Source of the DNA: Isoetes taiwanensis
Taxonomy: Eukaryota; Streptophyta; Lycopodiopsida; Isoetales; Isoetaceae
Assembly: GCA_021234155.1 (NCBI GenBank)
Contig: JAJEKV010000080.1
Location: 2,244,623 to 2,308,622, forward strand
DNA length: 64,000 nucleotides
Direction: 5' to 3'
Shown here: piece by piece, positions 1 to 64,000 of the stretch
How positions within the stretch are numbered: the first letter of the stretch is position 1
Layout: each line of letters starts with the position of its first letter
Notes under the pieces: generated by a model
What the model was told of the DNA's origin: nothing
Seen by the model: the letters and a program-made list of their open reading frames with translations, nothing else
The model's database searches: none
Made by a program: the position numbers and the translations under genes

Positions 1-790
1 ATTTCTATGTGTTTAGTTCTTTCGTGTAAAACAGGATTTTTTGTCATTGCAATACAACTTTGATTGTCACAAAATAACTCTGTGCTCTCTTCCTGTTTTA
101 TTTCCAACTCATCTAAGAATCTTCTGGCCCAAATAATTTCCTTTGCTTCTAGAGTTGTGGATGCATACTCTGATATTGCTGTTGACAAGGCTATAGAGGA
201 TTAACTAGAGGTTGATTTACGTTCATCTAAATCTCCACACCAATCTGCATCACTGAAACTTCTTAATCTCAGATCCTTTGAATCATAAACTATCCCTGTG
301 TCTTCTGTACCTTTCAAAAACATCAAAACTTTCTTAGCTGCCAGCCAATGCTGATATCCTGGATTATTGTTATATCTGCTTAACACATTTACTATAAAGG
401 CTATATCAGGCCTTGTATTGTTTGCAATGAACAATAAGCTTCCAACTAATTGCCTATATCGCACTTTTCTCATTCTCTCCCTTTCTTCTTCAGTTTTGGG
501 ACAAAGATCCTTTGACAATTTGCTTCCAGCAATGAATGGAATTTTTACTGGATTGCATTCTTCCATATTGAATTTCTTCAAAATTGAGTCTATGTACTTA
601 CCTTGGTTTAAAGATATCTTCATATTTGCTATGTCCCTTTTGACTTGAATTTCCAAAAACTGAGATAACTCTCCCAGGTCTGTCATCTTGTATCTGCACT
701 TAAGCATTTTCTTGCACTCATTTAGAAAATTCATATTGTTAGATGCCAATATGCAGTCATCAACATACACAGCCATTATACAGAATTCTC
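1..790 (-). pseudogene. Copia-1 pol, C-terminal part (RT end and RNase H)
   Basis: This is the C-terminal third of a Ty1/Copia polyprotein read on the minus strand; it would copy element RNA into DNA and degrade the RNA template. It opens at 776 with the RT catalytic YVDD motif (AVYVDDCIL), runs through the RT thumb region (MTDLGELSQFLEIQV) and the connection region (RQLVGSLLFIANNTRPDIAF), and enters RNase H (FSDADWCGDLDERKSTS). A stop lies near 198-200, where some residues expected between KSTS and ALSTA are also missing. Coding-like sequence then continues to base 1 (ALSTAISEYAS, LFCDNQSCIAMTKNPVLHER). It is the direct continuation of the pol fragment at 12423-14809, separated from it by the DNA transposon. 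The gene is broken and the 3' LTR lies outside the window. Confidence 0.93.
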
Positions 791-794
791 CCTC
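791..794. repeat. Target-site duplication CCTC, left copy
   Basis: The four bases CCTC abut the left TIR of the DNA transposon and recur immediately after the right TIR at 12423-12426. Collapsing the two copies puts the Copia-1 RT reading frame back in register, which fixes the duplication at 4 bp. Confidence 0.9.
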
Positions 795-819
795 AAGTCG
801 TATTTAATTAAAGTGGGAC
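795..819 (+). repeat. Left terminal inverted repeat (25 bp)
   Basis: Starts AAGTCGTATTTAATTAAAGT and ends GGGAC. It is the exact reverse complement of 12398-12422, contains the palindrome TTTAATTAAA, and diverges from the right end immediately inside base 819. Confidence 0.95.
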
Positions 820-1690
820 TCATTCCATTCCCATTTTTTTCGGAACCCTGTTAATTTACACGAAAAGGAGCACCCCGACCCGAAAACTATCCTTAATTCG
901 AATTTTTGTCTAGAACTCTGCATCGAAGCCCACCTCCAGGTTTCCCCTGGATAAAGAGTCGAGAACAAGAACAATGCAACTGAAACAAAGGAAATTCATT
1001 AAAGATTGAAACCAAAGCTCTAGTTGAAAAAGAATTTTTATTAATAAATTGAATAGGTACAATGTATTTTACATTGGACGCAGAGACCATGGCGGTCTCG
1101 CTGTCACTACAGTTACATCATCTTGGTAGGTGGTCCACCTAAGGGGATTAACTTGCGGCGCTTCTTCACGCCGACTGTAAGCCTTGGGGGCAATCTGAAG
1201 AGTGTGGAATGCCTCACGTGGAGGTGCCTCTGGAGCTCTACCGCCGACCTGTCACCCGACTTCTCCACTCGCCTCCCGCAGCCTTTCATCGAATATGCTC
1301 CTTCCCCAACCTCCGTGGATGTTATGCAATGCTTGCAAGATGCTTTGAGCTTCACGGACTTTCTCTTTGTTCTTTATTTCTTTATCCCCGGGGTGTAGCG
1401 AGCAACCTCTGAATTCGCGAACAACCTTATCCGGGCAAGAGTGTGGCGTGGTAGGGATCGTGCGAAACAGTATTTCTTTAAGCCTTAGCGGCGGGATGCA
1501 TGCCGCTGGGGCGGTCTGTGATGCCTGGCGGGATGCGTGCTTTCGTGTCGGATCACGTGTGCGAACCACGGAGCAAGGAGAGTATGATTAACAATAACGG
1601 TGCCATTAGTCAAAACGAAGAAAAGAATGTTGAAATCAAATTACAATGGAGAACATTCATTCCATACAAGCTGCATCCAATGGCGTGGGA
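820..1690. other. Left interior of the DNA transposon, no gene recognised
   Basis: The first 270 bases are AT-rich non-coding sequence. At about 1090 the composition changes abruptly to GC-rich DNA with many CpGs. Several overlapping open frames exist on both strands between 1113 and 1590, as expected of GC-rich sequence, but none resembles a known protein. Confidence 0.5.
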
Positions 1691-1933
1691 AGTAGTGTCT
1701 TTCTCGACTTCGCGAGTCGAGAAAAGGCGAGGAAAAAATCCAAAGTACAACCATTCTCATTAGAATATGGTTGCATCCAATCACACACGGAAGCATACAA
1801 ATGGTTTCGTCAACGAGACAAGCAGTGCCTTTCTCGACAACTCAATATACAAGTATATTCATTACAAAATGTAAGTACATTTGTTCACGTTTGTTTACAA
1901 TATTCACACAATTTGACTATCTGAAAGCAGAGG

Positions 1934-2619
1934 TCAATCTTCTTGATCACCAAAATATTTGTCGTCCATAGCTTTCATGATCGCCTTGCTCTCGGATCGG
2001 GTTTCGTGGAGGCTCGGATAGTTCCTAATCACATCGGCGACAAGAATGGCAAATAGGGATTCCGCCAAGACAGGACAAAGTCCGAAAGACAACCACCTAT
2101 CCATCTCATACTCTTCAGGTCGATATGCCTTAGCAAGGATTGTATTTTGCGAGTTATGATAGCACTTGTAGGCGGAGTCGTCTATGATCGCTGTGTTGTG
2201 TTTGCCATAGTCGGGGAATTGCTCATAAACCACCATCCGGCCTTTTTCACCATAATAGGCTTCCCCTTTGTGATGGCTGGATCGAGGTTCCGACACATGC
2301 TTTCGACCCTTTTCGGATCCCAAACGAACTTGAACTTAAAAAGTGGAAGGCCGAGAACATTAAGAACATTGACAATATTTTTCTTTGCCATACAAGACCA
2401 TATGCCCACTTTGAATCCCGTTCCATGCACCATTCAACAATTTCCTTTGCTCTAGGTACCGGATACACTATTTTATGCTCCGTTTTTCGTCCGGGATCTG
2501 CGAGGTGTTAAGCTTCGGGGCGTCTTTATCGTGGTATCTGCGGCTAATACTCCATTGGCGTCAAATATTACAAGCTTGGCGGGACCAATTTGGATCCCGT
2601 TGGAGTTTGGCTCGACCAT
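1934..2619 (-). pseudogene. Captured HAD/FCP1-like (NIF domain) phosphatase fragment
   Basis: The minus strand encodes most of a HAD-superfamily phosphatase of the plant FCP1/NIF-like group, which removes phosphate from proteins through an aspartyl-phosphate intermediate. Recognisable parts in order are motif I, KLVIFDANGVLAAD, with the nucleophile Asp codon at 2560-2562 and Asn in place of the usual second Asp; YPVPRAKEIVEWCMER; FKVGIWSCMAKKNI (motif II region); FKFVWDPKRV; and HNTAIIDDSAYK with the acidic pair at about 2177-2182 (motif III/IV region). A tail with LAESLFAILVADVIRNY follows. The family's usual serine-rich VGVWSS is VGIWSC here. ATG at 2619 is a plausible start, but a true exon start may lie upstream. 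Frame changes near 2480, 2415 and 2250 and one stop near 2486 break it, unless some mark introns. It lies inside the transposon, antisense to the DUF7869 gene, so I infer gene capture. Confidence 0.72.
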
Positions 2620-2964
2620 ATTTCCGGTTCATTGGGATCCATATCGCGGGATCATTATCTTTTCAGGTCCTTTACGGGCCGTGGCGGTGTCTTTTCTGGA
2701 TTGTCTTTGTGGAGTGCATTGTCCTCCTCGCGGCGTGAACCGCCGCTAGATATTGACAATGATCCGAGTCGTTGACATGGAACTCCACGAAATGATGACA
2801 TCTGTCGAAAGGAACGCGAGTTTTTCGATTTCATGAAGTCGAGAATGGAAAAAAAAGTATTGAAAGGAAGCGAGTTTTTCGACTCGTGAGTCGAAACACC
2901 GATAGAACAAAAGTAAACTCACCTCAATCTCGATTCTCAAGAATGTGTTCGGCAACATTCTGGT

Positions 2965-3448
2965 CTAAACCTTCGACATTTTCATCTCCGTCGGCTTTAT
3001 GCGCCTCGCTCGAGGTTTGTCTTCGTCCTCGTCGTCTTTCTTTGCTTCCATTTGTCTTCCTCCCTTTGAAATGCCCATGAAGCGGATCCGGGTATGACGA
3101 ATGGTTTCAACCATGTCCTTATTTCCAACCACGGATATAGGTTTCATTCCATAAAGCATAGCCCCTCGAGAGAACAGGCCATTCATGTACCACTCGCATA
3201 CAATTTGATCTTCCTCGACCAAGCTGGTTATGAAGTACTTGATAACTCTTGGCCGGATAGGAATTCTATGTATAGGACCTGTCGCACCATCTTTCTTTGA
3301 CTTTGTCCATCGATGGCACATCCTCCATAAATCTGCCGCCCTTCCAGGGTTCCATCTGCTCTTGAGAGATCATGAACCTGTCGAGATAATGATGTTCGCT
3401 AGACCACCACTTATCTAGGTCTATAGCCGATCTTGAAATCAAAACCAA
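2965..3448 (-). pseudogene. Unrecognised coding-like block in the captured DNA
   Basis: Two overlapping minus-strand frames make one exon-like stretch. The first runs from 3448 (LDKWWSSEHHYLDRFMISQE, then MEDVPSMDKVKE). The second continues from about 3290 (GPIHRIPIRPRVIKYFITSL, then EDQIVCEWYMNGLFSRGAML) and ends in a charged tail, KKDDEDEDKPRARRIKP, at about 2965. The composition is protein-like rather than random. I do not recognise the family. It has the same orientation as the HAD-like fragment just downstream and could be an upstream exon of the same captured gene, though HAD proteins are not known to me with this N-terminus. Confidence 0.4.
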
Positions 3449-3920
3449 AACTATATTGGCAAAGCTTGGTGCCTTGGCAAGCCAAGTCTACACTCATGTT
3501 CAAGTTCAGGTATATGGAGTACATGATCTTGTTGGTGAAGTTAATATCACCGCCCATTGGGAGACGGTTTGTCGATTGCCCGGCATGCAAAAGACAAGGA
3601 AACTGAAAGTATCAGTCGGTCATGTCCGGCACGTCTTGTACCACTTGCTCTATGTCACTTTGTCATAAAAAAGGGTGGGGTCTTCGATCATATTGATGGC
3701 AAATAGTGCCCCGCGGGTCCAGTGCAGTTCGGACCACCAAATCCCTTGTGCCCCAAAGTTACGAGAAATGGAGGGGAGCTATCATCGGCCTTAAATGGGA
3801 CCACCCCGAATCAAGCTTCCTCTTGAGAATTGCCATAGCACGTTCGAGGGAAGGGAAGGGTTTTGACGTTACGCTTTAGCTTGGTGTTGATGTAGGGTTG
3901 ACATAGGCGGTTCAATTCCT

Positions 3921-4584
3921 TCATGTCTTCCTCATCAAGGGCAGCCTTTTCCTTGTAATAATCAAAGTCATGGTATTCATTAGATGCAACGTTGCGAGAA
4001 CTTCGTGATGCCTTCTTCTAACGCTTATTTGTCTCTTTAGGTTGTGGCATAATCCTTTCGCGCCCCGCATTTTAGAACTCCTAGTCTTCCTTAGCGGGGA
4101 TTGTTCCATCAAGATTACGCCTTGTAGGTCAAGCGTTTCTTTGTCGTCGGGCCACAGTATCCTTTTCATGAGCGCTTGTCGAGCGGCTTGGGGTCCGGCA
4201 CGCTTGGAAATTCTCCATTGCTGTCCTTCAGCCTTGCCTCTTATCCATTGAGCCCATATCTCATCCATTTCTCCCCGGACCGCCTCGATTGCTAAGAATG
4301 AGGTCATATTGGTCCGAGAGAGACTCTACCCTTCCTTGGTGTTCTCTTCTTCTTCTCCTCTTCATCTTCTCCCTCATCATCTTCCTGGCCCTCCGTGAGA
4401 ACATATCTGCGAGTTTCTCAAAGGTCTTCCACTTATCAGGGAGCCCTGTTTCCTTTAGGGCCGAGGACAACCCAATGCTTTCCAGCTTGTTGCGGCGTGT
4501 ATGATCAGTCGGGATCACGGGCTGCATTCGGTCAATGTCCCAATGTCGAGCATGAAAGTATCTACAAACACCCAAGGTAAACAC
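3921..4584 (-). pseudogene. Unrecognised coding-like block, basic and charged
   Basis: Two minus-strand frames overlap at about 4261-4307 and read as one interrupted protein. The first begins FHARHWDIDRMQPVIPTDHT and continues LPDKWKTFEKLADMFSRRAR with a run of Arg and Lys. The second continues MTSFLAIEAVRGEMDEIWAQ, then RQALMKRILWPDDKETLDLQ. The charged helical middle could be a coiled coil. I do not recognise a family. The 470 bases between this block and the one ending at 3448 hold no gene I can support. Confidence 0.38.
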
Positions 4585-4594
4585 TAAATAGTAG

Positions 4595-4687
4595 CCCGAA
4601 GTAGAAGAAAATTAGACATTCAAGGGACTTTCGACTTCGCGAAATGAAAGTCCCTTTGAATGTCTAATTTTCTTTTACTTCTACGGG
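4595..4687. repeat. Long perfect-armed hairpin
   Basis: The left arm at 4595-4632 pairs with 4646-4687. The inner 26 bases are complementary except for one extra T in the right arm, and pairing extends outward through the GTAGAAG/CTTCTAC blocks with a small bulge. The 13-base loop (GACTTCGCGAAAT) is itself a version of the dispersed palindrome. Confidence 0.85.
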
Positions 4688-4744
4688 TTTTCGACTTCGC
4701 GAGTCGAGAAAGCTATGCATCCTTTGATTTCTGTGTTCCCTGGC

Positions 4745-4882
4745 TTTCGACTCGCGGTCCGAAACCCCGATGATAATCGGAAATGTTAGGATGGTAGGGC
4801 TTTTCGACTTCGCAGTCGAAAAACTGATGATAAAGGGAAATGTTAGGATGGTAGGGCATTCTCGACTCGCGAAGTCGAGAAT
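4745..4882. repeat. Alternating palindrome and 32-bp unit array
   Basis: The order is palindrome (4745-4764), 32-bp unit (4769-4800), palindrome (4801-4822), second copy of the unit (4826-4857), palindrome (4858-4882). The two units differ at only a few positions and share GAAATGTTAGGATGGTAGGG. The palindromes differ more from one another than the units do. Confidence 0.85.
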
Positions 4883-4961
4883 GGAAAGAATCGAGAGTTA
4901 TTTACCTTTACGTAGGCGGCACTTTGCTATTGTGTTCTGGCGGTGGCTAATCTTTGGCCGG

Positions 4962-5328
4962 TTAGGTTCTTGGCGTCTCCATTTGAAGAACTCTGCACTC
5001 TCGCTTGGCATATCTATCCTTGATCGCTGCGGCACCTCCTTCTAAAATGCGCAATACTTGCGCCCTCAGCGAATCTTGACCGTCCACTACCCGAACGGAC
5101 GTCTTTTCCCTTGAGGTCTTCCTCGGACTTCGGTGAACAACTGGCCGGTCGATCTGCTGAAAGGTATGACATCCATGGGCATTGGATCTCGGCAGCGGGG
5201 ATGTCGCACCATCGGGTTGAGAATCTCCGGCATGTGTGCTTTGGATTAAATTCAATGGTTGAACAAGGCGGCATCTCCGGTGCGGACCGGGGGTCGATGT
5301 CCAAGAGCGGCTTGTGTGCTATTCCCAA
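4962..5328 (-). other. GC-rich captured DNA with open minus frames, unrecognised
   Basis: Overlapping minus-strand open frames of about 100 codons contain pieces such as HPRCRDPMPMDVIPFSRST, but no frame stays open over the whole block and no known domain is visible. I treat it as captured or decayed sequence. Confidence 0.3.
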
Positions 5329-5494
5329 CGGATAATACTTGAGCCAGCCGGCTCCATTTTACGTGCCCCTCTACGTGAAATCGATCTGGTCATCACGGAT
5401 CCATTAGTTGGGAGTCCACCATATCTTCGTCTGCTTCATCATCGATTCCTCCCGTGTGGTGTCATCTTCTCCATCTTTGGTCTTGTGGGACTTT

Positions 5495-6222
5495 TTACGT
5501 ATGAACCACAACTTCCCTCCCCTTTGCAGAGTGTTGTAGAGTCTTCCAGACGGTAGAAGTGAAGCTCCCCGTATTGAATAGTTTTTCCCTGACTCTGGAA
5601 ATCTCCATTCCAAGCTCCCTGGATGTTAGGGTTCCGGCCTCCTTCATCCCTTCCAAATCCTTCCATCCAAGGTTCTGACAATTTAAAGCGTAGGCCTTTT
5701 GTGCGTGCTTATAGCCCTTGCTCATGGAAGAGTGAGAATAATTTGAAACCGATAATTTTTAGGTGTGATAGAACTTACTTTTCCGGCGGTCTTGACATGT
5801 AGTGTTAGATGCTTCGAATCTGGCGCTGAGACGGAGAGCACAACACCGATTTTCTTGTACTTGTCTCCGGAGCTCTTCTTGTCCCTTTGGTGGAGAAATA
5901 GATCTTTCTCCTTCCCACTTCGCGATACCTCGACATACCACCAAGAATCTCTTTGGTGTGTCAAAGCTCTGTCTCCAGTCCCTCGATGGCGAAGAACGGA
6001 GTTGGCCCGGTGATCACTAGTGAGTCAGCGGTGAATCTTTGCAAGGCTAAAAGGATGGATCGATGAAGGTATTCCGACCAAAGAAAAACCTCGAGCTCAC
6101 CTAAGCCTTTGTCTTTTTTCTTCTTGCTACCGCTAGAACCGGCATCCCCTCAGGCACCTCGCTTCTTCGACGGATCGCCATGTTTGTATGCCCCTCATCT
6201 TCTTCCCCTTTCGAACCCATAC
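5495..6222 (-). pseudogene. Unrecognised coding-like blocks, possible 5' end of a captured gene
   Basis: From 6222 the minus strand starts with an ATG (MGSKGEEDEGHTNMAIRRRS). After a frame change it continues through a lysine run (SGSKKKKDKGLGELEVFLWS) and SLVITGPTPFFAIEG. At 5722-5910 it reads KYKKIGVVLSVSAPDSKHLT and LHVKTAGKVSSITPKNYRF, and at 5495-5725 YKHAQKAYALNCQNLGWKDL and GMEISRVREKLFNTGSFTST. These look like exons or frameshifted pieces of one gene in the same orientation as the HAD-like fragment. I recognise no family. Confidence 0.35.
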
Positions 6223-6230
6223 GTAAATTA

Positions 6231-7118
6231 AGTTTCCTCCGTGGCGTTGTAAGTTTTAGGACTGCATGTAAAAAGATCGGGCGTGTTCTTTAATTTGAAT
6301 TTAAGGACATGCAATCATTTAAGAAAAATGCGGGCTAAAGTGGTACCGCGACGGTCGTCTTTAGCCCGCCCCAAACACTATTTGAAATTGAATCACATCA
6401 AGGGACTTAGTGAGCGGAGTGTAGTTTATCTTCACTCGACGGATTGGCGACTTTGAGTTGGGAGGCGAGCATCGGCGCAGCGACCTCGGAATGGCGCCCT
6501 GACGCAGTAAGCTCCTCCACCGGCGCCTTTGCTCGTGTATTTTTTGACGACAGCGTCTTATTGCAAGCAGTTGATTTGATCGATGAGCACGGAGCTAAGG
6601 TAGGAAGCGAAGAGGAGCTTCCAGACACGGGAACTCTACACTGCTGCGCCATGGAACGGGGATACCACGAGAATCGCGATGATACAAGTATTAGATGAGA
6701 ATGCACTCTTGATGAGACCGACAGAAGAAGCAAAGACTCTCGGTGAGGCTGCGGGATCCGTGATACAGTGGCCCAAGGAATTTCTGCGTGAAGAGGTGAG
6801 TTTCAGAGCTGCCTCTGTTATTTTGCGTGTAGAACATGCCGTCAGTGTTTAGATTATGGAACTGCTCGTGTTTAGACGGATTTACTGTTTCCTTGTCGAG
6901 CATTTTTCAGCTTCGAGAGATGATTTACTCTCGCGGCGGTTGAGAGATGCTCGACACGCGAAAAAACAATGGATCGAGGCTAAACTTGAGCGATTCCGTT
7001 TTAGGTATTTTTATTGGAATGTTTTCTTGGAATGTTGTATATAGAACAGGCTAGGTCTAAGGCCCAGGAGGTGCGGTTCAAATGCATCCTCCTGTGGTTA
7101 GTCAGAGAGGTCTCCACC
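6231..7118. other. GC-rich interior without a recognised gene
   Basis: Short open frames exist on both strands (for example plus 6444-6698 and minus 6407-6733), but they overlap each other and match nothing I know. No palindrome of the dispersed family lies here. Confidence 0.4.
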
Positions 7119-7702
7119 CAGTCGGAACCACTCCTCTTCGCAATATTCGAGGAAGATGGTTCGAAGGAGAGTGGCTCAGACATGCTAGAGGCACCTGGGA
7201 CTACAAACAGGAGAATACAAAGTGCTTGGTTGTAGAGACCTATACTAAGACCCAAAGGCCTGCAGACAGTCAGGGCCACTTCCCTTCGCAATATTCGAGC
7301 AGTATAGTTTGAAGGAGAGTGGCTCAGACTGCCTCTAGGCACCAAGAATGCGGGGCCGAGGCATTGCTATGTGGGATCGGCGAAGATGGTTCAAGGAGGC
7401 GGTCTTTTTTTGGGTAGAGGCCATGTGGCGCCCACACATACGGGAGAATTGGGTTGCTAAGAGTTGGCACCGGCGAGACGGTCAAAACCACTTCCCTTCG
7501 CAATATCCGAGGAAGATAGTTTGAAGGAGAGTGGTTAAGACTGTCAGCGAGGCCAGCTCTAGAGTGCACTAGAGCCTGCGTTTTTCGACTCCGAAGTCGT
7601 GAAACCGCCGACACCCTCGTGGTTGGTCGCCGAGGCCTCCACCCGGTCGGAGCCGGTCCTCTTCGCAATATTCGATGAGCATGGTTGAAGGAGAGTGGCT
7701 CG
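7119..7702 (+). repeat. Four dispersed copies of an about 65-bp stem-like repeat
   Basis: Copies lie at about 7119-7180, 7266-7330, 7477-7540 and 7643-7702, with a partial copy at 7378-7400. Each has the core TTCGCAATATTCGA and ends GAAGGAGAGTGG. The start CCACT-CC-CTTC can pair with the GAAGG-AGTGG end, giving a stem around the core. Copies one and four also share their upstream flank (CCACCC-GTCGGA). Spacing is about 150-210 bases. Confidence 0.8.
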
Positions 7703-8030
7703 GTTGGGTGGAGGCACTGCTTGCGACCGCACAAAGGGCTATTATTGAGGGGTATGACATTCTCGACTCACGAAGTCGAGAAGGCTGCAGCAGCTTAAAA
7801 AGAATGTGAAGATGTTGGGTAGTTTGTGTGCAATCCGAATCAATGAGTCGAGAATCCCTCAACCACCCAGCGGTCCAGTGTACACTCCCACTTCTCGCCT
7901 CGGAAGTCGAGAAGTTCTCGACTTCTTGAGTCGAGAAGAAGGCTGTACTTTGGACTGTTGGCAAGCTGAGGTATTCTCAACTTCGCCCTCCCTTCTGCAT
8001 GTCTCTGCGGTGGAGGATATCTTTGTGAGT

Positions 8031-9875
8031 TAGAAATGCGGATTCTTTGAAGCAATTCCTATTCTTAGTTCTTAGTGGGAGAAAAACATTCCTAGTTATG
8101 TTACGTTATGAAACATTCTTAGGCAGGTTTAGCTATATCTTTTGTGAATCTCTTCTAGTAATGTTACGTTAATGCTCTGCAATATCTTACTTCCTAACAC
8201 TGTCTCGATGATTTCTATCTGGGTTCCTTGCTACTACTCTTACCACTATTCTCACTTGTGCCTGTACAATGTATTCAATTCAACCACAAGCAAAAAAAGA
8301 TAACAAAAGCAGAAAACAATACAAAAGGAAAAGCGGATCGCTTGAGAGATTAGTGAGATTAATGAGAAAAGCAGAAGCGGTGGAGACAAATGAGATTAAT
8401 GAGAAAACAGAGAACAGTAGAGAGAAATGAGATTAAAAAGGGTATGATATTACAAAACATACACGGAAGATTTCTTTGGATGAGGAGGAAGCTCCGTGTT
8501 CGATTCCATGTGGGTGCAGGTCCTTATACCAAAGCGTGAATAAGGATTTGTCGGTACTGTAAATTGTATCGGGGATTAATAAGAGCCTCTAACAACAGAA
8601 TATAAGTAAAAATGCGAGTAAAGGACTTCTGAGAAAACTAAAAAGCGCAGTAAAAAGGCCTCACTTTCTTCTCGAGGAAATGCCTTGGCTCGAACACTCA
8701 ATCTGCTTGAAAAACTTATTTGGAAGGCGTCCGATCCGTCGACCAAAATTTCTTTGTCATAAGATGGCCTTGGAATGGCTCGGTTCGATCGATCGCCTGA
8801 TCGGAAAACCGGGCGCTTAAGGAAGAATAGGAGGAAAATAGGAGGAAGAATGGTCGGGGGGAGAGGAAGAGGGTGCAGTTAATTATGCCTGCACCCTCGA
8901 ACCTCGTAAAAGTGCAATAATAAACTTACATCGCGTGTGGGCCATGCCCTCCATGGCGTGGCGATGGAGTTCTTGACATGGCCATGCTTTCAGCCTCTGA
9001 GGAGGCGCCACGTGGCCATGACAAGATATTAAAGGTTATATGTTTATATATGTTATCTTATGTTATATATTTAATATGGTTTCAATGGTTGAATAGTATT
9101 AAAGGTTATATATGGTTACAATGTTTACATATGGTTTACAATGAATATGGTTGTATGGTTTAATATGATTATATGATTTTAGTTAATATGGTTGTATGAT
9201 TTAATATGGTTTAATATGGTTATATTTAATATGTTTGTATGGTTTTATATGGTTCATATGGTCATATTTGTGGTGTTTGGGGCTATATGGTTTTAATGTT
9301 AGCTTTTTCATTCAGGGGAGCATGTGAGATGAGTAAAATGGAGCCAAGGAAGTCAGTGAGAGACCATTGCCCCTAGGCTCCAATGGAGGAAGATGGGTTG
9401 CCTTTTGTTGCACCCTTGCAAACTGGGCGGTATTCTTGAGAGGGGATAATAGCTGCAGTTGATCCATTTGATAGTGTGAATGATGAAAGGTGGGAGATGA
9501 TCATCTTGGAGTTGGCATTGTGAAGCTTCTTATCCAAGTTGATACAATCATGTCCCGGAGAAGCTCTAGTGATTGCATTTGTGCTTACGGGTTGTTGGAG
9601 TCCCAAACTCGGTTTGAGATGGCCAATCGGATATATTACACACAAGAATGGTGATAGTGGAATGCCCTATTGAACTACATACCCCAAGGCCCACCCAAGG
9701 CCATGTGGAAGATTTGGTGGTCCATGAGCATCCTTTGATCACAAGGAAGAGACGCTATGTTTTTCATAAGAGGCAGACCAAGGGTGCCCAAGAGGCCTAG
9801 AAGTGACAAATTTTTAGAGAGGATGGAAAGTATGGCCCCAACCAAAGAAAACCTAGAGGCAATTAGGGGACAAGA
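8031..9875. other. AT-rich non-coding segment of the DNA transposon
   Basis: The GC-rich block ends at about 8030. From 9030 to 9290 the sequence is a degenerate simple repeat built on ATATGGTT and TTTAATATGG. Between 9310 and 9875 there is sequence in the DUF7869 gene's direction that may include its eroded 5' end or an intron, but I cannot support a frame there. Confidence 0.5.
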
Positions 9876-12238
9876 GTGTTGCAACCTAGATTTGCCTGGG
9901 TCGATACAATGTGGATGACCTCGATGCGGATAAGGTCCCAATACATTGGACAACTTCAAAAAGATAGGATTAATTTCATTTACTCCTTGTGTAGGAATTC
10001 CGGCTATGATGAAAACACGGGAAGGCTACTATATCAATTGAGGGGCATGAAGGTATGTATGAGAGCATTGAGATGGATTCTTGGGGTGAGCAAGTCTTCA
10101 TTTTACGGATCTTGGGAGCGAGGTTAGAAAAGGGCACCGGTTTGTTCCAACATGGTAATGCACTCACTTTGAAACCTAGAGCAAATACTCTCAAGGCCAT
10201 TGCGGTCTTGAGAGCTTTGTGAGATACATGTCTCAATCTATGCCCCACAAGTCGAAGGTGAGCGAGCATTGTGTGCGAAAGTGGTCCAAAGGGTATTGCC
10301 ACAACAACATTACATCGGAAAAGAGTGCCTTAAAGAGGTCAACTCCATCCTAGAAACTCTTGGAGGTAGGCCTCTTTCTCAATCACATTTCAGCAAGTTA
10401 TGGAGCACTCACTTCTCGGGGCGTGAGTGTCCCGCAACACATGCCATTTTCAAAGTGCAACACTTGCATTCAACTCAAGGATACACTTGCATCAAGCTGC
10501 AATAGAGAAAGAAAGAATGGCAATTAGGGAGCAATTTGCGGATCACCAAAGGGACCAAATATCATGTAGGCGGTTGTATTGGCGGTGAAGAACATTTTCC
10601 GAGATTGGCGGACAAATTTTTTTGTGTATAATTCATGATAAGATGGACCAACACAAGACTTTCTTGCCAAAGCTAGATCCTTTACCCAAGCGTTGTCAAA
10701 ACGCTTTTCAGATGAAAGTAAGTCTGGCGGGTGTCTTAACACATGGTCATGGAACTGGAACATATGGTCATTTTGTGCTTGATCTATGGAGGGATGATCC
10801 AAACTTCCATGTGAGCTCTATTTTCAAGTGTTTGAGAACACTAGAGAAAGGATCAATAGAAGGGAGGAGGTATTCCCCTTCAGCACCCATTTTTGAGGCT
10901 TTGATGGATGATCAACCGCTTTGTTACCAAAGGCAGATAAAAAGGCTCACATCCAAGGTGTCTAGTGAATCAAGGAGGACTTGGGATGATTTCCCCTTAC
11001 TTGAGAAACCACTGCCTGAGGAGCTATGTGTTCAATTGGACAACTGTTGGAAAGAAAACAAGAATAGATGGATGTTTGGGGCAATGTCATACTTGACAGC
11101 AGTGGGAGTATTCAAAGTTGTGAAAGTGGGATTCATGATGGTTGGGCATACGCATGATGATATAGATGGGTTCTTTGGAACCTTCTCCACCAAGCTCAAG
11201 AGAGAAAACGTGACTAGTCTACCTGAACTAATGGATGTGTTTGAGAGCTGCATTGACCCCAACCCAATGGCATTCTTGATGGATGAGGTTGCAGATTGGA
11301 AATCATTTGTAGAGGGATACTTGCTAGATGGTAAGGACCAGTTGACAGGACACACAAAGCCACTTCAGTTCAAGTTTTGGGTTAGGGATGGAATACCAAT
11401 CATGCAATATAAGTGGAGACCAGGTGACAAGTTGTGGATGCCACGTACAAGGAATCGAGTTGTGGCGAGGGGTGTCTTTGCTTTGGTGAAGTTCTCATCC
11501 CTAAAGGGCAGCCAAAACCACTACCTCCCTTCAAGACTGTCAAAGACTCTAGCCAACTAGTGAAGGGCATCAAGGATTACATAACGCCCTTGTTGAAATG
11601 GAAAGCACACCTCCACTCTTAAGAAAAATCAAATGGACTCCCTAATCAAGTACTGGGAGAAAGTTGTGACATGCTTAGAAACTGAACAACCATGTGGGAG
11701 GAAGCTAAGAGACGGGTTCTTGCCAGAGTCAAGATGGGAGGGTTCTCAAGGAGCAAGCACGTCTAAGAATGTTCACTTGGGTCCTAACAAGGGTTCCAAG
11801 TGGTTTTGGGAAATAAGGCCTCAAAGCCAAAGTGGTTTGATCTTCCCGAGTGGGATCCCTTTGAGGACATCAAGGAAGGATACTTTGTGCTAGTAAGGCG
11901 ATGATGAGGGGCTGTCCAATATGGTTAGGGGTGGCACTCTCGATGTAACCACCACTATGCACGATGGAGAGGAGTTACGTCACGGATTCCAAATTCAATA
12001 TTGGGAGCCCATTGGGAGACACAAGAAAGGCAACTTGAAGGAGCAATACACAATTCTTGGGGAGAAGAAGTGGAGGGCAAATTATGCTGATCCTCAAAGG
12101 AGGGAATTGGTGGAGTGTGTGGTATGGTCATATCCAAGTTCTCACACTGCAAAGGAGAACACACACAAGATCCCAAAAAGGGAGATGGACAAAGCCATGA
12201 GCAACCTCCATGCTATATCATTGTATGAAGGTAGATAA
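9876..12238 (+). pseudogene. DUF7869-like protein gene, candidate transposase
   Basis: Pieces of one protein run along the plus strand. They are an N-terminal block at 9876-10127 (GRLLYQLRGMKVCMRALRWI); a CNTC possible metal-binding pair at 10456-10467; the main 312-codon open frame 10622-11560; KGIKDYITPLLKWKAHLHS near 11600; DLPEWDPFEDIKEGYFVLVR near 11870; and a C-terminal block at 11921-12238 (HGFQIQYWEPIG, ELVECVVWSYPS). The 312-codon part holds IIHDKMDQHKT (residues 3-13), VQLDNCWKENKN (137-148) and MVGHTHDDIDGFF (163-175), the signature I know from proteins annotated as DUF7869. Acidic residues at 6 or 9, 140 and 169-172 could form an RNase H-like DDD/E site; that is inference. Frame changes and stops near 10130, 10505-10620 and 11560-11900 mean decay, sequencing error or introns. 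It is the only long gene reading towards a transposon end. Confidence 0.78.
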
Positions 12239-12397
12239 TATTGAGAAGCCTGAGAACTTTCTCAACTAGTGGTTTGTAAAATTTACGAGGAAAACAAGTA
12301 ACCCAATTCTTTGTGTGTGATGTGTAATTCTATTCAAGCAATGAATTCAGAAATTTTTTTGTCTCATTTTCAGTCCGAGTCCCAAAATTCAAGATTT

Positions 12398-12422
12398 GTC
12401 CCACTTTAATTAAATACGACTT
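12398..12422 (-). repeat. Right terminal inverted repeat (25 bp)
   Basis: The exact reverse complement of 795-819, ending CGACTT at 12422 directly before the CCTC duplication. Confidence 0.95.
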
Positions 12423-12426
12423 CCTC
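12423..12426. repeat. Target-site duplication CCTC, right copy
   Basis: Second copy of the duplication at 791-794. It lies within the Copia-1 pol codons immediately upstream of the RT YVDD block. Confidence 0.9.
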
Positions 12427-14804
12427 TTTCTTCAGCAGATAAACATTACCATCATTTTCTAACTTTGTGAAGCTTTGTTCCTTTAAAAAATTGTCAAAAC
12501 AAAAATACCATTGCCTTGGAGATTGCTTCAGACCATAGACAGCTTTCTTTAGCCTCCACATCTTTTCTTTTCCAACTTCAAAGCCTTGGGCTTGTCTCAT
12601 GTACACTTCTTCCTCCAAATCTGCATTAAGAAAAGCTGTGCAAACATCCATATGATGTAAGTTTAAATTCAAAGCATTTGATATGGCAATTATCATTCTA
12701 ATGCTTGCTAATTTAACAACTGGTGAATAGGTCTCATCAAAATCCACCCCTTTTCTTTGTGAATAACCTTGAGCAACCAGTCTAGCTTTGTGCTTTGGAC
12801 TACCATCAGCATTTACCTTCAATTTGTGTACCCATTTATTTCCTATTGCATTTTTCCCTTTTGGCAGGTCTACTAATTCATATGTAGACGTCCTTTCAAA
12901 TGATTTCAACTTCTCTACCATTGCTTCTTTCCATTTTTCACAATCAAATGAATTAATAGCCTCCTCAAATGTTTCTGGTGTTCCAGATTCCAACACCATG
13001 TGTATTTCTTCTGTGTTTTCTTTTAAAATATTTTGTAACCTACTACTTCTCCCATTTTCTTTCCTGCCAAAGTTATGTATGTCGATATTAATTTCTTGTT
13101 GCAACCTTTCTCCATCATTTTTCCTTTTCTTAGTCTGATCCTTTGCTTCTTTGTTTTCAGCTGGTCCAGGTTCCTGTCTTACCCCTGCAATATTTTCTTC
13201 ATTGTTATTTCCTGCTAGTTCATTTTCTTGTCTTTCCCCTGCAACATACTCATCTTCTAAACTTTCAGTGTCTGAATCTACATCATTTGCATTATTCTGA
13301 GGCCCTTCTTCTTCTATTGTGGTATTTGGATTTACCTTGCTATCAGCATTTGAGTTTTCATCCCCTTTTACGGTCTCCTCCTTTATTGAAGGTCTATATA
13401 ATGTATTTTCTTCAAATATTACATCCCTGCTCACCAGAATTCTCCTTCTACGAGGATCATACATTTTATATCCTTTAGAATGCATATCATAGCCTACCAA
13501 GTAGGTTATTATTGACCTATCATGTAATTTTTGTCTTAACTCTTGTGGAATATGTGTGTACCCAAGACAGCCAAATACTCTGAAATTATCATAATTTGGT
13601 GTTTTGCCTGACCAAATATATTCTGGAATTTTTCCTTCCAGACTTTTTGTTGGCAAAGCATTTTGTACAATCACAGCAGTTTTAACCACTTCCTCCCAAA
13701 GAAAATTGGGTAGACCTGCATGTTTCAACATGGATCTTGTAGCATTCAAAATAGTTTTATTCTTTCTCTCAGCCACACCATTCTGTTGTGGTGTGTGGCT
13801 GCATGTAAATTGCCTTTTAATGCCCTTGTCAATACAAAACTTGGCAAATTTTCTTGACATATATTCTCCTCCTCGATCAGACCTCACACATTTGATCCTT
13901 TTTCCAGTTTCACATTCTACCTCTGCTAAAAAAGTTTTGAATGCTTCAAAGGCTTGATCTTTTGTTCTAAGACAATATAATCTGATTTTCCTGCTGTAAT
14001 CATCCACAAAGGTTATAAAATACCTCTTTCCTGTTATTCCTGTCACATTCAATGGCCCACAGAGGTCTGTATGAATTAACTCTAAAATATCATTTGCCTT
14101 TCCTTTTGCTTTGGAAAAGGGTAGTCTGGAGTGCTTTCCTAACATACAACCTTTGCAAGTGTAGTTTTCTGTTTCTTTGTCTGATGATGCTAACAGGCCC
14201 TACTTTATCATGAATTCAATATTCTTCACATTGGTATGTCCAAGTCTTTCATGCCACATCGATATATTTGGTACTAAAGTCAAGTTAACATTTCCAACTG
14301 ACCGAGAATTTAAACCAAATAGATTGCCAACTCTTCTTCCAATAAATTTTAATTCATTTCCATCAAAGATTTTACAATGTTCAAATACAATTCTCAAACC
14401 CATATCAACTAATTGAGATATTGAAATCAAGTTTCTAACTAAACTTGGAACACACAAAACATTTTGCAGATTCACTACTCTTCCATTCAGATCAAAAAGC
14501 TCAAGAATTCCCACATCTTCAACTCTTTGTAAGTCACCATTTCCTACTTGTATATGTCCACCTTGGCTTCCCGTTTTTTCTTTTAGGATCTTTGAGTTGC
14601 ATGCAATGGACTTTTCTGCTCCACTGTCTAAAATCATAAAGTCATTGTCAAGAAGTTTATTGTTAGGAATAATAAAAGCTCTATGCATTCTTACCCTATC
14701 TTCTTCTGTTTCAGTAACTTCCTCAAGCATGATTTCTTCTGCAATATTTGCTTCAGCATTTGAGCTACTTCTGAATCTTCCTCTTCCTCTTCCCCTGCCT
14801 GTTG

Positions 14805-14809
14805 AATAT
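14805..14809. repeat. Target-site duplication AATAT of the Gypsy element, left copy
   Basis: AATAT directly precedes the LTR start TGTTAGCC and is repeated at 26914-26918 directly after the other LTR. Removing the insert plus one copy leaves the Copia-1 gag-pol frame open through an Arg-Gly-rich stretch. Confidence 0.93.
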
Positions 14810-17268
14810 TGTTAGCCTAAAACCTGGAATTTTAGCCTAACCTCAAAGGAAGTGTAAACAAACTGGTCAGGACCTCCAGATCACTTAGGGTGATCAATCC
14901 TTAATCATATAAAGCAAAAGAACTCAATTTCAAATCTTTGGTTTTGTCAAAATCACTACAGTCCCTCGGGCGAAAAAACTGTCGAGAACAAAAATCAATC
15001 TTGCGGTCACACCCTTTAAGATTTTTGAGTTTTGGTTTTGGTATGAGTTATAGACAAGTAGAGGGAACTACCATGATGAAAGTCATCTCGATTTGGATAG
15101 GGAAGACCAAGAAAATCAATGTCAAAGTTGGTCAAAAAAATTGGTCAATGCCAAAACAGAGAGCCAAAATTTGCAAATGGAGTTTGGTGATGAATTTTGA
15201 GTTGGAATTTGTGCAAATGACCTCGGAATGAACTCTAAATCACGTGCATAGGGTTTTCTTGACAAGCAAACACTATGATATTTTGAGACGGACCAAAGTC
15301 TTGAATTACATCCGCGAGTTTAGCCGGATATGAAAAAAAACTATTTTTTCTTTGTTTTCTTTGCATATAAACAATACTCAATCCTATTTAAATTTTGGGA
15401 CACAACTATTTAGCTGGGATTCAACTTAAAATATCTGATTTCTATTGGTCTAGACAGGCATTAATGATTTATAACTTGAGAAGATGGCAACACTATTTTT
15501 CCAGGCAAAGAATATGCATTAAGATCATAAAATATCACGGGGAGTTCGAGAAATCTCGGGGAGAAAATATCCAAAATAATGCTTGAGAGTAACTCCCAAA
15601 GCATAGTAAACCGATAATCTAGAAATTGTGCGGAAGAGAAAGTAATAAGGAATTTTGAATTGCGGTAGAAGTTTTGGTGTCGGGTAGGTCACAACACATT
15701 CGGTCTTGATCAAAATCTGGTCAATCTTCAATCTCGAGAGCGGGGATTAGCTGAATTTGGAGTAGAACAGATCAATAAAATATCAAAGATATAGAAAGCG
15801 CCCGGATCAGAGGTATATCTCAGGGGTGAAGAAAATGATGTCCATTCTTGGATAAAAGCTGTCCCTCCCAAAAAACCATTTCGGTTGAGTGATTTTAGGC
15901 TTAATTTGAGCAAATTCCTTGAATCAAGTGCCACGGGGGTTCCAGGAGGTCTCGGAAAAGGTTAGGAGATGATTTCGGGGAGCAAAAGGGGGGATTCAAT
16001 CGATTTGGGCACGCAATTTGCAGTTGCTTGTGCTCGGAAGTTTAGGGTTTTTTCAAAGCTCGATATATCCCACGAGCCCTGAATGATTACGGAAGATAAG
16101 GATATAAATTGAATAATCCGAAGTCGGCATGTTGAATTTGCGTGCCACCTTGAAGGGTTGTGCCACTCGTGTTCGGAGGCCCCGCCTGGCGCCGTGGACC
16201 AATGGGGGGCTGAGGTGGAATTTAGGGTGAGGTGGAAAATAGAAAAATAGGGTAGATAGGCTAGAATAGGTTTTTTTTTGCTATTTTTTTTTTATTTTTG
16301 GCACGCATCCCAAGAAATAATATTTGAGGAATTTTCAAGGTCTTTTTTGAATTTTGGAAAGGCCAACATAGCTATTTTTGCCAAGCTCCAAATCTAGAGT
16401 GTTTTCAAGTCAAATTGAGATACTTGAAATTTTGCCCATTTTGACCATGGTCAATGAGTTTTCAACCTTGGGAATGGTGAAAAAATCATAGGAAGAGGGT
16501 GAAAAGATAGGAAAAAAAAAGGCTATGGCGGGATTTAGGGAAATAAGATGAAAGTAAAATTCAAGCCTCCTTGCTCTTGAAGTTTTCATGATCTCTTGAG
16601 AGCAATTCACAAGTGGAGGTGAGGCCAATAAAAAATATAGGTAGTGAAGTAATGAAAGAAGGCATGACAAGGTGGAAATGGGGTATAAAAAGATGAAAGG
16701 AAAGTGGATATGGAATGGATGAAATGGATAAAGGATGGAAACCCTCGTAGCACATGATCTTATCTCCAAAGCTCAAATCATACCTCATAACTTTGCTCAA
16801 GGCCCTAGGGTCTTCCAAACTTCTAAAAAGGTCTTCCAATCTTCAAGGCCTAAACAAGAGCAAAATTCACCTTTAAAGTGACATCTTCATAGGTGTGACT
16901 TCCAAACCATTGGTGCAACTCCATTTAGCTCCATATGAGTGAATATGAGCAACATGCTTATAACTCCTTGTATAGCTTGCTATATCCTTTGCTGGTCTTC
17001 AAGAAATAAGAATGTAACTAGAAAATTTCCTCAAAGGAAAGAATTAGGCTATACAACCAAGATCCCAAGGGTCTTCCAAACTTGAGCCAATTTCTTCCAA
17101 ACTCTAGCGGGATCAAAATAACACTAACTCTTACCATATGAGTAATAGGAAAGTAACTTAAGATGAAACCTCAAAAGAAACCACAAGTCTTCCAAACTCG
17201 ACAAGTATCTTCCAATCTTGAAACTCTAGGTATCATGATGGTCCATGTTGCCCAAAAAGGGGCAACAT
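14810..17268 (-). repeat. Gypsy 3' LTR
   Basis: Matches 24446-26913 along its whole length, with TG...CA ends in both orientations. As the genes are on the minus strand, this is the downstream LTR. The half from about 16240 to 17268 is almost identical to the other LTR; the half at 14830-16240 has clustered small differences. Short open frames within it appear in both LTRs and are not genes. Confidence 0.95.
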
Positions 17269-18644
17269 CTCCAAAAAAGGAAAGAATGAGGCTGGTCCCC
17301 TCGGCCTCAAAGGAAAGAAATGCTAACTGAAGGTCTTCAAAATATCAACAAGTGGTGGAGGGAATAGAATTACTCTGCGGTGGTGGGAAATATGAGGCAG
17401 AGTATAAGGTAATGGAGAGAGTGATAAGAAAATAAGATCAAATGGAGGGTAGGACAACTCAAGGCAGGTGAATATGGAGAAGAAGTGGATGAACCTGCAT
17501 ATGACAATGATAATCAAATTAGCATGAGTGCCAAATAAAGGGATGAGTAACAATGTAGGATTAGCACTCTTAAAATTTCATATGGAAGCAAGGGCTAGAT
17601 GGAAAAGAGGCCAACTTAAGACAAATAAGAGTAATGAGCAAATGGACTGAAATGACAACACTCAAAATTGTTAAAGCATAGCAAATCTCTACCCTATTTA
17701 ACTAAACTTCTACTATTCAAGAAATTTGGCTCATACAACCATTGAATGTATTTCAAACTAAAAATTCAAACCTTCAAACCAAAAATTCAAACCATCGAGC
17801 TCGAACCTAATTTGCTCCTCCTCCTGCTCGTGCTCGGAAAACTTCGACCTCCCTTTAGATCATGGCTCCTTTTTTCTTACCATACACCTATACGGGACAA
17901 TGTAACAGCTGATCAGGAGCAATTTAGGAGTGCTTCACGAGCTTGATCCATTCTGAGGAGTACCTATTCCTTATGGTGTAATCGGACACTGTGCAAGAAT
18001 TGCATCTGAGATATGAGAATGGGACAATGTTTTAATTAATGAAGAACCTCTTCCTCGTGGAAATTTACTTTCGGTGCACATGCATTTTGAGGCGGTGTAT
18101 ATGGGAAGGCACAAATGTTGACCAAAACTACCACGACTCGAAAAGGAACTCTACAAAAAGACATGAACCATGATCACCTTGCCATGGAGTGTTTCCTTGG
18201 GCAAAAGACTTATCAAGAGAAACTAGCGACCTTGCTGCGGGTATCGAGAACACAAAGGCTCTGTGGGCAGAATTTTTACAAGGGAATGCATTCGGATGCT
18301 ACATATGCACTACTTTTTTGTGTAAGCATCATCATGAGTGACGGATGCTCAATTTGGAGGTATATAGGCGGTTATACTACTCCCACAGGGATGCTAGCTT
18401 GAGATAGCTATGGTTCCTTGATGCTTCTCATGATAAAAGAGATGCATTTCAAACTCCCTGAAAAGAGAATCTGCGGAGTGAAGATCAAGTATGTTTTTGG
18501 TACCATGAACAATTTTTTTACGGATATAATGGTCTCTTGGATGCTGCAGATGGCTCTCCTTGAGACAAGATTCCTACTATCCCGAGGGGAATCTTTGATA
18601 GCATTGGCTTCCTATGAGAGGATCGATCATCGTAAATTTGTGTA

Positions 18645-18686
<42 letters not shown>

Positions 18687-19303
18687 AATAGAAATTCTCT
18701 TGCTCTTTTTGAAATTGTCCGGTCTTGAAAAAATATTTACGCTTCAAACGGAACACACAATTAGCTCACCTCAAAGGAAAAATGGTCTTGATGGTACAAG
18801 TATTAAGAACCTTGAATACAACTAACCAAAAACAACTTAGCAAATCCAATCAACAAGAATCTACGACTTAAGCCTAAAGGGAAATGAGCAGAACCAATCA
18901 AAAGAGTTTTAAATCTTCAATTTTCAACAACAATTAACCTACTCTAAGTTAAAATAAGTATTCATATAGGAGCAAAAAGGCCTAAACATGCATGTTGAGG
19001 CCAATATCTTTTCAAATCTTTGGATATTTGTAGGATTTGGTAATTCAAACTGTTTTGAGATCCTTAAGCCAATAGGATGAGCAGCCCGACTTCTTTACAC
19101 AAACGGTAAGGGCCTTCCCAAGGATTTTCAAATTTAGATAGCTTACCTTCATTTGCAACATCCCATTTGAGCACGAGTTCCAATGGAGCCAATCTATCCA
19201 CGGAGCTTGTGAGCTGCTTTAAAATTTCATTTGCACTCCTAGCCTTCTTAAGTAGATTGAAGTTTTTGCATCAAATCTATCCTCATCCAATTTTAGCAAA
19301 ACT
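17269..19303. other. Gypsy 3' spacer with unrecognised open frames
   Basis: Two kilobases between the integrase end and the 3' LTR. The first 500 bases are AT-rich. At 18115-18402 and 18418-18687 the plus strand, antisense to the element, has open frames with protein-like text (ECFLGQKTYQEKLATLLRVS; PEKRICGVKIKYVFGTMNNF), the second running into a 38-T tract. I do not recognise them; they may be captured exons or chance. I see no strong polypurine tract beside the LTR. Confidence 0.4.
18648..18685 (+). repeat. Uninterrupted 38-T tract
   Basis: A pure run of 38 T. It could be the poly(A) tail, read on the minus strand, of a small retroposon inserted in the Gypsy spacer, or a simple expansion. 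I could not define a target duplication. Confidence 0.9.
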
Positions 19304-20092
19304 TCATACTGTGTTGTAATGCTTGATAAACTCAGGATCCAACTTGAGTGCCATTCTCAAAGAGGGAATCTCCAACTCAACAGGAATAAGCTGCTTCAAC
19401 ACCATAAACCAAATCAAGGGAGAAGCATTAGTGGCAGCTTTAGCAGTGATTCTATGAGCCCAAAGGGCATCATATAATTTCAAATGCCAATCTTTTTGGT
19501 TTTGGCAAACCGTTTTCTGCAAAATTCCCTTAAGCACTTTGTTAGTAGACTCAGCTTGACCATTTCCTTGAGGATAATAATTTGAGCTTTTTCACATGTC
19601 GATTTTGAGACTTGAGACAAGAATTTGAATAACCTCATTAATAAAAGTAGAGCCTCTATCAGTCAAAATTTTGAAAGGGATTCCAAACCTAGAACAAATA
19701 TTTTCATGCAAAAACCTAGCAGTAGTATATGCATTTGCTTTTCTCAAGGGTGCTGCTTCTGACCATTTGGTAAATAAATCTGTGGCCACAACAATGTATT
19801 CATGCTGAGCAGAAGATGGGGGATTTATAGGGCCAACATAATCTAGCCCCCAAACTTGAAATGGGCCTGGGGACACAATCCCAGTAAGAGGGGCAGGATG
19901 CAAAATTTTCTTACCAAAGATCTGGCATTGATGGCAAGTTTTAATGACATCATAGCAATCTCTAAATAAATGAGGCCGAGAAATAACAGACCTTAATATT
20001 TTTTGGCAGTTGTATCTCTTGCCAAAAATGACCACCACAAACACCTTTATGATTCTCGGCCAAGCACTAAGGCACCTCCTCTTCATCAACAC
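19304..20092 (-). pseudogene. Gypsy integrase
   Basis: Integrase joins element cDNA to chromosomal DNA. The zinc-binding part ends KTCHQCQIFGKK. The core has WGLDYVGPINPPSSAQHEY with the first Asp, ILTDRGSTFINEVIQIL with the second, and NGQAESTNKVLKG with the Glu near 19530-19560. A stop near 19592, at the end of VSSLKIDM, separates two frames that otherwise join; after it the protein resumes and runs to ALKLDPEFIKHYNTV at 19304. The PPSS and VATDLFTKW motifs suggest the Tat-like, non-chromodomain group. I see no chromodomain after it. Confidence 0.88.
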
Positions 20093-20393
20093 ACCTTAAA
20101 AGAACACCATCCCTGTTTACCTTGCACAAAATATCTCCAATCAAAGTGTAAGTTAAACATTTCAGCCCTAAACTTTAAGCTTGACTTTTAGAAAATTCGG
20201 GAGGTATCTCTTGATATTTGAGGAATTTTCTAATAGATTGTTTGCCAACCTTGAGCCTGTTTATCCGAAAGATCTTGTTCATTTGCCACAAGATTAGCCA
20301 TCTCTCCTTCTTCTGCACAACTTCTTCATGCTCAAAATAGGCAGTAAATACAAACTCGGATTATTCACCACATGGATGACCTTAACCTTTAGA

Positions 20394-20830
20394 TCATAAA
20401 AGACTGGAGCCTACAAGCCCACCTATGAAGCTTGGGTTTTTCCAATTTCTTACCATACAAAAGGCATGGGATTCTTTGCATATAAAAGTAGCTTGGGATT
20501 TTTGTAGAAGATGTCCTTGCCTTTCTATTAAAAAATAAAAAGAAAGACTCCTCTCTATCTTAGGATACCTCTCCTCGGTTTGAGACCATTGTTTACTTGC
20601 AAAAAGCAATGGGGTGCTTTTCCTGCAAAATAGCAATCCCAACAGCTCTTTTAGTAACTTGAATGTAAATTGTGAATGAGTGAGAGATCTGGGGTTTTCA
20701 ATCGAGTGGCATGGCAAATAGCTTCTATAATCTGCAAAAAGCCTTCTCACATTCATCAGTCCAAACAATAGCTTTGTATTTACTTTCTTTTTTTACTAAC
20801 ATGGCCCACTGGTTAATTTGGAAATAGGAC
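20394..20830 (-). pseudogene. Gypsy RNase H following RT, decayed
   Basis: Several frames together resemble the normal Ty3/Gypsy RNase H that follows RT. The visible pieces are WTDECE-KAF near 20760, VGIAILQEKHPIAF near 20620, SKQWSQTEERYPKIER in the 20768-20394 frame, and YGKKLEKPKLHRWA near 20430. It removes the RNA strand during reverse transcription. At least three frame changes make it non-functional. Its presence shows that the RNase H domain upstream of RT at 21890-22330 is an additional domain and not a displaced single one. Confidence 0.65.
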
Positions 20831-20899
20831 TAACATGGTGAGAGAAATTAGGCACATAAATTCTCAAAAAGAAGTCATCCCCATAAATTCTTTAACATC

Positions 20900-21908
20900 T
20901 CTAAGTGTCTTGGGGGTCTGAAGCTTCTTTAAGGCAATGATTTTTCCCTCCTACTTGAAGACCCTCAGGCGAGAAACTTCATGGCCTAATGAGTTGGCCT
21001 CTAGATGATAAAAGATGCACTTCTTTGGATTTAGATTAACTCCAGCTTGTCTCGCACAATATAAATATTCTTGTTAGCTCGAAACATGGTCATTTCCTTC
21101 AAGTACCTAGGCATAAATCATCCAGAAGACTCTAAACTGCTCTCGAGTCATGCTTGCAAAAGACAGTGTCCATGGCCCTTTGAAATGTAGCAGGGCATTC
21201 ATTAAACCAAAAGGCATCCTTTTCATTGCAAAAAGTTCCCCATGGGGTGATAAAAGATGTCTTGGGCTGATCTTCTTGTTTAATGCTTATCTGATTGAAC
21301 CCAGAGAAACCATCCAAAAATGAGTACATGGATTTACCAGCTACTGCATAAAGGATTTCTTCTAAAAAAGGCAAGGGATAACAATCTTTAATGGTAGCCT
21401 TATTAAGATCTCTATAATCTACACAAATCCTCAAAGAACCATTTTTTTTTAAAAAGCGGGACAATGCATGAAACCTGTGAAGGATTCACAATAGGCATTA
21501 TCGGACGACTCCTGCATTTTAGACAACTCTTGTTTGATAAGATCCAAGAGTGAAGAATTAATTCTCCTCAATTTCTCGCATAACGGGTTTAGCATCTTCT
21601 CGAACTTTTATTTCAAACTCACAAATATTTTTATCAATCCCCTTTAGTTCTGAATATTCCCAAGCAAAAACATCCACCCAATCCTCAAACAACTCAACCA
21701 TTTTACCTCTGTCATCCTCTTCATATAGGTCTCCCATTTGCAAAGTCCTAGGCACACCTTCTTTATTCACTTTAAGCTCCTTGTATGATTCTTCTTGGGC
21801 TAAGTTTATAGTTAAGATAGGATGAAGTTGAGAAAGCTCGTCTTCATCTAAGAAGTCTTCTTGGATAGCTCCTTGAGGATAAGTGCTCCAATAATGTTTC
21901 CCGCACAA
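20900..21908 (-). pseudogene. Gypsy reverse transcriptase
   Basis: The frame 21908-21558 runs from the end of the upstream RNase H (CGKHYW) through an acidic linker into the RT N-terminus (WVDVFAWEYSELKGIDKNI, DAKPVMREIE). RT proper is at 21464-21132: SLRICVDYRDLNKATIKDCY, then MYSFLDGFSGFNQISI with the motif A Asp, and ECPATFQRAMDTVF. The catalytic YxDD box expected after this is lost in frame changes near 21060-21130. The RT N-terminus follows the RNase H domain without a gap. Confidence 0.85.
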
Positions 21909-22330
21909 TAAATCAGCCTCAAAGTTTTTAGATCTTGGAATATGATGAATCTCCCAATGATCAAAAAAGTTAACAAATCTCGAGCTTGAGTGTTCAAATC
22001 CTCCATCTCATGATGCTTTGTTTGGTATTCTCCCAAAATGCATCACCAAACCAAATGTGAGTCTCCATAAATAATAATATAGGAAATATTCATGAATTTT
22101 GCTTTCTGTAGGCCTGCAATGAGGGCTCTCTATATTCTGCATTAGAGGAAATATTAGGATGAATTCTCCCTATTTTGGTCATTAGTTTTAAATTTGTATC
22201 CTTTAGAATAGCAGCGGAAGAAGCAATTCCTAATTTTTGGACATACCTCCATCAAACCAAAGGTAGGCCTTATTTCCTTCAGATCGGAAGATTCAAAGAT
22301 GAGCAAAGTTGACCACTTCTTCTTTTATAC
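21890..22330 (-). pseudogene. RNase H domain located upstream of RT in the Gypsy element
   Basis: Across a few frame changes the minus strand reads AYLWFDGGMS, LGIASSAAILKDTNLKLM, ISSNAEYR, ALIAGLQKAKFMNISYIIIY, GDSHLVW, CILGEYQTKHHEMEDLNTQA and WEIHHIPRSKNFEADLLCG. This is a complete RNase H fold with acidic residues in DGG, NAEY and GDS, plus the HIPR-N-AD end typical of plant RNase H1-like domains and the additional RNase H of Tat-type elements. It lies after the protease and runs directly into the RT N-terminal frame, so the order is protease, RNase H, RT. In described dual-RNase-H plant elements the extra domain follows the first RNase H. One TGA and two frame shifts break it. Confidence 0.75.
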
Positions 22331-22355
22331 CAACATCCGGACCTAAACTATAAAT

Positions 22356-22790
22356 TCACGGCTCCTCTTCCCGCAAAATATCCACACCTATGAACCTAAT
22401 ATTAGCAGAGGGATCAGTCTTGTTTACCAATTTAATGGAGGTTGCTCCATTTGAAATAGTGCGAGATGCCTTGGACCATATCGGCCTAGCATCTACTGTT
22501 TTCATCCATCTTCTTCCCAATAATAAATCATAAATGTTAGAATGATGAACATTCTCAAAATCAACAACCACAAATGTAGCTAGCACAATAATACCTCCTG
22601 TGATTATGAGGACACATTCCTCACAATTCCCTTTGGCACTACCTTAGCATTGGAAAAAGATTTTAGAATAATAGAAGTATTGTCTTCTACCTTGAGATCC
22701 AATGCTTTCATGACATGGTAAGGCATGACATTTAGAGAGGAACCTCCATCTAGCAAAACCTTATCCGGATGGAAAGTACCTATGGTGGCA
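22356..22790 (-). pseudogene. Gypsy aspartic protease
   Basis: Minus-strand retroviral-type aspartic protease that would cleave the polyprotein. KVLLDGGSSLNVMPYHVMKA near 22720-22760 holds the catalytic Asp in a DGGS context, as in several non-chromodomain plant Gypsy groups. Further parts are LIITGGIIVLATFVVVDF and SNIYDLLLGRRWM. The frame opens at 22586 and ends at 22356 with ILREEEP. The upstream half is in another frame, so there is at least one frameshift. Confidence 0.75.
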
Positions 22791-23121
22791 TTACAAGTAA
22801 AAGCACACGGATCTTGGTTTGCTTTCGGGTAGGGCTTCGAAATATTGTGACAAGTCTCGCAGCGGTTTCTTCAACATTTTGAGTGCTCTTGATAAGCTTT
22901 TCCCTATAAGATGGTGCAATTCTCAGTGAGTTAATAAGTCTCTGAGAACTTTGGAGTTTTTCATGAGCAATTCAAATTCATCAAGTTCGAGAATCATACT
23001 GTTTTATACCTTTGGACGAGGAGGAGGGGCTATACTCTGGGGATCTGGTTGAAATGTTACCTTATGGGGTGTAGTTGGTGGAATAGAACCTGCAGGGTTA
23101 CTGAATAAGGCACTGCACGTG

Positions 23122-24402
23122 TCACGCACAACCATAACATCTTGCTCCTCTTGTCCCCTGCACAAGTCTCAATAAAACTAACATTTGACACTGTTTATCC
23201 TTTTCTTGTCTTGCAAAGTAATTCTTGACAACTGCAGAACTGTCATCATGACCTACCTCTTTACAAAAGGAACAGACAGGACATTCTCTACCAAAATGGC
23301 CTTTCTGTTGCATTTAGGACAAGGCCTAGCATAACAATTCTCAGCCCTATGAAAAGGCTTACCACAGTTTGTACAATCGGGAGGCAGAGCTAGAAGAAGA
23401 AGTACCATTTCCATTTTTCAACTCCATGAGTTGTTTAGTCACCTCTAAAAGAGCTTCAGATATTTTACTTATCTCAGATTTCATCTCTCGAAACCCGAGG
23501 GTTTAATTCCTCAACTTTTGGCTTTTTTCTTTTCTTTACGAAGGCGCATATACTTGTGAACAAAGATTAGTATAGTGTAGCTCATGCTCGAGAATCATGA
23601 TGAGAAGGATAGAATGGGTCTCGGATTTCTTCATCGGGCAAATAGCTTAGCAATTCTACTAAATCCACAGCCTTTACAAATGCTTTATGAATAGAATCTA
23701 GTTCACCAAATCTCGAAGTTTTAGCAATTTCCTATAAATCCTGGGGTGCGGGCATCAAACCTTTGATAAAAGAAGCAACCAAATGCAAAGTTGGGTGAGA
23801 GACTTGGTTTCTGTTACAAACTAGCAAATAAGAGTTAAATCTTTCCACATCTTTGCTTCACACTTTCACCAGGTCTAATAGAGAAAGAATTGAGTTCAAA
23901 ACAAGATCCCGAGGCTAAGTAGTCTTACCAAACCTTGATAGAAACTTTTGTTCCAATTCATCCCACTTAGTACCAATGGAGAGCTCAAAATCCAACCAAG
24001 ACCTGGCCTCATCACCCTTCATGCACTTGGTGAACTCGTAAAATCTGAGCCTTTTTTTCTCCCATGCTCCTCATAGTATTCTTCAAAATTCTTCAAAAAT
24101 GGTTGGCATTCATGGAAGAATCATAATAAGGAGGAGAAACAGTCTGTTAGCTCAAAATGATAAATTTGGTGGAGGAGTTGGCTCAAAAAAGATTTTGAAC
24201 TTGTGAAGACGAGGGCAAGGTAGAAATATTTGTAACATTGGTAGACCTGATAGAGAGGAGCTTGTGGAGGAATAGGCACATTGGGAGTGTTTGTGGCATT
24301 GGTTATAGATCTGGTAGCCACTCTCATGCTTACTCCTACTAATTTGGTTGATTTGTCTCCTCCGGGTGGTTCAGCGTGCTCAAGATGCTTCTTTGGCCCC
24401 AT
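23122..24402 (-). pseudogene. Gypsy gag with zinc knuckles
   Basis: The capsid gene starts with an ATG at 24402, 22 bases past the primer site (MGPKKHLEHAEPPGGDKS). After frame changes a typical retrotransposon gag core appears at about 23930-24060 (KGDEARSWLDFELSIGTKWD, ELEQKFLSRFG), then LIKGL-like and acidic parts. Near 23270-23380 come two CX2CX4HX4C knuckles, CTNCGKPFHRAENC and CPKCNRKGHFGREC, followed by a third Cys-rich piece, CSFCKEVGHDD. Many stops interrupt it. The 330 bases between this and the protease are linker without a recognisable domain. Confidence 0.75.
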
Positions 24403-24423
24403 TTGAGTTCAATTTCGGGTAAA

Positions 24424-24442
24424 GATCTCGGTAGGACCTCCA
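24424..24442 (-). promoter_or_regulatory. Gypsy primer-binding site, resembles tRNA-Gln
   Basis: Three bases past the 5' LTR the minus strand reads TGGAGGTCCTACCGAGAT. Its complement, ATCTCGGTAGGACCTCCA, looks like the T-arm/acceptor end plus CCA of a plant tRNA-Gln. The tRNA identity is from memory and should be checked. Confidence 0.65.
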
Positions 24443-24445
24443 AAA

Positions 24446-26913
24446 TGTTAGCCTAAAACCTGGAATTTTAGCCTAACCTCAAAGGAAGTGTAAACAAACT
24501 GGTAGGGACCTCCGGATCACTTAGGGTGATCAATCCTTAATCATATAAAGCAAAAGAACTCAATTTCAAATCTTTGGTTTTGTCAAAATCACTACAAAGT
24601 CCCTGAAGCGAAAAACTCGCATCCGGAACAAAAATCAATCTTGCAGTCACACCCTTTAAGATTTTTTGAGTTTTGGTTTTGGTATGAGTTATAGACAAGT
24701 AGAGGGAACTCTTTGATGAAAGTCTGTCTCGATTTGGATAGGGAAGACCAAGAAAATCAATGTCAAAAGTTCGGTCAAAAATTGGTCAATGCCAAAAGAG
24801 AGCCAAAATTTGCAAATGGAGTTTGGTGATGAATTTTGAGTTGGAATTTGTGCAAATGACCTCAGAATGAACTCTAAATCACGTGCATAGGGTTTTCTTG
24901 ACAAGCAAACACTATGATATTTTTTGAGACAGACCAAAGTCTTGAATTACATCCACAGTTTGTAGATGTATATGAAAAAACTATTTTTTCTTTGTTTTCT
25001 TTGCATATAAACAATACTCAATCCTATTTAAGGGTGGGACACAACTATTTATTTGGGATTCAACTTAAAATATCTGATTTCTATTGGTCTAGACAGGCAT
25101 TAACAGATTTATAACTTGAGAAGATGGCAACACTATTTTTCCGTGCAAAAGAATATGCATTAAGATCATAAAATATCACAGGAGTTCAGAAATCTCGGGA
25201 GAAAATATCCAAAATAATGCTTGAGAGTAACTCCCAAAGCATAGTAAGCTTCCGATAATCTAGAAATTGTCCGAAGAGAAAGTAATAAGGAATTTTGAAT
25301 TGCAAGAGAAGTTTTGGTGTCGGGTAGGTCACAACACGATCGGTCTTGATCAAAATACGGTCAATCTTCAATCTCGAGCAGGATTAGCTGAATTTGGAGT
25401 AGAACGGATCAATAAAATATCAAAGATATAGAAAGCGCCCGGATCACAGAGGTATATCTCCAGGGGGTGAAGAAAATGATGTCCATTCTTGGATAAAATC
25501 GTCCCTCCCAAAAACCAGCTCGGTTGAGTGATTTTAGGCTTAATTTGAGCAAATTCCCTTGAATCAAGTGCCTGTGGGGTTCTGGAGGTCTCGGAAAAGG
25601 TTCAGGAGATGATTTCGGGGAGCAAAAGGGCGGGATTCAATCAGATTTGGGCCGAATTTGCGATTTAAAGGTGCTCGAAGTTTAGGGTTTTTTTTTCAAA
25701 GCTCGATATATCCCACAGGGCTGAATGATTCCGGAAGATAAGGATATAAATTGAATAATCCGAGTCAAGATGTTGAATTTGCGTGCCACGTGAAAGGGTT
25801 AATGCCACTCCGTGTTGGAGGCCCCGCCCTCACGCCACGTGGACCAATGGGGGGCTGAGGTGGAATTTAAATGAGGTGGAAAATAGAAAAATAGGGTAGA
25901 TAGGCTAGAATAGGTTTTTTTTTGCTATTTTTTTTTTTTTTTGGCACGCATCCCAAGAAATAATATTTGAGGAATTTTCCAAGGTCTTTTTTGAATTTTG
26001 GAAAGGCCAACATAGCTATTTTTTGCCAAGCTCCAAATCTAGAGTGTTTTCAAGTCAAATTGAGATACTTGAAATTTTGCCCATTTTGACCATGGTCAAT
26101 GAGTTTTCAACCTTGGGAATGGTGAAAAAATCATAGGAAGAGGGTGAAAAGATAGGAAAAAAAGGCTATGGCGAGGATTTAGGGAAATAAGATGAAAGTA
26201 AAATTCAAGCCTCCTTGCTCTTGAAGTTTTTCATGATCTCTTGAGAGCAATTCACAAGTGGAGGTGAGGCCAATAAAAATATAGGTAGTGAAGTAATGAA
26301 AGAAGGCATGACAAGGTGGAAATGGGGTATAAAAAGATGAAAGGAAAGTGGATATGGAATGGATGAAATGGATAAAGGATGGAAACCCACATAGCACATG
26401 ATCTTATCTCCAAAGCTCAAATCATACCTCATAACTTTGCTCAAGGCCCTAGGGTCTTCCAAACTTCTAAAAAGGTCTTCCAATCTTCAAGGCCTAAACA
26501 AGAGCAAAATTCACCTTTAAAGTGACATCTTCATAGGTGTGACTTCCAAACCATTGGTGCAACTCCATTTAGCTCCATATGAGTGAATATGAGCAACATG
26601 CTTATAACTCCTTGTATAGCTTGCTATATCCTTTGCCTGGTCTTCAAGAAATAAGAATGTAACTAGAAAATTTCCTCAAAGGAAAGAATTAGGCTATACA
26701 ACCAAGATCCCAAGGGTCTTCCAAACTTGAGCCAATTTCTTCCAAACTCTAGCAGGATCAAAATAACACTAACTCTTACCATATGAGTAATAGGAAAGTA
26801 ACTTAAGATGAAACCTCAAAAGAAACCACAAGTCTTCCAAACTCTGACAAGTATCTTCCAATCTTGAAACTCTAGGTATCATGATGGTCCATGTTGCCCA
26901 AAAAGGGGCAACA
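24446..26913 (-). repeat. Gypsy 5' LTR
   Basis: Partner of 14810-17268. It starts with TGTTAGCC and ends with GGGCAACA on the plus strand and is bounded by the primer site at 24442 and the AATAT duplication at 26914. It should contain the element's promoter; I did not find a convincing TATA box. Confidence 0.95.
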
Positions 26914-26918
26914 AATAT
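26914..26918. repeat. Target-site duplication AATAT of the Gypsy element, right copy
   Basis: Second copy of the duplication at 14805-14809, inside the Copia-1 gag frame. Confidence 0.93.
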
Positions 26919-27794
26919 CCCCTTGCTCCCCTTTCTTTTCCTTTGGTAAACACCTTAGGAGATGAACAATTTGAAGCATAGTGCCCCCTCCCTCCACAAT
27001 TATAACAATTTATTTCTTTTGTCATAGAGGGGCAATCTATTTTCAGATGACCATATTGATTGCAATCAAAACATGGACCCAGCTTTCCCTTCCTTTTGTC
27101 TTCTCTGCCTTTTCCTTTAGCAAATAAAACTTGTGTGGCTTCTTCATCCTCCATCACTTTATTTTGCTCTATTTCTATTTTTAGCATCCTCTCTGCCTCG
27201 ATTCTTGTCTTTGCCAAAGTTCTAATAAACATGGCTATGTTCGCAAGACTAGTTACTGCTCTTGAAATAGCCAGACTCTGCTGTTATTGAGTATATAAAA
27301 CTCCTGCACCCTCCAAATCAGCAATGATATTATCAAATGTTTGAAAGAAATCATGACATTGTCATGTCATGGAATTTTAATCTCCTCAATTCATTTTCCA
27401 ACACATCTATTCGTGAGGATGTCTTCTCCTCATAATTTATGAGCATATAGCTCCACATTTCACTAGGATGCATTCCTCTGATTTTTAAAACAATACTCGA
27501 GTTTATCTTACTCATGATTATACCCTGAGCTTCTCTTATCTTTGCAATATCCACTCCCCTTATTCTTTCCACAGAGGTTGCTTCAGCATCTGCTCCATTC
27601 ACAGAGCTCGAACTCCCTTCAGCAGCAACTTCTGAAGTTCTGCTTCTAACTTTCTTATCCCCTGGTTCAACAATTTCCCAAAGGCCTTCTACTTGCAACA
27701 CATGTTTGATCTTCTCCTTCCAAACTTGGAACCCTGATTCTCCCTTAAACACATCAATTGCACTTAATAAACCTGCACCAAATCTGCTTGCCAT
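26914..27794 (-). pseudogene. Copia-1 gag
   Basis: Capsid/nucleocapsid part of Copia-1. It starts with an ATG at 27794 (MASRFGAGLLSAIDVFKGES), 15 bases downstream of the primer site. The gag core includes GFQVWKEKIKHVLQVEGLWE and ENELRRLKFHDM. A frameshift near 27355 and a stop near 27288 break it; it reopens from 27232 with RIEAERMLKIEIEQNKVMED. Two zinc knuckles follow, CFDCNQYGHLKIDC and CYNCGGRGHYASNC. The frame then enters an Arg-Gly stretch where the Gypsy element is inserted, and it continues in register at 14804. Confidence 0.92.
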
Positions 27795-27808
27795 CTTATC
27801 TTAACTTG

Positions 27809-27820
27809 GCTCTGATACCA
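27809..27820 (-). promoter_or_regulatory. Copia-1 primer-binding site (initiator Met tRNA)
   Basis: The minus strand reads TGGTATCAGAGC one base past the LTR end. This is the standard plant Copia primer site, complementary to the 3' end of initiator tRNA-Met. Confidence 0.9.
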
Positions 27821-27821
27821 A

Positions 27822-28629
27822 TGTTAGGAAATTATCAGAGAATAACCAATATTTGTTAACAAACTTCAATCACCAAGCATTAGAAATAAACAATCAATGA
27901 ACATGATGATCTAATTACATAAGATCTTTCATGCAACCTCAATCATTTATATAAGTCACAAACAAACTTCATCCTTATATTATCCAAACAAATATGCTTC
28001 ACCATTGAATTAAATCATAGTAACACTGTTCATAAGGTATTAAAATAATCACTGTAGCATCGGGCATTATACCATTTCGATCATCAAATGCTTACCTTGT
28101 CTTCTGCCCTTGCACTGTGATATGCACACTGCAAAATCATATTCACATTGCTACTTAATTTATCCCAGCAGTCCGGCGGTCAAGCCAGACCGCTTGCTTG
28201 ATATCCTTCGGATTCTCATGCCATTCCGGCATTGGACCGAGCTTATTTGAACCGAAACTGGCTCCAAGTATCTCGATAGCATCCTTTAGATATTCTTCAA
28301 TTTCTGCTTAATGGTTTAACCATAAACAATGTTCACCAAATAGGTCATGTATTTGACCTAATGTTCTAACCATTAAACCTTTTCTTCAACCTTAGGATTT
28401 AACTTCTATAAGTTTCCCTAATTGCTTTTCCAATCTCGTTCTTGTGCATAAGCATTCTCTGTGATCAACCTTCAAGCACATAACTCATCACATAATTTAA
28501 GCTTAGCATTTTTGCAACTGTCTCAGCTCCATCAACTGTCTTTAGTTTTCTCTATGCAATAACTTCTTCAAATATTATGGCATGTACTGAATTCCAACAT
28601 CATGAAATATTATGACATGAACTCCAACA
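27822..28629 (-). repeat. Copia-1 5' LTR (inferred, 808 bp)
   Basis: The inner edge is fixed by the primer site: the plus strand starts TGTTAGGAAATT at 27822. The outer edge is inferred from the matching end ACTCCAACA at 28629, giving TG...CA termini. The partner LTR is outside the window, so the outer edge and the possible duplication GGATA (28630-28634) cannot be confirmed. Confidence 0.7.
27945..27955 (-). promoter_or_regulatory. Possible TATA box of the Copia-1 LTR
   Basis: The minus strand reads CTTATATAAAT about 125 bases before the inner LTR end, a plausible position for the U3/R transition. This rests on motif and position only. Confidence 0.35.
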
Positions 28630-28697
28630 GGATACTATCTGATATATTGTATTGTGACCATCTCATAGGCCAGTTGGCCTCCGTGGATGTTAAAATA

Positions 28698-28967
28698 TCC
28701 TTCCTTCCTTCCTTCCTTCCTTCCTTCCTTCCCTTCCCCTCCTTCCTTCCTTCCTTCCCTTCCTTCCTTCCTTCCTTCCTTCCTTCCTTCCCCTTCCTTC
28801 CTTCCTTCCTTCCTTCCTTCCCTTCCTTCCCTTCCTTCCTTCCCTTCCTTCCTTCCTTCCTTCCCTTCCTTCCTTCCTTCCTTCCTTCCTTCCTTCCTTC
28901 CTTCCTTCCTTCCTTCCTTCCTTCCTTCCTTCCTTCCCTTCCTTCCTTCCTTCCTTCCTTCCTTCCC
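28698..28967. repeat. CCTT/AAGG microsatellite, about 270 bp
   Basis: A nearly pure TTCC tetranucleotide run with scattered extra C bases, just outside the Copia-1 LTR. It creates long open frames of Phe, Leu, Pro and Ser on one strand and Lys, Glu, Gly and Arg on the other; these are not genes. Confidence 0.97.
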
Positions 28968-29690
28968 CATGGATGTAAACTCGAAGTGTTCTATTCTGGA
29001 GAGGAGGAGGGGGGGAGGGGTGTTAGTCCAGTGCTCAAAAACACGAGAATGTACCTGTGATATAAGGGCAAGTGCCATGGGAAGAACCCTAAAAAGAACA
29101 TGCTAAAGAAGAGACAAAGGAATCCTATGGCGCGAGGTCATTATGGGCTTGGAGCATGATTACTCCATGACAGAAACCACGACGACCATGAGCTAACAGC
29201 CATCAGTTAAGGAGATTCTTTAGGTATCAGCAGAGATCTCTGGAGTACCTCCAAACAGCAGTTTTATGATTATGGGCCCAAGGTCATTGTACTATATATA
29301 TATCAAAAGCAAAGACTAGATGTTAGACAAGATTTAGCCTTTTCTTGTTAGAGCCTCTGCATTTCAGACGAGAATCCTTGTATCTCATTATCATCACATC
29401 AAGATATCTTCATTTTGTTGTTGATGTTTCTCTTGTTTTCTTGTTGCTCATTCAGTTCGTTTATTCTTAATTCTTTGGAAAATCCCACGTTCTTTGCTCA
29501 AGATCTGTCTTGAAGGTGATTTTGGGCCTAACCAAGACCCCAAACAAGCCTCTGTTGCAGTCAAACTACACATCTCTCTAGCTGCAAAGAGTAGTCTTCT
29601 GCTTTAAACTTGGATCTTCAAGGCTCGTTACAAGTACAGAGGTGAGCCTCCAAAAGGGAACTACTCCTACCCTTGTGTACAAACCATGTA
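28968..29690. other. Non-coding DNA, possible solo LTR or retroposon remnant
   Basis: No coding frame. A TATATATATATC run at about 29292, a T-rich stretch and the CTCCAAAAGGGAACTACTCC block give an LTR-like look, but I found no repeat partner in the window. Confidence 0.3.
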
Positions 29691-29747
29691 GTATCCTTCA
29701 CGTCAAACACTTGCCCTCAAACTAGCAGTGTTCGAGGTGAAGGACAC
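29691..29747. repeat. Inverted repeat, 21-bp arms
   Basis: The arms 29691-29711 and 29727-29747 match at 18 of 21 positions around a 15-base loop. A 19-base string from the right arm onward (TGAAGGACACTAGATACAA, 29738-29756) recurs exactly at 46685-46703. Confidence 0.8.
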
Positions 29748-29963
29748 TAGATACAACTCATTTTGACCCTTGCCCCTAAATACAACTTTTGAGCTGCAAA
29801 ACGCATAAATAGAGTGCAAACTTAAACAAACTAAACTTTTTTGCTACATAAGATTTCTAATTTACAAGCTGAGTACATAATCGAGCATGTTGTTTAACAC
29901 TTATATTGCACTTTTCTTAATAAAAAATACAAAAATTTATCCAACTCGTGTTCATATTGTATA

Positions 29964-30571
29964 ATTTTATCCTATCAATGAACTCAACCGTTCGAGTCCT
30001 CATGGTATAAATTCAATCTGTAAATGATCCCAAGCTGTATAAATTTATACCCAGTGTTCTCACAATCTAAGTTTATATTGTTTGAGAACTCGGACAATAT
30101 AAATTTATAGCGTGTGAAAACTCTGACGGTGTGATCGATACTACTTGATTCCATTCATGGTTTCGTAGCATAAATTTATACCGTGGAGAAGTCTTGAGGA
30201 CATTTAATGTGCTCACAGTACAAGCTCTTGTAATATAAATTTATACCGTTTGGCAAATAACTCCAAAAACTAAAGCTTACATAGAAAAAAAATTACTCGG
30301 TTCAAAAAAAGCCAGGTTGGATGCCTACGTGGCCGTCAGTGTATACAGAAGTCTATAGCTATTCAGACGAGCAAATAAGAGCAGATATAGAGAGTGAAAG
30401 CCTTCGACTTCAATGTACATATGACGAAATAGTCGTGGAAGCATTCGGCCTTAAGTATTTTTTTGTGCTTTCATATAGCTGGTATAGTTTCTTCCTTTGT
30501 TTTGTTTGGCTTCCGTATAGATTTGTATCAGTTTGGTATAATTTTATATAACTCTGTATAAATTTATACCG
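29964..30571. repeat. Array of TATAAATTTATA palindromes
   Basis: Near-identical copies of the palindrome TATAAATTTATA, usually followed by CC or CCG, lie at about 30037-30051, 30096-30110, 30168-30182, 30232-30248 and 30556-30571, with weaker copies near 29964, 30004 and 30534. Spacing is roughly 55-70 bases in the dense part. Confidence 0.82.
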
Positions 30572-30911
30572 CCATATCTTTTTTCATCTTTACAATGACC
30601 CAAGAAACGTAGAGGACTTTGCCATCTTTGGCTCTTTGTGTGCTTCCTCCACCTGTGATTTTTACTCTATCTCCATCCGACATCAACTTCTCTATTTCTG
30701 CACGATGCTTGCCACCTCCAATGATATTCGTGTCAGACGCTACTGCTGATTCAAGTTTGGACTTGTAAAGTATTAGATCACCAGTGCATGCGCATAGGTT
30801 TCCTCCACCAGTGTAGTTCGCTTCCCCACCTCGAGCCCTGTATGCTGACTTCCTCCACCTATTCAATTTACTCCACCCCCTTCTACACAAAGAAAAAAAG
30901 CATACTTCCAC
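30564..30911 (-). other. Open minus frame with Gly-Gly-Gly repeats, unrecognised
   Basis: A 115-codon open frame repeats short motifs (NYTGGGNLCACTG, NIIGGGKHRAEIE, KITGGGSTQRAKDG). The repetition comes from a degenerate DNA repeat containing CCTCCACC. I do not regard it as an established gene. Confidence 0.25.
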
Positions 30912-31125
30912 ATTCTGTGCAATTTACTTCATCCCGTCCTGTATATGAACACACACTTTCTTCTCTTGTTCAATTTATTCCATTCCCTCCCACACATGAA
31001 TGCATACTTCTTTCATATGTCGAATTTACTCCATCTCCACTCATCCAATAGACTTCCTCTTCCATCTTCCCCTAGCCGAACTTAGACTTCCTCCTGTAGT
31101 GTAATTCACTTCTTCACCTTCCAAC
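30840..31125 (+). repeat. Degenerate 54-57-bp tandem repeat
   Basis: About five units centred on TTCAATTTACTCCATCCCC followed by ACAC-TGAA and CATACTTC. The plus-strand translation repeats VQFTSSRP, VQFIPFPP and VEFTPSPL every 18-19 residues because the unit length is near a multiple of three. Confidence 0.75.
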
Positions 31126-31928
31126 TCGATACTTAAAACCACTTTTAGTGGCAGTAGGCAAAGGCTTGCAACTCCCACAATCTATGACACTTCAGGAGCT
31201 ACCCAACTACGGTGTCAACCTAGACTGCTTTTTCCTAGAGAAAGGCAATCTTTTTCCATGTAAGACCTTCCAACATCGAACTTCACAGCATCAGCCTCTA
31301 CACTCTCTATTCCTCTTACATCAGACTGCATGTAGTTCTTTCGAATGAAGATATAGCAGAACCACAAGATACTCTGTTTGAGTTTAAAGCTCTTGCTAGT
31401 TATCGAGACTTACAGAAGAAGGCTTGTACATCACACAAAAGAAAGGAACTAACGGACGAGGGGCACTTGAGAGCAACTCATACAAAGCATTGTTATCTAC
31501 AACACTGTTTACTAAAGATTGGCCTGAGAGAATTAAGGCTACTTCACTGCTACAGTTCAATGACATTACTAGAATAAAGGGGCTCCTTAGCTTTCAACAT
31601 TAGACCTGACAAGAGAGATGAGTTTTCTTACACAGCCACAATGTCTGTCAAACAACCTTTAAAATGATTCATGCTTTAGATGCCAAAAGCTTCATATCTT
31701 AAAGAAATGGCCAAGAACTCTGGCTTAAACAACTAATGCCACTCAGGAAGCATCTCACGAATTATGCACTTCATTGCGTTCCTTCGATGGAGGGATTCTT
31801 TAAAAAGTCTTGCGAGAAGCTGTCTAACAACCCAATGTATCACTTAAGTGATAAATTCTCTAAAGGTACAAAGTACAATACCAATCTCAATACAAAGATT
31901 TATGTATTGAGATTGACGACTGGCATGT
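31126..31928. other. Unassigned DNA upstream of the second DUF7869 relic
   Basis: Short plus-strand open frames (31148-31348, 31736-31978) have protein-like pieces such as LFEFKALASYRDLQKKACTS near 31375, in the same direction as the relic that follows. They may be its eroded N-terminal region, but no family signature is visible. Confidence 0.3.
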
Positions 31929-32766
31929 GTGCTACATTGTGCTTTGAAAGAAAAAAATTCATGTGTAACAATTACTGAAAAGCACCATATGTCTGTTTGT
32001 ACGGGCTCTGAATTAAAAGATCAAAGAAAGAATCCATACAACATGCTAAAAGTAAGCATCCTAAACTTGTTGCCCCAAATAATCTTAGGTCTTCTAACTT
32101 TTTTCTCTGCATGCACAATGAGAGAAATTCAACAAACAATGTGAGAACAAACAACTTCTGAAAAAGAAAAGTTGACTAAACACAGGAAGAAGACACAAAT
32201 TATCCACTCGGTTATGTGCCAATTGTCATTGGTGGAATGGAGCAGACAGAAACAACTCTAATCACACTTTATCAATGCGCTCAAGGATGCTTCAGAAGCA
32301 AGTTTTCTACACTTGCACATTGTTGGTGCCGTAGTTTTCAATGGGAATGTTTCTTATAGGACATTTCTGAATTATCCAAATATTCGTGCTTGATCCTATT
32401 CTCACTTCTCACTATCACAATCTGGCATAAGATTCTTTCTAGTTTGGAGCATATACCATCAGTGTTGTACCTCCATCTAGACAATACAACGAGAGAGAAT
32501 AAAAATCAAGCATTGTTTATCTAATGTCCTATACCCTTTGAGAAATGAATCTTCAAGATGGTGAAGATTGGTTCCTTCTTATTGGGCATACACATGATCA
32601 AATTGATCAAATGTTTAGTAGCTTCTCTAAACATATTGCTCGAAACAAATCTCTCAGCCTATTAGCAATGATTGAGGTAATCCAAGATTCCTACAATCCA
32701 CGTCCAGAAATGGAGTTGATGGATAAGGCTTATAACTTCAAGGAAGTGATTTTTCAAAAACACTAG
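31929..32766 (+). pseudogene. DUF7869-like pseudogene, copy B
   Basis: Eroded plus-strand relative of the gene in the DNA transposon. In order: MSVCTGSELKDQRK near 31990, matching the Cys-rich CNTCIQLKD region; VIGGMEQTET near 32230, where the first-acidic motif (HDKMDQHKT in copy A) has Gly at the Asp position; LHIVGAVVFNGNVSYRTFLN near 32310; LYLHLDNTTRENKNQALF at 32468-32526; and FLLIGHTHDQIDQMFSSFSK in the frame starting at 32545. Stops and frame changes separate all blocks. No terminal repeat like that of the transposon at 795 is found around it. Confidence 0.75.
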
Positions 32767-34380
32767 ATGGGTCACTGTGCTATTGAGCCTTTAAGAAATA
32801 CCATGTTTCAGCATCAAATCAAATTCTCACTTAATATAAAGGTGGCAAGGCCGCATTGCGAGGCAAGAAATATGCCACATCCTTATAGTGACAACTAGCA
32901 GGTGGTACTCAATTCACTCGTAGTTCTATGTTTTGGTAGAGGAAATGCCTTTCAGAAGTTTGAAAGAAATCACAAAGAATAAAAAGAAAGGAAGAGCATT
33001 TGACTCAAACACGTAATTGGATTGCATTGAAACAAGCATTCAATCATGCTCTAATTATTTTGAGGAAGCAGATACTTTATGTTGGCCTCAGTTTTTTTGC
33101 TATGCAATGTGAGTTGTTACATGCCACATCATAAGGTCAAAGACCTATTGTCTTTGACTGGCCAACTAGCAAAAGGTACAAGTCGAGATTCAAGCGAAAT
33201 GAATGCCATTGGTGCCTATCTTAGATGAGGATGATAGAATGATGTACGCTGGTCCTAGATGCACGTCGCAACAAGTTGCCGGGGTCTCCAAATCCATCTC
33301 TAAGATTCGGAAAGGATTAATGCTTGTTGCTATCCCTTTTGATGATGACGAGACTTGGAATGGTTGACTAAAGTACTAGATGTAACACAAGTCCTACGCA
33401 ACTAAAAGTGTGCTAGATTAGAACAAGTGGGGCCAATGCATTCAGTGGGAGTTATAATATGGAGATGGTAAAACCTGGAGTGGAAAAGAAAGCAAAGGCT
33501 AAATTCTAATTGTTGCTAACAAATTGCATATTGTGACTCAAAGTTGCTAAGGTTAGTACGTAGATTGAGTAACGCACCCAAAAAAATTGCCAAAGATGAT
33601 GAAGAAGATTCATTGGTGCATTGATGAAGAAGATCGTTTGAATACATGTAGTTTTGAGAGTGAGACGGAGGATACATATAGCTCTAATAGAATAGAATAG
33701 AATAGAATAGTTTTTTTAATGGTCATGGTCTGAACGAGTCAGAGGATGATATGCATCTTGATTTAACTTCAAAATGTAAGTTTGCCCAATAAGGCATATA
33801 TTTAAACAAAAAAAGCTTCAAGGGCTGAGGCATTGTCAAAGCATGTTACATTTTTGACAATTTTGTTCATAATTTTATAGAGATCTCAAAAACTTCGCAT
33901 GCAATACCTTTTTGTCACGCTAGTGCATTTTGTATTTTTTTTTGATGTTCCCCCCAAAAAAACCCCTTTTTTGAGTCTATAGGATTCTTAATATTTTCCA
34001 TACCAAAGTAGGGGGCTGAAAGCGTATCAAACATTTTTGCGCGGGAGCTAATCTCAAGAATCCTTCAAAAATAGTACCTAAAATGTCCATATTGCCATAG
34101 ACCTCCAAAACGATTTCAAAGTGCATTTGGAGAAAATTAGTGCATTTCAATTTTAACTTTATTCTTTCTTGCATAGTTAGAAGGATAATCATTCAGAGAT
34201 TGCCATAACCAAACGTATAACTTTATTTGTATAATACATGTATAATACTCAAAGAGGAATTGACTAAAACATGGGATCCATTGAAAAGAATAGAGTTACA
34301 ATAGAAAAGGAAGGCTCATATGACTACATAATGCTTTGTTTATCTTGGCGAGCACTGTTGCATCGTGCATTGGATTAAGC
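32767..34380. other. Unassigned DNA between DUF7869 relics B and C
   Basis: The first part may hold the decayed C-terminal region of copy B. An AATAG pentanucleotide run lies at 33686-33710. No other coding or structural feature is supported. Confidence 0.4.
33686..33710. repeat. (AATAG)5 microsatellite
   Basis: Five perfect AATAG units followed by a short T run. Confidence 0.95.
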
Positions 34381-34600
34381 TCTTACAATCATTCATGATA
34401 AAATGGACCAGAATAAAACTATGGTGCTTAAGTTTGAGAAGTTAGCCAAGTCAGTATGGAGAGAGGAGATCTATAGGTAGCTTTGATGCATAGTCATGGG
34501 TTAGGAGCAATAGGCCAGTTTTGGGTTGGGCTTTGGTAGGATGACTCTAACTTCCACACTGGGGGCAGGTTTGTTAAGTTTCATACTTTTCGTATTTTGT
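34381..34600 (+). pseudogene. DUF7869-like pseudogene, copy C (fragment)
   Basis: The plus strand reads LTIIHDKMDQNKTMVLKFEK, closely matching IIHDKMDQHKTFLPKL of copy A. After a frame change it reads LMHSHGLGAIGQFWVGLW and DDSNFHTGG, matching HGHGTGTYGHFVLDLWRDDPNFH. The rest is not recognisable; after 34600 the sequence is AT-rich. The close agreement with copy A suggests the same family. Confidence 0.75.
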
Positions 34601-37296
34601 TTTCTGAATTTGATTTCTATGCATCATTTAAAGAGGAATGGAAGGCACTATGAACGGAAATGACTATTGGAATGGATGAAGATATCGCCGTCAACACTGA
34701 AAAAGAAAAAAATAAAGACATAAGGATTGTGTCTGATTGGCATGTGCTAGTTAAGATAGTTTTTTTTTTGACAATTTATTGTTCCCTTGTTTCTTTATTT
34801 ATTCATTTATTTATTTATTGTCACTGCACTTCGTGTCCATCAAAGAAAATAAAACAATGATTTATCAACAAAGGTTTCACTTCTACAGCAAGTTTTCGTA
34901 GCCATCCCATATAAAAACTAATAGCTCATTTCTAGATTTTAGATATTCATAAAGATGTTCTGATCCCATGGAGTCCAATAGATTTGACAGAGAGCACATT
35001 ATATGGCGATCTCAGACATACCAAAGGTCGGTTAATTCAATCAAAGCATGGTCTTCATCCTCCACTTGTGTTTCAAAACAACATGGGCGTAAATGCAGCT
35101 TCCCTTTGGGATCCTTTGCTCGTCTTTCACACACATGCTAAGAATGAGAACTAAGTTTGAATTTCTCGCAGAATTGGATTGCCGCTTTTTTCCGGGCGGC
35201 TCCATCTTTAGGTAGGTTTACTTTCATATACTACTATAACATTAACTTTGTCTAGAAATTTCTTATCCCAATATCGCTGACAATAAGCACTTGGTAATGC
35301 CCGCTACCACATATGCACGCAAATCTAAGACCAGATCTAGGGAGATCATCAAGATCCATACCCCAAAAGCTGCCCAATCCACAAGCAGTGAGTATACCAC
35401 CGCATGATGCCGTGTTTGGGATTCTCATCGTGTCCTCGCTAAGTATCCCATTATCACCATGCTCCGCACTCGCAGTAGGGAAGAGTTTGAAACAACGTGC
35501 CACCTCCGCCGATACTTGATGCCGAAAGTAACCGGACCACACGGCTTTAATTTAAATTCAGCAAATGTTCCTAAGATGAATAAAGTGATCTTCGAGGAAA
35601 TACCTGGACATTGCTCAGACAATCAACTATCCGGGTGGAGCAAAATATACCATTGCAACATAGACTACAAACTGGCCCTAATTTCCAGCCACATATACCG
35701 CTTAAAACTACATGTTTTTACCACTTTTATCTGCTGGAGCATACAGCATGCACATAGCAAGCAATGCCACCAAAACCTCCTTCCCATACCTTTATATCCT
35801 ATAATCGATTCAATTAATGTAACCCGCACTTTCCTCTAATCTACTCGTTTCATGTTCCAAGTTTCCAAGCACAACAACCTATAGCTTCCAAAAGGATGCA
35901 ATTAGACTTGTTTCTCACTAAAACTGGCATCCACCATACACTTGAGGGGTCCCTGGAATTCTATTCGACAATCTTAGCTTGATCTCCATTTTCTCTTTAC
36001 CCATAACTTGCCTCCTTGATGCTTTCTTTGTTTTTATATGCTTTGCATCTTCTGCACTTATCCTACCTTCTCGTTGTCGGCTTTTCAAGATGAGATCATC
36101 AAGCTAAACCGTGACAGTCGGCCTTTTAAGCTACCGTTAAACATGACTCATTCCCGCGTTGCACACTTTTGAAACTTAATGATAATTGGTCTTGGTTTAC
36201 TCTTGTTTCTTTTCCCACAATTAAAACAACCAACAAAATCAGATCATGTAAATGTATTTCATATTTCTTCAAAGAAATCACCATTGCTTTTGTCACATTA
36301 GAAAGACTCCTCAAAACTTAATATTTGATCGCTTGTCGGTATGGGCTTGTTCTCTCTCATAACATTACTAACACGTACCTTTCCATATTCGCCAGCGACC
36401 TTTTTCTATCGCCCGTTCGTCCCTTTACATCTCGCTTTCATGTTCAATTTTCTATCCGCTTCTACATGGTTGTCTAATCGTTCTTTTCTTATAATTCTGA
36501 TTCACCGGCATCGTAAACAAGTCATTTTACATTTTCGGTTTTCAATCGCTCCTGTGCCTTTTCTTTCACAAATTTTAATTTAGTACATTAATAACTAAGT
36601 TTTTTGTTTTGGCATTGAAGCTTTTCATGTCTTGAGCTTAACCGCGACATCCTCGCGATCCCATCGTGGATTAACTGGCAGTTAGCAGATTGATTTTCTT
36701 CAACCGTTTTCTCTGCTCTATCACGACCGGGCCAGCTAAAGCGTAAATCAAGCATTTAATTGTCGCTCTTGTTATTTGTAAGGAAATTCTTTAATGTTTA
36801 GATATTTCAAATTGTCCTGCATGAAACCATAAAACATTTGCAAATAAATAAAAGCTTGAACTGCATATAATAAAAAAGAGAAGGATGTGGGATTGCTACC
36901 AATCAGAAGTTCGAGAAGGCCAATAAACCACAATAATGAAGAGGATAAAAGGGATAAAAAAAAGAAAAACAGGAAGGATAGAAGGCATGGTTCTTCTTTA
37001 TTCTTTTGTTAGTCCGCCTTATAGTTGATGTGCAATTAACAAATAAACAAATAAACATTTTCTAGGTGTGTGTGATATAAACTGTGGGCTTATGGGTTAT
37101 CTCGCATGTTTGTTCACCCTCGCTTCAACATATATACACACTTATTGCATTTGTAACTCAGCTATGATCCCTATGCTCCTATTCTGGCATCTGAAATTAA
37201 CCACATTCTTTAGAATTAAAGAGTTTTTTTTTTTTTGAAAACTATCGGTTAGTATCTGGAGAGGGGGGGGCAAACAAATGGGAATAGACAAGGACC
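34601..37296. other. Unassigned degenerate DNA
   Basis: Short open frames only. Between 34900 and 35150 there is protein-like text on the plus strand (DVLIPWSPIDLTESTLYGDL) that I cannot place. The stretch from 35840 to 37296 shows nothing I can support. Confidence 0.4.
35252..35542 (-). pseudogene. Possible RNase H-like fragment
   Basis: A 96-codon minus frame reads IPNTASCGGILTACGLGSFW and later CGSGHYQVLIVSDIG. This faintly resembles LINE-type RNase H (GPAGCGGI, VLIESDS). The catalytic Asp and Glu are not clearly present, so this is a weak call. Confidence 0.22.
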
Positions 37297-37912
37297 TTGA
37301 AAACAGGAGAAAAAATGACAGTGGCGAGAAGATGGAGAGAACGGCCTGATGATGCAGAGAGCAAGAGCACAAATAATACTAGACGAGTTAAATGTTCTCC
37401 AAAAAGAGGTTCTCAGAAAATTCAAGAAGAAATGCAGATCGGAGTTCGTAGATTATGTGAGGAGATTAACGGAAGTAGGAGCCCTATGGATAGAATAGAG
37501 AAAGAAGAGGATGCCATGGGGAAAGATGAGCTGTTAGACTATTTATATAAGCTCAAAAAGGACTTCACAAATTAATCGTAAGATTTGGGCATGTTACTTA
37601 GATGTTTGGCAAGAGACATCCCGATTTCACACCTAAGACGGCTTGATGTGGCATGATGTTCCCTGATAAGGATTCTTCAATTTGGGTACTTATGATAACT
37701 TTTTAGCTGCCGCCGCCTCTATGTTCCATATTTTGAATCTCGTCCTCTACTTAAAACTTTTTAAAAAACTTGGTCTTGACCATAGTTATTATATTAGTAT
37801 AATAAGTTTTACATTTTCGACATATGCTTTGCTTCTATAAGCAAAGCTAACTCGGTGCATTTCATAAATGAAATATAAAACCAACCCGCCCCAAAAAAAA
37901 AAAATGATGCGG
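37297..37912 (+). other. Unrecognised open frame and possible retroposon tail
   Basis: A plus frame of 92 codons at 37297-37575 is rich in Arg, Lys and Glu (DRIEKEEDAMGKDELLDYLY) and may be a helical segment. The sequence ends at about 37911 in ATGAAATATAAAACC plus C4 and A12, which looks like the 3' end of a LINE or SINE with a short poly(A). No RT motif is visible. Confidence 0.3.
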
Positions 37913-39971
37913 TTATTAGAGTATTTCTAAAGAAGACCCCATGAGTGGTGGAAATGATCGTAAATCTCAATTTTACCACTAACTATCCACCGTTTTTCCG
38001 CCAGCCAGAGATGTTACTACGTGGTAAATTTTTTAATCGATAAAGTCAAAAACTAGATGTGTTGGTACGTTTGGGAACAAATTAGATTACACGCTGACAC
38101 TGGAAGTGATGGTCGAGGAGAACGAAAGAAGAAATCTGAGGGAAAGGTGAAGTTTAATTTAGTTTACTTCAGAAAATGACCAACAAAAGTTCTATCAGTT
38201 TGAAAATTTATGAATGATAAGTTTTTGGTAAAACCACAAGCATTTGTCTGACGAATCGAGGTGTAGTAACTATCAAACATAAGACAATATATATTGTTTG
38301 AATTTTTTAGATCATGCAGCCTTGAGAAATGTTAGGTATAATTATAGTGCATGGCCCGCCTGGTTTCACCCGGTGAAAGTTAAAATGCAAACCCAATGAA
38401 CCAATCTGACTAACAATTATACAAACTGTTATGGTAGCCGGCCGCTGCTCTGCCCAAGTAACAATTTGAGAAGTGGTTGCTCTGTTACCAAAGATCTTGT
38501 ATACGAAACCTGCACTTGGAGGACTGGTGGTGAGCAACCATTGACAATGCACTTGCATTCCCTCACCAATACGTACTGCCATACAACAATTTGGGCATCC
38601 CTACCGCAACCATTGGCATTGCAAGGCCTAGGGAAGAATCTCTATGCTGAGGATTAAAGACTGACAGTCCAGCAACATCAAGAAGGCATGTCACATGTAC
38701 GATGTACAATGTTGTGTACTTTTTTATATGTAGAGTATAGACCAATTTCTTTGACCAATCGAGTATGTATCAAGGTGTGAAGTAAACTCTGAGTACTGAA
38801 ATTCCCCACCATATGCTTTGAGTTCAGATATTCAATGATGCTATAAAAAATATTTGAAGGCTAGAAGCACATGGGGAATGTAGATTTTCCATCACCAAAC
38901 CTACATGCACCTAATAGGTTTATTAAAACTTAGTTCAATAAGGATACTTAATTCAATTTTGAATCATGAACACAAAGCAATGGCATGAGATGTGAGACCA
39001 ACTCAACGGCACAAAACCTTGTGGTAAATCACTACATTAAAACCACGCAAGTTCATTAGCCCATTTGCCCTTAACAAATTTCAAATTGCCTTTGTGGTTT
39101 GAGGAAATAAATAAGAGTACATCATAGGTATTGTATTTGAAGTTGTTGTAATGAATGCTTTAGCGAAGTCAAATAATCTTACATTGACATTTATAAAAAA
39201 GACCTTATTAAAAAATATATCCGAACTATAAGTTATAGACACAATCGATTTTGCTACCGAAACCAGTATGTAAATTTTTGAAGATTCAATCTAGAAGTTT
39301 ATCACCCTTTATGCCACAACATTGACCCTCAAAAATGTGTACGAAATTCCTTTGAAAGACATTATTTTGAAAGTGCTGACACAAATTCAAGAACATGAAA
39401 AATTCATAAAAAGGCGACAAAAGACATGGAAAAGCTTGTGCCACAGAAGTTAGCCTACTTCACTTTTGTAAATTCAAATGTAAGGACATTAATGATTGGC
39501 AATAAATTGTTGTCTAAACTTGCGTAGTTCCTCGCTGTGATTAAAAGATAAAAAGGATACTGCTTAATGGTTTCCGGCTCATGACATCACGCTTTTGAGA
39601 CAATGTAATAATGAGTTCATCCTTTAAAAATATCTTGCACAAAAAACTCGTGGCTTTTGTGTCTTGACCTGCACTTCTATGCAAGAAATAGTGTGTGAAT
39701 GTTCAAACGTATCGCCTTTCTTCTAGAAGGGTAGTTCTAGATTTATTGTCTTTGAATTCAATTCAATCCAATAGCACTTCAAGAATAAGTTCACAATGCA
39801 AGTATACACTATCATTAACATAGCACTTGTAACATGGAATCATGCATCTTTGGATGGCTTCTGCAATGGTCTTTGCATGCAACTTTCACATCAAATGAGA
39901 ATCAAGACATGTAAAAATGCACGAGCAAGTCGACACTTTATCCATTTCCATAATCATAGCAAAATTGAATA

Positions 39972-40330
39972 CTTTGTCTTAAGAAAACTGGTGCCAGCAT
40001 CGCTATAATTTTGCCTTGGATCGCTTGGAGCCACAATGCCTTATGTTTGAGGACCTTCAAGTGACACGTTGAACACCACATTATCTCAAATACCATTATC
40101 ATACATGTTCTCGGGATTTCACGCACAACCTAAGCAGAAGCATGCTAATCAAACAAACACATACTTGGATACTTTGTCTTAAGAAAAATCGGTGGCCGCA
40201 TCAAGCAGGACTTCGCCTTGATCAGGGTTGAGCTAATAATGCCATATGTGTTTGAGGACCTTCGTGGACACCTTGAACAACATTATCTTCAAATACCAAA
40301 TACTGTCAATTGAAATTTCTCTCAGAACAT
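39972..40330 (+). repeat. Direct duplication, period about 199 bp
   Basis: ACTTTGTCTTAAGAAAA and following text (GGTG-C-GCATC, TTTGAGGACCTTC, TTGAACA-CA-ATTATCT, AAATACCA) recur about 199 bases apart with small indels. Confidence 0.8.
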
Positions 40331-41335
40331 TATGCATGTATTATTCATCAAAGAGAGAGAACTACAACTTAACAAACACAGATTTTAAGCACAACCTAAG
40401 AAGTATGTCAGCCAAATAAACTTTCATTACATTGAAAACAACTTTACACCACGTTATCAAATTTTTGGTCAACGACTGCGATGTCTCAGACAATTCTCAA
40501 GATACACCTAGTGTTCCAATCATGACTATTGCTTTGTACTGCCAATGAGGCAAAATTGCCAGTGGGATGGAAGACAATGAGATGAAACAGCAAATATAAA
40601 TAATAATCGAAAACAATGTATTGAAGCCTTCACGGTTTTACCTCCGTGATTCTAAAGCAACACCATATCATGAGGCATGTCTAAAGTAAGGACTTCATCC
40701 CGCCATTCAAGTTGACACATTTAGAATAACAGACGTACCAGCACCGTGAGCTTAACATAGACCATTTTGACATCTAAATTGTTCTAGATAATACAAACCC
40801 TATCCCATTCCAACTAACTTGTACGAGAAAGAGAATCCTAAGGATAATCTACATTCTCCTCGGATAGCCTATTTTGGGTATTGACTCGATAGACATATTC
40901 TTTCAATTTTGCAAAAGTACAATGATAAGAGCACGATTTTAAGTAATGATTCAATGGCTGCTAAATAAATTTGAACCAAAGTGTTGCAAAAATCGCTATC
41001 AAGGTGTAAAGGCGTATTCCCACCAAATTAGTTTTGGATTGAGTAATTCATGGTCTAAGGCTCCTTGCGTAATTGAGCCATTGCAAATATCGCTTTGGAT
41101 CTTGCAACATGCAGTGACTTTATAGAGCATGCCGAAGGATCATCTAAGAGCTTTCAAAGATCTCGGTATGCGATATTGGAAGGGACTATGACTTGAACAA
41201 AAAGAGTAACTCTGCATAAACTTTCTAGAATCGAGAACCTATTGCTATACGTGATGAGGCGATGGATGCTTCGGAACAATGAACATCTATAACAAAATAA
41301 CTGGACACACCCTTTGTGCTTCCAAAACACAACCA

Positions 41336-41461
41336 ATCATTTAAAAATATAATTTACCAAGTAGAGCATACAGAAATGAAAACGCATGTGCCTAGTACGC
41401 ACATCATTTAAAAATATCATCTACCAAGTAGAGTATACGTAAATGAAAACGCATGTACTAG
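41336..41461 (+). repeat. Tandem duplication, period 67 bp
   Basis: ATCATTTAAAAATAT at 41336 recurs at 41403, followed in both copies by ACCAAGTAGAG-ATAC and AAATGAAAACGCATGT. Confidence 0.9.
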
Positions 41462-44400
41462 GGTTTAGAACTCCACAAGATCTTTGAGCCCCTTCTCCTG
41501 AAGGCGTAGTCAACTCTCATTCGAGCCCCACCATCTATCATGAAGAATTCCTAAATCCAAGCAATTTCTAGGGCAAAGAATGTCTTAAGGCAAAGCATTA
41601 GTCTAGGGTTTCATCCTCACTCTAGAATCCTAGTATCAAAGAGGACATTTTCTTAAGGAATAACATTAAAGCTTTGCCATTTTAGTGGATCTATAAGCAA
41701 AAATTCAGCACATGATGTCCCCTAATAGGCACTTCCTCCTCGAAAATAATGGTGAAAAAATGTTGCTACTTGGATATATGACCTAGGTATTTAGCAAACG
41801 CCTATACGTACTATCATTTCCAATGATAAAACCAGATGCTTCAATCGTGACCGTGAAATGGCAAACTATCACTAAAAGGTCCGTAAGAACTAATTATCCT
41901 CAAAGACCGGTACATACCTTTTGGTCGCATTAATGCTCTTTTCAAGATGAGAGTAATGAATCCCCTATGCTTGGACTAAGATGAGACGTAATGCTTCAAA
42001 GCATGTGAAATCTAGGAAATCTATAGGTTCATGGTGGCGCTACATAAAAAGCAACGCAATGATAAACCATCCGCATCCGCTGGCAAACCCCAAACACAAC
42101 AAATAGGTACCACTTAGAACGCAATGCATCTAAAGAAATTACAACAAAGCCGTAGTATGCTGATAACCATAAGTCGCCAACAATTACAAATCAAAGAAAT
42201 TACCTGATTTAGATAACTTTGTCACTCGGGCTTACGCAAAGATCCTATATCTACAAAGTGTTTCTATGAAACCTATAAATGCCAAAGATGAAAAACCGGC
42301 TCAATAAAGAATATAGGTAACATGTATGCCACAACAATCCTTGATCCTTGTTAAGAAACCAAGACTAAAGATAGGCTTACTCGGGCTTAATAACTAAAAA
42401 AGAGGAAGGTACCCACTTTATTCTTATTTAACAAAGATATCTATGATATAAATTACAAAAACAATCATTCTAAAGTAGAGCTAGACGGTAATGCTTGAAA
42501 ATATAAACGCCAATGATGAATTTTGAGAAAACACTGATTGGGACCACTTCTTGTATCTAGATGATTATCAATGATATGAAATGGACACAGTACTCATATC
42601 AAATATATGTGATAGAAATTTACATGGTCAAAGATCCATGTGCAATCAAATAGGTGTCCAACATGTAGGTCTTTCATTTGAAGTGCTTACTTCCATTCTC
42701 AAGATGTAATCCATCTTGCATACGTAAGATCCCACGTGCATGAAATTTTCAAACATTTCAACTCTAAAACCATGACCAAGGACCCATTTTGCTTCTGTAC
42801 TTAAAGCACAATGCTCAAATACTTGGAGAATGACTAATGATGCCTATGGTGCAAACCCCAATTGGAGAAGCCACCTAAAGCAATCAAAGTGAATGCCACA
42901 ATCAAATCATCAAACCCAAAGGAAAAGAACCAAAGGATAGGATGAAGGGAAATTTTACTGTGATTACTCAAACACATCAACATTTATGATCTAAAGATTG
43001 CAATCGCCATTATATAAAGATGGAAGTACTTGTAGCAAAGATCGATATGCCCGCTAGAAACATAGCTGTAATTCGATGGTCTAAGCAATAACAAATGGAC
43101 TAAACATACTTTGCATATAACTCCATTGAAGCAAATCCTCATCTACTCATGTATGCCATATATTCTATAACTAAACTTTGTCTAAGATCCTGGCGACACT
43201 TTTCCCTTCACTTATTCGTGGTGCATAGTCACCTAATCAGAAGTTAAAAGGCAAAGTAAAGCCGTATGGAGTAATTTATATAACTAAACTAAAGGAAGAA
43301 ACTGTCAAATTGAATGAACAAAATATGGCAATCATGGTAGAATATGGCCGGGCCGTGAGCATGCTATTACACTAAGCATTCACTTGAATAGTGAACTTGA
43401 AGAATTTTATGGCTAGTTGGAAAATGGTGGCCAACGCATCGGGTAATGATTTTGTCCTTCAATAGACTGAGCCAAGAAAGCATTTGTCTTTTGAGCATGC
43501 TCCTCTGAACAAAGACGCGATACGTAATCAACATCGAAAGTGGAAAAGGTCGAAAAGAAGTACCCCATGTAATAAAAGAATAGCATAACTGGTCTCTTTA
43601 AAACTGGCCCATTGAGCTCTCAGACTCTGTAAAATGCAGGTACAGGGACGATTATAAGCTTAAAAAATCAGCAATAGATCTTTAGGAGCCCACCGTTCAT
43701 GGTCTATTCTAAAAGAGCTAGAGGGTCCTCCAAACACATTGAAGCAAGAAAAAAACGATTAGGGCATTCCCCCGCAAAAACCCGGTTTTGGATGCTAGAA
43801 AACCCATGCATCTCCTTTCACACCTCGCTAATAAGATAGCGTTCTTGCAATCCCATTCCAAAGGGACCCACATGCAGACAGGCTCCCAATCATACCTAAG
43901 GTCACTTTGTGGCTTCACAGAGGTGCCCAATCATTTGTAATGATGGGGATGAATTACATCGCCTTTTCCCATCACTTCAAATTCATTATGGGTTAACCCC
44001 ATCTCTTGAATATCTCTGACCCACGCATAATAAAACCACTTCACCTTTGTAAACCATACCATAGCCTCCCCGGACTAAGTATTTGTTCATGTTCAATTTC
44101 CAAATATTATGGATCCAGATTACCCCCTTTCATTTCCTCAAATTATAAGTGCTCGTAGACAGAATGTGAGTTGTCACAAAAATCTAAACATCTTTGGCTT
44201 GGGAACACTTGCATGAACCGTATATCCAAGCTCTTTCCTTAGAACCTTGGGCATCTGTACCTATCTTCAAAGGTCACATTTGGAATGTCTTCTTCAAGAA
44301 TATTCTGAAAAGCACTTCACATGCTTGTCCCATCACTCTAAATTTGAAATCCTCCCATAACTTTCATTGATGGCAAAAGCATCCGCTCAGCATCCCGCAC

Positions 44401-46290
44401 ATGAATTGATGTTATCAAATAAGGTTGGCAAATTCCCCGCTGCTTTTATCTATGAATGCGCCTCTAAGTTTCAGATTCGCTAGGAGACACATACCTTCAC
44501 GTGAGTACATTTCGGTCCACGATCCTTATACTTGTAAAAAGAAGGTGGTTTAAAGCAATGGTTTAGGAAATGTGAGGACAAAAGATGCCGATCGCGGAAT
44601 AGACACCCGCTTCGGACTGGGCAGAGTAGAGCAAATTGTGAGAAGTTTGGGCGCTTCATTGAGATTTTCTCCGCATTCTCGGATTATATTATGAAGACTT
44701 TGACATCAAGATGGCAAATCAGGTCTTTTGCCTAATTCTCACCGTACTGTGAATCGGAACGTTGATAATTTTAAATCAAGTCCAAATTGCAACCTCCGCC
44801 AATATCTATGCACATAAAATCCTGAAATGAGTACATCCATCTCCTTTGTATACTTAACTTCTTCATAAAACATTTCGTGCCATATAAGGTGTTCCCCTTA
44901 CTTCCATCCACTAACCCTCGTTAACCTTGACCACAACATAATTAGTATGCCCTATGAGGCCCCTTTGATATGTTTGATAATCCTTTAGATCACCATGCAT
45001 TTCAACTTCAGCCAAGAGCATTGGCTTTGGCAACTGTACATTATATTTCCATGGCTTTGATTTGTGGAATTGGATTTTTGTTGATCTTTTTTTGGCAACA
45101 TGCATGTTCTATAGTCCCATAAAACCATGCTAATGGAAAATAACAAAGATAAGAAACCGAGTCCAATACCCAAAGTCCGTTTCACATCACCCCTCTCTGC
45201 TTTTCTTCTCAAAATGTCGATGGAGCCTTTAATAACGTAAGACATCAACATTGTTTGCTACTTTATGCTCCAGCCTAAAATGAACGCATCTTTTTTGTGA
45301 CTCCGCACTCTCCACACGCTCTGGACATGCATGCCGAGATGAAAAATTCGCATCTTCAAAAAAGCACAAGCAAAAATGCATTCAAGAATGGTTTTAGACT
45401 TTAGCATATGATAATGACATGGAACGCCTCAGGCCTTATGTTCATGGCCATGCATGAGCGGCTCTCGGTGGCATGCCCTCGAAAGAAACTAAGAATAAAA
45501 CTTGAAAACTTAACATTTTTGGGAATCTTGGGAATCGATAACTTTCCCGCCAACACAACCCGTAAAAACTGGCATGAACCTGCCAAAAAAATCTAAAAAA
45601 GTTTTTGGTCAAACCTGAAAATCCGAAATTAACAAGATTGATATAGCCAAATTGAGGTCATTAATATGCAATGAATGGATCGGGGAACACTAGGCCCGAG
45701 TTTCAAATTATAGAGCCGTTGGAGAGACACGTGGAGGATAATGTGTAAAATGTATAAAGTGCATTGTCTGAGTTGAATGGATGATACGGAGCCTGGAAAA
45801 CAGAACATTCATACAATATAAAGAAATATTGACACAGTATTTGTGGAATAAAAATGCCATGGGGGTGGATCCCACTCGATATCAGGGAGTCAAATCGAGG
45901 GATAATCAAGCATCTAGCACCATATAAAACCTAGTGATAGGATAGAGTTTGGCTTAAAGGGAATGTATTAACTAATGGAGGGCATGAGATTATGACTCTA
46001 CACAGGACAGGACACGTGGAATGCTAGCGAAGGGACAAAGTACAAAAATTAATAGAGGCGATAGCTATCCGAACACAATAACACCATATGCATTCAATGT
46101 AATGTGAGGAGAGAATTTTGGGGGAAGCCTTCTAGTGACAAGAGGGGAGCCCAATATAAATTTAATTCTTCGTAAATTAGAAAAGATAGGAGATGGAATA
46201 GAAATGCCTCGGTGTATATTGTGGATATGCATCCGACTCTGGTGAATCACGATTGTAGCAATAGAGCTCAGCTTGTTGAACTATAGATAA

Positions 46291-46486
46291 GGGTGCTTTC
46301 CCATGGGCCTCTGATCTCAAGGTTTTCTTGAGGTCGAGATCAAGGCATGCAGGTTCCGTGGGCGCCGTGACCTCAAAGGCTCAGGTTTTTGACCTGAATC
46401 AAAAGTAATCGCCAAGCATTTCTTGACGCTCAGGTTTTTGTCCTGGATCCAGATCTTCAGGTCATCGATCTCATGGGAAAGCACCC
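46291..46486. mobile_element. Harbinger-like MITE, 196 bp
   Basis: Perfect 15-bp terminal inverted repeats GGGTGCTTTCCCATG (46291-46305) and CATGGGAAAGCACCC (46472-46486) are flanked by TAA at 46288-46290 and 46487-46489. The 3-bp TAA duplication and GGG-starting ends are typical of PIF/Harbinger MITEs. The interior has two copies of CTCAGGTTTTTG-CCTG and a GATCTCAAG / CTTGAGGTCGAGATC fold-back. There is no coding capacity. Confidence 0.85.
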
Positions 46487-46489
46487 TAA

Positions 46490-48479
46490 GGGAAAGCGAA
46501 TCCTGGAGGTAGCGGCACAAAGCGATGAGTGGGAGTCGACCAAGAAACCCTTTCATATAACAAAGAACTTGAGGGTGCATATGTAATGGAGAGCATCTCT
46601 GTCTGGAGGGAGGGTTAAGTTCTTGCGTAGCATGTGGTAGGGTACACTGTCTGCACTGTGATCAGTTACACAATGCACAAAATATGAAGGACACTAGATA
46701 CAATTTGCGGTTGCTCGAGATTATGGGGGTGCTACATGAGAAAAACGATGATGTAAGGCAAGCTGATAAGGAAAGAGCAGGTAAGTGCTTTAGTCTTCTT
46801 CAGATCATAGAAAAAAAAATAGAAAGCCGACAGGTACCAACCAGCATATGCTTCTTGTAGGCAATTATACCAAGGTTTGTGTATTGATGTGAAAAGAATC
46901 CAAATTGATTACGTCTACAGGGTTTTGATTCAAGAGGAACAGATTAAATCAAGGAGGGGGAACCCTTCAACTGAGGGAGTATACAGGTGGCTAAATCTAA
47001 ATAGGATTCCCCCGGCCTATTGCATCTAAATTGGATTGATCTACCCTAAATGGTCTGCCCCAACTGTGCCATGCACTGGTCAACTCTAACTGTCTGCTTC
47101 GCTTCGGTCTGCCCCAACTACTTAACAGCTCCAACTGTTCTGCCCCACTTCAGTCTGCTACCAACTATGTGATGTGCCCAATTATCTACCCTGATATTTT
47201 TTTCCATTAATATAATAGGATGATTGAGTAAGGGTGCTTTGGCACAGCCAGACACCTAAATTTTGTAAAAAATAGCAGTAAATTTTCTGATATATATTCT
47301 AGATATTGTTGCACAATATGATGCAAAGTGTTATGTGTACAAGTATGATTTAGGCACATAGTTGTAATTATTTAGTCTTTTCTTAGGACGATTAGCCAAT
47401 TAGCCAGTAATTGTGGGTAATCAACAGTAAGCCAAGTACGCAGAACCATACAGAACGTAACAGTTAAATAATTACATAAAGGTCAATCGAGATAATTTAT
47501 CTTGTAAAAGCAAATGAACAAATGGTATTGGTGTGCTCACACCTGGAACAAACTAGTCCAATGCCCACCTAAGGGATAAGGGGACTCCTAAACATCTTCT
47601 TTACTTCTGCAAATATGCTCTACAGGGTAACAGAAAACAAGCTGCTGAGAAAGACAAGGCCTATTCATCCGGAGTCACAACACAAAGAGCAACCTATGAG
47701 GTAATTTAGGAATTCCATGATGGAATTTAATGATCGTGGAAACTCCACCAAGGTTAATATCGCATTTATACACCACCGACAGATCAAGACCGCAGGATTT
47801 ATATCGCCACCGATCGATTGTCGTTTAAGAGTGGCTTCTGGCCCCATCATCACACCCGCCAAGCAAGAACAAAGTGATTTCCACCAAATGCCATCAAACT
47901 AACATCGCTAACAATATAAGCAGGACTGTGTGGTACTCCCATCGCTGCTATGGCATATGTGTACACCACTAACAAGTCAGGACTAAGTGACGGCATCACC
48001 GCTGATGACAAATAAAACCAGGGACAGATTATATCTGTTTGTGGGTACATGTTGCATACCAGTTGTGATTGTGTGGTACCCCAATCGCTATCAACATATA
48101 TATACAAAAAGGGGGGGCTGAGGGGGGGAAGAGGGGAGAAACAAAGCATGAATTGAAGGAGAAGAAGGAAGGAAAGCAGTTTGTTACAATTGGATGGAAA
48201 TAATAGGGGATGAAATGATTTAAAGAAGATGGTTGGAAAATAGAAAAATGGATACGTAGCAGAGGATATGGTATATCAATTCACAATAAAAAGAGAAGGA
48301 AAATGGGAAATCTGGTATTGATAATTAAATGCTTGATAAGTTTGGTACCTTTGAAATTTGAAGAATAGAATGGTAGAACGAAGAAGGAATTCAAAAGCAA
48401 AGGCCTTTAAATCGAAAAGCCTCATCAAGTAAAACCAGCCGCATAAACAGCCTACAACATCGATTTTAAGAAGCCCCGC
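46490..48479. other. Unassigned DNA with small repeats
   Basis: A degenerate repeat of CTGCCCCAACT lies at 47040-47170. At 47229 a TAA followed by GGGTGCTTTGGCACAG resembles the end of another Harbinger-like element with no partner found. At 47930-48100 two related blocks share GTGTGGTAC-CCCATCGCT and end in a TATGTGTAC or TATATATAC run. No gene is supported. Confidence 0.5.
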
Positions 48480-48587
48480 CTACCTTTATCAATGGAGAGA
48501 AGCGCGTAGGCGACGTGAAGCCATCCCCGAAATCCTTGCAACCGCCAACTCCACTCATGAGCAAGATGGATATAGCAACTCTTACTC

Positions 48588-48824
48588 ATGAGCAAGATGG
48601 ATAGCATGATCGAAATGAAGGAGATGGTGGCGGTTCAAGGGGAGAAGATAGCAAACATTGAGTCTCAGATAGAGATCGTAAAGGAGGCGGAAAGAGAAGC
48701 AAAGGCGGATCGGATAGACATGCAGGAGAGACTTGAGGCTTTGGAAAAAGAGGGAGAACACCACATCGCATTGACCGTAAACCTAAAGGAGATGATAGCC
48801 AGGGTTCAAAAAATACCTGGATAA
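48588..48824 (+). pseudogene. LINE ORF1-like coiled-coil segment
   Basis: A 78-codon frame of mostly heptad-like helix (GEKIANIESQIEIVKEAERE, DRIDMQERLEALEKEGEHH). Plant and animal L1-type ORF1 proteins, which bind element RNA, often carry such coiled coils. Further ORF1-like text follows in broken frames at about 49110-49350 (VAEFFQRELGEPRGVIVKAE; VSIERLRRTEK). Assignment rests on the position before the LINE endonuclease and on composition. Confidence 0.45.
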
Positions 48825-49599
48825 ACCCTTTGTTTGTCTGGTCCACTTTAGAAATTGCTGGTCGAAATTTTTGGATACTGGAAAAAATCCCATAGAAAAA
48901 AACGTAGTTTAATGTAAAATCCGGTATATTTGTATCTTGTTATAAATATAATCCGGTACGCATTGTATATAGGCGGAAAATTGTCTGGTGAAGGCTGCAG
49001 AGTTTTTTGAACCCTGATGATAGCAAGGCAAGTAAAGAAAATCAGGATCAGTTTTTGGTGAAGATAGATGTAAAAGGAATAGGGATCAATAAATTTCCTA
49101 AATAAGATGTGTATGAAATGGTTGCAGAGTTTTTTCAGAGAGAATTGGGGGAACCAAGAGGAGTCATAGTAAAAGCAGAACGAGCTGGAGTGTTTCGGGG
49201 AGAGGGGGGGGGCATATCAACATCACAATCAGGGACGCAACTGCGAAAAGGAAGATATTGAAAAAGGCAAAGTGGTCCAGGTCCGGGGGGTGAAGGTTAT
49301 AGAATCAAAAGACAAAGGCCCAGGAGCATTACGCGTAAGCATAGAGCGACTAAGGAGAACTGAGAAATGAAGGAGTGAAGGTGTAGCTACATGATGGGAG
49401 AGTGCAAACTCAGGAATCCCAATATCAAGAAACGTGCTCTGGCCAGGCGTGGTGGTGGGGAGATGTGCCAGCCAGCAATAGCGACAATAGAGAAATCGAT
49501 TAGTGGAATGGGGAAGAGCCTGGAAGCGAGAATCCATGGATACTGGGGACAGGGGCTGAAAGGAAGAGAAACAGGGGATGGAATGAAGGAAGAGTGGAA

Positions 49600-49790
49600 T
49601 GGATAATGGTGGACAAAGGAACTGGAAGGAAGTGGGGTAAATGGAATGGAATGGGGAAGCCGGAACTATAGTGGAATGGAGGGGAGTTCAATAAGTGGAT
49701 GGAATGGACCATGGTGGATATGGAATGGAGAAGGGCATGAGATAGAAGGATATGAAGGAAGAAATGGAAGAAAGGAATGAGGGAAAGGCA
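49600..49790 (+). repeat. GGAATGG-rich low-complexity tract
   Basis: Degenerate repeats of GGAATGG, GTGGA and GGAAGG inside the LINE, between its ORF1-like part and the endonuclease. It makes a long open minus frame of 143 codons (49500-49931) that is not a gene. Confidence 0.8.
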
Positions 49791-50637
49791 TAGTAGGGTG
49801 GTTTTGTGTATTGAATAGTAGCAACCCAGGATAGCCGCAGATAGTAGAGCGTGATCTAAGACCAACACATTGTAGCGGAAATTAAACACAAGTAATAAAG
49901 AAGTCTCATTTATAACGTGGCATATGCACAACCCAGCTCAGCAATTCATCCAAATTGGGGAGCAAAGGTTCCTTAAGGTCAAATTTGTCTAAGCATAACC
50001 TAGCTATCTAGCCAATAATGAGTTGGGTAAGGTTAGTTATGTTATTTAATGTTTTCTAGACATGAATGTTTTTTATAGAAATCTAGACGAATCATGGCTA
50101 ATATTACTTGCCAAAATTTAAGTATCTTTATTTTCCAAGTGCAATTAGAAATTCTTTATTCTCCCAAGATCCATATTTAATCAAGGATAACAAAACACAT
50201 TATAACTATAGTTGTACGATGCAATGCCACACAACTTAACCTCAGAAATGAGAACTGGCTTATCCTTGCAGATAAACTAAATTTATTAAAGTGGAGGTCT
50301 TTAAGAAATGCTCTGCATCCCAGAAGTATTTGAAATAATAATAGCTAAGCAACAACTCTTAAAGTTATTATATGTACCGGATGGATATGGAGAATAGATT
50401 AGGTTACAAGAAAGCCTAGAATATTAGGCAATTTCTTAAGAAATCGAAGGAGGTAGAGGATAAGGCGGATCCATAGCTATGATGCTTAGTGGATGCGCGT
50501 AATTTTCAAAATGGAGTACTTGTTTGTAGAAAAGTTGGCTAATTTTATTTTTTATCTATAATGTATTCTACCAAACCATAGCATCAAAATTTCTCGACAA
50601 TTTTAAAATAGCCTTTTGGCTTAACTTTCGTCTTTTT

Positions 50638-51240
50638 ATGGCTACCTCGTTGGGGAGACGCAATGCGTTTAAAAAGAAAGAGATGCTTTATATGGGTGGT
50701 TTCAACGCAAGAACAGGTGGGGAACAAGCTAAGATAATAACACCAACAGAACTGAGTGAGGGGAAGGTGGAGGAATATATAGGATTTGAACATATATCAG
50801 AGGATCATATAAAAATAGGCAGACATGGGAGAATGCTAGTGAATGTATGTACGCGGCGGAAATGATAATAGCGAATGGAGTTAGAAAATGGAGAGGTTTA
50901 GGAGGGTATACATGTCAAATGTATACATGGAAGAATATATGGACTATGTCATATTAGACCCCTAGTGTATGGAAAGGATCAGAGACATTAAGCTACTGGA
51001 GTGGCCAGTAGGGGCGACGAAGACACACATACAGTATAGAAGTAGGGTCGAATTGCACCAATGACTTAATATAGATGAGGATAGGTAATGGGTATAAATT
51101 AAACTTAAGATAGATGAATTTAGAGGCACCATGAAGACCATGGTAACAGAAGCAGAATGGGAAGGGAAGGGATCCTTGGACATGGGAAAGATGTTAGATG
51201 AAATTCTGACGAATGCATGCACCATAATATATGGTCAAAA
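50638..51240 (+). pseudogene. LINE endonuclease domain, C-terminal half
   Basis: The endonuclease nicks target DNA to prime reverse transcription. MLYMGGFNARTGGEQAK at about 50683 matches the GDFNA-G motif, with Gly in place of Asp. A shifted frame continues EMIIANGVRKWRGLGGYTCQ and MYTWKNI, then YVILDPSVWK near 50940. The first half of the domain is missing, and stops at 50862 and later break it. Confidence 0.7.
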
Positions 51241-51670
51241 ACTTAAGAGACAAAATTGAGAAACAATGGCGGTGATGTGGTAACGTAATTGTGAATGTAA
51301 GGCACCAAAGGGGAAAGTGTATGGAAAGGAACGGAAAGATACAAGGAATTTGAAGAGGTATATATGAAGATAGTACAAAGAAAGAAAGAGGGGATTTATA
51401 AGAATATATCAGGAAAAAATATGTATCAGATAAAGAGGCATCCAAGAGGCTTCTGGAAAGTGTTCAAGAAGCATAAATAACTGACCAAAGAGTATGAAAA
51501 GAGCATTTAAACAAGTTGTGCCAGGCGAAGGCACTCCAATAACCGCCTAAATACACAGGAAAACATTCACAACAGAAAATAGAAGTGGCACTATACCGGG
51601 CTGAGCAACACACCCAGATTCCTTGTAGGGTTTACGAATCGATATACCTAAAGGTGTACAAGGTCAAAGC

Positions 51671-52522
51671 ATGGCGGTAATAGTAGGGAGAATATTGAAT
51701 GCGGTGCTCATGGAAGGACTCCCAACAAGTTGGCAGTGCAATAAGATAATCCCTCGACTGAAGGGAGGTGACCCACTTAATCCAAGCAATTACAGAACTA
51801 TTATGGTAAGTAGTGGAATGGCAAAATGGTATAGCAAAGTGATAGAAATACGGACCACAGAATGGGCTGAGTCAAATAAAAAACAGGCAGGGGAACAAGC
51901 GAGTTTTAGGCCAAATCACTCAACAGTTGACCATCTGGTGACTTTGAGGGTATTGGTAGAGAAAAGGAAAGCACAAGGCAAAACCTTATATTGTTGTTTT
52001 GTGGATTTTAGGAAAGCCTTTGACATGATGCCAAGGGATAAGCTATTGGAAGGCTCCAAAAGCTGGAATTGCCTCAAGGTCTACTGATAGCAATTGCCCG
52101 ACTATGAGAAAGTGGAGGCCAAAATGAGGATAGAGGATGAGGCCATTGAAAGCGACATAGGGGTCAAACAGGGCTGCCCATTATCACCCAAGATATTTGG
52201 ATTGTATATAGATGCATTGGGAGCATTTACAAGGAACCAGGGAGGGGACGAACATGCACCAAGGGTGGGAGGAAGCATAGTACCAATTATATTATATGCA
52301 GATGACCTAATAATGATGACAACGGACAAAAAAGGGTTAGGAAGAATGATGGAAATACTAGAAGGCTTCTGCAGTCGTACATGGCTAATAGTCAACCTTG
52401 AAAAGACAAAAATATCAGGGCTTTGTCGTATAACTCATGAGGGTGGAGAGGAAGTCGTACATGGGCCAATCAGCTGGAACAACATCCCAATACAAATAAT
52501 TGGATACAAAATAGAGCCGTAA
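51671..52522 (+). pseudogene. LINE reverse transcriptase
   Basis: Two adjacent frames cover the RT palm. Frame one (51671-52087) has CNKIIPRLKGGDPLNPSNYR, KKQAGEQASFRPNHSTVDHL and motif A, CCFVDFRKAFDMMPRDKL. Frame two (52094-52522) has motif B, IGVKQGCPLSPKIFGLYIDA, and the catalytic box LYADDLIMM near 52300. The stop at about 52085 and the frame change between the two are the only breaks in this domain. Confidence 0.93.
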
Positions 52523-52545
52523 GAACGGAAACAGGGAAAGAAGAG

Positions 52546-53182
52546 ATGGCAAACAAACGACAAAAAAGTTATGGGTGCAATCAAGGCAATGCGAAATGTG
52601 ATCAGCGTGACCGGGGGTCAAAACACAAACAAACCGGTATGGCGGTAAACTTCAGCGACATGCCATATGGAGGGGAGGTATGGGGATGTGGTGCATCACT
52701 AGACAAATGGTCAAAGGCGAGGTTAATTTGGCACCACCGTTTGTAAGGAGCTAGGAGGAAAAAGGCCACCCCAAATAATAATATTGTTAATAAAAATAGT
52801 AATAACCTCTTGAGGTATTGGCATTGGAGAGAACAATCCCTTTCCTAAGCACGAACAATATGTATGTCTTCAGAATACAATTAGTCAGGCAAGTGATCGA
52901 AGAATCGAAGGTAATGGCAGCAAGCAATGACGGGTTGGCAGCGAAAATGCAAAGAATGGGGGCACAAAGGATGGGTGTAGACCTAGTAGAGGGGAAGTGA
53001 GAACAAAAAGCCATGTGAAGGGCGACAGCCCCCGGATAATGCACAACAAAAGGCAACCGGACACAAAACTTGGCATGTTCTTGGAGAGCATGAACCCCGA
53101 AGGTAGCATCATCCAGCACATATACACAAATAGTAGCATAACGAAATCCGCAAGGATAGTAACTGGAAGATTCAGAGGGTAA
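52546..53182 (+). pseudogene. LINE ORF2, post-RT region
   Basis: The frame at 52546-52746 ends in SDMPYGGEVWGCGASLDKWS, the YG-EVWG motif that follows RT in this LINE group. Pieces at 52818-53000 (VFRIQLVRQVIEESKVMAAS) continue it. I see no Cys-His zinc motif. Confidence 0.6.
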
Positions 53183-53560
53183 TTACAATGGATCAAATGT
53201 AGATGGAAGGAATTATAGAAATGGGACACAGACCGTGAATTAAAATCTTGGGAAGGAAGGACAAAGGGGTGGAGGAGAATAGATGCCCAACATATGAATG
53301 ACAGGAAAGAAGTCTCTTGAGGTAGAGTGGGAACAGAGGGATATGCTGCACAAGGATAGTTCCGAGCAAAATGGATGGCTTAATAAAATGCATCAAACTA
53401 ATTTAGAAGAGCATGAGAGTAGATACAAGGAGTTGGAAAGGATAAATTACAAAATGGCATAGATAATTCATGTGTGCCATAAAGCTGCCAAAGGGTTACC
53501 GTGTAGGGAGGAGAATAAGCTTTTCCCTTACTGGGTTTTTCAATATTCTCCTGCACTTTG

Positions 53561-55921
53561 AGACTGGAAACTACCAATTGTCAAAATGGTATAAACGATG
53601 TTAAATCCGTGTTCAAGTCGTGTTCACTCCACTGCCTTCTCATTATATTTTGTACACCCTTCTTTATTCCTTTATTAGCCTTATAGTTGATGTGAAACTA
53701 TATATCTTGTATATGTACATAGTATAAAAATAGAGTTATTAGTCAATTTATGATAATCATAGGATTTGATGGATAAAATTTGTAACTACCGCCAATGAAT
53801 TATAATTTGGGCTTGTCTTATGTTTAGTCTGCGCTGTATATAAACAATTTCATCTCCTTCACTTATTAAGAAGTGGGGCCAGAGCAGAATTGATTCCTAG
53901 ACCTACTTTAGACATCACCCATTTTTCGTAATGAGTGTATGTGCAGATATGTTTATATAATATAAGCGGAGCTAGTAACTATCTTGTGTTTCTTTTAGGC
54001 ATTTATCTTATTTATTACTGTTTTATAGATTACTATTTTTCAACATCATAAAATTACTATTGAAGTGCCATTTTTGAAATCTCTATCATCGTAGCTATTA
54101 AATAATAAACTTGTCATTATGTTTCATAAAAATTCAGATTTCTAGGCCATCATAAAAATTATTGTTGATTTAACATTTATAACTTCTTATTTATATCAAA
54201 TATGCATGATAAGGGTATTGTTTATAAACTTTATTATTTCTTGTATAAAGCATTTGTTGATTTTTAAAGTTTAAGAAAGAGATAGGTTGTTTTTGTTGGG
54301 AGCCTACAGTAAGTAACTTAATTTGAGGAAGTTGGTTCTTTGAGAGCGATGGCATGCTACTTCCGCAGTTCTTAAGGTTAGGCGAGGAAGTCGGGCCCAA
54401 GTAGTGCGGCGAGGAAGCTTTAGTGCGAGAAGGGCAAAACAACAGAGCTTCCAAACAGGTATCTACTCGAGGTTATAAACATAATTTTTTTTCTCAAATT
54501 CGTACAAAAGGGCTTCAAATTTACTATTTAATCCAAAAAGCGGGCATTCCAATACAGACTAAGAAGCTTACCAAAGAAGCATGGGAAGAAATTTGGATTT
54601 TGTGTAATACTCTGATTCTGAGGCCTTATTTACAGAATCGTTTTTTCATCCCTTTTCTAAACCAGCATCCCTCCAAGTCTTGATTCAAAATCAACCTGTT
54701 CGGGTGTAGCTTTAAGACTTCCTCTTCCTGAAGAAAGCTCTGCATAGCCAAATTTCTTCCTTTTTGCTTCAATACCTAATACAAATTCCGATATCCAAAA
54801 GCCAATGCAAAACATCCTCCAAATCTTCTGCCCTAAAATCCCCCTTAAACCCCCTTTGGTTTGGGTGCATATTCTGCGAGGTGACTCAGAGACAGCGAGT
54901 ATTGGATAGGCATATTCACCCCATATTCTTAATCTACAAATGCGTAAAGTTCCTCGTTTGTGGGGTATGCAGAGTACAAAATTTGCTATACTTGTATAAC
55001 AAGATTTGCAAAATACTATAGATTTCAAGCGAGGAATACTATATGGTGTTGATTTACGTCGTGCAAAATACAATTATATAGAGGCTTTCATGCCCCTCGT
55101 CACCCGTGTGAATATACCCAAACAAAGGGGTTTTAGGGGATTTTAATTTAAATGTGTTGGACCCAATGGTTGTGTTGAGAATTAATAATGATAGGTAGTT
55201 ATGTGTTGGATTTGTTAATGTCAATGGTTGTTGTTATGTGTTGGTTGTTATGTGTTGGGGGATTTAATTTTTATATTGGATGTTAATAGTTTGTGTTGCA
55301 AAAAAAATTGTATAGGGGAGCCTTAGGGACGTCCACCTCCCCAGGTGTGACAAAATTTTAGAATTCAAACGGAGAAAAAACTACAGAATTCATTTGAGGC
55401 TTTATTGGCACGAATTTCATCCTAATAAAACAAATAGAACATAAGTAAAAAGTTACACCACCATAAAGATAGGCGATTGATCTAGGTATTACGAGAAGTC
55501 GTAAGTTTACAACGCCCCGTATACAAAACATTTTCAACTGGAATTTAAAGCGACCTTTGTCCTCCAAGGATTCTTGTGGTGAAAACTAAAGTGGAAAACT
55601 TTTAAGCATTGTACAAGGATCTAGAAACCTTGGAATTTGCTTAATAAGCGCCTCAAAATCTAAAATGCATGATAATGTTTTGCAAGCTTCATTAGAGATG
55701 AGCCATAAAACAATATCCAATAAGCAATCTGTATTAATGTTGGTAGGATGTGAAAGCCTGCAAACCCGGCAAAAGAAAAATTTTGTTTTAGCATACGCCA
55801 AGCAACCAAACACCATCCATATCATACACTATCAAAAAGATCTGGAGAGTGCTGCTTACATAATAAAAATCGTCTCAAAGCGAGCTCTGGATCAAAAAGT
55901 TATGATAAGAAATGTGTTGTC
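53561..55921. other. Unassigned AT-rich DNA
   Basis: Frames at plus 54423-54683 and minus 54657-55073 are open for 86 and 138 codons, the latter with text such as GQKIWRMFCIGFWISEFVLG, but neither matches a family I know. At 55120-55310 there is a degenerate TGTTATGTGTTGG and GGGGATTTTAATTT repeat. Confidence 0.4.
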
Positions 55922-56206
55922 GTGAGAGCGCACACATGCGCCTTCCAAGCCCTTCATGTGCCCATTATACACCACACACACAAAAGAGGCTTTGTTGTGA
56001 GCCATTGGTTGTTGACGGTGACGCTACTACGCACAAAAAGGGAGAAAACTTGTTGTGAGCCATTGGTTTTCAAGCCCTTCATGTACTTGGCTATGCACCA
56101 CACACTCAAAAAAGAGAACTTTTATTTGTGAACCGTGGTTTGATGACCATTATGCACCACGCACAAAAAGGGCTTTTGTTGTGAGCCATTGGTTGTTGAC
56201 CATTGA
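55922..56206 (+). repeat. Degenerate tandem repeat of about 60-70 bp
   Basis: Four imperfect units with the pieces ATGCACCAC-CACAAAAA, TTGTTGTGAGCCATTGGTT and CAAGCCCTTCATGT. The phrase GTGAGCCATTGGTT occurs at about 55998, 56056 and 56181, with a variant near 56130. Confidence 0.85.
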
Positions 56207-58204
56207 AAAAAGGCTAAAATCAATGGCACCGAGAAGTAGTACTCTAGATGTACACATTAGTATATGGTGGAATACATCAAGTATGGAAAACCTTAGTGAA
56301 AAGCGTACAAAACACAAAAGAAACCCTACTGTTATTATACCACATATTCAACCCGATTTACAAATCATTACAAAAGAAATCCCGTGGATTTTTCACTATA
56401 CTTTCGATACAATTCATTTAGGTCAAAACCCTTGAATCCCTTTGTGAATTGTGATAGGAATACTGCAGAAAGACAGGCTGATTTCAGGAAAAGAAATCAC
56501 GGGGAGACATATAGTTTTTCATTTTATCCTTACCAATGTCAATATAATCTATGTTCTCCCCGGTGATTTTTGGTCTTGTCCTTTGTTTCTTCTTTTACCT
56601 TTCCATTTGTCCACACCACATTTCTTTGCGAGAATCGACAACATGCTTCATTATTACCCTCCTCACCTTCAAGCTTTGGGCAAATATGCTTCTCACATAT
56701 CAATGTTAGGCCTTGAACATATCTTTAGCGCATTGCGCCCTGCAGCTTGCCTTGGCCAGTGTGCCTCCATCACTCCGCAGAGATGCAATCACAAGTGTGC
56801 ACCATAGTCTTTTCTCATGTTCTTAGCCTCTTCCCTCGGCATTGGCTATTGAATTCATATAGCTTTACGAAATAAGGCTTTAATTTCGAAGGCTCTGCTT
56901 AATTTGAACATTTGAATTATATATTTGAAACTAGTGAAGGAATTACATACTTGAATAAGAATGAAAACTACTTAGTAAATGATAATGCTAATGCCACTAG
57001 TGAAACAAATGCTAATGAATAGCAACTTAAGGCTATTACTAAATTAGCATTACAACATAACTATAGCAAACCAAACCATAACTTGATTGCTAGGATATTT
57101 GGAAATTTGAAAACATTGCTAATCTGTAGTAGTAGATGGGCTTTTACTAACTCTGATTTAGTTTGAATACTAACATTCACAAAATTACGAACGGTACAGC
57201 ACCAAGCGTTAGCAGAAATTATTAACATTAGCATTGTCATTAACGCAAAATCACTAACTGCTTGCTTTAACATCAATACAATTACTAAAAGTGGCACCAG
57301 CATTATAAAGGGTAGAAACCTTAGCACTATAACGAAAGGTATACATTATCATCATCAATATGCTAAAACTTTTACTAGCCACGATAAACGTCCGGACTAA
57401 TCACGATTAGCGAGACACAACTCATATTAGATTCAATAGCTTTAAAACTTATAAAAAAATACGATGAGTAGTAAACGTAAGAAAACCCTTGGTAAAAAAA
57501 CTTTTCTACCGATAGTATATCGGCTCACATCAAAGAGTAATGTATTGGATGCTTAGGATGTTTCCTCTACCGGGATGTCCTTGAAAAGTTTAGAGCCAAA
57601 ACTCTACGGGGTATGGTTGTCCAATAATCACAACTTTTTCAATCACTTCTTGGCTCGGGGAATCCTTTCTCTTCTTCATTTTCCCAAGATCCCATAATGC
57701 ATTTTATTACTAATTGCAACACGATGCTTCTTAGCTCTGGAACAATTCCTTGGATGAAATTCCTAAAGCCTTGGCAGCGCTATTTTACTGACCATACGGC
57801 TTCTTCCCAAGTGCCATGACTAATGCAAAACTTTGGCACTAATTAGTCATTGGACTCTACTCCTTTCACGTGTTGTATGGTTTCATGGATGCTACCGACA
57901 ATTTAGATTTGTGAACAATCCTTTTCTTCTCCGGACACTACAAGCTTTTGTTGTTCTCCATTAAGATCACCACTCTTACTTGCTTTCTTGGTGCAATGAG
58001 CGGTCGAACACATCAAATCAAAAATATTTATTTTGTGATTCACGAACGCATGTTGCAATTTCTTTTTTGGTCTCAATACTCAATCTAAATTTTCATTTGA
58101 CAATTGTTGCCTTATCTTGCGTGCTCTTTGTGGTTATACCGCGAGCTTACCATTTTAAGCCTCTTGTCTTAGTCATTAGTCATTGCACATCGGGGGCTTG
58201 ATTG
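56207..58204. other. Unassigned DNA
   Basis: Short open frames only, the longest at 56055-56435 and 56451-56807. Their products are not recognisable and the second is mostly hydrophobic and low-complexity. No repeat or structural RNA is seen. Confidence 0.45.
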
Positions 58205-58720
58205 CATGCATTATGAAATTATTTTTGAGGGCGATATAAAGTACAAAAAATCGATATTTTGGGAAAAATACGTATTTTCAGCATATTTAATACTCATGCG
58301 TGGGAAAAAAATTTGGCGTGAAAGCGAGCAACGATTTAAACACGCGGGAAACTTACCAGCCGATAGCGAACGAAAAAGTTTTAAGCGTAAGCGAAAGCTG
58401 AAGGTTTAAACTGCGGCGAGAAAAAATAAAAGAATAAGCGAATAATATTAATTTTGGTAAAGCGTAGGTTAAACTACGTGGCGTTCGGCGATAATGAGGA
58501 AGGTTTCACTTACGCGAAAATACGAAATAAAATATATATAATATTTTTTTTTCAGCGTCATGGCCGAAGGTTTCAACATGAAGTTTCGTAAGCGGAAGCT
58601 GGAGGATTCGCTTATGCGAAATTTTTCGGCAATAGGAAATTTTTTGGGCATTATTTTTGACGTATTAAACGTCAAATTTATTAAAATCAAACGAAAAATA
58701 CGTGTGCATTATAAGCATTA
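58205..58720. other. AT-rich but CpG-rich patch
   Basis: About 500 bases with frequent CG dinucleotides (GCGTAAGCG, TTACGCGAAA, CGCTTATGCG) in otherwise AT-rich DNA. The motif CGTAAGCG-AAGCTG-AGG occurs twice (about 58386 and 58589). Its neighbours are CpG-poor. No coding frame is convincing. It may be a recent or unmethylated insertion. Confidence 0.6.
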
Positions 58721-60460
58721 TCTGATGTGAGCATCACGATTGCATCATATGAGAAGCCGAACAAAAATGGATGGAAAGAAAAGCGAGCCCTGAGAAAGGA
58801 GAATCAACCACCCCAGATATTTCCATTAAATTTGAATTTGGGTGGACAAAAGGACACACTAAAAAATGAGAACCGCGTGAATCACGAGGGCCGAAAGCAG
58901 TCTTCCGACTGATCAATACATAGGCAAGGAAGAATATGGAGAGAGGGGCAACACACGGCGTGCTCAATACTCTTACTTGACTACGGTTGTCACATTGATG
59001 TGAGATGTCTAAGCATGCCTCGTACTTTGTATATTGCATTGTGCAAGTCAATGGGGTCCACAGCGCAATACATCCCACTTAACTTGTCAGAACCTTTGTG
59101 TCAAAGATTTTCGCGAAATCACGAAACAACTATATAGGTTTTCTTTGGTGATTCACTGCTATCCTCCAATCAGCATGCACAAAGTGAAGGTATGGTCAAT
59201 GGTAGAATACGGGCCGAAAAGTCATCTATATGTCGAAACACGCACATCTGCCTCTTCTACACATGCGTCGGCCACATTGCTCAAGGATGCCGACTAACAG
59301 AGTTTTGCAAAGAAAGAGAGCACGACCATAATATTGTGATAGTTAGTACGGGCATTGAGGTCACACCGCTATATATATGGTTACAACTCTACTAGTGGTC
59401 CAACTGCGGAGGAAGCCTTCTTAAAATGCTTTATTGAATAGCGGCGTGAAGCGAGCACCATTGGAGGTCCGACCCACTTGAAGTTACGCACATGCCCTCT
59501 AAATGTTGCCTTCCCATTGGCTAAGCGTTGCAGGCCCATGATGACACCCCCTCTGTGATGACCAATGCGAGGGCCCATCTATGGAGAGGCTGTTGCGGCC
59601 CGGGCGGATCGTATTAACTGTACAGAAATCTTTGTACCATTGTTTCAAGGTGATGTTCCACTGTGGGTTGTATATGCTGCTCAATATCTTTCTCGAGAAT
59701 ATCGCAGGATAGATTGAGAAGGCAGAACTATTGTAATACTAGAAAATTGCTGCCACCGTTGGTGGAGCTTTATATGATTATACGAGAGGCGAGTTCAAGC
59801 ATGAAAAACATTCGTGGTTGTTTGAGCAAGTTCTTGTGTTTGGAAATTGATATAGCAACTTTAATTTTGTATGTAAGTTGTCATTAAAGGAATCGTGTCT
59901 GGTGAAACTGATGAGATAGGAAACACTTGTTAGCGGTGACTTTGTATGTGATTATAGTAAAGGCGGTTCAAGCATGAAACATTAGTGATTGGGCGACTTC
60001 CTATGTTGAAAGCTGCCGTACGCCGAATTGAAATTTAATTAAAATGCGAAGTTTTCTCATTGTATTTTTAGTGTATGGTAAGACATGATTGTGTAGTGTT
60101 TGTGGTTGATGTTAGGATTTATATTTTGTTTAGTAGATTATTTGATTCGTTGGCATATTGTATGGGATGAGCGTCTTGGATTGTAATTTTTGTGGGTCTT
60201 GATTCATGTAGTTGTCATGTTATGCAGAACCGTCCGGAATATATGTGGAATCCATTTTGCTTTTACTAACTAAAATATGTTGGTATAATTTGCCTTACGT
60301 TATCCTAAAATAGATATTGAATTAGATTGTTATTGTTAAATAGGTTTGTTTTGTTTGGTAGATTATTTGGGATTAAGTTGGCATAGGGGCAAGGACATTG
60401 GAGCGATCTAGAGCGTCGATCGGTCGAGCAGTAAGCGCCCGCGGTTTTATAATATAGGAT
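58721..60460. other. Unassigned DNA with a possible LINE ORF1 remnant
   Basis: At 59192-59395 the plus frame reads FYTCVGHIAQGCRL, a reminder of the zinc knuckle of gag or LINE ORF1 proteins but with altered Cys spacing. At 60125-60180 and 60345-60400 a phrase (TTTGTTT-GTAGATTATTTG, then TTGGCATA) is repeated about 220 bases apart. Confidence 0.35.
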
Positions 60461-60660
60461 CATGCAAATTCTCTAGTGAAACAGTATAAGCAACTTGCTA
60501 CATTGGTAAGAAATGTTGCTAAGAGTCAAAAAGTGCCAGAAAAAGTGATAAAAATAGAATTAGAGCAGAATTGGTGCTAAATGATGACGAAGAAGAAGAA
60601 GAACAAAGTGAAGTACTGTTTACTTCAAGTGCAAAAGACCGCAGCAAAATTGGTTTGTAT
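60461..60660 (+). pseudogene. Copia-2 gag fragment
   Basis: The plus strand reads QYKQLATLVRNVAKSQKVPE and KVIKIELEQNW, then after a small shift NDDEEEEEQSEVLFTSSAKD. This aligns with the Copia-1 gag pieces TLAKTRIEAERMLKIEIEQN and EDEEATQVLFAKGKG. Upstream gag and the 5' LTR are not found, so the copy is truncated or interrupted here. Confidence 0.65.
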
Positions 60661-61110
60661 GTGATGCTTATGGACAACTAATCCTAATCTCTGACTTTTC
60701 TGAAAATGGAAAGGAAAGCTGAACCCATACCTTCTCATATAGCCTTAGCACAGCATCTTTATATTATATAGGCACCTTAATCTTGTCCAAGCTGTCCCAC
60801 AGTTTATTTCTTCCCACTATGTCAAATGCCTTCGTAAAGTCAATGAAGGCTGCAAAAAAGGGCTTCTTTTTCCTTTTACCGAGTCCTGCATTACTCTAAA
60901 TGGGCTCTAAATGTGACCAGATGATCTATGGTAGAATGCTTAGACGGAATCCTGCTTGTTCTTTGGCTTTTACATTATTTTTCTCCGCCCACAATATAAT
61001 TTTAAATTCTATAATAGATGCCAAGAGCTTTGCAAATAAATTACTTACCATGATCATATGGTAGTTATTGGGATCTTTGTCATCGCCTGCCTTATGAATA
61101 TGTGTTCATC
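60661..61110 (-). pseudogene. Antisense LINE RT fragment inside Copia-2 gag
   Basis: The minus strand encodes LINE RT pieces: KAGDDKDPNNYHMIMVSNLF near 61095, NNVKAKEQAGFR, PFFAAFIDFTKAFDIVGRNK near 60840 (motif A), and KVPI and RLYEKVWVQLSF near 60735. It contains RT motifs 1 to A only, in a different orientation from the surrounding Copia-2 gag, whose zinc-knuckle part resumes at about 61135. The related LINE at 51671 has the same motifs (IIPRLKGGDPLNPSNYRTIM), so the two belong to one broad group. Confidence 0.8.
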
Positions 61111-61134
61111 TGCCATGTCTGAGGTAGGAAACTG

Positions 61135-62520
61135 AATAAAAGTAACAAGTGCTTTGATTGTCAAGGATTTGGACATCTAGCCAATGAATGTCCTAGCCCA
61201 AGGGATAAATCAAAGAAAGGTTACAGCAGAACTAATATGGACATGGAAAGATCTAATAGCCACTAGGGAGAGGAACTTTCGAGGGAAGTTATGGCGGTAG
61301 AGGAAGTTTGCGATGGTGAATATGGCGTGAGAAAAAGGCTGAGATAAGGGCTTCGAGGATGAAAGATGCTAAGATAAGTTGCCCTAAAGCATGACTAGTT
61401 AATTTTGATTGCAAACTGAAAAATGATGACCTCTATGTTCTAGATAGTGGAGGTGAAAGAAGCATGATCAAATCAGCTTCTAAGCTCAAGAAAAAGGTCT
61501 GCAAGAGTTCAAGCTTCGTACAAATGGGGGATGGAAACTTGCAGAAAGTGGAGCATGCTGGATTACTTGAATTATTTGATTTGAATGGGAAGCCAGTCAT
61601 TCTTGCAAATGTTCTTTGTATTCCAAATCTAGTAAAGACTTTATTTCAGTTACACAACTAGTTGATCTTGGATTTCAAGTGCATTTTGAAAAGCACTATT
61701 GTAAAGTGTTGAAGGATAATGAAATAAAGTTTTTTGCTAAAAGAGTTGGGAAGCTTTTTGCTTTTACAAATGATGACTTAAATATTATAAATGCTATCAC
61801 AGTACCAACACTGAGTTTATGGCATGAAAGATTATATCATACACATTTAAACAATGATGAAAACAGATCGAATTCATGCATCAGACATGGAAGAAGAGTA
61901 CCTTACTTGTGTCGGATGCCTCAAAGGCCATTCCCTAAGCTCCCTAAGAAAGGAAAAAGAGCACGAGAAGTAAATGAATTGGTCCATAGTGACCTATGTG
62001 GCCCTTTAAATGTGAGAAGTATTCATGGCAAGAAGTATTTCATTATTTTTACTGATGATTTTTCCAGGAAAACTAAGTGTTACACTCTGAAGCATAAGGA
62101 TCATGTTTTTGAAGCTTTCAAAGCCTATCAGGCAGAGGTTGAGAGGCAAACTGGTAAGAAGGTCAAATGCCTTAGAACTGACAGAGGTGGTGAGTTTGTA
62201 TCTTGCAGGTTCAATAATTATTGCTTTACAAATGGAATAAGGAGGCAACTTACATGCTCATATACACCTCAGTAGAATGGAGTTGTAGAAAGGAAGAACA
62301 CATCCATACTAATTTCTGTCATGTCAATGTTGAAGCACACTGGTCTGCCTAATGTGTTATGGGAGGAAGAAGTCCAAACTACTGTGGAAATCCAAAATAA
62401 ATTGCCTTCAAGGAGTACAAATGGGAAGGCTCCAGATGAACTATGGTATGGCTTGAAACCCAATCTTGATAAATATAAAGCATATGGATGTTTTAGTTTT
62501 ATTCATGTGCCAGAAGAAAA
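61135..62520 (+). pseudogene. Copia-2 zinc knuckle, protease and integrase
   Basis: A zinc knuckle, CFDCQGFGHLANEC, lies at 61150-61191. The protease has LYVLDSGGERSMIKSASKLK at about 61430-61490, with active-site DSG. A frame change near 61650 leads to GAG-pre-integrase (SLWHERLYHTHLNN). The integrase core has LVHSDLCGPLNVRS, CLRTDRGGEFVSCRF and a TPQ, stop, NGVVERKN break, with TAG at 62273-62275 in the DDE Glu motif. It continues to LPNVLWEEEVQTTVEIQNKL and YKAYGCFSFIHVPEEN. The sequence is clearly related to Copia-1 but in plus orientation and substantially diverged. Confidence 0.92.
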
Positions 62521-62595
62521 CTAGATGACAGATCAATAGAATGCTACCTGATAGGATATGCCAGTCAATCCAAGGGTTATAAACTATATGATCAT

Positions 62596-63378
62596 GTGAA
62601 AAAGAAAATTGTCATTAGTGGAGATGTACATTTTGATGAATACAAACTTTATAAAGATCGAGAATGTAAATCTAGTAAGCAAGAAATGCAGAACAAACAC
62701 TCAGAAAGAGAGCAGACTCCCATGACTGATTTAGATGATGATGATCATATGCATATAAGATCTGAAACAGTGGATTCAAGCAAAGAAGACATAACAACTT
62801 ATGGGAATGAAAAAGATATGTCATCAGGAGATCTAAATAATCATGATGTTGTTATTGCTCCTAAGAGAGGAGTGAGAAAAACAGAAGCAGAAAGATTAAT
62901 GAATGATCATAAAGTAGATCTTGCGAAGTATGGTAGACAAAAGAAAGGGAAAAGCTTGAGCCTGTAGCAAGAACATGATGAAGAAATAGAAATAAATGAT
63001 ATAATGGCCATGCTAGAATCTGAGGTTCCTGCAAATTTTGAAGAGGCTATGAGTTCAAAGGATGCACAGAACTGGAAACAAGCAATGGATGAGGAAATTC
63101 GGTCATTCAAAAGAACTGAAACTTTTGAGCTTGTAGAAAAACCAATTGGAAAGAATAAAGTAGATAACAAATGGATCTTTAAGCTTAAACCTGGGTCTAA
63201 TGGAAATTCTCAGATTTACAAAGCTAGGTTGGTTGTCAGAGGTTACTCACAAAAGAAAGGACTAGATTATGACGAGACATTCACACCTATTGTCAAACTA
63301 GCAAGTATCAGAATGCTTTTGGCTTATGCAGATGCCAAATACCTTGAAATTCTTCACATGGATGTTAGTACTGCATTT
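62596..63378 (+). pseudogene. Copia-2 linker and RT N-terminal part
   Basis: KKKIVISGDVHFDEYKLY begins the linker, which is acidic and low-complexity. RT starts with QAMDEEIRSFKRTETFELVE and runs through VDNKWIFKLKPGSNGNSQIY, DYDETFTPIVKLASIRM and ILHMDVSTAF, the motif A Asp. Homology stops abruptly at about 63378, one residue after VSTAF. A TAG at about 62967 lies between linker and RT. Confidence 0.92.
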
Positions 63379-64000
63379 TATGGAATAAATTACTACTCCT
63401 ATATTTTAGTATAGCCAAAATAAGTTTAGCTAAACTACTGCAGCTAAAATTATGGGGCTAGAAGTTTTACGACACTTGGCTAACTAAATGGTTTTCACCT
63501 CCATCTTGATTTCTTGCTTTTGGCTAAACTTTCTAAAATAAGAGCAAATATTAGCCATTGACAAAGATATTGAATTTATTGTAATTACATAAATCAAAGA
63601 AAGCGAACATACACTGGTATGTTGAGTACAAAAAAAAAGAGGTACATTGTTCCTTTTCCTCTGGTGCTTCAGCATGCCTTTAGACAAGAAAAGAAAGTGG
63701 AAGAAAAAGAAAAATATAAACCCCTATTTGAAATTATTTAAAGGATTAGGTACATATATTGGTGTTTGATTAAGGCTAATCTATCCATTTTCCAAACCCA
63801 CTATATCTTAGGTTAGGTGATCGATGTCACAGTGAATATGTTGGTGAAAGGTTTGGCCTTTGGCCCAACCTAAAAAGCTCACTTGGGCAACAAAAATTGG
63901 GCTAATTTTCTTTTTAAGGGTCATTTTCCATTTACTTTGTGAAACGCCTTGGCAAAGCACTACAAATAGCCATTTGGTTAACCATAGCCGTTATTTTATT
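63379..64000. other. Unidentified DNA interrupting Copia-2 RT
   Basis: After the break in RT motif A the sequence is AT-rich and non-coding, with repeated TTTAGCTAAA, TAGCCAAAA, GGCTAACTAAA and GGCTAAAC motifs in the first 150 bases and TAGCC motifs at the window end. Subterminal repeats of this kind suggest the end of a DNA transposon whose other end is beyond 64000. Confidence 0.5.

Follow-up and report, generated by a model that had tools for sequence, protein, structure and literature searches.

DUF7869 as the likely transposase of large, Sola-like transposons with 4-bp target site duplications in Isoetes taiwanensis

The stretch of DNA analysed here, 64,000 nt long and called the window throughout, carries an 11,628-bp insertion at 795-12422, inside a copia reverse transcriptase (RT) gene on the minus strand. 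We interpret this insertion, the window element, at a probability of about 0.92, as a class II cut-and-paste transposon with a DUF7869 DDE/D transposase; it most likely belongs to the Sola superfamily and is Sola1-like. Its relatives are referred to as the window family, and a second family of DUF7869 elements as family A. That DUF7869 is the transposase of terminal inverted repeat (TIR) elements with 4-bp target site duplications is well supported, since two families that differ in their TIRs have copies elsewhere in the genome, since an RNase H-like DDE/D fold with conserved Asp residues is predicted, and since the gene adjoins the same end in both families. The same evidence supports the first-pass annotation, made from the sequence alone, in its claim that DUF7869 proteins are transposases.

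Results

Structure of the insertion and its host gene

The ends of the insertion and the interrupted copia gene were located as follows.

791-794, no strand, left 4-bp target site duplication CCTC, same 4-mer at 12423-12426
795-819, plus strand, left 25-bp TIR, copy of AAGTCGTATTTAATTAAAGTGGGAC with an exact counterpart on the right
12398-12422, minus strand, right 25-bp TIR, copy of AAGTCGTATTTAATTAAAGTGGGAC
12423-12426, no strand, right 4-bp target site duplication CCTC, same 4-mer at 791-794
201-803, minus strand, host copia RT, downstream part, open frame extending a few bases into the insert
12406-14199, minus strand, host copia integrase and RT, upstream part, open frame extending a few bases into the insert

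The perfect 25-bp termini and CCTC duplications claimed in the first-pass annotation were confirmed, the two ends being 100% complementary, and AAGTCGTATTTAATTAAAGTGGGAC had just two matches at up to 3 mismatches in the whole window and none in 100 shuffles. When the window was scanned for inverted ends with the same 4-mer on either side, with one mismatch tolerated, this pair was the longest of 158, compared to 13-18 bp for the longest pair in each of 10 shuffles; the next two real pairs (19 and 17 bp) were palindromes of the window element itself. Chance or an assembly artefact is an extremely improbable source of the pattern, given perfect 25-bp ends against at most 18 bp in the shuffles and the recurrence of this right end at 19 other sites. 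RVT_2 was detected by Pfam scan on both flanks, and removal of the insert with one CCTC left an open copia frame (...YLLKKEGEFCIMAVYVDDCILASNN...) through YVDD, bearing out the earlier claim that the RT frame would be restored. Among the best 120 of 3807 copia relatives, the named ones came mainly from land plants and had about 35-49% identity; a few were labelled bacterial, and one came from a sea anemone (Actinostola). A second copia-like integrase frame, judged by eye, was seen in the window at 61580-62275, and four diverged direct repeats of ~105 bp each lie within the window element at 7091-7720.

The DUF7869 gene of the window element

The right quarter of the window element is occupied by a DUF7869 gene, with its stop (12236-12238) 159 bases before the right TIR.

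9867-12238, plus strand, DUF7869 gene (putative transposase), decayed, from nine colinear profile pieces, tblastn and PF25273
10589-11557, plus strand, longest open piece, 323 aa, catalytic domain, PF25273 (DUF7869) match at E 1.9e-44
10634-10648, plus strand, catalytic-domain motif HDKMD
11033-11044, plus strand, catalytic-domain motif QLDN
11144-11167, plus strand, catalytic-domain motif GHTHDDID

A profile built from 51 relatives matched nine pieces in order over 9867-12235, corresponding to positions 206-933 of a ~945-aa protein, and therefore the window holds most of that protein. Seven of the nine pieces had E < 0.01, and two weak ones (E 0.5-0.9) were placed by order alone. The DUF7869-like gene reported earlier was confirmed by the ORF at 10589-11557, with the additions that it is longer than this ORF, that it is broken by frameshifts, owing to which the window copy is dead, and that the element is not unique. 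Introns were rejected as the cause of the breaks, because the breaks fall elsewhere in sister copies and because one of these, L057, has an open frame across profile positions 521-933, a region that is interrupted in the window copy.

Copies of the window family

The source assembly (1.66 Gb, 1110 contigs) was searched with the right 300 bp of the window element, and 40 matches were scored of 1647 candidates. All 20 fetched loci, window included, ended at the same right TIR, beside flanks that all differed; the TIR was perfect in 17 of them, had one mismatch in 2 and had two mismatches in 1. The left end was sought at its expected place in 12 of the 19 other copies, being present in 5 and not found within the stretches fetched in 7. 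The left TIR of the window element also occurs in L057, L059 and L060, and with 1 mismatch in L061. Matching 4-bp duplications bordered 5 of the 6 copies with both ends found, window included: CCTC in the window, TAAT in L057, ATTA in L059, TTCA in L060 and ATCG in L053, the last read by eye at an altered TIR start. The sixth, L061, had mismatched 4-mers (CTAG vs ATCA). Four copies with the left TIR at up to 4 mismatches were 12,125-12,181 bp long, and the family ranges over 11.6-12.2 kb.

A second family with DUF7869 genes

A search of the same genome for DUF7869 yielded 9903 candidates, of which 150 were scored, every one of them above the cut-off; 14 control genomes gave no DUF7869 hits. 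The terminus AACAAAGTTTAAAATGAAACGCAC was found within 2 mismatches, at a near-constant place beyond the 3′ end of the gene, in 20 of 30 fetched loci; the other 10 comprised L004 with AACAAAGTTTAAAATGAAACGCAC elsewhere, L002, L003 and L023 with divergent or shifted forms, and 6 without it. Six of the 30 loci were placed in neither family. Nine family A copies were followed, and the far end was located in L009, L010, L012, L015, L021 and L007; within the fetched stretches it was not found in L006, L019 and L022. All six copies with both ends had 4-bp duplications (GCAA, GGAT, TTAA, CCTT, GCTG and CATT). Five of them were 8485-8636 bp long, and L007 was longer, about 10 kb from its coordinates. 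TIRs of family A measured about 30 bp by eye. The two families have in common the DUF7869 gene, its position next to the same end and the duplication length, and they differ in TIR sequence.

The check suggested in the first-pass annotation, a search for further TIR copies with 4-bp duplications and DUF7869 genes, yielded such copies in both families (5/6, window included, and 6/6). It had also named outcomes that would speak against its reading, namely DUF7869 genes consistently lacking TIRs or duplications, or TIR-bounded copies always with a different transposase. Neither was encountered in the loci examined, where TIRs with duplications recurred. Pfam scans of 24 additional open pieces, a part of all frames (19 pieces from the insert in the window and 5 from family A), hit no other transposase family.

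A decayed member of family A lies in the window itself.

31147-33942, plus strand, second, older DUF7869 element, decayed family A copy, 68.7% identity over 2973 aligned columns
34140-34163, 3′ terminus of this second relic, 4 mismatches to the family A terminus

The left end of this relic (31147-34163) was not found in the window. A 12-bp candidate TIR pair around it, at 31014-37826, was rejected, as the relic is a decayed family A copy with no left end found. Beyond its end, an isolated HDKMD piece at 34379-34477 may be a third remnant or element.

Relatives and predicted fold of the DUF7869 protein

Single-sequence search gave 33 related proteins, and profile search gave 626 proteins with E no higher than 1e-3, the best 120 of which included proteins of Physcomitrium patens and Ceratodon purpureus, both mosses. 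An intact 947-aa DUF7869 ORF was present in L001, a contig of 4.3 kb that carries the label of a cyanobacterial bin and is probably a eukaryotic contaminant. Three Asp residues (in HDKMD, LQLDN and GHTHDDID) were invariant in 51 of 51 chosen sequences and sit on the RNase H-like strands and helix of the predicted model. DUF7869 is predicted to have an RNase H-like DDE/D transposase core, with the three acidic residues at the expected places. The solved folds nearest to the modelled catalytic core were the Mos1 mariner transposase and retroviral integrases (PDB 5hoo, 6rwl), at 8-12% identity, a likeness of fold that implies no membership. A sequence search of the PDB with DUF7869 gave 0 matches, and no relative was found in viral contigs with either the ORF or the alignment as query. 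In PubMed Central, searches for DUF7869 and for six motif strings gave 0 papers. Hmmscan gave no KDZ row for the window ORF (E up to 1) or for 8 relatives (E up to 5). KDZ elements make 8-bp duplications, and Mos1 makes TA duplications.

Passenger genes

1937-2628, minus strand, passenger remnant, FCP/NIF-type phosphatase-like, NIF at E 0.022 (below cut-off), the rest by eye

This remnant was also present in at least three other window-family copies (L081, L080, L076), and therefore moved along with the family. In family A, the strand opposite the transposase encodes an N6/N4 DNA methyltransferase (N6_N4_Mtase, E 2e-15, in one piece). No ParB row appeared in 5 family A pieces scanned by Pfam, and the family A methyltransferase had no significant match in the window copy. 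In the family A element L010 (113-3567), together with L032 and L035, the methyltransferase gene lies opposite the transposase gene amid many CGGTATAAATTTATACCG palindromes, which are densest between the two genes.

Family-specific palindromes

A repeated palindrome peculiar to the family is present in both the window family and family A, and is the least expected feature of these elements. Those of the window element are the following.

1700-1724, window-family palindrome TTTCTCGACTTCGCGAGTCGAGAAA
2874-2899, palindrome, TTTCTCGACTTCGCGAGTCGAGAAA motif with one mismatch
4688-4883, cluster of three palindromes with the TTTCTCGACTTCGCGAGTCGAGAAA motif (4688-4710, 4799-4824, 4857-4883)
7758-7938, cluster of three with a motif related to TTTCTCGACTTCGCGAGTCGAGAAA, up to one mismatch (7758-7784, 7890-7915, 7922-7938)

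The window element held 6 perfect-arm palindromes of related motif, compared with 1-3 for five shuffles, and the motif was seen in 8 of 12 left stretches of other copies. In family A, GGTATAAATTTATACC was found within 2 mismatches at 26 sites in L010 and 19 in L021, and perfect-arm palindromes of any kind numbered 16 and 12 in these copies, against 0-2 in shuffles. As a control, 29 kb of the window held 4 perfect-arm palindromes (1-6 in shuffles). There were 3 around the second relic (1-2 in shuffles), whose family A-type palindromes lie at 30036-30570. On both sides of the intact DUF7869 gene of L001 (1-600 and 3550-4327) there are TTTAGCTCGAGTCGAGCT-type repeats, some palindromic. L001 lends weak support to the palindrome sets, because it has just 1 perfect-arm palindrome against 0-1 in shuffles.

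One tentative idea, to which we give rather low odds, is that the near-perfect palindromes (TTCTCGACTTCGCGAGTCGAGAA in the window family, CGGTATAAATTTATACCG in family A, possibly a third motif beside the L001 gene) could be self-recognition sites. By analogy with parS for ParB, an element-encoded protein, whether a methyltransferase/ParB-like accessory protein or the transposase, might bind or modify its own family alone, and in this way evade silencing or single out its own copies to be transposed.

Discussion

In intact relatives, the DUF7869 gene would encode a DDE/D transposase of ~945 aa, with a putatively DNA-binding N-terminal part, followed by the RNase H-like core, whose three Asp residues would hold metal ions, and a C-terminal part. 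Such a transposase would bind to the TIRs, cut the element out and insert it at a staggered 4-bp cut, which would produce 4-bp duplications without a fixed target sequence. The dead window copy would have depended on an intact sister copy for its movement. That DUF7869 is instead a passenger on TIR elements mobilised in trans by a different transposase is very improbable in our judgement. It would agree with the broken state of the window copy and with the frequent occurrence of passengers in large elements, such as the FCP-like and methyltransferase genes here; however, the two families are unlike in TIRs, sizes and passengers and DUF7869 is the gene that they share, it adjoins the same end in each, its predicted DDE/D fold has conserved Asp residues, and the 24 further pieces scanned held no other transposase family.

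As to superfamily, Bao et al. 2009 reportedly defines Sola. The elements likely belong to it on the basis of the 4-bp duplications, the DDD residues and the opposite-strand methyltransferase. In passages of the cited articles, Sola elements are given a DDD transposase, 4-bp duplications, TIRs of 11-1124 bp and lengths mostly of 2-9 kb, some over 15 kb (PMC10741241), Sola is assigned to an RNase H-like clade (PMC3985635), and Sola1-3 are described as subgroups of one Repbase superfamily (PMC4455052). The elements described here share with Sola in general the DDD transposase, as judged from the three invariant Asp residues on the predicted model, and the 4-bp duplications, seen in 5/6 and 6/6 copies with both ends (10 further followed copies showing no far end in the stretch fetched). 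Their sizes and TIRs also agree, with 25-bp TIRs and 11.6-12.2 kb in the window family and ~30-bp TIRs and 8.5-8.6 kb in five family A copies.

Within Sola, Sola1 is probably the best home, because DDD and 4-bp duplications are combined in family A with an opposite-strand N6/N4 methyltransferase, as in Sola1-1_Ec32 of Ectocarpus. The latter is described, in a section of PMC12477816, as a large element of 21.5 kb with a ParB-plus-methyltransferase gene opposite the transposase; it differs from family A in that size and in the ParB-like domain, not detected in the 5 family A pieces scanned. Compared by description, it also differs from the window family, which has the FCP-like remnant and, in the window copy, no significant methyltransferase match. 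Sola2-Fanzor elements, in an excerpt of PMC3627910, resemble ours in 4-bp duplications, short TIRs (12-21 bp), an 888-aa transposase and passengers; however, duplications of this amoebozoan Sola2 type are AT-rich, whereas the eleven matching duplications here include CCTC, ATCG, GCTG, GGAT, CCTT and GCAA. KDZ elements (Kyakuja, Dileera, Zisupton) are likewise large with accessory genes, according to a section of PMC12477816, but no KDZ row was obtained here when the window ORF and 8 relatives were scanned with Pfam. Among land plants, Sola1 is listed for Physcomitrella in a table of PMC9033089, and SOLA elements are more numerous in Azolla than in Salvinia in a passage of PMC6786969.

A superfamily separate from Sola1-3 is unlikely, though it deserves more weight than the passenger explanation. 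DUF7869 is named in no paper found by our literature search, the tie to Sola is one of shared features, and several target sites are not AT-rich as those of Sola2 are in the excerpt of PMC3627910. Against this, DDD with 4-bp duplications, TIR length and size fit the Sola description in PMC10741241, the opposite-strand DNA methyltransferase recurs in Sola1-1_Ec32 (section of PMC12477816), and Physcomitrella, with its tabulated Sola1 (PMC9033089), has DUF7869 proteins. We infer that such elements are already filed as Sola in Repbase, and the earlier wording of a poorly described superfamily fits the Pfam entry, a family annotated as of unknown function.

The elements are probably of a known but little-studied Sola type, large and repeated at many places in the genome. 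With this result, a likely function can be assigned to a Pfam family annotated solely as unknown. Of 9903 candidates for this family in the genome, 150 were scored, all above the cut-off, and 626 proteins were found in the database; some of these may be counted among host genes. For a rarely annotated transposon group, the result provides the ends, the duplications and a predicted active site. It also connects the group with a DNA methyltransferase on the opposite strand, a feature previously observed in one algal Sola1 element, and with family-specific palindromes, which suggest a testable self-marking system.
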